Source of the DNA: Corallium rubrum
Taxonomy: Eukaryota; Cnidaria; Anthozoa; Scleralcyonacea; Coralliidae
Length of the DNA stretch: 64,000 nt
Direction of reading: 5' to 3'
Assembly (NCBI GenBank): GCA_964035015.1
Contig: OZ035997.1
Coordinates: 83,975,755 to 84,039,754 of the forward strand
A program made the translations under genes and the position numbers. Shown here one piece after another: positions 1 to 64,000 of the stretch. Position 1 is the first letter of the stretch; each line of letters begins with the position of its first letter. The notes beneath the pieces are model-generated. The model was not told where the DNA came from. It saw only the letters and a list, made by a program, of their open reading frames with translations, and did no database searches.

Positions 1-979
1 AATAGATTGCATGTTTATATTAATTTTCATTTTCAAGATTTCTTCCGTTTTAACTCAGCTAAACTGATAAATACGAATCTCCTACCTTTAAACTTTCTTC
101 TGCTTTTGTCACCACAAACACTGTGAATTCAGTCTACTCTTTTTGGATTGTTTTTCTCGTTCGCGGTTTCTTACTTATTTCGTTGTTGACACATAAATAG
201 GACAAGGAACTGAATCATCATTCAGTTCTCTTCGTGATCTAAAAAGCCGTTTGTTTCAAAATTTCTTCATCGTTCCCTCTCGAGTTATGTAGAATACACC
301 AGAGCAAAATTCTTTACCGGCTTTGAACAGTTTCAGGACACATCCTTCTTTCAGTTACATTTCGGTCGGCGTCGTTTTCGGTCTTTATCGTATTAATTTT
401 TCTGGCTTTTTCCAGTGGTTTTAAGTCGTATTATTGTTGTCTTTTTCTCACTGCCACATCTCTTCAATCTCTTGTTAGCCTTCTTTCTTTGGTCTTGTTT
501 CATAGTAATATTAATGTACATTTTAGCTGAAACCATTTTTTCTGGCAAAGATTTCTTTCGCCGTGATCGTTGAAAAACTATTTCGTAATCCAACCGAACT
601 TATAAATTATAATTTGCTGACGTAAATTTAAATAATTTGAATAATTTAACAGGTTAGTAACCAGTACCCTTTATTCGAACTGCGCAAGTTGTGGATTTGA
701 TAACATATATATATAGATATATATATACAAACAGTTTTCAGAATTGCTTTCAGCTTTTCATCTCGCGTGTAAAGTGGACTCCACGCACGTCGAGATTAGC
801 ACCCTCACCGGGCTCCGGGCCTTCGGCCCTCCGCCCGGGCTCGGGGATAACGTACAGAAAATATTGTGTATTGATATCAATATTTTGTATGCATATCAAT
901 ACATCTTTGAAAAAATAAAAGAAATGTTATCGTCTTATACATAGCACTAAAGGTTTGCAAACATTGAAAAAACATGCAT
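1..979. other. No recognised gene; AT-rich flank
   Basis: No ORF here has recognisable protein character; the few open stretches are short and low in complexity. A strongly GC-rich, self-complementary patch lies near 808-848 (runs of CCGGGC / GCCCGGG), which stands out against the AT-rich surroundings and could be the end of an unrecognised repeat. A short TA-rich stretch lies near 703-726. The region passes into (AAT)n just before the large satellite. Confidence 0.5.
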
Positions 980-1026
980 AAAATAATAATAATAATAATA
1001 ATAACAATAACAATAACAATAACAAT

Positions 1027-2424
1027 AACAGTAACAGTAACAGTAACAGTAACAGTAACAGTAACAGTAACAGTAACAGTAACAGTAACAGTAACAGTAA
1101 CAGTAACAGTAACAGTAACAGTAACAGTAACAGTAACAGTAACAGTAACAGTAACAGTAACAGTAACAGTAACAGTAACAGTAACAGTAACAGTAACAGT
1201 AACAGTAACAGTAACAGTAACAGTAACAGTAACAGTAACAGTAACAGTAACAGTAACAGTAACAGTAACAGTAACAGTAACAGTAACAGTAACAGTAACA
1301 GTAACAGTAACAGTAACAGTAACAGTAACAGTAACAGTAACAGTAACAGTAACAGTAACAGTAACAGTAACAGTAACAGTAACAGTAACAGTAACAGTAA
1401 CAGTAACAGTAACAGTAACAGTAACAGTAACAGTAACAGTAACAGTAACAGTAACAGTAACAGTAACAGTAACAGTAACAGTAACAGTAACAGTAACAGT
1501 AACAGTAACAGTAACAGTAACAGTAACAGTAACAGTAACAGTAACAGTAACAGTAACAGTAACAGTAACAGTAACAGTAACAGTAACAGTAACAGTAACA
1601 GTAACAGTAACAGTAACAGTAACAGTAACAGTAACAGTAACAGTAACAGTAACAGTAACAGTAACAGTAACAGTAACAGTAACAGTAACAGTAACAGTAA
1701 CAGTAACAGTAACAGTAACAGTAACAGTAACAGTAACAGTAACAGTAACAGTAACAGTAACAGTAACAGTAACAGTAACAGTAACAGTAACAGTAACAGT
1801 AACAGTAACAGTAACAGTAACAGTAACAGTAACAGTAACAGTAACAGTAACAGTAACAGTAACAGTAACAGTAACAGTAACAGTAACAGTAACAGTAACA
1901 GTAACAGTAACAGTAACAGTAACAGTAACAGTAACAGTAACAGTAACAGTAACAGTAACAGTAACAGTAACAGTAACAGTAACAGTAACAGTAACAGTAA
2001 CAGTAACAGTAACAGTAACAGTAACAGTAACAGTAACAGTAACAGTAACAGTAACAGTAACAGTAACAGTAACAGTAACAGTAACAGTAACAGTAACAGT
2101 AACAGTAACAGTAACAGTAACAGTAACAGTAACAGTAACAGTAACAGTAACAGTAACAGTAACAGTAACAGTAACAGTAACAGTAACAGTAACAGTAACA
2201 GTAACAGTAACAGTAACAGTAACAGTAACAGTAACAGTAACAGTAACAGTAACAGTAACAGTAACAGTAACAGTAACAGTAACAGTAACAGTAACAGTAA
2301 CAGTAACAGTAACAGTAACAGTAACAGTAACAGTAACAGTAACAGTAACAGTAACAGTAACAGTAACAGTAACAGTAACAGTAACAGTAACAGTAACAGT
2401 AACAGTAACAGTAACAGTAACAGT
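1027..2424. repeat. (AACAGT)233 perfect hexanucleotide array
   Basis: The array is 1,398 bp, exactly 233 units, with no interruption that I can see. Such purity over 1.4 kb implies recent expansion or gene conversion, or repeat-unit filling by the assembler. It starts from an AACAAT precursor array and ends in a shifted ATACAG unit. Confidence 0.95.
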
Positions 2425-3019
2425 ATACAGTAACCATAATAATAATAGTAACAGTAACAGAAACAGTAACAGTAACAGTATACAGTATACCGTACACCGT
2501 ACACCGTACACCGCACACCGCACACCGCACACCGCACACCGCACACCGCACACCGCACACCGCACACCGCACACCGCACACCGCACACCGCACACCGCAC
2601 ACCGCACACCGCACACCGCACACCGCACACCGCACACCGCACACCGCACACCGTACACCGTACACCGTATACAGTATACAGTATACAGTATACAGTATAC
2701 AGTATACAGTATACAGTATACCGTAACCGTAACCGTAACCGTAACCGCAACCGTAACAGCAACAGCAACAGCAACAGCAACTAATAGTTTTACTAATAGT
2801 AATAGTAATAGTAATAGTAATAGTAATAGTAATAGTAATAGTAATAGTAATAGTAATAGTAATAGTAATAGTAATAGTAATAGTAATAGTGGTAGTGGTA
2901 GTGGTAGTGGTAGTGGTAGTGGTAGTGGTAGTGGTAGTGGTAGTGGTAGTGGTAGTGGTAGTGGTAGTGGTAGTGGTAGTGGTAGTGGTAGTGGTAGTGG
3001 TAGTGGTAGTGGTAGTGGT

Positions 3020-3548
3020 AGGGATAGGGATAGGGATAGGGATAGGGATAGGGATAGGGATAGGGATAGGGATAGGGATAGGGATAGGGATAGGGATAGG
3101 GATAGGGATAGGGATAGGGATAGGGATAGGGATAGGGATAGGGATAGGGATAGGGATAGGGATAGGGATAGGGATAGGGATAGGGATAGGGATAGGGATA
3201 GGGATAGGGATAGGGATAGGGATAGGGTTAGGGATAGGGATAGGGATAGGGATAGGGATAGGGATAGGGATAGGGATAGGGATAGGGATAGGGATAGGGA
3301 TAGGGATAGGGATAGGGATAGGGATAGGGATAGGGATAGGGATAGGGATAGGGATAGGGATAGGGATAGGGATAGGGATAGGGATAGGGATAGGGATAGG
3401 GATAGGGATAGGGATAGGGATAGGGATAGGGATAGGGATAGGGATAGGGATAGGGATAGGGATAGGGATAGGGATAGGGATAGGGATAGGGATAGGGATA
3501 GGGATAGGGATAGGGATAGGGATAGGGATAGGGATAGGGATAGGGATA
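3020..3548. repeat. (GGGATA)n array, telomere-like variant
   Basis: About 88 units of GGGATA, one substitution away from the TTAGGG telomere unit. A single GGGTTA unit occurs at about 3225-3230. The array directly abuts the left terminus of transposon copy 1. It is G-rich on the plus strand. It is not a real telomere: it is internal and the unit is not canonical. Confidence 0.9.
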
Positions 3549-3960
3549 CACAGGACGAAATAAGAAAATTAAGTTACCTTAAATGCCCATTAAAGCTAAC
3601 GTATTGAACCAATTAATGTGCCTTTAAGGTACACTTAAATTTATTAAATATAACTTTAAGTGACATTTAAGTGCTCATTTAAAGCCGATTTATGAACCAT
3701 TTATGGGTACCCTTAAATGCTCATTAATTCTCCGTAATTTTACATTTAGTTAAGCTTTAATTGACTACCTAAATGTAAAGGAAATAGAGATTTAAGTTCC
3801 CTTAAAGCTCATTAAAAACCATTAAATCTTTACAATTACTGATTTATGATACATATAACCCACCTTAAAGGTTCACTAAATCCACTTAAATGTATATTTA
3901 ATATATATTTAAGACTTGCGTAAATGTCAAGAAATACAGATATAAGTGAACTTTACTGAA
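3549..3960. repeat. Left terminal and subterminal repeat region, copy 1
   Basis: The terminal inverted repeat is followed by some 400 bp crowded with short words of the type CTTTAAG, TTAAATG, CATTTAAG and CCCATTAAAG in both orientations. CACTA-family elements typically bind their transposase at such clustered subterminal motifs, so these are likely protein-binding sites. No ORF is present. Confidence 0.65.
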
Positions 3961-4299
3961 TGATAAATTCCTAATTATTTGTTTTGGAATACTGTCGTCA
4001 TATTATTCTTTTTTTTTTTAAAAAAAGAAAAAATCTTTTAAATTTCTACTTTACGCGCCGGTGAGATATAGAGATTTCAGTTATTTGGATGCGCAAATGA
4101 AAACTTTCTGTAAATGATCAATACAACAACATTGATTAAAATCACCAGACCAAGTAGTTTTAAATGATATTTATTGAAATTAAAACATTCTACAACACAC
4201 ACTAACATTAATTCCATTGGCATTATATAAAATAAAGGAGAAGGAAATTCGAAAGTTTATGACATTTATGTGAACCCAAGCTGTACTTATAGTAGCTTA

Positions 4300-4578
4300 T
4301 TGCCATGTTACACGAGGCAACTTTCCTTGCAACTTGCAACACAATGGCGTTGTATTGCAAGTTGCAAGAAAGATTTCCTCGTGTGACACCCCATGTTTAC
4401 AACTAGTCTCGCAGCGAAAAATTGCGTTGCCAGTCGCAGAGAAAGTAGAAGCAGCTTCTACTTTTCGCAACGCTACGAGACAAGTTGCAGCGTGTGACAC
4501 CCCCACTGCAACTTGCAATATTTTTTCGACAAAAATTGCGTTGCAAGTTGCAAGGAAAATTGCCTAGTGGGACATGCC
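4300..4578. mobile_element. Nested Harbinger-like MITE, copy 1
   Basis: A 279-bp segment has long imperfect inverted termini (GCCATG...GGCAACTTTCC on the left, complementary to the right end), built from repeated TTGCAAGTTGCAA words. It is flanked on both sides by TTA (4297-4299 and 4579-4581), a 3-bp duplication of the type Harbinger elements make. The interior is also partly palindromic. Open frames on both strands here are by-products of the palindrome. It lies downstream of the 3' end of the coiled-coil gene. Confidence 0.55.
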
Positions 4579-4741
4579 TTAGTTATTCAAAGTAATTTTG
4601 AACTACTCTAAACTCACTCGATCGATCGTGCGTTGTACCAGCTGATTATATAAACCTTAGGACACCAAGCTATAGCCGAACAAGTCAACCAACTATAGGT
4701 ATTAATATTTATATTCAAAAGAGAGAAAATAAGTTAAAAAT

Positions 4742-4773
<32 letters not shown>

Positions 4774-4775
4774 GT

Positions 4776-5172
4776 TTATGCACGAATGAGTGCCCACTCA
4801 GGAAAATCATTTGGTTCTGGACGAGTTGATGGCTGACTAACATTTTCACGGCGTGGGAGAATTCTGCTTTTTGCCCTTTCAGTTAAATGTTTATTATATG
4901 CTGAATCCAGATCTTTTTTCGCCTTTTTGAAGCGTTCACTTTCCCAGGCAAGGCGCCTTATATTGTATGCCACAACTTTTGAATTTCCGTCACTGTTGGT
5001 CTCGGTGCAACTTTCCTCACTCGACATGGCGTCATCTACTAGAATTTCAGCAACTCTGCCTCGTTTTTTGACACTCCAATTAGCCTTCTCCAATGCAAGA
5101 GTTCTTCTGGTCAGTTTCTGGAAATAATTAAGATATCAAATGGTTAAAAAAGAATCAAAAGAAATGTGAGCA

Positions 5173-5226
<54 letters not shown>

Positions 5227-7416
5227 TGTATCAAAAAAAGGCTGAACCCTTAGAAAACAACCAATTGTAGTAGTTTGAGAGCCCTAAAAGCGCTGCAAAA
5301 AAATTAACTAAAGATATGTCGTTAATTAACAACAGCTAGCAGCTAACTCTTACCAATAGATAAACAAAAAATACCTACGGGCCTAGTGAATTCCTTCTTT
5401 CTATTTTAACCCTTTCACCACCAGACCTTCTCCCTTGACGAGTAAAATCGTATGGCGTTAGCAAGAGTAAAATAGTAATGGGCCACCACGGTGGTGAAAG
5501 GGTTAATTTGTTCCTTTTATTGAAAAATTAAAAGGTGTTCAAGTAATAATTATTTGTGAAAAGGTCCGATAATAATTTCTGATGTGACTTTTTAAGTGAG
5601 CATGCTCAATTACTATATTGAATAAATTATCATCCAAATTCTAAACATACATCTCTTTTCCGACAGTTCCTTCTACAGTTCTTTTTATGGGCCTGATACT
5701 TTCCCTCAATGGTTTTCTTTTCCTTTTCATACAAAGAGATGAAATATCTTTTCAGCACAGCTGTAAAGTAAGAAGAATTTGTCATTAATATTAATCATGG
5801 CATTTTATAACACTATAAATAAGCAGTTGTAGAAGCATTGTGGTATTATGAAACTGACTTTTATATGTACTGTACATAGCCTCTGTGCACATTTAGAAAA
5901 CCTGCCAGAATTTCTGGATGTGCACATGCAGGCTACATTGTATTTTATACGCAGTACTCTTTGCCATTAATTAAATCTTGGTTTTCCTTTCTGGGCAATA
6001 TAAACTATACAGTAGTCCAATACTTTGTTTTAAAACAAAACTTGATTCCCAAATTTCATTGATATTTTGTCACATTAGAAATACTCCTGTTTGAATTAAT
6101 TGACTAGCCACTTATATATCAAGGCTATTCACCCATACAAAAATCCAATAGGTCCGAATTCCTATTAGATTTTGATCATCAAATTCATACAGAAAACTAT
6201 AAGAGCTCCTATGATACGAATTTGTTCGCATAGGTTAGGAAATTTCTTATTGCACTTCCTAGAAGTATAAGAAATTAATTGCTATTAGATTTTCATATAG
6301 AAACTGTTTATGTTGAACATACAAATCTTGAAATTTCTGTTGGGCAGCTGCAATTACCCACTTACATCCATGGGCAACCATTGGTTTTCCTGTGGCTTTA
6401 AATGCAAAAGGTGACCACTGCCTGGAAAATTTCAAGAGCCAGCTGAGACAGTATAATTATATCACTTTAACACAGTACATACTTTCAATTTGCAACTGAG
6501 ACCATCCACCATTCTCCTGCCCTTGATATTGCTGTACTTCTCTAACAACACCCTCAATTATTTCCTTGTTGCTATTAGATAGAACACTATAAAAAAATAA
6601 ATAGGACAGATGATATTTTATTTCAAAATGATCATTAGAAAATGCCCTGACATCTTCTTTCTGATCTTCGCACTGCTAGCTGGTATCCAGGGTATCAAAA
6701 TGTATACCAAGCAAATTATATACAGTAAGTATTATAAGTATTATACCATGACTTGAGGGAAATTACAGTGATTAAATTTTCCCTCAGCTGTTTTACAAAT
6801 CTTCCCGAGGCTAAGGCAAAATTTAATCATTAATTTCCCTCAAGTCATGGTATGAGTTTGTAATACCATGATATTCATGCTTAATGTCCCTTGTGAGGAG
6901 TAAAATTGAATGAACATTTGATGTTCACTCATGCATGTGAATGAGGAGAAAATTAGAAATTTTCCCCAAAGCAGGGAAATTAGAGATTAAATTACCCAGT
7001 GAGAACAAAAGAAATCAAGTCAATCATGGTATTACCTTATAAATTACCAGGTGAGCTTCCAATGCCCCTTTATCATTTGACATTTTATCTATCTGAACTC
7101 TGTAAGTGGTCTATACTATAATAATTATTAAGAATTAAATATATTCAAATATACTCGATGTACCTTTCTGTGAGAGTGAAACCAAGGAAATCATCTCGTT
7201 GCAACAAAGTTTTGTAGACTTGTTTTGTAATTCTCTAGAAAAAATTAATATATAATAACTAGAGGATATTACATGATGTGATGATGGCACAAAGATATGA
7301 ATTCTATCTTCCAATGGTGAAAACAATATTTTTTTAAGTAAGTGTAGCAAATGAGTAAAATATAGAAAATAGCATATTTTCTAGCAAAACTTGGAATTTA
7401 CCGTAAAAGCTCTATC

Positions 7417-7448
<32 letters not shown>

Positions 7449-8012
7449 CCCGCCATCGGCCCTCACCCTGCCGTATGTAAATGCTCTTTCTCATTCTGAC
7501 GTATGTGATTGAGTTGATGACTTACGAAAGTATTGATTTACGCACGGTGCCCGTTTTAGTAGATCAGTACTTTCGTAACAAGTGTATCCATTCAATCGCA
7601 TACGTCAGGTTGAAAAAAAAATCGCGCGCGTGTAAACAGAACATGTATTAAATCTGAAGTGGCTTTATAAACTGTGTATTTCATTCATTAATCGAGGAAC
7701 ATCAACCGACAAACAAAAATATTTCAAAAATATAAAGTGAATTACCCGACATTGCGTAGGCACTCGCACTTCTTGCACTCTTCGTCGTTTTCTTTTGGTT
7801 TCGGGAGGAGATTGATTTGTCGCTTCACCCAGCTTTTGTTCCAAACTCGCAAATGCCTGACGATTTTTCTCATCTCTCTGCTTCAACTCTTCCCGCAGGA
7901 CACGATTCTCCTCATTCAACTTCTGATTTGTGCGCGCAATTTCCTCAAGGAGAATCAGCACTTGATCTTGACCTCCTTGCCTCTCTGTATCACGGGCATT
8001 CGTTGTAGCCAT
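4776..8012 (-). CDS. Transposon coiled-coil/basic accessory protein, 5 exons, copy 1
   Basis: Five exons join in frame to 297 residues: 7746-8012, 7164-7234, 6483-6586, 5651-5760 and 4776-5117. Every junction has GT/AG and matching phase. Exon 1 starts at an ATG and encodes a leucine- and glutamate-rich coiled coil (about residues 17-65), then a basic KRKRRR stretch (73-78) that looks like a nuclear signal. Exon 4 is lysine- and arginine-rich with paired cysteines (NCRRNC). Exon 5 has an acidic serine-rich patch (about EESCTETNSD), a basic helix and a proline-rich tail ending near FPEWALIRA. I do not recognise the family. A nuclear, DNA- or transposase-binding helper, analogous in position to the second protein of plant CACTA elements, is an inference from context. 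It is divergent from the kinase gene, with 391 bp between the two ATGs. Confidence 0.72.
5173..5222. repeat. (TA)n microsatellite in coiled-coil gene intron
   Basis: An AT dinucleotide run lies in the intron between exons 5 and 4. It differs in length from the same site in copy 2, one of the few differences between the copies. Confidence 0.85.
5410..5502. mobile_element. Nested piggyBac-like MITE, copy 1
   Basis: A 93-bp element has perfect 13-bp termini CCCTTTCACCACC and its complement, flanked on both sides by TTAA (5406-5409 and 5503-5506). TTAA target sites and CCC-starting ends are the signature of piggyBac elements. It has no coding capacity. It sits in an intron of the coiled-coil gene and is present at the same place in copy 2. 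Confidence 0.8.
6744..6852. repeat. Inverted repeat (fold-back) in coiled-coil gene intron, copy 1
   Basis: Arms of about 22 bp (TACCATGACTTGAGGGAAAT and complement) bracket a partly complementary middle (ATTAAATTTT / AAAATTTAAT). A second, shorter pair (TAATACCATGAT near 6861 and complement near 7023) continues the palindromic character to about 7036. This is probably a small non-autonomous element; no clear target duplication was seen. Confidence 0.5.
7417..7450. repeat. Poly-C / (CA)n tract, copy 1
   Basis: A homopolymer C run followed by CA dinucleotides, located in intron 1 of the coiled-coil gene. Its length differs from copy 2. Confidence 0.85.
7496..7608. repeat. Inverted repeat (113 bp) in intron 1, copy 1
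   Basis: The arms start CTGACGTATG and end with the complement CATACGTCAG. They extend imperfectly for ~40 bp to a TACGAAAGTA / TACTTTCGTA pair around a short centre. It is likely a small fold-back element. The ends carry a TGACGTA motif. The same structure is at 38791-38903 in copy 2. Confidence 0.55.
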
Positions 8013-8403
8013 TTAACGCAGTTGGTGCGAGATCAAAGTAAAAAAATTCGCTGTTCAACAACCTAACACCACGAAGCAAACCTGCAACTGGCTGTTGGAA
8101 AATGAGCGCAATTTTGAATAATTGGCGCACAATGACTTGATTTTATATATGGTCGGTACATAAGACCCCCTAAATTAGATATCGATATACCTATTAGCCG
8201 GTGGTGATGCCATTGACTCGCTTATTTTTAAAACCTTTTAGAATACCATAGCCTTTCAGAAAATATGTTTGTAACTTATGTAGCTATGCCAGTTACATAT
8301 GGAATCAGATAGGATTCTAAATCTTGCAATTTTATAAATATCCACTGAACAGATTTTATAGTAGAGGGCCAACTTCCCGCTCATCTGTTAATATCCGGTT
8401 AAA
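8013..8403. promoter_or_regulatory. Putative divergent promoter of coiled-coil and kinase genes, copy 1
   Basis: A 391-bp non-coding gap lies between the start codons of two head-to-head genes, so both 5' regions and promoters must lie in or near it unless non-coding exons exist. It contains a TTTTATATATGG stretch at about 8140. No further motif is certain; the call rests on gene geometry. Confidence 0.35.
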
Positions 8404-11400
8404 ATGCACTTTGAACCTTTTGTCATCTGGCTTTGGCGCCAGAAATCATTCGAAATGGAGGGAAAGAACTCGAAGATGTCTCACTGCAATGCTGTCGGGT
8501 TCGCTGTTAGTAAGTATGGTCAAGCTAATGCGCCTTTACCGTGCTTATTAGCAGATCGTGCGAGCGGTTTTTCGCTTGCTGACGATCGGCCATACCAAAA
8601 TCAGCATCTTGAAAGCCAAGCAGTTAACGTCGCCACCTCCACTTCTGGCAAGTCAACTAGAAGAAACATAGAATTGCTACGAAAGAAAAGGAGTCGCAGA
8701 AACAAACAGAAGCGTGAGTCGTTTAGAAATCTAAGTCGAAAGGAAAGAAGAACGAAATATTCTCGAGGAGCAAATCAAGCAATAATCAAAGGACTCGAAG
8801 ATAAATTGCACAAGGCAGAACAGGATTATGTTCAAGAGAAAAGGCTCTCGAAACTCTGTCGGACCAGTTACCAGAAGGAGAAAGATAGAAAACTCAAAAT
8901 CTTAGGTGAGATTTTTGTTGTGCATGTATTTCTGGATTTGTGCCCTTCAGTCTGAATATAAAACTTACATTTTGATTCATGCTTGATAGTAAAGCATTTA
9001 TAAATCAATATTTAAATGATACATGTATGAGTTTATTAGCCTTTAAAGGACTAAAAAATAATGGTTTATCTAGATTGTGATTAGCTTGTTCAGGTCTGTA
9101 CCGCCTGTTGAGGAACTAATTCTTCAGAGCATGCCTCGATGCCTACTGTATTAGCTGCCTTCTGAAGGAACAGTGCTATCCATGCTTTGAACAACTTAAC
9201 TTAAATTTTATTTGGAGAATTGAGCTATCAGATAAATGACTCCCTATTTGGAAGATAAAATATTAATTTGGATGTTCAAAACATGAGTTTATGCAAGGAT
9301 TTATCCACCAGATACTGTAGGAGTTAATTACTTGTGGAATTATGTATTGGAAATTCGTCAGGAGTTTACTGCAATTTTTAATAATAAGAATTCTTAGGGT
9401 GCAGGCATATTGGTGGTTTTCAATCAATCCCTTGAGAATTGCAGGGCAAAGGCCAAGTGGGCATGTTAATTGGAAGGTACAATAACATTGAATATAATAT
9501 TCTTTTGTATTAACCAACCAACATGCAACCCAGCAATACATATCAATAACATTGATGTAATTGCAATCTCATACTGCAATTACCCAGTTTCCTGAACAAA
9601 TCCAAAATGGGAAATACATGTAGAGGGAATAATTATATGGTTTTTGAATAAAATAGCCCAACACTAGGTTGGGTGGTAAATTATCAAGGAAAGTAGGATA
9701 TGCTGTAAAATGTAATACATGTACAGTAGTTATGAATATTTATTTTAAAACCAATGGGTTTTTATCCTCAGTACTCAACCTTGCCTTTCTCTTTTTTCAT
9801 GGCTATCCTAGACTGTACAGTACAGTATGTGCTTTTGGTCTTGAAACACTTCTTCCTTAGTATTACTGTACTAATCTTTAAAAAACTCTTGCTTTCAAAA
9901 TTTGTAGAGGTCCTAAAATTCTGGAACGTAAAAATTTAAAAGAAGAAAATGCAGGTGATTCAATAACCCTTGGAAAGGGAGCTTTTGGAAATTGTAAGAA
10001 GATGGTGTATAGAGGAATTATTGTCGCTGTAAAAGCATACCATGATTATGTTGATGTAAATTCTGTTCAGTTGGAAGCTGATGCTATCAGTCAGTTTGAT
10101 CACCCAGGTAATAAATATTTATAATACATTTATTTATTTCACAAATGCCCAATGTGTCTACAGTGTCTGATGAATTTTAACAATTATTAGATGAGTTGGA
10201 GCATATCAAGAATTATCAAAACTGAAAAGGATAACACAAACCAAGGTGTTAATATTCTTGATATCAGAGGAAACTCCAATTCTATCTCTATTCACACCTG
10301 CCGGCCATGTGCAGTGTCCAGATATTAAAATAATGCAACATAATATAAGATTATGTTATGTTACAGTACAGTAGATGCTAATGTACCCACCATACAGGAA
10401 CCAGTTGCAAAAATGCAATGTTAGACCTGACTGGAAACGCACACACAACCCTGTGATACTAGTGCAGTGCTCTGACCACTGAGAAAATGTATTAATACAA
10501 AGATTTTGTTGTGGTGAAAAATTTAAATATAGCATGGGAAAACATTTTTACCAAGGTACATTTTTATACTGGATAGTTCTGAAAAGAACTGTTCAAAAAA
10601 TTCATTTTTAACCTGATGTTGTCATAACGTTTCACATAAATATAGACTCAAGTTCTTATTTTAGTTAGCAGATATTGCATCTGAAGAGTATAGTAAAAAA
10701 AGAGCAGTCACAAAATACATAGTGTTTCTTTCTAGAATTAAATGTACGATACTATGCTCCAGATCTTTTATTCTTCTTCTGCTAAGTCTCAAACAGTTCT
10801 CTTCAGAACTATCTAGGATAAAAATTTACCATGGTTAATATGTTTTCCCATGTTATGTCTTAAAATGTGAAAATTCTTCACTCAAAATTTTCCTTCACCA
10901 TACATGTGAACACATACAGTGTAGTTTAATCAAATGAAATGTCAAATGTTACTTACAGTACATGTATACTGTAATAGCCATTTGATCTGTCACCCTCCAA
11001 CTTTTGTGGGATTGATTAATTGCAACCAATCATTAGATTTACTTACACAAAATAATTCTTATAGGATTACCATTGTTATTTGGAGTCTGTCTGAATGAGA
11101 AGCCCTACCTGATGGTAACACAATTTCATGGGATTAATGGCAATTGCATGACATTTCAAAATGCTATGCAATCATCTGTGGTTACATCATTGGCCAAGTG
11201 GATTAGACTATTCAGAAAAACTGGAGAAGCTTTGCTCTATGTCCATGAAAAAGGTTTTCTTCACAATGACATCAAAGGTGATAATATCTTGCTGTCAGCC
11301 CAAGGCTCTGGTTTAAATCCAGTCCTCATTGACTTTGGTAAGTGCCGTACAACAAAAAATCCTAAGAAGTATAACCTAACCCTAGATGAGCAATGGAAAT

Positions 11401-11636
11401 ATCGAAAATATCACTGTCATATTGCCCCAGAACTTATTAAAGGGACACATAGTCAGTCATTTAAGTCAGACATTTATGCGTATGGTCTCCTTCTATCTCA
11501 GACGTGTAAGTTAATTGCACAGTGTAAGCAATCTAGAATTCTTAACGACATACATATAGCTTGCATGCGCAGGAAAATTGAGGACAGGCCAACAATGCAT
11601 GAAATTGTACCCAAATTAAAATTTCACTCAGTCTAA
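8404..11636 (+). CDS. Transposon-encoded protein kinase, 3 exons, copy 1
   Basis: Exons 8404-8905, 9910-10107 and 11065-11636 give 423 residues. Residues 1-167 are very basic with a predicted coiled coil. The rest is a full protein-kinase domain: glycine loop GKGAFG (~189-194), VAVK lysine (~209), an LEADAI helix-C glutamate (~222), catalytic loop HNDIKGDNILL (~300-310, Asp ~302, with Asn in place of the usual HRD Arg), DFG (~323-325), IAPELIKG, SDIYAYGLLL and a terminal RPT arginine. All catalytic residues are present, so activity is likely; substrate unknown. The exon 1/exon 2 junction is odd. The natural TAG acceptor at 9907 would shift the frame in this copy. The overlapping AG two bases on (TAGAG) restores it. 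Copy 2 carries one more base in exon 1 and uses the first AG. The next ATG (8455) is an alternative start. Confidence 0.78.
10533..10852. repeat. Large fold-back element in kinase intron 2, copy 1
   Basis: Arms of about 62 bp begin CATGGGAAAACAT and end with the complement, at roughly 80% match. Weaker complementarity continues outward to about 10500 and 10895. It is probably a MITE of unidentified family, and it is present at 41845-42164 in copy 2. A shorter imperfect inverted repeat lies just upstream at about 10193-10281 (GAGTTGGAG...ACTCCAATTC). Confidence 0.6.
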
Positions 11637-11747
11637 GTTAACTCCCAATTTATTGATTAATCGATTTTTCTCCATTCCATTCCCTTTTTGGCAATCGATA
11701 ATTTTGAATACATCACATTATCCACAACAACAGTGCACAGCGACATA

Positions 11748-11993
11748 CAGTACTGCTCAGAAATAACCTAACAAAAACCGAGGTCAAACCTAGGTTTAAC
11801 CTCAGCTTAATCGTAATAATAATAACTCTGTTCAGTGTCAGTTAAACTGTCTCTAAATCACTATGAATCAAAATATGGACTGTTTTCTGTATTACTAGAT
11901 AATTTTATTGTGCTTTACTAAAGTTTATTAGCATTTCTGTCATTGTTTAACTTAACCTCAACCACACTGTTAGGTTATTTCTGAGCAGTACTG
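11748..11993. mobile_element. Nested mariner-like MITE, copy 1
   Basis: A 246-bp element has perfect 26-bp inverted termini starting CAGTACTGCTCAGAAATAAC, flanked by TA on both sides (11746-11747, 11994-11995). TA duplication and CAG-starting ends are typical of Tc1/mariner elements. The interior holds a second palindromic patch (CCTAGG). There is no ORF. It lies in the 3' flank of the kinase gene, before the first AATAAA (12109-12114). Confidence 0.8.
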
Positions 11994-12500
11994 TACCAAA
12001 ACAAAATGTAGACATTTTATATACCGTGTACTGTATATAATTTATTCCCTATTTTACATAATATTCTATAAATATGTTAATTTTTTTAGTTTTCATTCTT
12101 ATTGTGTAAATAAATTTCAATGGGAAAAATTAGTAAAATGGACAGTTAATCGATTATATCTATTTGAACCGATGGTTGCACCTCTGAGTTTACTCTCTAC
12201 TACAGTTCAATTTTTTTACTTGTCAAAGGAAGAGCCCTTGGTCATGCTAGACATTAATGGGAGAATTAGTTTTAATATAATACACACCATACAGTACAAT
12301 ATACTGTACCAGTAAAGTAACTGAAATGTTACCTGACCTACTGTAATATAAATATGTACAATTGGATTTTTGGTCAATATTGCATGTAGATGTACTTTAA
12401 AGTGAAAGGCAAAGTAGATTACAGCTACAGAACTGTATATGTTTTGAGGATTCATGTACCGGTACATTTTTGGCAGTTTCAAGTATGTACTTACTTGTTA

Positions 12501-12780
12501 CCAGCATATAATTTTAAAAAGCCCCATATTGAAAGAGACATGAGTTATTTCAAATTTTTTATTAAAACTAACGTTTCGTTTGCTAATCCTGCAACATCTT
12601 CAGAGTGAATAATTATTTACAAGGTTATCTCGACTTATATGCTAATATATAAGATAACCTTGTAAATAATTATTCACTCTGAAGATGTTGCAGGATTAGC
12701 AACGAAATGTTAGTTTTAATAAAAAATTTGAAATAACTCATGTCTCTTTCAATATGGGGCTTTTTAAAATTATATGCTGG
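12501..12780. repeat. 280-bp near-perfect inverted repeat between convergent genes, copy 1
   Basis: Arms of about 130 bp run from CCAGCATATAATTTT to its complement, with one mismatch and one indel noted near the middle and a loop of ~20 bp. It sits between the 3' ends of the kinase gene (plus) and the transposase gene (minus). Each arm carries a polyadenylation hexamer on the strand that reads out of it: AATAAA on plus at 12718-12723 and on minus at 12563-12558. It may be a MITE, a bidirectional 3'-end signal, or a source of hairpin RNA; the sequence does not decide. Confidence 0.7.
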
Positions 12781-13218
12781 GCTTTAATATTCCTGACAAG
12801 ATTACGCTTTCCGCCTGGTTCGTCTATTGCTACTTGTTACCAGTCTCCAAAATGAAAGTAATGAAATCTATACAATGGCAAAGCTTATACAAGTTTGTGT
12901 CACACTTTGTCAGCAAACCTTGCTTGATGTGACAAATTGTCCTCTTTCTCTTCTACCAAAGCGAGGTTTGATGTAAAAAAGAACGTGATGAACAGTAAAC
13001 TTGCATAGTGCCATACAAGTTCTAAACTTGTATGTACATGTAAGTTTTAAAGTATGTAGTCTTCACACAGTATAGTAATATAATCTTGACACAGTATTGT
13101 ATATTCAGCAAAGTATAGAGCTGTTACAGAGCATTTACTACAGTGCTGTACATACTGTACAGTGTAGCATGTTTGTCATTCTCATTTTTTGAGAAGATAC
13201 ATGTAGGAGAACAAATTG

Positions 13219-16200
13219 TCATAAGAAAGTTCTTCTAATGATAGGAGATACAGCTACACCATTACTGCCATTAAATTTTGATAGTTTTGCACTTGCATAT
13301 TTGGAGTGAATTCTCTGTACAGGAATAAATGATGAAGGGCCCCCTTCTTGACAATCAGATAACCATACCTGTACAGGACTGCCAATTATTGTACTATCTT
13401 CGTCTGGTTTGTACCATTTTACACAGGCAAAGGTGTGAGAAACATATTCTCCATCTAAGACTAGCACATGTGTAAAATAATAGTTGACTGTTCCTGGTGA
13501 CAGGAAAAATGATGTCTTATTGACAACCCCACAATTTGCTGGCCACGAGGCAAGAATTTTTGCAGATCGTATTCCTCGAGGTTCAATTTTTGAACCATAC
13601 ATTGTTGTTGCAATAGTTACTGACCCATACTTGTGGATTAACATGCTCATATCATTCTCTGATATTGAAGCTGCAGGATAGAGCATCTTGTAAACTTCAA
13701 AAAGAAGTTTGGCATCATCTGAATCCAAAGAGCTTAATTTGTAATTGGATGGAAGGAACACAGCTGATTGATTTTTCCACACAGCCCCAATAGGCATGGG
13801 TGATGCTATACTGAGGTTATGAACTGCCCAACGATCAGCCCAATTTGAATTGTGGATCCAATTTCTACTTCTATCTTCTGCAACATCAGTACACAGGTGA
13901 AGAAGGTCTTCTTTGAACAGGCTAGGAAATGACTTTTCTTCAAAGAAGTGTGACAACTTAAACTTTCTCATCAGCTGTAACTCGACTGATCTCTTGTTTG
14001 TGGGAATACTTCCTAATATTCCATTGAACCTCTCAAAGCTAAAACACCAAAAGCTTGCTACTGGTCCATGGTCCAACACAATGTCCTTTAGGTGACAGTG
14101 AAGGTGAATGTTAGGAGTAATTACCTCCTTTCCATACAATTCCTCAACTCGTTTGCCAAACTTGGTAAACAATCCATCTGCAATGTCCATATCTGCTCGT
14201 GATATGACTGGTTGGCAAATGTACCTGCATGCAAGTACAAATGTCTGCCAGCACTTGAAATGATCATCTTGTATAATATTCTTTAAACAATACAATGAAT
14301 AAGTCAGGGTCCAGTTTTTCCACTGTTCAGCAGTGTAACAACCAGAATTTGATGATATTTTGGCAGGGAGTCTGCCAATGTCACTTGGGACTTCCATTGT
14401 ACCAATACGCTGCTCGATATTCTGTACATCTTTCTTCGACAGGATACTATTATTCCACAAGTGAAACATCATTTTGGCTGTGCCAAGAAATAAATTATGC
14501 ATAGGATCAACTGTGAAGAAGCGGATAGCATCAAAATATGGAAGATCAAGTAGAATACTATAGTGTGTTATACCATTGTCCCTGCAAAATTTAACTTGTT
14601 TTGACTGTGTTTTTATCTTGTCTACTTTTTTGGACAATTGTCGATGCCACTGATTGGTTCTGGGCACCCAATTTTCTTTGTCAAAACCAGAGTAGTCCCT
14701 TTTGACTCCAAAACCTCCAGGAAACGCCTTCAGACAATGCAAGCAACCGTGAATTGCCGAATGACTTTTAAATCCACCCAACTTTCTAATTGCAGGAACA
14801 TCTGCTGAAACTGACATCACAGCTGCCCTAAATGTTATGGGAAACCGACATAGGGTAGATTCCAACTTCATGCCTTTCCACAAACACTGCAACTCTTCCA
14901 CAGCTGGTTTAAGAAATTCATTCAAGTTTTTAGGTTCTTTATTCATTGACGGTACAATGCCAATGACAATGACGTTCTCCCATTTGAACCTTTCAGCCCT
15001 TGGCAGATTCAATAAAACCAGATAGAATACTCCAACTGAATAATCTTTTCTTCGGTTCAAAGGCTGGAAGAAGTCAAAGTTTAGCATAAAACCATAATTC
15101 CGGGGTGCTTTCAAAAAATCCGTTCCATTAACTGTCAGGAATTCTTTCCAAATTTTTCCATCATAAAAGTCTGCCATTTCATCATTGTTCATTGACCTGT
15201 TTCTCCAGTGTTCACATTTTTCAGCAAAACCTTCTTTTTTAAGAAGTCTTTCCAAGGCATTAATTATGCTGTTGTAACAATAATATTTAATGGGATAGAA
15301 ACAACTCTTTCCATTCTTCAGCTGCACTTTATAGACAAGGGCTTCACCACATGTTACTTTTTTTCCTCGTGAGTAATGGAATCCAGAACATAATTTTCCA
15401 ACTTGTTTATTATTCACAATTGTCAGACACTCATTATACTTATACAGTTTACAACACTTTGGACAGACAACATACTTATCAAAGTCATCCCTGTCAAAGT
15501 GAAAAAACTGCCTAAGCATAAAAAGTGTTCCAGGAAAGACTGTTATAAGCTGGGTGAGTGTGTCATTTGGAATTGCCACCCCCAATACTTTCAACCAAGC
15601 ACCCAAAAAACGTAGGAGCCATGCCATTCCATTGTCACTAATATGGCATGAGAGTTGCCACATTAAAAGAAAATATACAAGCCAAAATACCAATGAATGT
15701 ACCATACCCTTTTGTTGTTTTCTTTGATGATCAGGAAGCGGTGAAGGTTCTCCATTCAAATCTCGTTGAAGATCACTTGGGAGAACATTATCCCAAACCT
15801 CTTCACTATCCTCATCATCGGTCGATGAGTCTGTCACATGACTTTCACATTCTGAACAGTCAGAGTCTTGTTCATTTTCAGTGCAACCAGTACCAAGGTT
15901 GTTGTCATGGTCAGGCAAATCCTAATTGCAAACAATGTTAAAATAAGTTGTAGTCTACACAAAACAGGAAAAAAGTACAGTGTATTTTTTCTCTATGTAC
16001 TGTACCAACTACTCAGTGTACTAAATGTTCAACCTATTCTACATCAATACAAACAATTACATGTACATGTAAATCCAATCTAGTGTAGAATAGAGACTAT
16101 AATTATTATAATATTATACTCTAATTATCTCCAGGTAATTTGCAGTTTCCTGAATTGCTCTCTGAGTCATATGCAATAATTCGCAACATGTTCTCAATTT

Positions 16201-16768
16201 ATTCTAAAATTTTGCAATGGCTGGATACATGTGAATTTCATGATGCATGTGAAATTGTGGCATGTGACTTTTTGTGTCACAAAATCATGGACATCAGTAC
16301 TGATTGAATCAGAAAAAGATGAAATAAGGGCTTTAATGCTGACTGAATAGCAAATATTTAAGCGATATGGCAATGCAATCCATAGGTGGTGAATACGATC
16401 ACAAAGTAAGTTATAATATATAATATAGTATTTTTTAAAACTAATCTTGACTGCAAATATTTCCATCCTGGTTGTGCAATATTAATGCTGCAATAAATCT
16501 ATACAGTACTCACCAAGTCTGAGTCTGGCATCCTGTCTGAATGAGAATGGGCATCTTCATTTACTGCGTTGTTGGAATCTATTAGAACGAAAAAGGTTAA
16601 ATGTTAAATTAATGTTATAATGTACAGTACACATACAAAGTTGTGGCAACTTCATTGTACTGTTGCAATTACACTGTTAGTACAATTCCAATTTCAATGT
16701 ACTGTATTGTACAGGTAAGGAGGTACAGTGTATTTCTATATTGGTTCTTATAATAATTTATGATTATA

Positions 16769-16799
<31 letters not shown>

Positions 16800-18247
16800 T
16801 TTCAGTAATTATAATGACTAGTTTGCCACTTGAAGAAAATATGAATTTTGAGACTATGCAGAGAATTTAGGATGGACAATTTTTTGTGTTTGATTGATTT
16901 TTCTATAAATTGACCTTCACACTTCACAATGTATAAATTTGCTCATTACGAGAGACTAATTCCTTTGTAGCCATGGCACATTAGGCATTGTTTACCACGA
17001 AGTAAAAAAAACAAAAAACGAACAAAACTCTCCAGTGAATCTGGTCAGAAAATTACTTCTTTTGTGATATACAACAGCCATTTGAAGTATTATTTTTACC
17101 TAGCAAAATAAAACGTACACTGTATGTAATTGTTGTATGTAATTGCCAATTTATTAAAAGCATATTTTGCCAACTGGAAAATTACTTTTTACAAATTTTT
17201 GACCAAGAAAATAATAAGAAAATTCCTTATACACAAAAAAATTGGCATTATTTCTATTCATTATACTCTGGAAAAGAATAGGTGCTCGACAAATCAAATG
17301 CCTTGTTATGACAAATCTGTTTTATAAAATAGAATGAAATATGCTAAAACTTTGGGTATTTGCATCTTACATCATTATTATTTGCGTCTTACATTATTGA
17401 TATCATGTTGGATGACTTAAAAGGTTTCTCTGCATTTACAATTAAAATTCCAACATGGCAAAAATATTATTATTTCTTGAATCTCTGGGGATTGGTTGCA
17501 CCGATAGAAATATAGAGAAAAAGAATCGAAAAATTATAAAATAGAGCTTCCAACAACCCTTGATACATGTATGCCCCCCTGCAATTGACCCCCCCCCCCC
17601 CCCCGATTAAGGGCAAACACAATAGAAGGCACAGTTTTCGGATGCTGCTGAAATAAGCGTCTAATGAGAACTTTCAAAGTCAAGTGTAAAACCCTCTTTA
17701 CTTTGCCCATACCCGCTACTCCGAGCAACGATGTATTAAAATTTATTTGATTTCGTTGTTCGGAGTGGCATCTACAGTGTGTCCTTTAAAGTAAGCATTT
17801 CAACGACCAAAGTTTGCGTAAACCAAATATTTTTAGTTTGCGTATTAATAATTTCTAAAACTATGCCTCTTGTTCTGCGCCTTGTATGGATGAGTAATGA
17901 GTTTTCCAGCGTCTTTATATTTTGTGGGGTCTTACTCTTATTTCGAAATATCCCATAAACGATTTTTACGAACGATGTCAATAGGCTGAATGAACATCGA
18001 TCGGTTGCGGTTTTTATCAAAAAAATTGGTCATACGTCTAAACGTAGGCTAGCACAAAATGTTCCATCTTACCTGAACTTGTAACACTTTCACTATCCAA
18101 TTCTTCACTATCCGATTCTTCCAAGACAAGCTGGGTATGCTGTCCTAGCAACTCACGTTGTCTCTTCCTTTCGTGTCTCTCTAACGTTGATCTTGAAACT
18201 AGTTGATCACAATGGCCACACATGTGAAGATCTTGTAATCCATCCAT
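13219..18247 (-). CDS. EnSpm/CACTA-type DDE transposase, 3 exons, copy 1
   Basis: Exons 18073-18247, 16514-16578 and 13219-15921 join in frame (phases 1 and 0, all GT/AG) to 980 residues. The start is the ATG at 18247, with an in-frame stop a few codons upstream. The N-terminus holds a CGHC...H finger-like motif (residues ~10-25), then an acidic serine-rich linker. A cysteine cluster (CPKCC...C, about residues 233-245) follows. The catalytic core has the family pattern: LNFDFFQPL (D ~363), SADVPAIRKLGGF (D ~454) with CLHCL just after, DPMHNLFLGTAKMMFHLW, and GPVASFWCFSFERFNGILG (E ~710). It should cut and rejoin DNA at the CACAGG ends in the nucleus. Intron 1 (1.5 kb) holds a (TA)n and a poly-C tract. 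Copy 2 differs by about five residues. Confidence 0.88.
16767..16802. repeat. (TA)n/(T)n microsatellite in transposase intron 1, copy 1
   Basis: AT dinucleotides followed by a T run; shorter in copy 2 (near 48105-48137). A poly-C run at about 17588-17604 lies in the same intron. Confidence 0.8.
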
Positions 18248-18599
18248 ATTGTAGTAGTATTTTCCCAAATTCTATTCAAACCAACCTTATAGTTATATAC
18301 GCAAATAGTCGCAACCACACAGATCGAAGCAGAGATCAAATCAGGTGTATTTTACTCACATTTCAAGGAATAAGATTGACAGGAAATTGTGGTTTGTTGT
18401 TGCTAGGTTATGAGTAAACAAAGATCAACAAATAGTTTAAACGTCCAGTTTTGTTGACTCAGTTCTCCATCGTAAGTTAAAATTACTTCTATAGACAATT
18501 TGACTCATAAAGCAGAAAAATAAGTCAACAAAGCCATTCTCTCTAGCGCGGCATCAATTAATTAACAACGGGATATTAAGTTATTCTTGATCTATTGTC

Positions 18600-18966
18600 A
18601 AGCCAGCTGTCAACATTTAAGTGAACTTACTAAACTCTTGAAAGTGTATTTAAAGGTACGCTGAGCTTTAATGGTAATTAAAGGTGCAACTAAAGCCATA
18701 GTAAAGGATTTCTCTAACTTTACTGAGATTTAAGTGTAACTTAATTACATTTAAAGTTCCACGTCAACTTTAATGACACTTTATGATATATATTAAAGGT
18801 CCTTAAAGTCTTTGGTCCTTATATCTTAATTAAATGTAACTTAAAATGACATTTTAACGTTTAATGGCTTTAAGGTAAACTTAAATACTCCTTAAAGTTA
18901 ATGGATTAACTTTAAGGAGATTTAAGTGCCCATTAAAGGTAATTAAATCTCAAATTTCGTCCTGTG
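18600..18966. repeat. Right terminal and subterminal repeat region, copy 1
   Basis: About 365 bp of the same TTTAAG / CATTTAA / CCCATTAAAG words as at the left end, finishing in the 13-bp terminal inverted repeat at 18954-18966. The word GCCCATTAAAG occurs near both ends. These are probably transposase-binding sites. The first exon of the transposase begins just inside. Confidence 0.65.
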
Positions 18967-21900
18967 AATCTATTTTTGGAAACATATCGATGACGTCATT
19001 TCACCATGAAGGAGTCGTTTTGTCTGACCACTATATTAACGAAAAATACTCAGAAGGGCCTAATTAGTCTGGTGTTTTAATTAGAGCGAAATCTATTTTT
19101 GGAAACATATCGATGACGTCATTTCACCATGAAGGAGTCGTTTTGTCTGACCACTATATTAACGAAAAATACTCAGAAGGGCCTAATTAGTCTGGTGTTT
19201 TAATTAGAGCGAAATCTATTTTTGGAAACATATCGATGACGTCATTTCACCATGAAGGAGTCGTTTTGTCTGACCACTATATTAACGAAAAATACTCAGA
19301 AGGGCCTAATTAGTCTGGTGTTTTAATTAGAGCGAAATCTATTTTTGGAAACATATCGATGACGTCATTTCACCATGAAGGAGTCGTTTTGTCTGACCAC
19401 TATATTAACGAAAAATACTCAGAAGGGCCTAATTAGTCTGGTGTTTTAATTAGAGCGAAATCTATTTTTGGAAACATATCGATGACGTCATTTCACCATG
19501 AAGGAGTCGTTTTGTCTGACCACTATATTAACGAAAAATACTCAGAAGGGCCTAATTAGTCTGGTGTTTTAATTAGAGCGAAATCTATTTTTGGAAACAT
19601 ATCGATGACGTCATTTCACCATGAAGGAGTCGTTTTGTCTGACCACTATATTAACGAAAAATACTCAGAAGGGCCTAATTAGTCTGGTGTTTTAATTAGA
19701 GCGAAATCTATTTTTGGAAACATATCGATGACGTCATTTCACCATGAAGGAGTCGTTTTGTCTGACCACTATATTAACGAAAAATACTCAGAAGGGCCTA
19801 ATTAGTCTGGTGTTTTAATTAGAGCGAAATCTATTTTTGGAAACATATCGATGACGTCATTTCACCATGAAGGAGTCGTTTTGTCTGACCACTATATTAA
19901 CGAAAAATACTCAGAAGGGCCTAATTAGTCTGGTGTTTTAATTAGAGCGAAATCTATTTTTGGAAACATATCGATGACGTCATTTCACCATGAAGGAGTC
20001 GTTTTGTCTGACCACTATATTAACGAAAAATACTCAGAAGGGCCTAATTAGTCTGGTGTTTTAATTAGAGCGAAATCTATTTTTGGAAACATATCGATGA
20101 CGTCATTTCACCATGAAGGAGTCGTTTTGTCTGACCACTATATTAACGAAAAATACTCAGAAGGGCCTAATTAGTCTGGTGTTTTAATTAGAGCGAAATC
20201 TATTTTTGGAAACATATCGATGACGTCATTTCACCATGAAGGAGTCGTTTTGTCTGACCACTATATTAACGAAAAATACTCAGAAGGGCCTAATTAGTCT
20301 GGTGTTTTAATTAGAGCGAAATCTATTTTTGGAAACATATCGATGACGTCATTTCACCATGAAGGAGTCGTTTTGTCTGACCACTATATTAACGAAAAAT
20401 ACTCAGAAGGGCCTAATTAGTCTGGTGTTTTAATTAGAGCGAAATCTATTTTTGGAAACATATCGATGACGTCATTTCACCATGAAGGAGTCGTTTTGTC
20501 TGACCACTATATTAACGAAAAATACTCAGAAGGGCCTAATTAGTCTGGTGTTTTAATTAGAGCGAAATCTATTTTTGGAAACATATCGATGACGTCATTT
20601 CACCATGAAGGAGTCGTTTTGTCTGACCACTATATTAACGAAAAATACTCAGAAGGGCCTAATTAGTCTGGTGTTTTAATTAGAGCGAAATCTATTTTTG
20701 GAAACATATCGATGACGTCATTTCACCATGAAGGAGTCGTTTTGTCTGACCACTATATTAACGAAAAATACTCAGAAGGGCCTAATTAGTCTGGTGTTTT
20801 AATTAGAGCGAAATCTATTTTTGGAAACATATCGATGACGTCATTTCACCATGAAGGAGTCGTTTTGTCTGACCACTATATTAACGAAAAATACTCAGAA
20901 GGGCCTAATTAGTCTGGTGTTTTAATTAGAGCGAAATCTATTTTTGGAAACATATCGATGACGTCATTTCACCATGAAGGAGTCGTTTTGTCTGACCACT
21001 ATATTAACGAAAAATACTCAGAAGGGCCTAATTAGTCTGGTGTTTTAATTAGAGCGAAATCTATTTTTGGAAACATATCGATGACGTCATTTCACCATGA
21101 AGGAGTCGTTTTGTCTGACCACTATATTAACGAAAAATACTCAGAAGGGCCTAATTAGTCTGGTGTTTTAATTAGAGCGAAATCTATTTTTGAAACATAT
21201 CGATGACGTCATTTCACCATGAAGGAGTCGTTTTGTCTGACCACTATATTAACGAAAAATACTCAGAAGGGCCTAATTAGTCTGGTGTTTTAATTAGAGC
21301 GAAATCTATTTTTGGAAACATATCGATGACGTCATTTCACCATGAAGGAGTCGTTTTGTCTGACCACTATATTAACGAAAAATACTCAGAAGGGCCTAAT
21401 TAGTCTGGTGTTTTAATTAGAGCGAAATCTATTTTTGGAAACATATCGATGACGTCATTTCACCATGAAGGAGTCGTTTTGTCTGACCACTATATTAACG
21501 AAAAATACTCAGAAGGGCCTAATTAGTCTGGTGTTTTAATTAGAGCGAAATCTATTTTTGGAAACATATCGATGACGTCATTTCACCATGAAGGAGTCGT
21601 TTTGTCTGACCACTATATTAACGAAAAATACTCAGAAGGGCCTAATTAGTCTGGTGTTTTAATTAGAGCGAAATCTATTTTTGGAAACATATCGATGACG
21701 TCATTTCACCATGAAGGAGTCGTTTTGTCTGACCACTATATTAACGAAAAATACTCAGAAGGGCCTAATTAGTCTGGTGTTTTAATTAGAGCGAAATCTA
21801 TTTTTGGAAACATATCGATGACGTCATTTCACCATGAAGGAGTCGTTTTGTCTGACCACTATATTAACGAAAAATACTCAGAAGGGCCTAATTAGTCTGG

Positions 21901-24900
21901 TGTTTTAATTAGAGCGAAATCTATTTTTGGAAACATATCGATGACGTCATTTCACCATGAAGGAGTCGTTTTGTCTGACCACTATATTAACGAAAAATAC
22001 TCAGAAGGGCCTAATTAGTCTGGTGTTTTAATTAGAGCGAAATCTATTTTTGGAAACATATCGATGACGTCATTTCACCATGAAGGAGTTGTTTTGTCTG
22101 ACCACTATATTAACGAAAAATACTCAGAAGGGCCTAATTAGTCTGGTGTTTTAATTAGAGCGAAATCTATTTTTGGAAACATATCGATGACGTCATTTCA
22201 CCATGAAGGAGTCGTTTTGTCTGACCACTATATTAACGAAAAATACTCAGAAGGGCCTAATTAGTCTGGTGTTTTAATTAGAGCGAAATCTATTTTTGGA
22301 AACATATCGATGACGTCATTTCACCATGAAGGAGTCGTTTTGTCTGACCACTATATTAACGAAAAATACTCAGAAGGGCCTAATTAGTCTGGTGTTTTAA
22401 TTAGAGCGAAATCTATTTTTGAAACATATTGATGACGTCATTTCACCATGAAGGAGTCGTTTTGTCTGACCACTATATTAACGAAAAATACTCAGAAGGG
22501 CCTAATTAGTCTGGTGTTTTAATTAGAGCGAAATCTATTTTTGGAAACATATCGATGACGTCATTTCACCATGAAGGAGTCGTTTTGTCTGACCACTATA
22601 TTAACGAAAAATACTCAGAAGGGCCTAATTAGTCTGGTGTTTTAATTAGAGCGAAATCTATTTTTGGAAACATATCGATGACGTCATTTCACCATGAAGG
22701 AGTCGTTTTGTCTGACCACTATATTAACGAAAAATACTCAGAAGGGCCTAATTAGTCTGGTGTTTTAATTAGAGCGAAATCTATTTTTGGAAACATATCG
22801 ATGACGTCATTTCACCATGAAGGAGTCGTTTTGTCTGACCACTATATTAACGAAAAATACTCAGAAGGGCCTAATTAGTCTGGTGTTTTAATTAGAGCGA
22901 AATCTATTTTTGGAAACATATTGATGACGTCATTTCACCATGAAGGAGTCGTTTTGTCTGACCACTATATTAACGAAAAATACTCAGAAGGGCCTAATTA
23001 GTCTGGTGTTTTAATTAGAGCGAAATCTATTTTTGGAAACATATTGATGACGTCATTTCACCATGAAGGAATCGTTTTGTCTGACCACTATATTAACGAA
23101 AAATACTCAGAAGGGCCTAATTAGTCTGGTGTTTTAATTAGAGCGAAATCTATTTTTGGAAACATATCGATGACGTCATTTCACCATGAAGGAGTCGTTT
23201 TGTCTGACCACTATATTAACGAAAAATACTCAGAAGGGCCTAATTAGTCTGGTGTTTTAATTAGAGCGAAATCTATTTTTGGAAACATATCGATGACGTC
23301 ATTTCACCATGAAGGAGTCGTTTTGTCTGACCACTATATTAACGAAAAATACTCAGAAGGGCCTAATTAGTCTGGTGTTTTAATTAGAGCGAAATCTATT
23401 TTTGGAAACATATCGATGACGTCATTTCACCATGAAGGAGTCGTTTTGTCTGACCACTATATTAACGAAAAATACTCAGAAGGGCCTAATTAGTCTGGTG
23501 TTTTAATTAGAGCGAAATCTATTTTTGGAAACATATCGATGACGTCATTTCACCATGAAGGAGTCGTTTTGTCTGACCACTATATTAACGAAAAATACTC
23601 AGAAGGGCCTAATTAGTCTGGTGTTTTAATTAGAGCGAAATCTATTTTTGGAAACATATCGATGACGTCATTTCACCATGAAGGAGTCGTTTTGTCTGAC
23701 CACTATATTAACGAAAAATACTCAGAAGGGCCTAATTAGTCTGGTGTTTTAATTAGAGCGAAATCTATTTTTGGAAACATATCGATGACGTCATTTCACC
23801 ATGAAGGAGTCGTTTTGTCTGACCACTATATTAACGAAAAATACTCAGAAGGGCCTAATTAGTCTGGTGTTTTAATTAGAGCGAAATCTATTTTTGGAAA
23901 CATATCGATGACGTCATTTCACCATGAAGGATTCGTTTTGTCTGACCACTATATTAACGAAAAATACTCAGAAGGGCCTAATTAGTCTGGTGTTTTAATT
24001 AGAGCGAAATCTATTTTTGGAAACATATCGATGACGTCATTTCACCATGAAGGAGTCGTTTTGTCTGACCACTATATTAACGAAAAATACTCAGAAGGGC
24101 CTAATTAGTCTGGTGTTTTAATTAGAGCGAAATCTATTTTTGGAAACATATCGATGACGTCATTTCGCCATGAAGGAGTCGTTTTGTCTGACCACTATAT
24201 TAACGAAAAATACTTAGAAGGGCCTAATTAGTCTGGTGTTTTAACTAGAGCGAAATCTATTTTTGGAAACATATTGATGACGTCATTTCACCATGAAGGA
24301 GTCGTTTTGTCTGACCACTATATTAACGAAAAATACTCAGAAGGGCCTAATTAGTCTGGTGTTTTAATTAGAGCGAAATCTATTTTTGGAAACATATCGA
24401 TGACGTCATTTCTCCATGAAGGAGTCGTTTTGTCTGACCACTATATTAACGAAAAATACTCAGAAGGGCCTAATTAGTCTGGTGTTTTAATTAGAGCGAA
24501 ATCTATTTTTGGAAACATATCGATGACGTCATTTCACCATGAAGGAGTCGTTTTGTCTGACCACTATATTAACGAAAAATACTCAGAAGGGCCTAATTAG
24601 TCTGGTGTTTTAATTAGAGCGAAATCTATTTTTGGAAACATATCGATGACGTCATTTCACCATGAAGGAGTCGTTTTGTCTGACCACTATATTAACGAAA
24701 AATACTCAGAAGGGCCTAATTAGTCTGGTGTTTTAATTAGAGCGAAATCTATTTTTGGAAACATATCGATGACGTCATTTCACCATGAAGGAGTCGTTTT
24801 GTCTGACCACTATATTAACGAAAAATACTCAGAAGGGCCTAATTAGTCTGGTGTTTTAATTAGAGCGAAATCTATTTTTGGAAACATATCGATGACGTCA

Positions 24901-27900
24901 TTTCACCATGAAGGAGTCGTTTTGTCTGACCACTATATTAACGAAAAATACTCAGAAGGGCCTAATTAGTCTGGTGTTTTAATTAGAGCGAAATCTATTT
25001 TTGGAAACATATCGATGACGTCATTTCACCATGAAGGAGTCGTTTTGTCTGACCACTATATTAACGAAAAATACTCAGAAGGGCCTAATTAGTCTGGTGT
25101 TTTAATTAGAGCGAAATCTATTTTAGGAAACATATCGATGACGTCATTTCGCCATGAAGGAGTCGTTTTGTCTGACCACTATATTAACGAAAAATACTCA
25201 GAAGGGCCTAATTAGTCTGGTGTTTTAACTAGAGCGAAATCTATTTTTGGAAACATATCGATGACGTCATTTCACCATGAAGGAGTTGTTTTGTCTGACC
25301 ACTATATTAACGAAAAATACTCAGAAGGGCCTAATTAGTCTGGTGTTTTAATTAGAGCGAAATCTATTTTTGGAAACATATCGATGACGTCATTTCTCCA
25401 TGAAGGAGTCGTTTTGTCTGACCACTATATTAACGAAAAATACTCAGAAGGGCCTAATTAGTCTGGTGTTTTAATTAGAGCGAAATCTATTTTTGGAAAC
25501 ATATCGATGACGTCATTTCACCATGAAGGAGTCGTTTTGTCTGACCACTATATTAACGAAAAATACTCAGAAGGGCCTAATTAGTCTGGTGTTTTAATTA
25601 GAGCGAAATCTATTTTTGGAAACATATCGATGACGTCATTTCACCATGAAGGAGTCGTTTTGTCTGACCACTATATTAACGAAAAATACTCAGAAGGGCC
25701 TAATTAGTCTGGTGTTTTATTTAGAGCGAAATCTATTTTTGGAAACATATCGATGTCGTCATTTCACCATGAAGGAGTCGTTTTGTCTGACCACTATATT
25801 AACGAAAAATACTCAGAAGGGCCTAATTAGTCTGGTGTTTTAATTAGAGCGAAATCTATTTTAGGAAACATATCGATGACGTCATTTCGCCATGAAGGAG
25901 TCGTTTTGTCTGACCACTATATTAACGAAAAATACTCAGAAGGGCCTAATTAGTCTGGTGTTTTAACTAGAGCGAAATCTATTTTTGGAAACATATCGAT
26001 GACGTCATTTCACCATGAAGGAGTCGTTTTGTCTGACCACTATATTAACGAAAAATACTCAGAAGGGCCTAATTAGTCTGGTGTTTTAATTAGAGCGAAA
26101 TCTATTTTTGGAAACATATCGATGACGTCATTTCACCATGAAGGAGTCGTTTTGTCTGACCACTATATTAACGAAAAATACTCAGAAGGGCCTAAGTAAT
26201 TAGTCTGGTGTTTTAATTAGAGCGAAATCTATTTTTGGAAACATATCGATGACGTCATTTCACCATGAAGGAGTCGTTTTGTCTGACCACTATATTAACG
26301 AAAAATACTCAGAAGGGCCTAATTAGTCTGGTGTTTTAATTAGAGCGAAATCTATTTTTGGAAACATATCGATGACGTCATTTCACCATGAAGGAGTCGT
26401 TTTGTCTGACCACTATATTAACGAAAAATACTCAGAAGGGCCTAATTAGTCTGGTGTTTTAATTAGAGCGAAATCTATTTTTGGAAACATATCGATGACG
26501 TCATTTCACCATGAAGGAGTCGTTTTGTCTGACCACTATATTAACGAAAAATACTCAGAAGGGCCTAATTAGTCTGGTGTTTTAATTAGAGCGAAATCTA
26601 TTTTTGGAAACATATCGATGACGTCATTTCACCATGAAGGAGTCGTTTTGTCTGACCACTATATTAACGAAAAATACTCAGAAGGGCCTAATTAGTCTGG
26701 TGTTTTATTTAGAGCGAAATCTATTTTTGGAAACATATCGATGACGTCATTTCACCATGAAGGAGTCGTTTTGTCTGACCACTATATTAACGAAAAATAC
26801 TCAGAAGGGCCTAATTAGTCTGGTGTTTTAATTAGAGCGAAATCTATTTTAGGAAACATATCGATGACGTCATTTCACCATGAAGGAGTCGTTTTTTCTG
26901 ACCACTATATTAACGAAAAATACTCAGAAGGGCCTAATTAGTCTGGTGTTTTAACTAGAGCGAAATCTATTTTTGGAAACATATCGATGACGTCATTTCA
27001 CCATGAAGGAGTCGTTTTGTCTGACCACTATATTAACGAAAAATACTCAGAAGGGCCTAATTAGTCTGGTGTTTTAATTAGAGCGAAATCTATTTTTGGA
27101 AACATATCGATGACGTCATTTCACCATGAAGGAGTCGTTTTGTCTGACCACTATATTAACGAAAAATACTCAGAAGGGCCTAATTAGTCTGGTGTTTTAT
27201 TTAGAGCGAAATCTATTTTTGGAAACATATCGATGACGTCATTTCACCATGAAGGAGTCGTTTTGTCTGACCACTATATTAACGAAAAATACTCAGAAGG
27301 GCCTAATTAGTCTGGTGTTTTAATTAGAGCGAAATCTATTTTAGGAAACATATCGATGACGTCATTTCGCCATGAAGGAGTCGTTTTGTCTGACCACTAT
27401 ATTAACGAAAAATACTCAGAAGGGCCTAATTAGTCTGGTGTTTTAACTAGAGCGAAATCTATTTTTGGAAACATATCGATGACGTCATTTCACCATGAAG
27501 GAGTCGTTTTGTCTGACCACTATATTAACGAAAAATACTCAGAAGGGCCTAATTAATCTGGTGTTTTAATTAGAGCGAAATCTATTTTTGGAAACATATC
27601 GATGACGTCATTTCTCCATGAAGGAGTCGTTTTGTCTGACCACTATATTAACGAAAAATACTCAGAAGGGCCTAATTAGTCTGGTGTTTTAATTAGAGCG
27701 AAATCTATTGTTGGAAACATATCGATGACGTCATTTCACCATGAAGGAGTCGTTTTGTCTGACCACTATATTAACGAAAAATACTCAGAAGGGCCTAATT
27801 AGTCTGGTGTTTTAATTAGAGCGAAATCTATTTTTGGAAACATATCGATGACGTCATTTCACCATGAAGGAGTCGTTTTGTCTGACCACTATATTAACGA

Positions 27901-30900
27901 AAAATACTCAGAAGGGCCTAATTAGTCTGGTGTTTTAATTAGAGCGAAATCTATTTTTGGAAACATATCGATGACGTCATTTCACCATGAAGGAGTCGTT
28001 TTGTCTGACCACTATATTAACGAAAAATACTCAGAAGGGCCTAATTAGTCTGGTGTTTTATTTAGAGCGAAATCTATTTTTGGAAACATATCGATGACGT
28101 CATTTCACCATGAAGGAGTCGTTTTGTCTGACCACTATATTAACGAAAAATACTCAGAAGAGCCTAATTAGTCTGGTGTTTTAATTAGAGCGAAATCTAT
28201 TTTAGGAAACATATCGATGACGTCATTTCGCCATGAAGGAGTCGTTTTGTCTGACCACTATATTAACGAAAAATACTCAGAAGGGCCTAATTAGTCTGGT
28301 GTTTTAACTAGAGCGAAATCTATTTTTGGAAACATATCGATGACGTCATTTCACCATGAAGGAGTCGTTTTGTCTGACCACTATATTAACGAAAAATACT
28401 CAGAAGGGCCTAATTAGTCTGGTGTTTTAATTAGAGCGAAATCTATTTTTGGAAACATATCGATGACGTCATTTCTCCATGAAGGAGTCGTTTTGTCTGA
28501 CCACTATATTAACGAAAAATACTCAGAAGGGCCTAATTAGTCTGGTGTTTTAATTAGAGCGAAATCTATTTTTGGAAACATATCGATGACGTCATTTCAC
28601 CATGAAGGAGTCGTTTTGTCTGACCACTATATTAACGAAAAATACTCAGAAGGGCCTAATTAGTCTGGTGTTTTAATTAGAGCGAAATCTATTTTTGGAA
28701 ACATATCGATGACGTCATTTCACCATGAAGGAGTCGTTTTGTCTGACCACTATATTAACGAAAAATACTCAGAAGGGCCTAATTAGTCTGGTGTTTTAAT
28801 TAGAGCGAAATCTATTTTTGGAAACATATCGATGACGTCATTTCACCATGAAGGAGTCGTTTTGTCTGACCACTATATTAACGAAAAATACTCAGAAGGG
28901 CCTAATTAGTCTGGTGTTTTAATTAGAGCGAAATCTATTTTTGGAAACATATCGATGACGTCATTTCACCATGAAGGAGTCGTTTTGTCTAACCACTATA
29001 TTAACGAAAAATACTCAGAAGGGCCTAATTAGTCTGGTGTTTTAATTAGAGCGAAATCTATTTTTGGAAACATATCGATGACGTCATTTCACCATGAAGG
29101 AGTCGTTTTGTCTGACCACTATATTAACGAAAAATACTCAGAAGGGCCTAATTAGTCTGGTGTTTTAATTAGAGCGAAATCTATTTTTGGAAACATATCG
29201 ATGACGTCATTTCTCCATGAAGGAGTCGTTTTGTCTGACCACTATATTAACGAAAAATACTCAGAAGGGCCTAATTAGTCTGGTGTTTTAATTAGAGCGA
29301 AATCTATTTTTGGAAACATATCGATGACGTCATTTCACCATGAAGGAGTCGTTTTGTCTGACCACTATATTAACGAAAAATACTCAGAAGGGCCTAATTA
29401 GTCTGGTGTTTTAATTAGAGCGAAATCTATTTTTGGAAACATATCGATGACGTCATTTCACCATGAAGGAGTCGTTTTGTCTGACCACTATATTAACGAA
29501 AAATACTCAGAAGGGCCTAATTAGTCTGGTGTTTTAATTAGAGCGAAATCTATTTTTGGAAACATATCGATGACGTCATTTCACCATGAAGGAGTCGTTT
29601 TGTCTGACCACTATATTAACGAAAAATACTCAGAAGGGCCTAATTAGTCTGGTGTTTTAATTAGAGCGAAATCTATTTTTGGAAACATATCGATGACGTC
29701 ATTTCACCATGAAGGAGTCGTTTTGTCTAACCACTATATTAACGAAAAATACTCAGAAGGGCCTAATTAGTCTGGTGTTTTAATTAGAGCGAAATCTATT
29801 TTTTGGAAACATATCGATGACGTCATTTCACCATGAAGGAGTCGTTTTGTCTGACCACTATATTAACGAAAAATACTCAGAAGGGCCTAATTAGTCTGGT
29901 GTTTTAATTAGAGCGAAATCTATTTTTGGAAACATATCGATGACGTCATTTCACCATGAAGGAGTCGTTTTGTCTGACCACTATATTAACGAAAAATACT
30001 CAGAAGGGCCTAATTAGTCTGGTGTTTTATTTAGAGCGAAATCTATTTTTGGAAACATATCGATGACGTCATTTCACCATGAAGGAGTCGTTTTGTCTGA
30101 CCACTATATTAACGAAAAATACTCAGAAGGGCCTAATTAGTCTGGTGTTTTAATTAGAGCGAAATCTATTTTAGGAAACATATCGATGACGTCATTTCGC
30201 CATGAAGGAGTCGTTTTGTCTGACCACTATATTAACGAAAAATACTCAGAAGGGCCTAATTAGTCTGGTGTTTTAACTAGAGCGAAATCTATTTTTGGAA
30301 ACATATCGATGACGTCATTTCACCATGAAGGAGTCGTTTTGTCTGACCACTATATTAACGAAAAATACTCAGAAGGGCCTAATTAGTCTGGTGTTTTAAT
30401 TAGAGCGAAATCTATTTTTGGAAACATATCGATGACGTCATTTCTCCATGAAGGAGTCGTTTCATCTGACCACTATATTAACGAAAAATACTCAGAAGGG
30501 CCTAATTAGTCTGGTGTTTTAATTAGAGCGAAATCTATTTTTGGAAACATATCGATGACGTCATTTCACCATGAAGGAGTCGTTTCATCTGACCACTATA
30601 TTAACGAAAAATACTCAGAAGGGCCTAATTAGTCTGGTGTTTTAATTAGAGCGAAATCTATTTTTGGAAACATATCGATGACGTCATTTCACCATGAAGG
30701 AGTCGTTTTGTCTGACCACTATATTAACGAAAAATACTCAGAAGGGCCTAATTAGTCTGGTGGTTTAATTAGAGCGAAATCTATTTTTGGAAACATATCG
30801 ATGACGTCATTTCACCATGAAGGAGTCGTTTTGTCTGACCACTATATTAACGAAAAATACTCAGAAGGGCCTAATTAGTCTGGTGTTTTAATTAGAGCGA

Positions 30901-33900
30901 AATCTATTTTTGGAAACATATCGATGACGTCATTTCACCATGAAGGAGTCGTTTTGTCTGACCACTATATTAACAAAAAATACTCAGAAGGGCCTAATTA
31001 GTCTGGTGTTTTAACTAGAGCGAAATCTATTTTTGGAAACATATTGATGACGTCATTTCACCATGAAGGAGTCGTTTTGTCTGACCACTATATTAACGAA
31101 AAATACTCAGAAGGGCCTAATTAGTCTGGTGTTTTAATTAGAGCGAAATCTATTTTTGGAAACATATCGATGACGTCATTTCACCATGAAGGAGTCGTTT
31201 TGTCTGACCACTATATTAACGAAAAATACTCAGAAGGGCCTAATTAGTCTGGTGTTTTATTTAGAGCGAAATCTATTTTTGGAAACATATCGATGACGTC
31301 ATTTCACCATGAAGAAGTCGTTTTGTCTGACCACTATATTAACGAAAAATACTCAGAAGGGCCTAATTAGTCTGGTGTTTTAATTAGAGCGAAATCTATT
31401 TTTGGAAACATATTGATGACGTCATTTCACCATGAAGGAGTCGTTTTGTCTGACCACTATATTAACGAAAAATACTCAGAAGGGCCTAATTAGTCTGGTG
31501 TTTTAATTAGAGCGAAATCTATTTTTGGAAACATATCGATGACGTCATTTCTCCATGAAGGAGTCGTTTTGTCTGACCACTATATTAACGAAAAATACTC
31601 AGAAGGGCCTAATTAGTCTGGTGTTTTAATTAGAGCGAAATCTATTTTTGGAAACATATCGATGACGTCATTTCACCATGAAGGAGTCGTTTTGTCTGAC
31701 CACTATATTAACGAAAAATACTCAGAAGGGCCTAATTAGTCTGGTGTTTTAATTAGAGCGAAATCTATTTTTGGAAACGTATCGATGACGTCATTTCTCC
31801 ATGAAGGAGTCGTTCTGTCTGACCACTATATTAACGAAAAATACTCAAAAGGGCCTAATTAGTCTGGTGTTTTAACTAGAGCGAAATCTATTTTTGGAAA
31901 CATATCGATGACGTCATTTCACCATGAAAGAGTCGTTTTGTCTGACCACTATATTAACGAAAAATACTCAGAAGGGCCTAATTAGTCTGGTGTTTTAATT
32001 AGAGCGAAATCTATTTTTGGAAACATATCGATGACGTCATTTCTCCATGAAGGAGTCGTTCTGTCTGACCACTATATTAACGAAAAATACTCAGAAGGGC
32101 CTAATTAGTCTGGTGTTTTAATTAGAGCGAAATCTATTTTTGGAAACATATCGATGACGTCATTTCACCATGAAGGAGTCGTTTTGTCTGACCACTATAT
32201 TAACGAAAAATACTCAGAAGGGCCTAATTAGTCTGGTGTTTTAATTAGAGCGAAATCTATTTTTGGAAACATATCGATGACGTCATTTCACCATGAAGGA
32301 GTCGTTTTGTCTGACCACTATATTAACGAAAAATACTCAGAAGGGCCTAATTAGTCTGGTGTTTTAATTAGAGCGAAATCTATTTTTGGAAACATATCGA
32401 TGACGTCATTTCACAATGAAGGAGTCGTTTTGTCTGACCACTATATTAACGAAAAATACTCAGAAGGGCCTAATTAGTCTGGTGTTTTAATTAGAGCGAA
32501 ATCTATTTTTGGAAACATATCGATGACGTCATTTCACCATGAAGGATTCGTTTTGTCTGACCACTATATTAACGAAAAATACTCAGAAGGGCCTAATTAG
32601 TCTGGTGTTTTAATTAGAGCGAAATCTATTTTTGGAAACATATCGATGACGTCATTTCACCATGAAGGATTCGTTTTGTCTGACCACTATATTAACGAAA
32701 AATACTCAGAAGGGCCTAATTAGTCTGGTGTTTTAATTAGAGCGAAATCTATTTTTGGAAACATGTCGATGACGTCATTTCACCATGAAGGAGTCGTTTT
32801 GTCTGACCACTATATTAACGACAAATACTCAGAAGGGCCTAATTAGTCTGGTGTTTTAATTAGAGCGAAATCTATTTTTGGAAACATATCGATGACGTCA
32901 TTTCACCATGAAGGAGTCGTTTTGTCTGACCACTATATTAACGAAAAATACTCAGAAGGGCCTAATTAGTCTGGTGTTTTAATTAGAGCGAAATCTATTT
33001 TTGGAAACATATCGATGACGTCATTTCACCATGAAGGAGTCGTTTTGTCTGACCACTATATTAACGAAAAATACTCAGAAGGGCCTAATTAGTCTGGTGT
33101 TTTAATTAGAGCGAAATCTATTTTTGGAAACATGTCGATGACGTCATTTCACCATGAAGGAGTCGTTTTGTCTGACCACTATATTAACGAAAAATACTCA
33201 GAAGGGCCTAATTAGTCTGGTGTTTTAATTAGAGCGAAATCTATTTTTGGAAACATATCGATGACGTCATTTCACCATGAAGGAGTCGTTTTGTCTGACC
33301 ACTATATTAACGAAAAATACTCAGAAGGGCCTAATTAGTCTGGTGTTTTAATTAGAGCGAAATCTATTTTTGGAAACATATCGATGACGTCATTTCAGCA
33401 TGAAGGAGTCGTTTTGTCTGACCACTATATTAACGAAAAATACTCAGAAGGGCCTAATTAGTCTGGTGTTTTAATTTAGAGCGAAATCTATTTTTGGAAA
33501 CATATCGATGACGTCATTTCACCATGAAGGAGTCGTTTTGTCTGACCACTATATTAACGAAAAATACTCAGAAGGGCCTAATTAGTCTGGTGTTTTAATT
33601 AGAGCGAAATATATTTTTGGAAACATATCGATGACGTCATTTCACCATGAAGGAGTCGTTTTGTCTGACCACTATATTAACGAAAAATACTCAGAAGGGC
33701 CTAATTAGTCTGGTGTTTTAACTAGAGCGAAATCTATTTTTGGAAACATATTGATGACGTCATTTCACCATGAAGGAATCGTTTTGTCTGACCACTATAT
33801 TAACGAAAAATACTCAGAAGGGCCTAATTAGTCTGGTGTTTTAATTAGAGCGAAATCTATTTTTGGAAACATATCGATGACGTCATTTCTCCATGAAGGA

Positions 33901-34840
33901 GTCGTTTTGTCTGACCACTATATTAACGAAAAATACTCAGAAGGGCCAAATTAGTCTGGTGTTTTAATTAGAGCGAAATCTATTTTTGGAAACATATCGA
34001 TGACGTCATTTCACCATGAAGGAGTCGTTTTGTCTGACCACTATATTAACGAAAAATACTCAGAAGGGCCTAATTAGTCTGGTGTTTTAATTAGAGCGAA
34101 ATCTATTTTTGGAAACATATCGATGACGTCATTTCACCATGAAGGAGTCGTTTTGTCTGACCACTATATTAACGAAAAATACTCCGAAGGGCCTAATTAG
34201 TCTGGTGTTTTAATTAGAGCGAAATCTATTTTTGGAAACATATTGATGACGTCATTTCACCATGAAGGAGTCGTTTTGTCTGACCACTATATTAACGAAA
34301 AATACTCAGAAGGGCCTAATTAGTCTGGTGTTTTAATTAGAGCGAAATCTATTTTTGGAAACATATCGATGACGTCATTTCACCAAGAAGGAGTCGTTTT
34401 GTCTGACCACTATATTAACGAAAAATACTCAGAAGGGCCTAATTAGTCTGGTGTTTTAATTAGAGCGAAATCTATTTTTGGAAACATATCGATGACGTCA
34501 TTTCACCATGAAGGAGTCGTTTTGTCTGACCACTATATTTACGAAAAATACTCAGAAGGGCCTAATTAGTCTGGTGTTTTAATTAGAGCGAAATCTATTT
34601 TTGGAAACATATCGATGACGTCATTTCACCATGAAGGAGTCGTTTTGTCTGACCACTATATTAACGAAAAATACTCAGAAGGGCCTAATTATTCTGGTGT
34701 TTTAATTAGAGCGAAATCTATTTTTGGAAACATATCGATGACGTCATTTCACCATGAAGGAGTCGTTTTGTCTGACCACTATATTAACGAAAAATACTCA
34801 GAAGGGCCTAATTAGTCTGGTGGTTTAATTAGAGCGAAAT
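18967..34840. repeat. 123-bp minisatellite, 129 units (15.9 kb)
   Basis: The spacing of successive units is 123 bp. The length of 15,874 bp equals 129 x 123 plus 3 bp of duplicated AAT plus the net +4 bp of the internal indels I found (a 4-bp insertion near 26195, single-base changes near 21190, 22430, 29803 and 33475). Each unit contains ATCGATGACGTCAT, that is a full palindromic TGACGTCA (CRE/ATF-type) site. The first ~18 units are virtually identical; variants accumulate to the right and recur in blocks. Since 123 is a multiple of 3, units with a changed stop codon give short apparent ORFs (25646-25843, 34615-34815), which I do not consider genes. It begins and ends exactly at transposon termini. 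Confidence 0.97.
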
Positions 34841-35250
34841 CACAGGACGAAATAAGAAAATTAAGTTACCTTAAATGCCCATTAAAGCTAACGTATTGAA
34901 CCAATTAATGTGCCTTTAAGGTACACTTAAATTTATTAAATATAACTTTAAGTGACATTTAAGTGCTCATTTAAAGCCGATTTATGAACCATTTATGGGT
35001 ACCCTTAAATGCTCATTAATTCTCCGTAATTTTACATTTAGTTAAGCTTTAATTGACTACCTAAATGTAAAGGAAATAGAGATTTAAGTTCCCTTAAAGC
35101 TCATTAAAAACCATTAAATCTTTACAATTACTGATTTATGATACATATAACCCACCTTAAAGGTTCACTAAATCCACTTAAATGTATATTTAATATATAT
35201 TTAAGACTTGCGTAAATGTCAAGAAATACAGATATAAGTGAACTTTACTG
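34841..35250. repeat. Left terminal and subterminal repeat region, copy 2
   Basis: Essentially the same sequence as 3549-3960: terminal inverted repeat followed by clustered TTTAAG / TTAAATG words. Confidence 0.65.
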
Positions 35251-35590
35251 AATGATAAATTCCTAATTATTTGTTTTGGAATACTGTCGTCATATTATTC
35301 TTTTTTTTTTTAAAAAAGAAAAAATCTTTTAAATTTCTACTTTACGCGCCGGTGAGATATAGAGATTTCAGTTATTTGGATGCGCAAATGAAAACTTTCT
35401 GTAAATGATCAATACAACAACATTGATTAAAATCACCAGACCAAGTAGTTTTAAATGATATTTATTGAAATTAAAACATTCTACAACACACACTAACATT
35501 AATTCCATTGGCATTATATAAAATAAAGGAGAAGGAAATTCGAAAGTTTATGACATTTATGTGAACCCAAGCTGTACTTATAGTAGCTTA

Positions 35591-35869
35591 TTGCCATGTT
35601 ACACGAGGCAACTTTCCTTGCAACTTGCAACACAATGGCGTTGTATTGCAAGTTGCAAGAAAGATTTCCTCGTGTGACACCCCATGTTTACAACTAGTCT
35701 CGCAGCGAAAAATTGCGTTGCCAGTCGCAGAGAAAGTAGAAGCAGCTTCTACTTTTCGCAACGCTACGAGACAAGTTGCAGCGTGTGACACCCCCACTGC
35801 AACTTGCAATATTTTTTCGACAAAAATTGCGTTGCAAGTTGCAAGGAAAATTGCCTAGTGGGACATGCC
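35591..35869. mobile_element. Nested Harbinger-like MITE, copy 2
   Basis: Counterpart of 4300-4578, with TTA on both sides. Presence in both copies shows it inserted before the two copies diverged. Confidence 0.55.
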
Positions 35870-36032
35870 TTAGTTATTCAAAGTAATTTTGAACTACTCT
35901 AAACTCACTCGATCGATCGTGCGTTGTACCAGCTGATTATATAAACCTTAGGACACCAAGCTATAGCCGAACAAGTCAACCAACTATAGGTATTAATATT
36001 TATATTCAAAAGAGAGAAAATAAGTTAAAAAT

Positions 36033-36064
<32 letters not shown>

Positions 36065-36066
36065 GT

Positions 36067-36463
36067 TTATGCACGAATGAGTGCCCACTCAGGAAAATCA
36101 TTTGGTTCTGGACGAGTTGATGGCTGACTAACATTTTCACGGCGTGGGAGAATTCTGCTTTTTGCCCTTTCAGTTAAATGTTTATTATATGCTGAATCCA
36201 GATCTTTTTTCGCCTTTTTGAAGCGTTCACTTTCCCAGGCAAGGCGCCTTATATTGTATGCCACAACTTTTGAATTTCCGTCACTGTTGGTCTCGGTGCA
36301 ACTTTCCTCACTCGACATGGCGTCATCTACTAGAATTTCAGCAACTCTGCCTCGTTTTTTGACACTCCAATTAGCCTTCTCCAATGCAAGAGTTCTTCTG
36401 GTCAGTTTCTGGAAATAATTAAGATATCAAATGGTTAAAAAAGAATCAAAAGAAATGTGAGCA

Positions 36464-36517
<54 letters not shown>

Positions 36518-39315
36518 ATCAAAAAAAGGCTGAACCCTTAGAAAACAACCAATTGTAGTAGTTTGAGAGCCCTAAAAGCGCTGCAAAAAAATTAACTAAA
36601 GATATGTCGTTAATTAACAACAGCTAGCAGCTAACTCTTACCAATAGATAAACAAAAAATACCTACGGGCCTAGTGAATTCCTTCTTTCTATTTTAACCC
36701 TTTCACCACCAGACCTTCTCCCTTGACGAGTAAAATCGTATGGCGTTAGCAAGAGTAAAATAGTAATGGGCCACCACGGTGGTGAAAGGGTTAATTTGTT
36801 CCTTTTATTGAAAAATTAAAAGGTGTTCAAGTAATAATTATTTGTGAAAAGGTCCGATAATAATTTCTGATGTGACTTTTTAAGTGAGCATGCTCAATTA
36901 CTATATTGAATAAATTATCATCCAAATTCTAAACATACATCTCTTTTCCGACAGTTCCTTCTACAGTTCTTTTTATGGGCCTGATACTTTCCCTCAATGG
37001 TTTTCTTTTCCTTTTCATACAAAGAGATGAAATATCTTTTCAGCACAGCTGTAAAGTAAGAAGAATTTGTCATTAATATTAATCATGGCATTTTATAACA
37101 CTATAAATAAGCAGTTGTAGAAGCATTGTGGTATTATGAAACTGACTTTTATATGTACTGTACATAGCCTCTGTGCACATTTAGAAAACCTGCCAGAATT
37201 TCTGGATGTGCACATGCAGGCTACATTGTATTTTATACGCAGTACTCTTTGCCATTAATTAAATCTTGGTTTTCCTTTCTGGGCAATATAAACCTATACA
37301 GTAGTCCAATACTTTGTTTTAAAACAAAACTTGATTCCCAAATTTCATTGATATTTTGTCACATTAGAAATACTCCTGTTTGAATTAATTGACTAGCCAC
37401 TTATATATCAAGGCTATTCACCCATACAAAAATCCAATAGGTCCGAATTCCTATTAGATTTTGATCATCAAATTCATACAGAAAACTATAAGAGCTCCTA
37501 TGATACGAATTTGTTCGCATAGGTTAGGAAATTTCTTATTGCACTTCCTAGAAGTATAAGAAATTAATTGCTATTAGATTTTCATATAGAAACTGTTTAT
37601 GTTGAACATACAAATCTTGAAATTTCTGTTGGGCAGCTGCAATTACCCACTTACATCCATGGGCAACCATTGGTTTTCCTGTGGCTTTAAATGCAAAAGG
37701 TGACCACTGCCTGGAAAATTTCAAGAGCCAGCTGAGACAGTATAATTATATCACTTTAACACAGTACATACTTTCAATTTGCAACTGAGACCATCCACCA
37801 TTCTCCTGCCCTTGATATTGCTGTACTTCTCTAACAACACCCTCAATTATTTCCTTGTTGCTATTAGATAGAACACTATAAAAAAATAAATAGGACAGAT
37901 GATATTTTATTTCAAAATGATCATTAGAAAATGCCCTGACATCTTCTTTCTGATCTTCGCACTGCTAGCTGGTATCCAGGGTATCAAAATGTATACCAAG
38001 CAAATTATATACAGTAAGTATTATAAGTATTATACCATGACTTGAGGGAAATTACAGTGATTAAATTTCCCCTCAGCTGTTTTACAAATCTTCCCGAGGC
38101 TAAGGCAAAATTTAATCATTAATTTCCCTCAAGTCATGGTATGAGTTTGTAATACCATGATATTCATGCTTAATGTCCCTTGTGAGGAGTAAAATTGAAT
38201 GAACATTTGATGTTCACTCATGCATGTGAATGAGGAGAAAATTAGAAATTTTCCCCAAAGCAGGGAAATTAGAAATTAGAGATTAAATTACCCAGTGAGA
38301 ACAAAAGAAATCAAGTCAATCATGGTATTACCTTATAAATTACCAGGTGAGCTTCCAATGCCCCTAATATCATTTGACATTTTATCTATCTGAACTCTGT
38401 AAGTGGTCTATACTATAATAATTATTAAGAATTAAATATATTCAAATATACTCGATGTACCTTTCTGTGAGAGTGAAACCAAGGAAATCATCTCGTTGCA
38501 ACAAAGTTTTGTAGACTTGTTTTGTAATTCTCTAGAAAAAAATTAATATATAATAACTAGAGGATATTACATGATGTGATGATGGCACAAAGATATGAAT
38601 TCTATCTTCCAATGGTGAAAACAATATTTTTTTAAGTAAGTGTAGCAAATGAGTAAAATATAGAAAATAGCATATTTTCTAGCAAAACTTGGAATTTACC
38701 GTAAAAGCTCTATCTCCCCCCCCCCCCCCCACACACACACACACCCGCCATCGGCCCTCACCCTGCCGTATGTAAATGCTCTTTCTCATTCTGACGTATG
38801 TGATTGAGTTGATGACTTACGAAAGTATTGATTTACGCACGGTGCCCGTTTTAGTAGATCAGTACTTTCGTAACAAGTGTATCCATTCAATCGCATACGT
38901 CAGGTTGAAAAAAAATCGAAAAAATCGCGCGCGTGTAAACAGAACATGTATTAAATCTGAAGTGGCTTTATAAACTGTGTATTTCATTCATTAATCGAGG
39001 AACATCAACCGACAAACAAAAATATTTCAAAAATATAAAGTGAATTACCCGACATTGCGTAGGCACTCGCACTTCTTGCACTCTTCGTCGTTTTCTTTTG
39101 GTTTCGGGAGGAGATTGATTTGTCGCTTCACCCAGCTTTTGTTCCAAACTCGCAAATGCCTGACGATTTTTCTCATCTCTCTGCTTCAACTCTTCCCGCA
39201 GGACACGATTCTCCTCATTCAACTTCTGATTTGTGCGCGCAATTTCCTCAAGGAGAATCAGCACTTGATCTTGACCTCCTTGCCTCTCTGTATCACGGGC
39301 ATTCGTTGTAGCCAT
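36067..39315 (-). CDS. Transposon coiled-coil/basic accessory protein, 5 exons, copy 2
   Basis: Exons 39049-39315, 38461-38531, 37772-37875, 36939-37048 and 36067-36408 have the same lengths (267, 71, 104, 110 and 342 nt) and phases as in copy 1, giving 297 residues. Features are as in copy 1: N-terminal coiled coil, KRKRRR basic stretch, cysteine/arginine-rich exon 4, acidic then proline-rich C-terminus. Exons 1 and 5 encode identical residues in the two copies while introns carry indels, which fits a maintained coding sequence, though the divergence is too low for a firm test. Function unknown; likely nuclear helper of transposition. Confidence 0.72.
36698..36790. mobile_element. Nested piggyBac-like MITE, copy 2
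   Basis: Counterpart of 5410-5502: 93 bp, CCCTTTCACCACC ends, TTAA on both sides. Confidence 0.8.
38033..38141. repeat. Inverted repeat in coiled-coil gene intron, copy 2
   Basis: Counterpart of 6744-6852. Confidence 0.5.
38791..38903. repeat. Inverted repeat (113 bp) in intron 1, copy 2
   Basis: Counterpart of 7496-7608, same length. Confidence 0.55.
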
Positions 39316-39706
39316 TTAACGCAGTTGGTGCGAGATCAAAGTAAAAAAATTCGCTGTTCAACAACCTAACACCACGAAGCAAACCTGCAACTGGCTGTTG
39401 GAAAATGAGCGCAATTTTGAATAATTGGCGCGCAATGACTTGATTTTATATATGGTCGGTACATAAGACCCCCTAAATTAGATATCGATATACCTATTAG
39501 CCGGTGGTGATGCCATTGACTCGCTTATTTTTAAAACCTTTTAGAATACCATAGCCTTTCAGAAAATATGTTTGTAACTTATGTAGCTATGCCAGTTACA
39601 TATGGAATCAGATAGGATTCTAAATCTTGCAATTTTATAAATATCCACTGAACAGATTTTATAGTAGAGGGCCAACTTCCCGCTCATCTGTTAATATCCG
39701 GTTAAA
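39316..39706. promoter_or_regulatory. Putative divergent promoter, copy 2
   Basis: The 391-bp gap between the head-to-head coiled-coil and kinase start codons has the same length as in copy 1. Inferred from gene geometry only. Confidence 0.35.
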
Positions 39707-42700
39707 ATGCACTTTGAACCTTTGGTCATCTGGCTTTGGCGCCAGAAATCATTCGAAATGGAGGGAAAGAACTCGAAGATGTCTCACTGCAATGCTGTCG
39801 GGTTCGCTGTTAGTAAGTATGGTCAAGCTAATGCGCCTTTACCGTGCTTATTAGCAGATCGTGCGAGCGGTTTTTCGCTTGCTGACGATCGGCCATACCA
39901 AAATCAGCATCTTGAAAGCCAAGCAGTTAACGTCGCCACCTCCACTTCTGGCAAGTCAACTAGAAGAAACATAGAATTGCTACGAAAGAAAAGGAGTCGC
40001 AGAAACAAACAGAAGCGTGAGTCGTTTAGAAATCTAAGTCGAAAGGAAAGAAGAACGAAATATTCTCGAGGAGCAAATCAAGCAATAATCAAAGGACTCG
40101 AAGATAAATTGCACAAGGCAGAACAGGATTATATTCAAGAGAAAAGGCTCTCGAAACTCTGTCGGACCAGTTACCAGAAGGAGAAAGATAGAAAACTCAA
40201 AATCTATAGGTGAGATTTTTGTTGTGCATGTATTTCTGGATTTGTGCCCTTCAGTCTGAATATAAAACTTACATTTTGATTCATGCTTGATAGTAAAGCA
40301 TTTATAAATCAATATTTAAATGATACATGTATGAGTTTATTAGCCTTTAAAGGACTAAAAAATAATGGTTTATCTAGATTGTGATTAGCTTGTTCAGGTC
40401 TGTACCGCCTGTTGAGGAACTAATTCTTCAGAGCATGCCTCGATGCCTACTGTATTAGCTGCCTTCTGAAGGAACAGTGTCCTATCCATGCTTTGAACAA
40501 CTTAACTTAAATTTTATTTGGAGAATTGAGCTATCAGATAAATGACTCCCTATTTGGAAGATAAAATATTAATTTGGATGTTCAAAACATGAGTTTATGC
40601 AAGGATTTATCCACCAGATACTGTAGGAGTTAATTACTTGTGGAATTATGTATACATGTTGGAAATTCGTCAGGAGTTTACTGCAATTTTTAATAATAAG
40701 AATTCTTAGGGTGCAGGCATATTGGTGGTTTTCAATCAATCCCTTGAGAATTGCAGGGCAAAGGCCAAGTGGGCATGTTAATTGGAAGGTACAATAACAT
40801 TGAATATAATATTCTTTTGTATTAACCAACCAACATGCAACCCAGCAATACATATCAATAACATTGATGTAATTGCAATCTCATACTGCAATTACCCAGT
40901 TTCCTGAACAAATCCAAAATGGGAAATACATGTAGAGGGAATAATTATATGGTTTTTGAATAAAATAGCCCAACACTAGGTTGGGTGGTAAATTATCAAG
41001 GAAAGTAGGATATGCTGTAAAATGTAATACATGTACAGTAGTTATGAATATTTATTTTAAAACCAATGGGTTTTTATCCTCAGTACTCAACCTTGCCTTT
41101 CTCTTTTTTCATGGCTATCCTAGACTGTACAGTACAGTATGTGCTTTTGGTCTTGAAACACTTCTTCCTTAGTATTACTGTACTAATCTTTAAAAAACTC
41201 TTGCTTTCAAAATTTGTAGAGGTCCTAAAATTCTGGAACGTAAAAATTTAAAAGAAGAAAATGCAGGTGATTCAATAACCCTTGGAAAGGGAGCTTTTGG
41301 AAATTGTAAGAAGATGGTGTATAGAGGAATTATTGTCGCTGTAAAAGCATACCATGATTATGTTGATGTAAATTCTGTTCAGTTGGAAGCTGATGCTATC
41401 AGTCAGTTTGATCACCCAGGTAATAAATATTTATAATACATTTATTTATTTCACAAATGCCCAATGTGTCTACAGTGTCTGATGAATTTTAACAATTATT
41501 AGATGAGTTGGAGCATATCAAGAATTATCAAACCTGAAAAGGATAACACAAACCAAGGTGTTAATATTCTTGATATCAGAGGAAACTCCAATTCTATCTC
41601 TATTCACACCTGCCGGCCATGTGCAGTGTCCAGATATTAAAATAATGCAACATAATATAAGATTATGTTATGTTACAGTACAGTAGATGCTAATGTACCC
41701 ACCATACAGGAACCAGTTGCAAAAATGCAATGTTAGACCTGACTGGAAACGCACACACAACCCTGTGATACTAGTGCAGTGCTCTGACCACTGAGAAAAT
41801 GTATTAATACAAAGATTTTGTTGTGGTGAAAAATTTAAATATAGCATGGGAAAACATTTTTACCAAGGTACATTTTTATACTGGATAGTTCTGAAAAGAA
41901 CTGTTCAAAAAATTCATTTTTAACCTGATGTTGTCATAACGTTTCACATAAATATAGACTCAAGTTCTTATTTTAGTTAGCAGATATTGCATCTGAAGAG
42001 TATAGTAAAAAAAGAGCAGTCACAAAATACATAGTGTTTCTTTCTAGAATTAAATGTACGGTACTATGCTCCAGATCTTTTATTCTTCTTCTGCTAAGTC
42101 TCAAACAGTTCTCTTCAGAACTATCTAGGATAAAAATTTACCATGGTTAATATGTTTTCCCATGTTATGTCTTAAAATGTGAAAATTCTTCACTCAAAAT
42201 TTTCCTTCACCATACATGTGAACACATACAGTGTAGTTTAATCAAATGAAATGTCAAATGTTACTTACAGTACATGTATACTGTAATAGCCATTTGATCT
42301 GTCACCCTCCAACTTTTGTGGGATTGATTAATTGCAACCAATCATTAGATTTACTTACACAAAATAATTCTTATAGGATTACCATTGTTATTTGGAGTCT
42401 GTCTGAATGAGAAGCCCTACCTGATGGTAACACAATTTCATGGGATTAATGGCAATTGCATGACATTTCAAAATGCTATGCAATCATCTGTGGTTACATC
42501 ATTGGCCAAGTGGATTAGACTATTCAGAAAAACTGGAGAAGCTTTGCTCTATGTCCATGAAAAAGGTTTTCTTCACAATGACATCAAAGGTGATAATATC
42601 TTGCTGTCAGCCCAAGGCTCTGGTTTAAATCCAGTCCTCATTGACTTTGGTAAGTGCCGTACAACAAAAAATCCTAAGAAGTATAACCTAACCCTAGATG

Positions 42701-42948
42701 AGCAATGGAAATATCGAAAATATCACTGTCATATTGCCCCAGAACTTATTAAAGGGACACATAGTCAGTCATTTAAGTCAGATATTTATGCGTATGGTCT
42801 CCTTCTATCTCAGACGTGTAAGTTAATTGCACAGTGTAAGCAATCTAGAATTCTTAACGACATACATATAGCTTGCATGCGCAGGAAAATTGAGGACAGG
42901 CCAACAATGCATGAAATTGTACCCAAATTAAAATTTCACTCAGTCTAA
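39707..42948 (+). CDS. Transposon-encoded protein kinase, 3 exons, copy 2
   Basis: Exons 39707-40209, 41220-41419 and 42377-42948 join in frame to 424 residues with GT/AG at each junction. Exon 1 ends ATCTATAG and uses the first, TAG, acceptor of exon 2, so the junction reads KIYRGPKIL where copy 1 reads KILGPKIL. The kinase domain carries GKGAFG, VAVK, HNDIKGDNILL, DFG, IAPELIKG and SDIYAYGLLL, and exon 3 encodes the same residues as in copy 1. In exon 1 only F6L and a V-to-I change were seen. The N-terminal ~167 residues are highly basic with a coiled coil, suggesting nuclear location or nucleic-acid contact (inference). This copy is the better candidate for the functional form. Confidence 0.8.
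41845..42164. repeat. Large fold-back element in kinase intron 2, copy 2
   Basis: Counterpart of 10533-10852, same length. Confidence 0.6.
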
Positions 42949-43059
42949 GTTAACTCCCAATTTATTGATTAATCGATTTTTCTCCATTCCATTCCCTTTT
43001 TGGCAATCGATAATTTTGAATACATCACATTATCCACAACAACAGTGCACAGCGACATA

Positions 43060-43305
43060 CAGTACTGCTCAGAAATAACCTAACAAAAACCGAGGTCAAA
43101 CCTAGGTTTAACCTCAGCTTAATCGTAATAATAATAACTCTGTTCAGTGTCAGTTAAACTGTCTCTAAATCACTATGAATCAAAATATGGACTGTTTTCT
43201 GTATTACTAGATAATTTTATTGTGCTTTACTAAAGTTTATTAGCATTTCTGTCATTGTTTAACTTAACCTCAACCACACTGTTAGGTTATTTCTGAGCAG
43301 TACTG
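43060..43305. mobile_element. Nested mariner-like MITE, copy 2
   Basis: Counterpart of 11748-11993: 246 bp, CAGTACTGC ends, TA on both sides. Confidence 0.8.
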
Positions 43306-43818
43306 TACCAAAACAAAATGTAGACATTTTATATACAGTGTACTGTATATAATTTATTCCCTATTTTACATAATATTCTATAAATATGTTAATTTTTTTA
43401 GTTTTCATTCTTATTGTGTAAATAAATTTCAATGGGAAAAATTAGTAAAATGGACAGTTAATCGATTATATCTATTTGAACCGATGGTTGCACCTCTGAG
43501 TTTACTCTCTACTACAGTTCAATTTTTTTACTTGTCAAAGGAAGAGCCCTTGGTCATGCTAGACATTAATGGGAGAATTAGTTTTAATATAATACACACC
43601 ATACAGTACAATATACTGTACCAGTAAAGTAACTGAAATGTTACCTGACCTACTGTAATATAAATATGTACAATTGGATTTTTGGTCAATATTGCATGTA
43701 GATGTACTTTAAAGTGAAAGGCAAAGTAGATTACAGCTACAGAACTGTATATGTATATGTTTTGAGGATTCATGTACCGGTACATTTTTGGCAGTTTCAA
43801 GTATGTACTTACTTGTTA

Positions 43819-44097
43819 CCAGCATATAATTTTAAAAAGCCCCATATTGAAAGAGACATGAGTTATTTCAAATTTTTTATTAAAACTAACGTTTCGTTGC
43901 TAATCCTGCAACATCTTCAGAGTGAATAATTATTTACAAGGTTATCTCGACTTATATGCTAATATATAAGATAACCTTGTAAATAATTATTCACTCTGAA
44001 GATGTTGCAGGATTAGCAACGAAATGTTAGTTTTAATAAAAAATTTGAAATAACTCATGTCTCTTTCAATATGGGGCTTTTTAAAATTATATGCTGG
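43819..44097. repeat. 279-bp near-perfect inverted repeat between convergent genes, copy 2
   Basis: Counterpart of 12501-12780. Here the arm indel seen in copy 1 is absent, so the palindrome is slightly more perfect. It lies between the 3' ends of the kinase and transposase genes. Confidence 0.7.
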
Positions 44098-44558
44098 GCT
44101 TTAATATTCCTGACAAGATTACGCTTTCCGCCTGGTTCGTCTATTGCTACTTGTTACCAGTCTCCAAAATGAAAGTAATGAAATCTATACAATGGCAAAG
44201 CTTATACAAGTTTGTGTCACACTTTGTCAGCAAACCTTGCTTGATGTGACAAATTGTCCTCTTTCTCTTCTACCAAAGCGAGGTTTGATGTAAAAAAGAA
44301 TGTGATGAACAGTAAACTTGCATAGTGCCATACAAGTTCTAAACTTGTATGTAAGTTTTAAACTAGTTTCAGCTTGCTGACAATGACAAAAGTATGTAGT
44401 CTTCACACAGTATAGTAATATAATCTTGACACAGTATTGTATATTCAGCAAAGTATAGAGCTGTTACAGAGCATTTACTACAGTGCTGTACATACTGTAC
44501 AGTGTAGCATGTTTGTCATTCTCATTTTTTGAGAAGATACATGTAGGAGAACAAATTG

Positions 44559-47500
44559 TCATAAGAAAGTTCTTCTAATGATAGGAGATACAGCTACACC
44601 ATTACTGCCATTAAATTTTGATAGTTTTGCACTTGCATATTTGGAGTGAATTCTCTGTACAGGAATAAATGATGAAGGGCCCCCTTCTTGACAATCAGAT
44701 AACCATACCTGTACAGGACTGCCAATTATTGTACTATCTTCATCTGGTTTGTACCATTTTACACAGGCAAAGGTGTGAGAAACATATTCTCCATCTAAGA
44801 CTAGCACATGTGTAAAATAATAGTTGACTGTTCCTGGTGACAGGAAAAATGATGTCTTATTGACAACCCCACAATTTGCTGGCCACGAGGCAAGAATTTT
44901 TGCAGATCTTATTCCTCGAGGTTCAATTTTTGAACCATACATTGTTGTTGCAATAGTTACTGACCCATACTTGTGGATTAACATGCTCATATCATTCTCT
45001 GATATTGAAGCTGCAGGATAGAGCATCTTGTAAACTTCAAAAAGAAGTTTGGCATCATCTGAATCCAAAGAGCTTAATTTGTAATTGGATGGAAGGAACA
45101 CAGCTGATTGATTTTTCCACACAGCCCCAATAGGCATGGGTGATGCTATACTGAGGTTATGAACTGCCCAACGATCAGCCCAATTTGAATTGTGGATCCA
45201 ATTTCTACTTCTATCTTCTGCAACATCAGTACACAGGTGAAGAAGGTCTTCTTTGAACAGGCTAGGAAATGACTTTTCTTCAAAGAAGTGTGACAACTTA
45301 AACTTTCTCATCAGCTGTAACTCGACTGATCTCTTGTTTGTGGGAATACTTCCTAATATTCCATTGAACCTCTCAAAGCTAAAACACCAAAAGCTTGCTA
45401 CTGGTCCATGGTCCAACACAATGTCCTTTAGGTGACAGTGAAGGTGAATGTTAGGAGTAATTACCTCCTTTCCATACAATTCCTCAACTCGTTTGCCAAA
45501 CTTGGTAAACAATCCATCTGCAATGTCCATATCTGCTCGTGATATGACTGGTTGGCAAATGTACCTGCATGCAAGTACAAATGTCTGCCAGCACTTGAAA
45601 TGATCATCTTGTATAATATTCTTTAAACAATACAATGAATAAGTCAGGGTCCAGTTTTTCCACTGTTCAGCAGTGTAACAACCAGAATTTGATGATATTT
45701 TGGCAGGGAGTCTGCCAATGTCACTTGGGACTTCCATTGTACCAATACGCTGCTCGATATTCTGTACATCTTTCTTCGACAGGATACTATTATTCCACAA
45801 GTGAAACATCATTTTGGCTGTGCCAAGAAATAAATTATGCATAGGATCAACTGTGAAGAAGCGGATAGCATCAAAATATGGAAGATCAAGTAGAATACTA
45901 TAGTGTGTTATACCATTGTCCCTGCAAAATTTAACTTGTTTTGACTGTGTTTTTATCTTGTCTACTTTTTTGGACAATTGTCGATGCCGCTGATTGGTTC
46001 TGGGCACCCAATTTTCTTTGTCAAAACCAGAGTAGTCCCTTTTGACTCCAAAACCTCCAGGAAACGCCTTCAGACAATGCAAGCAACCGTGAATTGCCGA
46101 ATGACTTTTAAATCCACCCAACTTTCTAATTGCAGGAACATCTGCTGAAACTGACATCACAGCTGCCCTAAATGTTATGGGAAACCGACATAGGGTAGAT
46201 TCCAACTTCATGCCTTTCCACAAACACTGCAACTCTTCCACAGCTGGTTTAAGAAATTCATTCAAGTTTTTAGGTTCTTTATTCATTGACGGTACAATGC
46301 CAATGACAATGACATTCTCCCATTTGAACCTTTCAACCCTTGGCAGATTCAATACAACCAGATAGAATACTCCAACTGAATAATCTTTTCTTCGGTTCAA
46401 AGGCTGGAAGAAGTCAAAGTTTAGCATAAAACCATAATTCCGGGGTGCTTTCAAAAAATCCGTTCCATTAACTGTCAGAAATTCTTTCCAAATTTTTCCA
46501 TCATAAAAGTCTGCCATTTCATCATTGTTCATTGACCTGTTTCTCCAGTGTTCACATTTTTCAGCAAAACCTTCTTTTTTAAGAAGTCTTTCCAAGGCAT
46601 TAATTATGCTGTTGTAACAATAATATTTAATGGGATAGAAACAACTCTTTCCATTCTTCAGCTGCACTTTATAGACAAGGGCTTCACCACATGTTACTTT
46701 TTTTCCTCGTGAGTAATGGAATCCAGAACATAATTTTCCAACTTGTTTATTATTCACAATTGTCAGACACTCATTATACTTATACAGTTTACAACACTTT
46801 GGACAGACAACATACTTATCAAAGTCATCCCTGTCAAAGTGAAAAAACTGCCTAAGCATAAAAAGTGTTCCAGGAAAGACTGTTATAAGCTGGGTGAGTG
46901 TGTCATTTGGAATTGCCACCCCCAATACTTTCAACCAAGCACCCAAAAAACGTAGGAGCCATGCCATTCCATTGTCACTAATATGGCATGAGAGTTGCCA
47001 CATTAAAAGAAAATATACAAGCCAAAATACCAATGAATGTACCATACCCTTTTGTTGTTTTCTTTGATGATCAGGAAGCGGTGAAGGTTCTCCATTCAAA
47101 TCTCGTTGAAGATCACTTGGGAGAACATTATCCCAAACCTCTTCACTATCCTCATCATCGGTCGATGAGTCTGTCACATGACTTTCACATTCTGAACAGT
47201 CAGAGTCTTGTTCATTTTCAGTGCAACCAGTACCAGGGTTGTTGTCATGGTCAGGCAAATCCTAATTGCAAACAATGTTAAAATAAGTTGTAGTCTACAC
47301 AAAACAGGAAAAAAGTACAGTGTATTTTTTCTCTATGTACTGTACCAACTACTCAGTGTACTAAATGTTCAACCTATTCTACATCAATACAAACAATTAC
47401 ATGTACATGTAAATCCAATCTAGTGTAGAATAGAGACTATAATTATTATAATATTATACTCTAATTATCTCCAGGTAATTTGCAGTTTCCTGAATTGCTC

Positions 47501-49581
47501 TCTGAGTCATATGCAATAATTCGCAACATGTTCTCAATTTATTCTAAAATTTTGCAATGGCTGGATACATGTGAATTTCATGATGCATGTGAAATTGTGG
47601 CATGTGACTTTTTGTGTCACAAAATCATGGACATCAGTACTGATTGAATCAGAAAAAGATGAAATAAGGGCTTTAATGCTGACTGAATAGCAAATATTTA
47701 AGCGATATGGCAATGCAATCCATAGGTGGTGAATACGATCACAAAGTAAGTTATAATATATAATATAGTATTTTTTAAAACTAATCTTGACTGCAAATAT
47801 TTCCATCCTGGTTGTGCAATATTAATGCTGCAATAAATCTATACAGTACTCACCAAGTCTGAGTCTGGCATCCTGTCTGAATGAGAATGGGCATCTTCAT
47901 TTACTGCTTTGTTGGAATCTATTAGAACGAAAAAGGTTAAATGTTAAATTAATGTTATAATGTACAGTACACATACAAAGTTGTGGCAACTTCATTGTAC
48001 TGTTGCAATTACACTGTTAGTACAATTCCAATTTCAATGTACTGTATTGTACAGGTAAGGAGGTACAGTGTATTTCTATATTGGTTCTTATAATAATTTA
48101 TGATTATATATATATATATATATATTTATTTTTTTTCAGTAATTATAATGACTAGTTTGCCACTTGAAGAAAATATGAATTTTGAGACTATGCAGAGAAT
48201 TTAGGATGGACAATTTTTTGTGTTTGATTGATTTTTCTATAAATTGACCTTCACACTTCACAATGTATAAATTTGCTCATTACGAGAGACTAATTCCTTT
48301 GTAGCCATGGCACATTAGGCATTGTTTACCACGAAGTAAAAAAAACAAAAAACGAACAAAACTCTCCAGTGAATCTGGTCAGAAAATTACTTCTTTTGTG
48401 ATATACAACAGCCATTTGAAGTATTATTTTTACCTAGCAAAATAAAACGTACACTGTATGTAATTGTTGTATGTAATTGCCAATTTATTAAAAGCATATT
48501 TTGCCAACTGGAAAATTACTTTTTACAAATTTTTGACCAAGAAAATAATAAGAAAATTCCTTATACACAAAAAAATTGGCATTATTTCTATTCATTATAC
48601 TCTGGAAAAGAATAGGTGCTCGACAAATCAAATGCCTTGTTATGACAAATCTGTTTTATAAAATAGAATGAAATATGCTAAAACTTTGGGTATTTGCATC
48701 TTACATCATTATTATTTGCGTCTTACATTATTGATATCATGTTGGATGACTTAAAAGGTTTCTCTGCATTTACAATTAAAATTCCAACATGGCAAAAATA
48801 TTATTATTTCTTGAATCTCTGGGGATTGGTTGCACCGATAGAAATATAGAGAAAAAGAATCGAAAAATTATAAAATAGAGCTTCCAACAACCCTTGATAC
48901 ATGTATGCCCCCCTGCAATTGACCCCCCCCCCCCCCCCGATTAAGGGCAAACACAATAGAAGGCACAGTTTTCGGATGCTGCTGAAATAAGCGTCTAATG
49001 AGAACTTTCAAAGTCAAGTGTAAAACCCTCTTTACTTTGCCCATACCCGCTACTCCGAGCAACGATGTATTAAAATTTATTTGATTTCGTTGTTCGGAGT
49101 GGCATCTACACTGTGTCCTTTAAAGTAAGCATTTCAACGACCAAAGTTTGCGTAAACCAAATATTTTTAGTTTGCGTATTAATAATTTCTAAAACTATGC
49201 CTCTTGTTCTGCGCCTTGTATGGATGAGTAATGAGTTTTCCAGCGTCTTTATATTTTGTGGGGTCTTACTCTTATTTCGAAATATCCCATAAACGATTTT
49301 TACGAACGATGTCAATAGGCTGAATGAACATCGATCGGTTGCGGTTTTTATCAAAGAAATTGGTCATACGTCTAAACGTAGGCTAGCACAAAATGTTCCA
49401 TCTTACCTGAACTTGTAACACTTTCACTATCCAATTCTTCACTATCCGATTCTTCCAAGACAAGCTGGGTATGCTGTCCTAGCAACTCACGTTGTCTCTT
49501 CCTTTCGTGTCTCTCTAACGTTGATCTTGAAACTAGTTGATCACAATGGCCACACATGTGAAGATCTTGTAATCCATCCAT
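44559..49581 (-). CDS. EnSpm/CACTA-type DDE transposase, 3 exons, copy 2
   Basis: Exons 49407-49581, 47854-47918 and 44559-47261 give 980 residues with the same phases as copy 1. The catalytic D, D and E contexts (LNFDFFQPL, SADVPAIRKL, FSFERFNG), the cysteine cluster and the N-terminal CGHC motif are all intact. Substitutions relative to copy 1 include an N-to-K change in exon 2 and L-to-P, L-to-V, A-to-V and W-to-R in exon 3; none falls on a putative catalytic residue. With two full-length open genes in one window, at least one is likely functional, but expression cannot be judged from sequence. Confidence 0.88.
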
Positions 49582-49939
49582 ATTGTAGTAGTATTTTCCC
49601 AAATTCTATTCAAACCAACCTTATAGTTATATACGCAAATAGTCGCAACCACACAGATCGAAGCAGAGATCAAATCAGGTGTATTTTACTCACATTTCAC
49701 AAGGAATAAGATTGACAGGAAATTGTGGTTTGTTGTTGCTAGGTTATGAGTAAACAAAGATCAACAAATAGTTTAAACGTCCAGTTTTGTTGACTCAGTT
49801 CTCCATCGTAAGTTAAAATTACTTCTATAGACAATTTGACTCATAAAGCAGAAAAATAAGTCAACAAAGCCATTCTCTCTAGCGCGGCATCAATTAATTA
49901 ACAACGGGATATTAAGTTATTCTTGATCTATTGTCAAGC

Positions 49940-50302
49940 CAGCTGTCAACATTTAAGTGAACTTACTAAACTCTTGAAAGTGTATTTAAAGGTACGCTGA
50001 GCTTTAATGGTAATTAAAGGTGCAACTAAAGCCATAGTAAAGGATTTCTCTAACTTTACTGAGATTTAAGTGTAACTTAATTACATTTAAAGTTCCACGT
50101 CAACTTTAATGACACTTTATGATATATATTAAAGGTCCTTAAAGTCTTTGGTCCTTATATCTTAATTAAATGTAACTTAAAATGACATTTTAACGTTTAA
50201 TGGCTTTAAGGTAAACTTAAATACTCCTTAAAGTTAATGGATTAACTTTAAGGAGATTTAAGTGCCCATTAAAGGTAATTAAATCTCAAATTTCGTCCTG
50301 TG
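49940..50302. repeat. Right terminal and subterminal repeat region, copy 2
   Basis: Same clustered TTTAAG / CATTTAA words and terminal inverted repeat as 18600-18966. Confidence 0.65.
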
Positions 50303-50388
50303 TTGACGGTACACAGGAACTGGTTGATGGTGAACTGAAACTAGTTGATGGTGAACTGTAACTGGTTGACGGTGAACTGGAATTCTGG
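50303..50388. repeat. 21-bp minisatellite flanking transposon copy 2
   Basis: Four imperfect units of TTGATGGTGAACTGAAACTAG type begin exactly at the right end of copy 2 (50303, 50324, 50345, 50366). The first unit is the most divergent and contains ACACAGG, resembling the transposon end. This is the third junction of the transposon pair to fall in a tandem repeat. Confidence 0.85.
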
Positions 50389-50527
50389 TACAACAGCAAT
50401 TCTGTGAAGATATTCAAAAATAACATTTATTAAATACATAATCTGCAAACATTTTAATCGGAATATCATAATTTGATTCTACAAAGTTGCGGCAAAACAA
50501 TGTCTTCTATGGACCTATATTTTAGTG
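50389..50527. other. No recognised gene
   Basis: Short AT-rich stretch up to the assembly gap with nothing recognisable. Confidence 0.5.
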
Positions 50528-50727
50528 NNNNNNNNNNNNNNNNNNNNNNNNNNNNNNNNNNNNNNNNNNNNNNNNNNNNNNNNNNNNNNNNNNNNNNNNN
50601 NNNNNNNNNNNNNNNNNNNNNNNNNNNNNNNNNNNNNNNNNNNNNNNNNNNNNNNNNNNNNNNNNNNNNNNNNNNNNNNNNNNNNNNNNNNNNNNNNNNN
50701 NNNNNNNNNNNNNNNNNNNNNNNNNNN
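50528..50727. other. Assembly gap (200 N)
   Basis: Exactly 200 undetermined bases, the look of a standard scaffold gap of unknown true size. Apparent ORFs across it are meaningless. Confidence 0.99.
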
Positions 50728-51153
50728 GTCTTTGTATGGGATATTTCATATCAATTACTAGATACTGTCAAAAAATTAAGAGAGATATCTAACAGTGCCA
50801 TTCTATTTCGAATCATCCGATCGATATTAAAAATGAAATAAAATCACAATAATTTTGAGGTGTTTTATTACTTGTCTTCATTCTTATATTCAAAAGTTTA
50901 TTTAGGTAGGTTGCCTGCCCTTATGCCAGTAGTTCCCATGAGCCGGATTTCAAATCTCTGTCAAAAACCTACCCCCTTTTTCCTAACCCCCTACCCAACT
51001 TTTCTCCTCGAATTTGGACGAATTGGAAGAGCGACCTTGGAGAGAACTGGGGGGGGGGGGGACGTGTCCCCCAAGTCCTCCCCGTGGCGCCGCTACTGTG
51101 TCAATACATGACTACAGATGAACCTTGTTTTCTGATCTGTGTGTCATTAATAT
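50728..51153. other. No recognised gene
   Basis: An AT-rich part is followed by a stretch with a G homopolymer near 51050-51061 and CCCC-rich sequence. No convincing ORF or RNA gene. Confidence 0.5.
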
Positions 51154-53348
<2,195 letters not shown>

Positions 53349-54520
53349 ATGAGGAGCTCTCTGAAACGTGAAGGATCTACAATGAGTAATAATTCTGACT
53401 TGACGAAAAGGAGTTCTAACATGAATGGAGAAAAGTCCCATCGGTGTCCAGCCTGATGTCCCAAGACATTTGGCAGTTTATCAAGTTTAAGACGTCATAT
53501 GGTATTACATACTGAAGAGAAATCTTTCAAATGTGATGTCTGTGACAAGACATTTTCTTCTTCAAGTGATTTAATAGTTCATAAAAGAACACATACTGGA
53601 GAGAAACCATTCAAATGTGATCTCTGTAAGAAGACTTATTCTTATTCAAGTGATTTAATAGTTCATAAAAGAACACATACTGGAGAGAAACCATTCAAAT
53701 GTGATGTCTGTGACAAGACATTTTCCCAGTCAAGTAGCTTACTATATCATAAAAGAACACATACTGGAGAGAAACCTTTCAAATGTGATTTATGTGACAA
53801 AATGTTTGCTTGTTTAGCTACCATGCAAGGTCATAAAAGAACACACACTGGAGAGAAACCATTCAAATGTGATATCTGTACAAAAACATTTGCTCATTTA
53901 TGTAACCTCCAATGTCATAGAAAAACACATACTGGCAAGAAACCATTCATGTGTGATGTCTGTGACAAGACATTTTCCCAGTCAAGTAACTTACTATCTC
54001 ATAAAAGAACACATACTGGAGAGAAACCTTTCAAATGTGATTTCTGTGACAAAATGTTTGCCCGTTTAGCTACCATGCAACATCATAAAAGAACACATAC
54101 TGGAGAGAGACCATAATTTCAAATGTGATGACTGTAAAAAAATATTTGCTGATTTATTTAACCTCCAATGTCAGAAAAACACATACTGGCAAGAAACATT
54201 CAAGTGTGATGTCTGTGACAAGACATTTTCTGAGTCAGGTGACTTATAATGTCATAAACGAATACACACTGGTCAAGTCTTACACTTGTGATATCTGTGA
54301 CAAAGCATTTTCCCATCATTCTGGTTTTGTAAATCATCAAGAGACATAACACAGGAAAAAGTTTCAAGTGTAATTACTGTAACATGAATTTTGATTGTGA
54401 AGCATTTGATCAACATTTGTTGACCCACGAACTTGAAGCCACAGAACCAAATGGGATGCAGTACATATGTTTGAAATGTGATGTCACATTTGACTTAAAG
54501 CTAGTGCATTGGTAAAGCAC
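53349..54520 (+). pseudogene. Decaying C2H2 poly-zinc-finger gene
   Basis: An ATG at 53349 opens a frame that runs into a finger (HRCPA, TGA, CPKTFGSLSSLRRH) interrupted by an in-frame TGA at about 53455. Downstream the frame is clean for seven consecutive fingers (53499-54116) with TGEKPF linkers. A TAA then follows the linker at 54114-54116, and at least four further fingers persist in broken form: CDDCKKIFADLFNLQ near 54128 with a frameshift, CDVCDKTFSESGDL with a stop near 54247, CDICDKAFSHHSGFVNH near 54290, and CNYCNMNFDCEAFDQHLLTH near 54370. Several fingers repeat in near-identical pairs, so the array grew by internal duplication. C2H2 arrays of this type bind DNA. Inference: a lineage-specific zinc-finger gene in decay, unless sequence errors explain several of the breaks. 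Confidence 0.7.
53499..54116 (+). CDS. Seven-finger C2H2 open frame (205 aa) within the remnant
   Basis: The intact core of the zinc-finger remnant. Seven fingers of about 28 residues, each C-x2-C-x12-H-x3-H, are joined by HTGEKPF-type linkers; the fifth linker is HTGKKPF and the last is HTGERP before the stop. Finger 4 and finger 7 share the unusual KMFA.LATMQ.H helix, and fingers 3 and 6 share KTFSQSS.LL.H, indicating a three-finger block duplication. The ATG lies at the end of a partial finger (RRHMVLHTEE), so this is unlikely to be the native start. It could still make a DNA-binding peptide if transcribed. Confidence 0.6.
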   Translation: MVLHTEEKSFKCDVCDKTFSSSSDLIVHKRTHTGEKPFKCDLCKKTYSYSSDLIVHKRTHTGEKPFKCDVCDKTFSQSSSLLYHKRTHTGEKPFKCDLCDKMFACLATMQGHKRTHTGEKPFKCDICTKTFAHLCNLQCHRKTHTGKKPFMCDVCDKTFSQSSNLLSHKRTHTGEKPFKCDFCDKMFARLATMQHHKRTHTGERP

Positions 54521-55000
54521 ATGACTGAACTTCATTAAAGTGGTTCTGTCTACTGTTGCCAGAAGTTAAACTATAAAGTGCATAAATTTGTGTAATACAT
54601 GTACAGCGTATTTTGAAACTGTGTGCAGGAAGTGGTTGAACACCATACCAATTATTGCTGACAATGAATCCTGGTTGATGTAAGTAATTAGTATCATACT
54701 GTTTGTGAATAATAAATTTTATTATGAAGGTTTATCAGGTCTGATATCACAGACAATCTTCTGATTGGCTAATAATTTTTTGGTAGGTAACAAATTCAAT
54801 TATTGGGCTGGTCAATCAGAAGAAGGTATGACATACAGTACATGACCTGATAAACCCTCATTATAATCCTATTAATGATTTCCCAAAATTATTATTTATT
54901 TATTATTAATCATTTATTAATAATTTGAACCAAACTTTAGGCCTACTCTGTAAAAAAGTTGTTTGGTTCCAGTTTTTTGACCAACTCTACTTTTTATACA

Positions 55001-55071
<71 letters not shown>

Positions 55072-55325
55072 ATTTTTTTTCTGACAAATTAAAAAAACAA
55101 GGTGAGTGAAACAGTGTAGACAGGGCATTCTCATTGCCAAAGAGCATGTTTGTATGATTGAGAATAGTACCTGGTTTTTTTCTACCCTCCTACGTTATAA
55201 CAGTTAGTGACTATTTAAACGTTTGTTTAATTTCTTTAAGGTTCTTGCAAAAAAAAAAGTAAAAAAATTCAAGCTGCCTACTACCCTAATTTTTTTAAGC
55301 GTAAAACCAGAACCAAACAATTTTT
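54521..55325. other. Non-coding, with long (TA)n
   Basis: AT-rich sequence with a (TA)n run of about 67 bp at 55002-55069. No recognised gene. TATCAGGTCT near 54733 and its near-complement near 54843 suggest a small fold-back around 54720-54865. Confidence 0.5.
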
Positions 55326-56998
55326 TAGGCCTTATTGATCGTTTTTACCACAGATATGTACATTTTGGATAATGTATCTGTATCTGCACATAATGTACCT
55401 GGGTGTCAATGAGAAATAATTTTAAAGAAATTTGTCACTTAATTAAACTGAAAATTTTGGTAGTGGATTTGAAGAAATTAGTTGTTCGGTATTAAATCAT
55501 TATAGACTGTTGTAGAACTAGACAAGGTTTTACAAGCAGAAATGTAAGAACTTGTAATTTAAGAACTAGTAAAATATTCTTATACTGTATATTTGGTGTC
55601 AATTGAGAATTGAGGCTATTTAGGTTCTTAAGGTAAATCCTCCGTTTTGCATTGCGCAGCTTTTCTGCACGTAATTCTGCAATAGTAATTCAAGATGTAT
55701 CACAAAGTGTTAGTGGCGAAAACACATAAAATGTTACTAAGGAGGCTAAATCAGCTAATGTTTAATAACTATGACAAGAAGATACTAACTTAATTTTTGG
55801 TTTTTGAAAAAAATTAAGAACTTGTTGCATGATTTCGTATATACATGTACATGCAGATGAAATGATAGGGAAATGCTCCAAGTGTAGCTCACAAAGATAC
55901 TCCCACTTGTTTTCAATTATTTATTCAGTTCCTCCAGTAGCTCTACAGCTGAGAGAATATAGCGAAAAAAATCACTTCGAGAATTTGAAATATCGTACGT
56001 TTTTCATTTTTAAAATCACAATCCCCGTTAACCCATCTCCTTGTACAACATCCTTGTGCAACAGGCCTGGTGCGCTGTTGCACCAGATCAATCTGAAGTG
56101 GTTTGTGCAACAGTTGAACTAAATATAGTCCGTGAAACAGGCTATATTTAGCATTTGTGCAACAGCTAGGGGTAGCTGTCCAATCAAAACACTAGATTGT
56201 GCAACAGTGCTACCTCCTCCGCAGGCGTTTTTTGGGCGAGAAGGGCGCAGGCGGTAGGCGCGGGCGGGAGAAATGGCGAGTTAAGAGAGAAGAAACGCCT
56301 GCTGACTAATGATTTCAAGATGGCGGAAGCATTTGACGATCGTACTTATAGGCGTCTTGAAAAGCAGTTTGTCGAGGAAAACTATGACGGTAGAGTGTTT
56401 CAGAAAGCGAAAGATTACGGAAAAGTCATTTGTCCGGAAAAGTCATTAGGCCTTATTGATCATTTTTACCACAGATATGTGCATTTTGGATAATGTACAG
56501 TATCTGTATCTGCACATGTACCTGGGTGCCAATGAGAAATAATTTTAAAGAAATTTGTCACTTAATTAAACTGAAAATTTTGGTAGTGGATTTGAAGAAG
56601 TTAGTTGTTCGGTATTAAATCATTATACACTGTAGAACTAGACAAGGTTTTACAAGCAGAAATTTAAGAACTTGTAATTTAAGAACTAGTAAAATATTCT
56701 TATACTGTATATTTGGTGTCAATTGTGAATTGAGGCTATTTAGGTTCTTAAGATAAATCCTCAGTTTTGCATTGCGCAGCTTTTCTGCGCATAATTCTGC
56801 AATGGTAATTCAAGATGTATCACAAAGTGTTAGTGTGAGTTAAGAGAGAAGAAACGCCTGCCGACTAATGATTTCAAGACGGCGGAAGCATTTGACGATC
56901 GTACTTATAGGCGCCTTGAAAAGCAGTTTGTCGAGGAAAACTATGACGGTAGAGTGTTTCAGAAAGCAAAAGAGGACGGAAAAGTCATTTGTCCGGAA
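55326..56998. repeat. Interleaved duplication A-B-A'-B'
   Basis: Segment A (55326-55715) recurs as A' (56447-56835) and segment B (56278-56439) as B' (56837-56998), with only a few substitutions and small indels. In the first copy A and B are separated by 562 bp (55716-56277) that is missing from the second, where A' and B' abut. The simplest history is a tandem duplication of an A-B unit plus an insertion in one copy or a deletion in the other. GCG occurs at both edges of the extra 562 bp, compatible with an insertion. That extra piece repeats the words TGTGCAACAG and TGTTGCACC several times. Confidence 0.8.
56320..56493 (+). CDS. Short hypothetical ORF in duplicated segment B (57 aa)
   Basis: An ATG at 56320 opens a frame reading MAEAFDDRTYRRLEKQFVEE and on through KVICPEK to a stop in A'. 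The second copy B' (56879 onward) encodes nearly the same residues but has lost the ATG (ACG) and ends in CPECFEQNL. A charged, exon-like composition conserved between copies suggests a fragment of a real exon, perhaps the 5' exon of a host gene, but I do not recognise it. Low confidence that it is expressed. Confidence 0.25.
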   Translation: MAEAFDDRTYRRLEKQFVEENYDGRVFQKAKDYGKVICPEKSLGLIDHFYHRYVHFG

Positions 56999-57462
56999 TG
57001 CTTTGAGCAAAATTTAACAATTATTCGCCGAAGGCGAGGTGAATATCGGTGAATAATAACCGAGACGAAGTATAAATATACATTAGTATAAATTAGTATA
57101 AATACACATTTTCGTACTTTTAGGATCGAAGGATCTTTTAGGGGGGTACGGAAATTTTTCGGGGGGGGGGTATGATTAGTTACTAATACCCACACTAGAT
57201 CTTTTTTGGGATTTTCGGTAAATAAAACGTGAGGTGCAAAAATGACTGTTTCGCTCAATATATCAGGGCTCATCAGCATGCCTAGCAAACACATAATACA
57301 CACATGGCAAGCTTGTAATTCCAACATGGACAGCCTTTGGAAGGCCGAAAAAGAGCAAACTGGTTTTAAATCAGTTTATTTAAATCAGTTATTATCAAAT
57401 CACAATTTATCACATCTGAACTAGAGATCGTATTACACCAAGCATGTGGTCTAACGGTATCT
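56999..57462. other. Non-coding with small repeats
   Basis: A hairpin-prone GCCGAAGGCGAGGTGAATAT motif at about 57029-57048 is followed by GGTGAATAATAACCGAGACG, which resembles a short dispersed repeat. G-homopolymer tracts occur near 57140 and 57162-57170. No gene recognised. Confidence 0.4.
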
Positions 57463-57902
57463 GGTCGTTTCATCCCCTAAACTGTGTCGTCCCCTAAACC
57501 GTTTCGTCCCCAACCGTTTCGTCCCCAGCCGTTTCGTCCCAACCTTTTCGTCCCCAACCTCTTCCGATCCACAAGCCCAGCCCATTTGTCGCATATCGCG
57601 GTGGTTGGTTTTTCACAATAGCCGATGAGTCATGGACACAATATCAAGGTAATTTAATTTCAACAGAGTCAACTGAAAGCACGAAAACCGCGTATCTCAC
57701 CATTCCGAGTCGAAATTGCCTGTATAATTTGGGGCCAGATTTGGGGCCAGATTTGGGGCCAAGCAAAACATTTTATTCCAGGCCTCTCACAATTCGGCCC
57801 GCCGCTCGACGTTAAAAATAGCGAAATATGGTCGGGGACGAAACGGCGAGGGGAGTGGGGACGAAATGGTCGGGGAGGAAACGGCGAGGGGACGAAACGA
57901 CT
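57463..57902. repeat. Inverted element built of CGTTTCGTCCCC motifs
   Basis: The left end holds six or so degenerate copies of CGTTTCGTCCCC in tandem (57467-57555). The right end holds the complement GGGGACGAAACGG several times (57830-57901). The outermost parts form an imperfect terminal repeat GTCGTTTCRTCCCCT. The middle has three copies of GGGGCCAGATTT near 57730-57760. The structure is that of a non-autonomous DNA element with subterminal repeats; family not identified, no ORF. Confidence 0.6.
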
Positions 57903-58216
57903 ATAAAACGGTCTAACAAGTCAACAAGACACTGACACAGTCCATATACATTATATGGATAATAGATATCAAAATCAAAATCTTAAACTAATATCAGGCG
58001 ACAAAAAGTATAAACAAAATGCCTACACTACAGTATATACTGGTTCGGCTGGGTTCGCGGTATATAAGTGAAATATTTAATATTAAACTTTTGACCGCAG
58101 TAATATGCTAATTTCATAAACGATTATGCCAGCCGGTCATGGCGCACAGATTGTTCGGTTAATACAAGTCCAAAACTATTATAACAAGAGTCAAATTTAG
58201 TTAAAATAGAATATAT
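57903..58216. other. No recognised gene
   Basis: AT-rich spacer with no ORF, RNA gene or clear repeat. Confidence 0.5.
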
Positions 58217-58453
58217 TTACATTATAGCTGTACAAGACTTGTTTTTCCTTTCTCGAACATACTTCGGGATGAAAGATTCGGCACCAAAATTTCTACTGAG
58301 GCAGAAGCTCGTGTTGTTGATAGACAGTTCTTCAACAGAACTCTTCGGCAAAGCGTAGATTCGCTTCATCAGATCAGCGTAAACATCTTGAAGATATGGA
58401 CAATCGTTTCTCTCAAACGCGGACTCCACAGTCTCGTAAATACTACAAGACAT
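58217..58453 (-). CDS. Hypothetical small protein (78 aa)
   Basis: An ATG-initiated frame with mixed, non-repetitive composition: acidic N-half (MSCSIYETVESAFERNDCPY), a central helix-like DLMKRIYAL, and a basic C-end KYVRERKNKSCTAIM. A TATAAAAG box lies at 58482-58475, only ~22 bp before the ATG, so the leader would be very short. The C-terminal cysteine is five residues from the end, so it is not a standard CaaX box. Family not recognised; might be a chance ORF. Confidence 0.3.
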   Translation of the reverse strand: MSCSIYETVESAFERNDCPYLQDVYADLMKRIYALPKSSVEELSINNTSFCLSRNFGAESFIPKYVRERKNKSCTAIM

Positions 58454-58917
58454 TGCAGTATATTCGCTATTTCGCTTTTATATTTCTGTGGCACTTGAAA
58501 TTGAACCTTCGCGTTCAAACTGCCATCAGAAAGGCTATAGAATCATGCCGTATACATGACGCATATGATCGATCAAAAAATGTAGCCAATGAGAATTCAG
58601 ATATTTTTTGAATTAGCCAATTGGATAGCTTGTATACGAGCCCCTGATCCACAAACCGATCAGAACTCCCCACAGATCGATCAAAAAGCAAATTGACCAA
58701 TCGGATGGCTGGAATCAGACTACAGAGCGATCAATACTCACGCGCAAGACCGCTGTTCTGTGACTTGATATATTATATCGAAGGCCTTGCCGCTGTATAA
58801 AACTTGATAACTGGACTACAAATTTTGAATATTAATGTCTTTACTATGGAGCGCAGTTTGAATTAATTAATTAACTGCGCAATTTTTGCCTTAGTCGCGT
58901 GATCGGTTTGACTACCC
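58454..58917. other. No recognised gene
   Basis: It contains a scattered GATCGATCAAAAA word (near 58567 and 58676) and a CCAATTGG / CCAATCGG pair. A run of AATTAATTAATTAA lies near 58861. No coding signal. Confidence 0.4.
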
Positions 58918-59719
58918 CTAGATCCACCCCTTCCTGTTTTGAAATGACCAGTAATGATCTACTTTAACATTGGCAAAAACAGAAAAATGAATAAAGCGAC
59001 TGGAGAAATATTGTGGCATCTGCACAATAAATGGCACATTTTCCTGCAATGCTTTTAGCTGCCATTCTAGACACTGTTCTTTTCTCTCAGGTTTCAACCA
59101 TTTAATAGTGCTGGTGATCAATTCCAATGTTTCCGATTTAAGAAGTGAATTGTGAGTAGGTTTAAGGAAACGAGTAGATTGCAAATGATCACATAAAAAG
59201 TTAGACTGTCCACTTCTAACAGCTGTTTCAGCACACTGTCGACATGTATGTGAACTGCATTGCACGGAGGCCGGAAGAGTAACCATAAACTGGCAGTGAA
59301 TTGGGTGGTCAGCACCATGCCACTGTTTTCTCACCAAGTAAATCCCATTTGAATGATCAACACAAACACCATTTAGGCATCTACTTTGGTTGATCTCCAA
59401 ATTGTTGACAGACTGATGCTGTGTACGGATGTGACTACTTAGTGAATTTGGATGCAATTCTCTACCACAATCCTTATAAGGGCACTTTACTTTAGCAGGC
59501 TGTTGACGTAATGATCCTGCCTCAGGCTGTTTATAGGTGAATGTTTGTATTACAAAATCATTTCATTCATCAACAAACAAAAACTCATGGGTTAAGGGAC
59601 TTGTGTGATCACCACCACTCATTGGCAAGTGCTGCTGTTGTTGCTGTCGTTGTACCTGTTGTTGTTGTTGTTGTTGTTGCCATTGTTGCGGTTGTTGTTG
59701 TTGTTGTTGTTGTTGTTGC

Positions 59720-59755
<36 letters not shown>

Positions 59756-59791
59756 GGCTGTTGTTGTTGTTGTTGTTCGTTCTGATGTTGG

Positions 59792-59823
<32 letters not shown>

Positions 59824-60189
59824 ATGCCGATCCTGCTGTTGTTGTTGATGCTGCTGCTGGTGTTGTTGCTGTTCCTGTTGTTGTTGTTGTTGTTGCTGTT
59901 GTTGTTGTTGTTGTTGTTGTTGTGGCTGTGTGGCTTCCTTGACTTCAAGGTTCAGGCTGTGACTACTTTTTAAATGTCTCAGAAGTTCCTTTTCACGCTT
60001 AAATCCTCCTGAGCAACCATAGCAATGGTAGTGTGTCACGTTCTTCAGTTCTTTGCTCTGTCCCCTACTTGATGCAAACGTACGCACCAATTTGCATCTT
60101 AAAATACTGAATCCTATTGTTAATGGGGAGAAAAAGACGGAGTTATTAAACTCGCAAAATACTTTTGTTTTGATCGCTATAATAAACAA
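58918..60189 (-). CDS. PolyQ / C2H2 protein gene, at least two exons
   Basis: The 5' part (59563-60189) encodes one C2H2 finger (YHCYGCSGGFKREKELLRHL...H) and then about 100 residues that are mostly glutamine (plus-strand TTG/CTG repeats at ~59640-59930). The 3' part (58918 to about 59546 or 59520) encodes a second finger (CPYKDCGRELHPNSLSSHIRTQH) and a cysteine/histidine-rich region (VQCSSHTCRQCAETAVR...FLCDHLQS) ending at a stop at 58918. A TATAAACAG acceptor near 59530 and alternative GT donors near 59605-59612 allow splicing, but I could not fix one junction with certainty. The Cys-rich segment vaguely resembles cysteine clusters found with KDZ-type transposases; that is a weak guess. The true 5' end is uncertain. 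Confidence 0.45.
59640..59932. repeat. CAG/CAA trinucleotide tract (polyQ-coding on minus)
   Basis: Mixed TTG/CTG triplets on the plus strand, almost without interruption, encode polyglutamine on the minus strand. The mixture of CAA and CAG codons rather than pure CAG favours a coding tract kept in frame. Apparent plus-strand polyleucine/valine ORFs are shadows. Confidence 0.8.
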
Positions 60190-61053
60190 ATAGCCTGCTT
60201 ACAGTATCAGCGAGTTCAGGACTACGAGTCATAAATATTCATGATGCTGATTTGATATTGTTCATAAATATTCACGCAAAATAACCAACCTCCATAATCG
60301 ATGCGATACTTCCAATGGACATTCTTGAAATGGTCGTTTATCTCGCAAGGTCTTGCTCTGGACAATGGGCACAGTTGTCAATGAAAGAGATTTCCATTGC
60401 AGCCTGAAGTAGGACAGTCAGACGGTCCACAGCGGAGAAGATTTATATCACACGCTCCTTGCTTTACAATGGAAGGATGCGTCCAATTTTCGGACATTAG
60501 TAATTCTTATTTTCTCATCATAGTTTAAAAAATAACAATAATTTGAACCTTTAGGAGCGGGTAAACGAACCAGTGAATCGAAAGGGTTTTCGAAAATATC
60601 CCAGGAAAATTTCTGCGCACAGGACGGACTCCTACTAACCAGACTCCTACCGCGTACCATCTCGGGTATTTGCTCCTCAATATATTCTATTTGCTCGTTA
60701 AAGCACTATATTTGCGCCTGGGATTTGCGCAGTCATCCTTATAAGGAATTCGTACTAGATACCCCTATCGGATGGTCTTCCTCCGCCCCGCCATTTTCAG
60801 AAGGCCCTGGGTACGAGGTTGATAATTTTCTGCTGCAAATAATTTTATGAGCATGCGCACTAGCGATAATGCTGCTGACGGCAAATAATTTTCGTAAACA
60901 TGGCGGAGCATCCATAACGACAATGTACTTCAGAAAAGAATTTAGTATGCCGAAAGTATGCGAAAAATTCAAAAAGATTTTAGTATGCCGAAGACAGAGA
61001 GGAGAGTGGCGATCTCTTACTTCAGGCGTTTCAAATTTTTAACTATTTTATGA
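60190..61053. other. No recognised gene
   Basis: Short ORFs here have no convincing composition. CATAAATATTCA occurs twice near 60230-60275. No RNA gene seen. Confidence 0.45.
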
Positions 61054-64000
61054 ATGATAAATAAAGTCATTGATGACCTTGAAGACGAACTACAACAACA
61101 AATGACAGACGCATTAAACGAGCATCAGACTGATGAGGATAATGTAGAGCAAACCGGCCCTGAAATCCCGTCTTTAATTCGCCAAGAAAACTTTCCTGTA
61201 TTAAAGAAAGGAATTAAACTACCCAAATCGCCGTTACAATGGTCAACAGCCAACGAATTTTTCAAATTAACTTTTTTAAACCACCCAATCACACCGCACG
61301 ATTTGAATAACAATATCAATACCATGGCAACAGTTATGTACAACTATTTTGTGAAAATTTTGGATATGTCGAAAATAATAATGATGTGGAATTAAAAAGA
61401 AAATATGAAAAATTCTCCGCCAAAGATTTGAAGAAAGCTTTAAAGAAATAAAAAACACAAAACGGAGATGTTCTAGAGATTAAATTCGTCGCGAAGCATC
61501 TGCGCAACCTTCACAAATCTAATACTCATCAAAGTAATACTGTTAACCATCAACCAGGAGAAATTGATCATGACAACCTAATTAATAAAAATTTCTGGGG
61601 ATATGTCAAAAGCTTTTTTAAAAAGAACACAAGCTCACTTCCATCATTTAACATGGCTCAATGCACATCTTATTTCACTAAAACATTTTCCGCAATCAAT
61701 CCAAGTAAAACATTCAGCATCCCAAGTTGGATTCCAAAATTTGCTTCACCACAAACACCATTTAATCTTGACCCCCCGACCTATCAAGAGATTACTAACG
61801 TCATCCGTAAAATGAAACCGTCTGGCGCTCCATGTCCACTTGACCAGATATCTATAATCTGCTTTAAACGCTGTCCTTATTTACGCTCACACTTAACTGA
61901 GATGCCTGGTCATCCGGTGTTGTACCTTCAGAATGGAAAAAAGCATGCACAATATTAATACACAAGAAAGGGGAAACAGACGAACCTGCAAATTTTCGCC
62001 CAATAACACTTGAATCCATTCCGCTTAAAGTTTTAACATCATGCCTTCGTAATAAAACATTTCAATTTCTTGCAGAAAACAAGTACATAGAACAAAACAT
62101 CCAGAAAGGTTTCACCCCAAAACTCTCCGGAACGCTAGAACACACAGCTCAGATGGCACACATAATAAACAAAGCGCGTACCAAACAACGATCTCTCGTC
62201 ATAACATTATTAGACCTTAAGAATGCATTTGGTGAAGTCCATCATAACCTTATTCAAGAAGTCCTTGAGTATCATCACATTCCCGATCACATAAAAAATA
62301 TCATACACAGCCTCTACACTGATTTCCAAACTTCCATTATAACCGAAGAGTTCAACACACGTTTCATTACAGTTGATCGTGGTGTTCTCCAAGGTGACTC
62401 TCTCAGCCCTCTCTTATTCAATATGTCATTCAATACATTTATTCAGCACATCAAATCTGAAAAATACCGTCAACTTGGATTTTGGAATTTAAGCGAGAAT
62501 GGTATTTTATGCAACCCAATCCACTGGTTCCAATTTGCCGACGATGCTGCCGTTATCACTGGTCAGGAAAAAGAAAATCAAATGCTACTAAACCGTTTTA
62601 CCATCTGGTGTCAGTGGGCCAATATGATTATACGTGTAGATAAATGCTCAACATTTGGAATTAAAAAAGAACTAACAAAATCCGTTCAATATCTCCCTAA
62701 ACTGTTTATAAATAGCTGTTTTGTACCACGTGTTGAGAATGGTAAATCCTTTCGATACTTAGGTCGCTACTTTAACTTCAATATGTCTGACGAAGATCAC
62801 AAATCTGAATTATATGACACACTGACTAATACCATGAATGAAATCGACGAACTACCATTACATCCGAAAAACAAAATTCTAATGTACAATCGCTATGTTC
62901 TTTCAAAAATCTCTTGGCACTTCACCGTTTCTGATATCGGTAAAACCTGGGTAAACGAGAATCTAGATAATATCGTGTCAAAATATATCCGAAAGTGGCT
63001 CGAGCTTCCAATCTCAGCAACTCTTAGCAACGTCCTACTTCCTCATAACAAATTCGGCTTAAATCTCATTCTCCCATCAACTAAATTTCTTCAATGTCAA
63101 ACTATATCTCGGAAAGTTTTGAAATCATCACCAAATGACGAGATCAAAAACCTATGGATGGCCACAAGCAATCACAAAAATGTGCAATATGACAAGTACA
63201 AAAACACAAAAGACGTACTGAACACTATCAGGAAAGAAAATGAAAAAAGGCTTCAAAATCACCTCATTTCACAAGGTTCATTCTTCTCCAATATCATCAA
63301 ATACTCTACACTCTCGCTCAACTCTATATGGTCCTCGGTCCAAAACAAACTTCCTAAGAATATCTTTAACTTCACCATCCGGTACATAAATAATACGCTC
63401 CCAACTCGCAAAAATCTGTTGAAATGGGGAATATCACCAACATCCGACTGCTCTTTCTGCTTGGAACCCGAAACCTTGCTCCACGTCGTCAATGGATGCA
63501 AGACATACCTAAACGAAGGACGTTTTACGTGGCGACACGATTCCGTTCTTAATTTCATTGCAACCTCTCTTAAATCCGTACAACACTATATTAACCTTTA
63601 TGCTGACCTACCTGGCTTCATCAGTCCATCTGTTATCACCGGAGATAAGTTACGCCCTGATCTTCTGATAACAATCGAAAACAAATACATCTACATACTC
63701 GAACTGACTGTTGGATTTGAATCTAATCTTCTTACTAATGCAACCCGTAAGAGACAAAAATATCTAGAACTTATTAACGAACAGCACAAAAATTATGAAA
63801 AAGTGAAATTTATAAATTTATCTATCAGTTCGCTTGGAGTTTTTAATCAGTCATCTATAGACTTTATTGAAATGCTGAAAGACCTGAAATTTGACGAACG
63901 ATGTAGAAAGTACTATACTCAGAAAATGATGAACACTTGCATAAGGACCTCTTACTATATATTTTGTAAACGTAACAAAGAATGGGATAACCCGACTTTA
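61054..64000 (+). mobile_element. Non-LTR retrotransposon with RT and restriction-like endonuclease, 5' part broken, truncated by window end
   Basis: A single element is read in three frames. 61054 to about 61343 gives an N-terminal segment. A frameshift follows, with an in-frame TAA near 61449, then an open frame from about 61452 to 61905 including MKPSGAPCPLDQISIICFKR. A second frameshift near 61905-61918 leads into an open frame that runs to the window end. The RT and endonuclease in the last frame place it in the R2/R4-type group of site-oriented, RLE-bearing retrotransposons. The 3' end and tail lie outside the window. Confidence 0.82.
61919..64000 (+). CDS. Reverse transcriptase / RLE endonuclease frame (partial, >690 codons)
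   Basis: Uninterrupted frame from about 61919 to the window edge. Motifs in order: WKKACTILIHKKG, FRPITLESIPLKV, LLDLKNAFGEVHHNL (catalytic Asp of RT motif A), GVLQGDSLSPLLFN, FQFADDAAVI (the two catalytic Asp, as FADD), IIRVDKCSTFGIKK, and FRYLGRYF. After an alpha-helical thumb-like region comes a CCHC zinc motif (C-SFC-x7-H-x4-C near 63450-63490). The restriction-like endonuclease follows, with RPDLLI and ILELTV (63655-63715) and an RKRQKYLEL helix. It would copy RNA into DNA at a nicked target. The 5' frameshift means this copy is probably not functional as a whole, although the RT-endonuclease part itself is clean. No start codon is assigned because the frame is entered by a frameshift. 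Confidence 0.82.

Follow-up and report, generated by a model that had tools for sequence, protein, structure and literature searches.

Why does a DNA transposon of a coral carry a complete protein kinase gene, and does this gene serve the element or only travel with it? The question is raised by a stretch of the Corallium rubrum genome of 64,000 nucleotides (the window). An earlier note on this DNA had placed a three-exon kinase gene between two transposon genes inside the terminal repeats of a CACTA/EnSpm-like element. This arrangement was confirmed: the element is present twice at 99.4% identity, and helper (H, minus strand), kinase (K, plus strand) and transposase (T, minus strand) follow one another in constant order in both copies. 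Both copies start with CACAGGACGAAAT and finish with the inverse of this start. The features of the window elements are as follows.

3549..18966, no strand assigned: CACTA/EnSpm element, copy 1, 15,418 bp, ends CACAGGACGAAAT...ATTTCGTCCTGTG
4776..8012, minus strand: helper gene H, copy 1, multi-exon (first exon 7746-8012, last about 4779-5120, by eye)
8455..8905, plus strand: kinase exon 1, copy 1, basic N-terminus; 3' end one base shorter than in copy 2
9908..10107, plus strand: kinase exon 2, copy 1, glycine loop and VAVK; acceptor 9908, second possible acceptor 2 bp on (9910)
11065..11636, plus strand: kinase exon 3, copy 1, HNDIK, DFGK, HIAPE, C-lobe and stop
13219..15921, minus strand: transposase main exon, copy 1, 900 aa, Transposase_21 (PF02992) at 6.5e-14
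16514..16578, minus strand: transposase exon 2, copy 1, predicted, junctions by eye
18073..18247, minus strand: transposase exon 1, copy 1, predicted, with a CxxC...H zinc-finger-like start by eye
34841..50302, no strand assigned: CACTA/EnSpm element, copy 2, 15,462 bp
39758..40209, plus strand: kinase exon 1, copy 2
41220..41419, plus strand: kinase exon 2, copy 2
42377..42948, plus strand: kinase exon 3, copy 2
44559..47261, minus strand: transposase main exon, copy 2

The three plus-strand exons encode a full kinase domain, recognised by Pfam as Pkinase (1.6e-24) and PK_Tyr_Ser-Thr (2e-23). After the basic N-terminal exon the protein contains LGKGAFGN, VAVK, HNDIKGDN, DFGK, HIAPE and SDIYAYG, and all the sequence marks of a eukaryotic protein kinase are found in it (glycine loop, VAVK lysine, HxDxKxxN, DFG, APE, C-lobe Asp/Arg). 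The motif set and the basic N-terminus described earlier are thereby confirmed, the N-terminal 'coiled coil' being a judgement by eye. The HxDxKxxN catalytic loop marks Ser/Thr kinases. By its HNDIKGDN loop the window kinase is predicted to be of the Ser/Thr type, despite the fact that the nearest solved sequences among the best 60 of 985 matches are the Abl and Btk kinases (E 7e-13 to about 1e-11). An origin of the kinase frames as chance open reading frames is ruled out by the Pfam match at 1.6e-24 and by conservation across families. Scanning of viral contigs with exon 3 for a viral source gave 10 pattern matches and no relative.

Two details of the earlier gene model had to be corrected. 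Translation probably starts not at 8404 but at 8455 (MEG...), since the relatives C82a, C1:7091 and C20a keep MEG, MAG or MAVEG at this place. Furthermore, the claim that the gene is kept open in both copies is true of the separate exons, but at the exon 1 junction copy 1 is one base shorter than copy 2. Copy 2 exons join in frame via the first acceptor and give 407 aa, whereas in copy 1 the first acceptor shifts the frame, and the 423-aa protein requires the acceptor 2 bp further on. The shorter exon 1 donor is shared by copy 1 and C51, the longer one by copy 2, C39 and C1:936, and C186 is disrupted at the exon 1 junction. As copy 1 is a base shorter there, only the copy 2 kinase is plainly intact.

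The transposase residues D283, D374, CxxC 393-396, H606-x3-H610 and E630, placed by motif and not by structure, are those of a Tnp2 (Transposase_21) DDE transposase with the C(2)C and H(3-4)H motifs. The pattern D, D, C(2)C, H(3-4)H, E is given for transposases of the EnSpm/CMC group in the accessible part of PMC12730594. In seven transposases of five families the first 75 residues of the main exon include 7-13 Ser and 20-22 Asp plus Glu, counted without a background control. The helper, its exons joined by eye, has no Pfam family match; about 440 bp separate its start codon from that of the kinase, and the two genes are transcribed divergently. In each copy the stretch from kinase to transposase contains a hairpin-like inverted repeat (12501-12780 and 43819-44097), with 129-bp arms and 21 bp spacing in copy 2.

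The ends of the element were followed through the genome of 474 Mb (312 contigs). A 13-bp end search gave 40 matches versus 3 for a reversed-pattern control, and these formed 13 exact pairs no more than 40 kb apart. CAC-type terminal inverted repeats, with CACAGGACGAAAT at both ends, are thus present in 13 paired elements. Nine of them contain H, K and T, two only H and K, one only T (C1:74336670-74345962), and one of 187 bp contains none of the three; in total, 11 of the 13 exactly paired elements carry the kinase. The 187-bp stretch (C1:26532708-26532894) carries CACAGGACGAAAT at both ends and is perhaps a miniature non-coding derivative. Searching for the window family itself, with the terminal 17 bp as pattern and A or T allowed at two places, gave 13 ends, which make up six complete pairs and a single unpaired end. 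Three of the six copies with both ends are enlarged to 17.7-37.5 kb, and all six have kinase exon 3.

Target duplications of 3 bp were found at five of the eight copies examined (C39 CTG, C51 TAT, C1:936 CAC, C8 AAG, C1:59 AGG), and were absent at C186, copy 1 and copy 2. The C8 family has the same 13-bp ends, 3-bp duplications and, as read by eye, the same exon layout, its transposase being 51% identical to that of the window element. Near-identical copies with target duplications point indirectly to movement by excision and insertion. The right flank of copy 1 and the left flank of copy 2 both read AAT within the same 123-bp satellite, and the window pair therefore looks like one insertion split by rearrangement or misassembly. 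A long array of this 123-bp satellite fills positions 18967-34840 between the copies. On the other side of copy 1, short tandem arrays of varying sequence (982-3548; such as gtaaca, accgca, gtatac, ggtagt, gggata) adjoin its left end over about 2.5 kb. Elsewhere in the window a C2H2 zinc-finger-like coding run (53457-54116) and a non-LTR retrotransposon reverse transcriptase-like sequence with a FADDAAV motif (about 61400-64000) were noticed by eye.

At the level of the genome, at least 54 matches to the transposase, 83 to kinase exon 3 and 57 to the helper were obtained. Only part of the transposase candidates was scored (51 of 270 and 61 of 294), and locus counts are for this reason lower bounds. 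The adjacency analysis used 37 of 83 kinase, 41 of 54 transposase (fragments of one gene being dropped) and 28 of 57 helper rows. Among the 20 best kinase matches, 16 are followed, 0.9-2.6 kb beyond the end of the kinase, by an opposite-strand CACTA transposase, and at C176 the transposase is 23 kb away in the same convergent arrangement; the adjacency test found no transposase at C1:7334, C52 and C130. The helper lies upstream on the opposite strand in 19 of the 20, and all 20 have a helper or transposase of the window type within 40 kb. The 16 loci belong to nine families, namely the window family (6 copies), C82a, C20a, C1:7091, C8/C1:59, C50/C68, C270, C233 and C20b. The co-occurrence check proposed in the earlier note thus had a positive outcome, homologues being accompanied by the same transposase type and CACAGGACGAAAT ends at many loci.

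None of 17 further kinase rows has a transposase within 2.6 kb. In this set, C82:809987 shows the same arrangement with the transposase at 8.7 kb, C20:3686504 has the helper in the usual place, and the intronless kinase C1:75809453 lies 15.8 kb from a transposase of a second CACTA clade on the same strand. Viewed from the transposase (at least 41 loci, against all 54 and all 83 rows), a kinase match is found within 2.6 kb at 16 loci and within 40 kb at 3, while the remaining 22 have none within 40 kb. Fragments account for some of these 22, and a separate clade of CACTA elements for many. A tree of 21 transposase loci, which left out C277, C8:323, C12b and other window-family copies, resolves a separate, well-supported group of C82:219, C1:757, C12, C22, C23, C153, C47, C41 and C270b. 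The flanks of 1.5 kb examined in this group contained no match to the kinase, and C1:757 is its sole locus with a kinase match within 40 kb. At C82:219 helper and transposase stand head to head by eye, without a kinase between them. The kinase is thus a feature of part of the CACTA group, and individual copies can lose it.

Within that part, kinase and transposase have diversified together. Distances between transposases and between kinase exons 3 are correlated with a Mantel r of 0.977 (11 elements) and of 0.966 with one element per family (9), the permutation p being at its floor of 5e-5. The two trees agree in the main groups, internal support in the kinase tree being low in places (39-66%). 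In pairwise codon fits of kinase exon 3, the nine between-family pairs gave omega values of 0.212 (window-C82a, partial), 0.087, 0.031, 0.143, 0.066, 0.054, 0.103, 0.043 and 0.061, and omega = 1 was rejected in all nine, with twice the log-likelihood gain at 35-144. The rows of C82a, C1:7091 and C270a stem from damaged genes, of which only part was used or the stops were masked. The fitted pairs have dS of 1 or more, and distant pairs can be read only qualitatively because several dS values are saturated. Six transposase pairs gave omega of 0.146, 0.083, 0.101, 0.079, 0.037 and 0.005. Between families, purifying selection acts on exon 3 of the kinase.

The picture is different among the six recent copies of the window family. 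Measured against the kinase of copy 1, each of the remaining five shows 1-5 codons with an amino-acid change and 1-2 with a silent one (C186 being compared over 1169 of 1221 bases), and gap positions number 1 in copy 2, 2 in C39 (one being the exon 2 frameshift), 4 in C1:936 and 3 in C186. By plain count amino-acid changes outnumber silent ones, and no constraint is visible on this short time scale. Without a deficit of amino-acid changes, these copies look as if they are decaying after insertion. The selection check suggested earlier was answered in two ways: constraint between families (exon 3 omega 0.03-0.21) but no silent excess among recent copies.

The kinase thus has a fixed place and orientation within the inverted ends, has diversified with the transposase, and retains a conserved exon 3 between families. 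The reading preferred here, with a probability of roughly 0.55, is that these elements form a three-gene CACTA/EnSpm lineage, the third gene being a resident Ser/Thr-type kinase that acts as a regulator of transposition. Such a kinase would act in trans, and would probably be co-produced with the helper from their shared upstream region. Its basic N-terminus could provide for nuclear entry. The predicted enzyme may then phosphorylate the transposase or helper of the element, or a host factor limiting or licensing transposition, with the acidic, serine-containing N-terminal stretch of the transposase as a candidate substrate. Transposition would in this way be timed or dosed. Phosphorylation of the Mos1 transposase by the host kinase PKA blocks transposition and nuclear import (PMC3902898, part of the text), which indicates that phospho-regulation of a transposon is workable in principle.

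Some elements combine an open transposase with a damaged kinase. C82a has an open transposase main exon of 915 aa and a frameshifted kinase with altered glycine and catalytic loops; C20b (C20:1474318) has an open frame of 901 aa and a kinase in which the catalytic Asp is replaced (HCHIK); C39 has an open transposase of 899 aa and the kinase frameshift in exon 2. Judging from these three, not every copy has a strict need of the kinase in cis. Copies without a working kinase may be served by one acting in trans. CACTA transposition as a whole does not require the kinase either.

Alternatively, the kinase may act on the host and not on the transposase. It would then be retained because, by changing host control of chromatin, DNA damage or the cell cycle, it lets the element evade silencing or be copied at a favourable time. 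Kinase and transposase are conserved to a similar degree, yet one CACTA clade has no kinase nearby, which fits an accessory benefit of this kind, and fungal DNA transposons carry TET/JBP genes likely aiding escape from methylation silencing (PMC12730594, in part). However, there is no recognised host target or chromatin-binding domain, and the co-diversification observed is with the transposase. This explanation is considered unlikely, although it stands closest to the preferred one.

Clearly less probable is that the kinase represents a modular lineage living in mobile elements, which has moved between unrelated element types and confers a generic benefit. It draws on intronless relatives of the window kinase. 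Three identical copies of 355 aa (C56:4533179, C1:61552177 and C1:91323996) have the layout and motifs of the window kinase, and the intronless kinase near the second-clade transposase, C1:75809453, can be added to them. An array of about 350-bp repeats is present at both loci read in part (C1:61552177 and C56:4533179, two of the three). Beyond the array at C56 there is a multi-exon gene bearing a zinc finger and transposase-like by eye. Such a gene was seen, however, at C56 only, with two of three loci read; Pfam recognised the kinase in this stretch but no transposase, the zinc-finger hits being below cut-offs; and the shared left boundary of the intronless-kinase stretch reads TTATGTGAAGTAC, which is not of the CACTA form. 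Within the window's own clade, moreover, the kinase tree tracks the transposase tree, which argues against free exchange. The intronless loci suggest that the kinase family lives in more than one transposon type.

Least probable is the view, also raised in the earlier note, of a host kinase picked up by one element and carried passively: plant CACTA elements do carry captured gene fragments (PMC8978399; PMC13317346, both in part), some kinase copies are decayed and the recent ones have no silent excess, but nine families keep the kinase in place at dS of 1 or more with low omega, all 20 best matches have the window-type helper or transposase within 40 kb, and the gene shows neither a recent host parent nor fragmentary form nor lack of conservation across families, so that co-occurrence and purifying selection both speak against it.

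The elements appear to bring their own signalling enzyme and not an accidental cargo, because the kinase is inherited and conserved along with the transposase. A wider proposal, put forward tentatively and at somewhat less than even odds, is that the kinase is a standing, selected part of the CACTA transposition machinery, an element-encoded signalling enzyme, and that, with related kinases in an apparent second type of transposon, this genome may have a broader 'transposon kinome'. Some kinase-like genes counted as host genes in animal annotations might be explained in this way. If the regulatory reading is true, a direct test of whether elements time their own movement becomes possible.

Among known systems, EnSpm elements have CAC...GTG ends, 3-bp target duplications and the C(2)C and H(3-4)H motifs (PMC12730594, in part), the second protein of Spm is TNPA, and SmTRC1 of Schistosoma has CCC ends and 2-bp duplications (PMC1636069, available sections). 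The window element shares a Transposase_21-type transposase with this CACTA/EnSpm superfamily (maize En/Spm; SmTRC1) and differs in adding a third conserved gene, the protein kinase; the word 'kinase' is absent from the main text of the SmTRC1 paper (PMC1636069). Large EnSpm families of the red alga Chondrus, with 4-5 ORFs, are alike in being enlarged (16-20 kb) and in having extra ORFs (PMC6431247, in part). Pack-CACTA and other gene-capturing plant CACTA elements also contain non-transposase coding sequence (PMC13317346, PMC8978399, as far as their accessible text goes). What is described of them, however, is captured gene fragments or sequences, whereas the window kinase is a complete gene conserved across families.

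Two fungal cases come nearer. In DNA transposons with TET/JBP, including EnSpm families, an enzyme unneeded for strand transfer is likewise kept in many families, but this is an oxygenase that passes between superfamilies, while the window kinase follows its own transposase (PMC12730594, partial text). No CACTA element with a protein kinase was met in the literature searched, which covered titles and beginnings of abstracts among the matches listed, and an earlier description elsewhere, for example in Repbase, is possible. The nearest precedent in that literature is fungal IS3EU, in which an alpha-kinase gene lies opposite to the transposase in an order shared across families (PMC12730594, in part). 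IS3EU belongs to another superfamily, and the window gene is a classical kinase (PF00069), with no Pfam match to the alpha-kinase domain at E up to 0.1. The known phospho-regulation of a cut-and-paste transposon depends on a host kinase, PKA acting on Mos1 (PMC3902898, in part), while an element with its own conserved kinase would make a self-contained regulated system.
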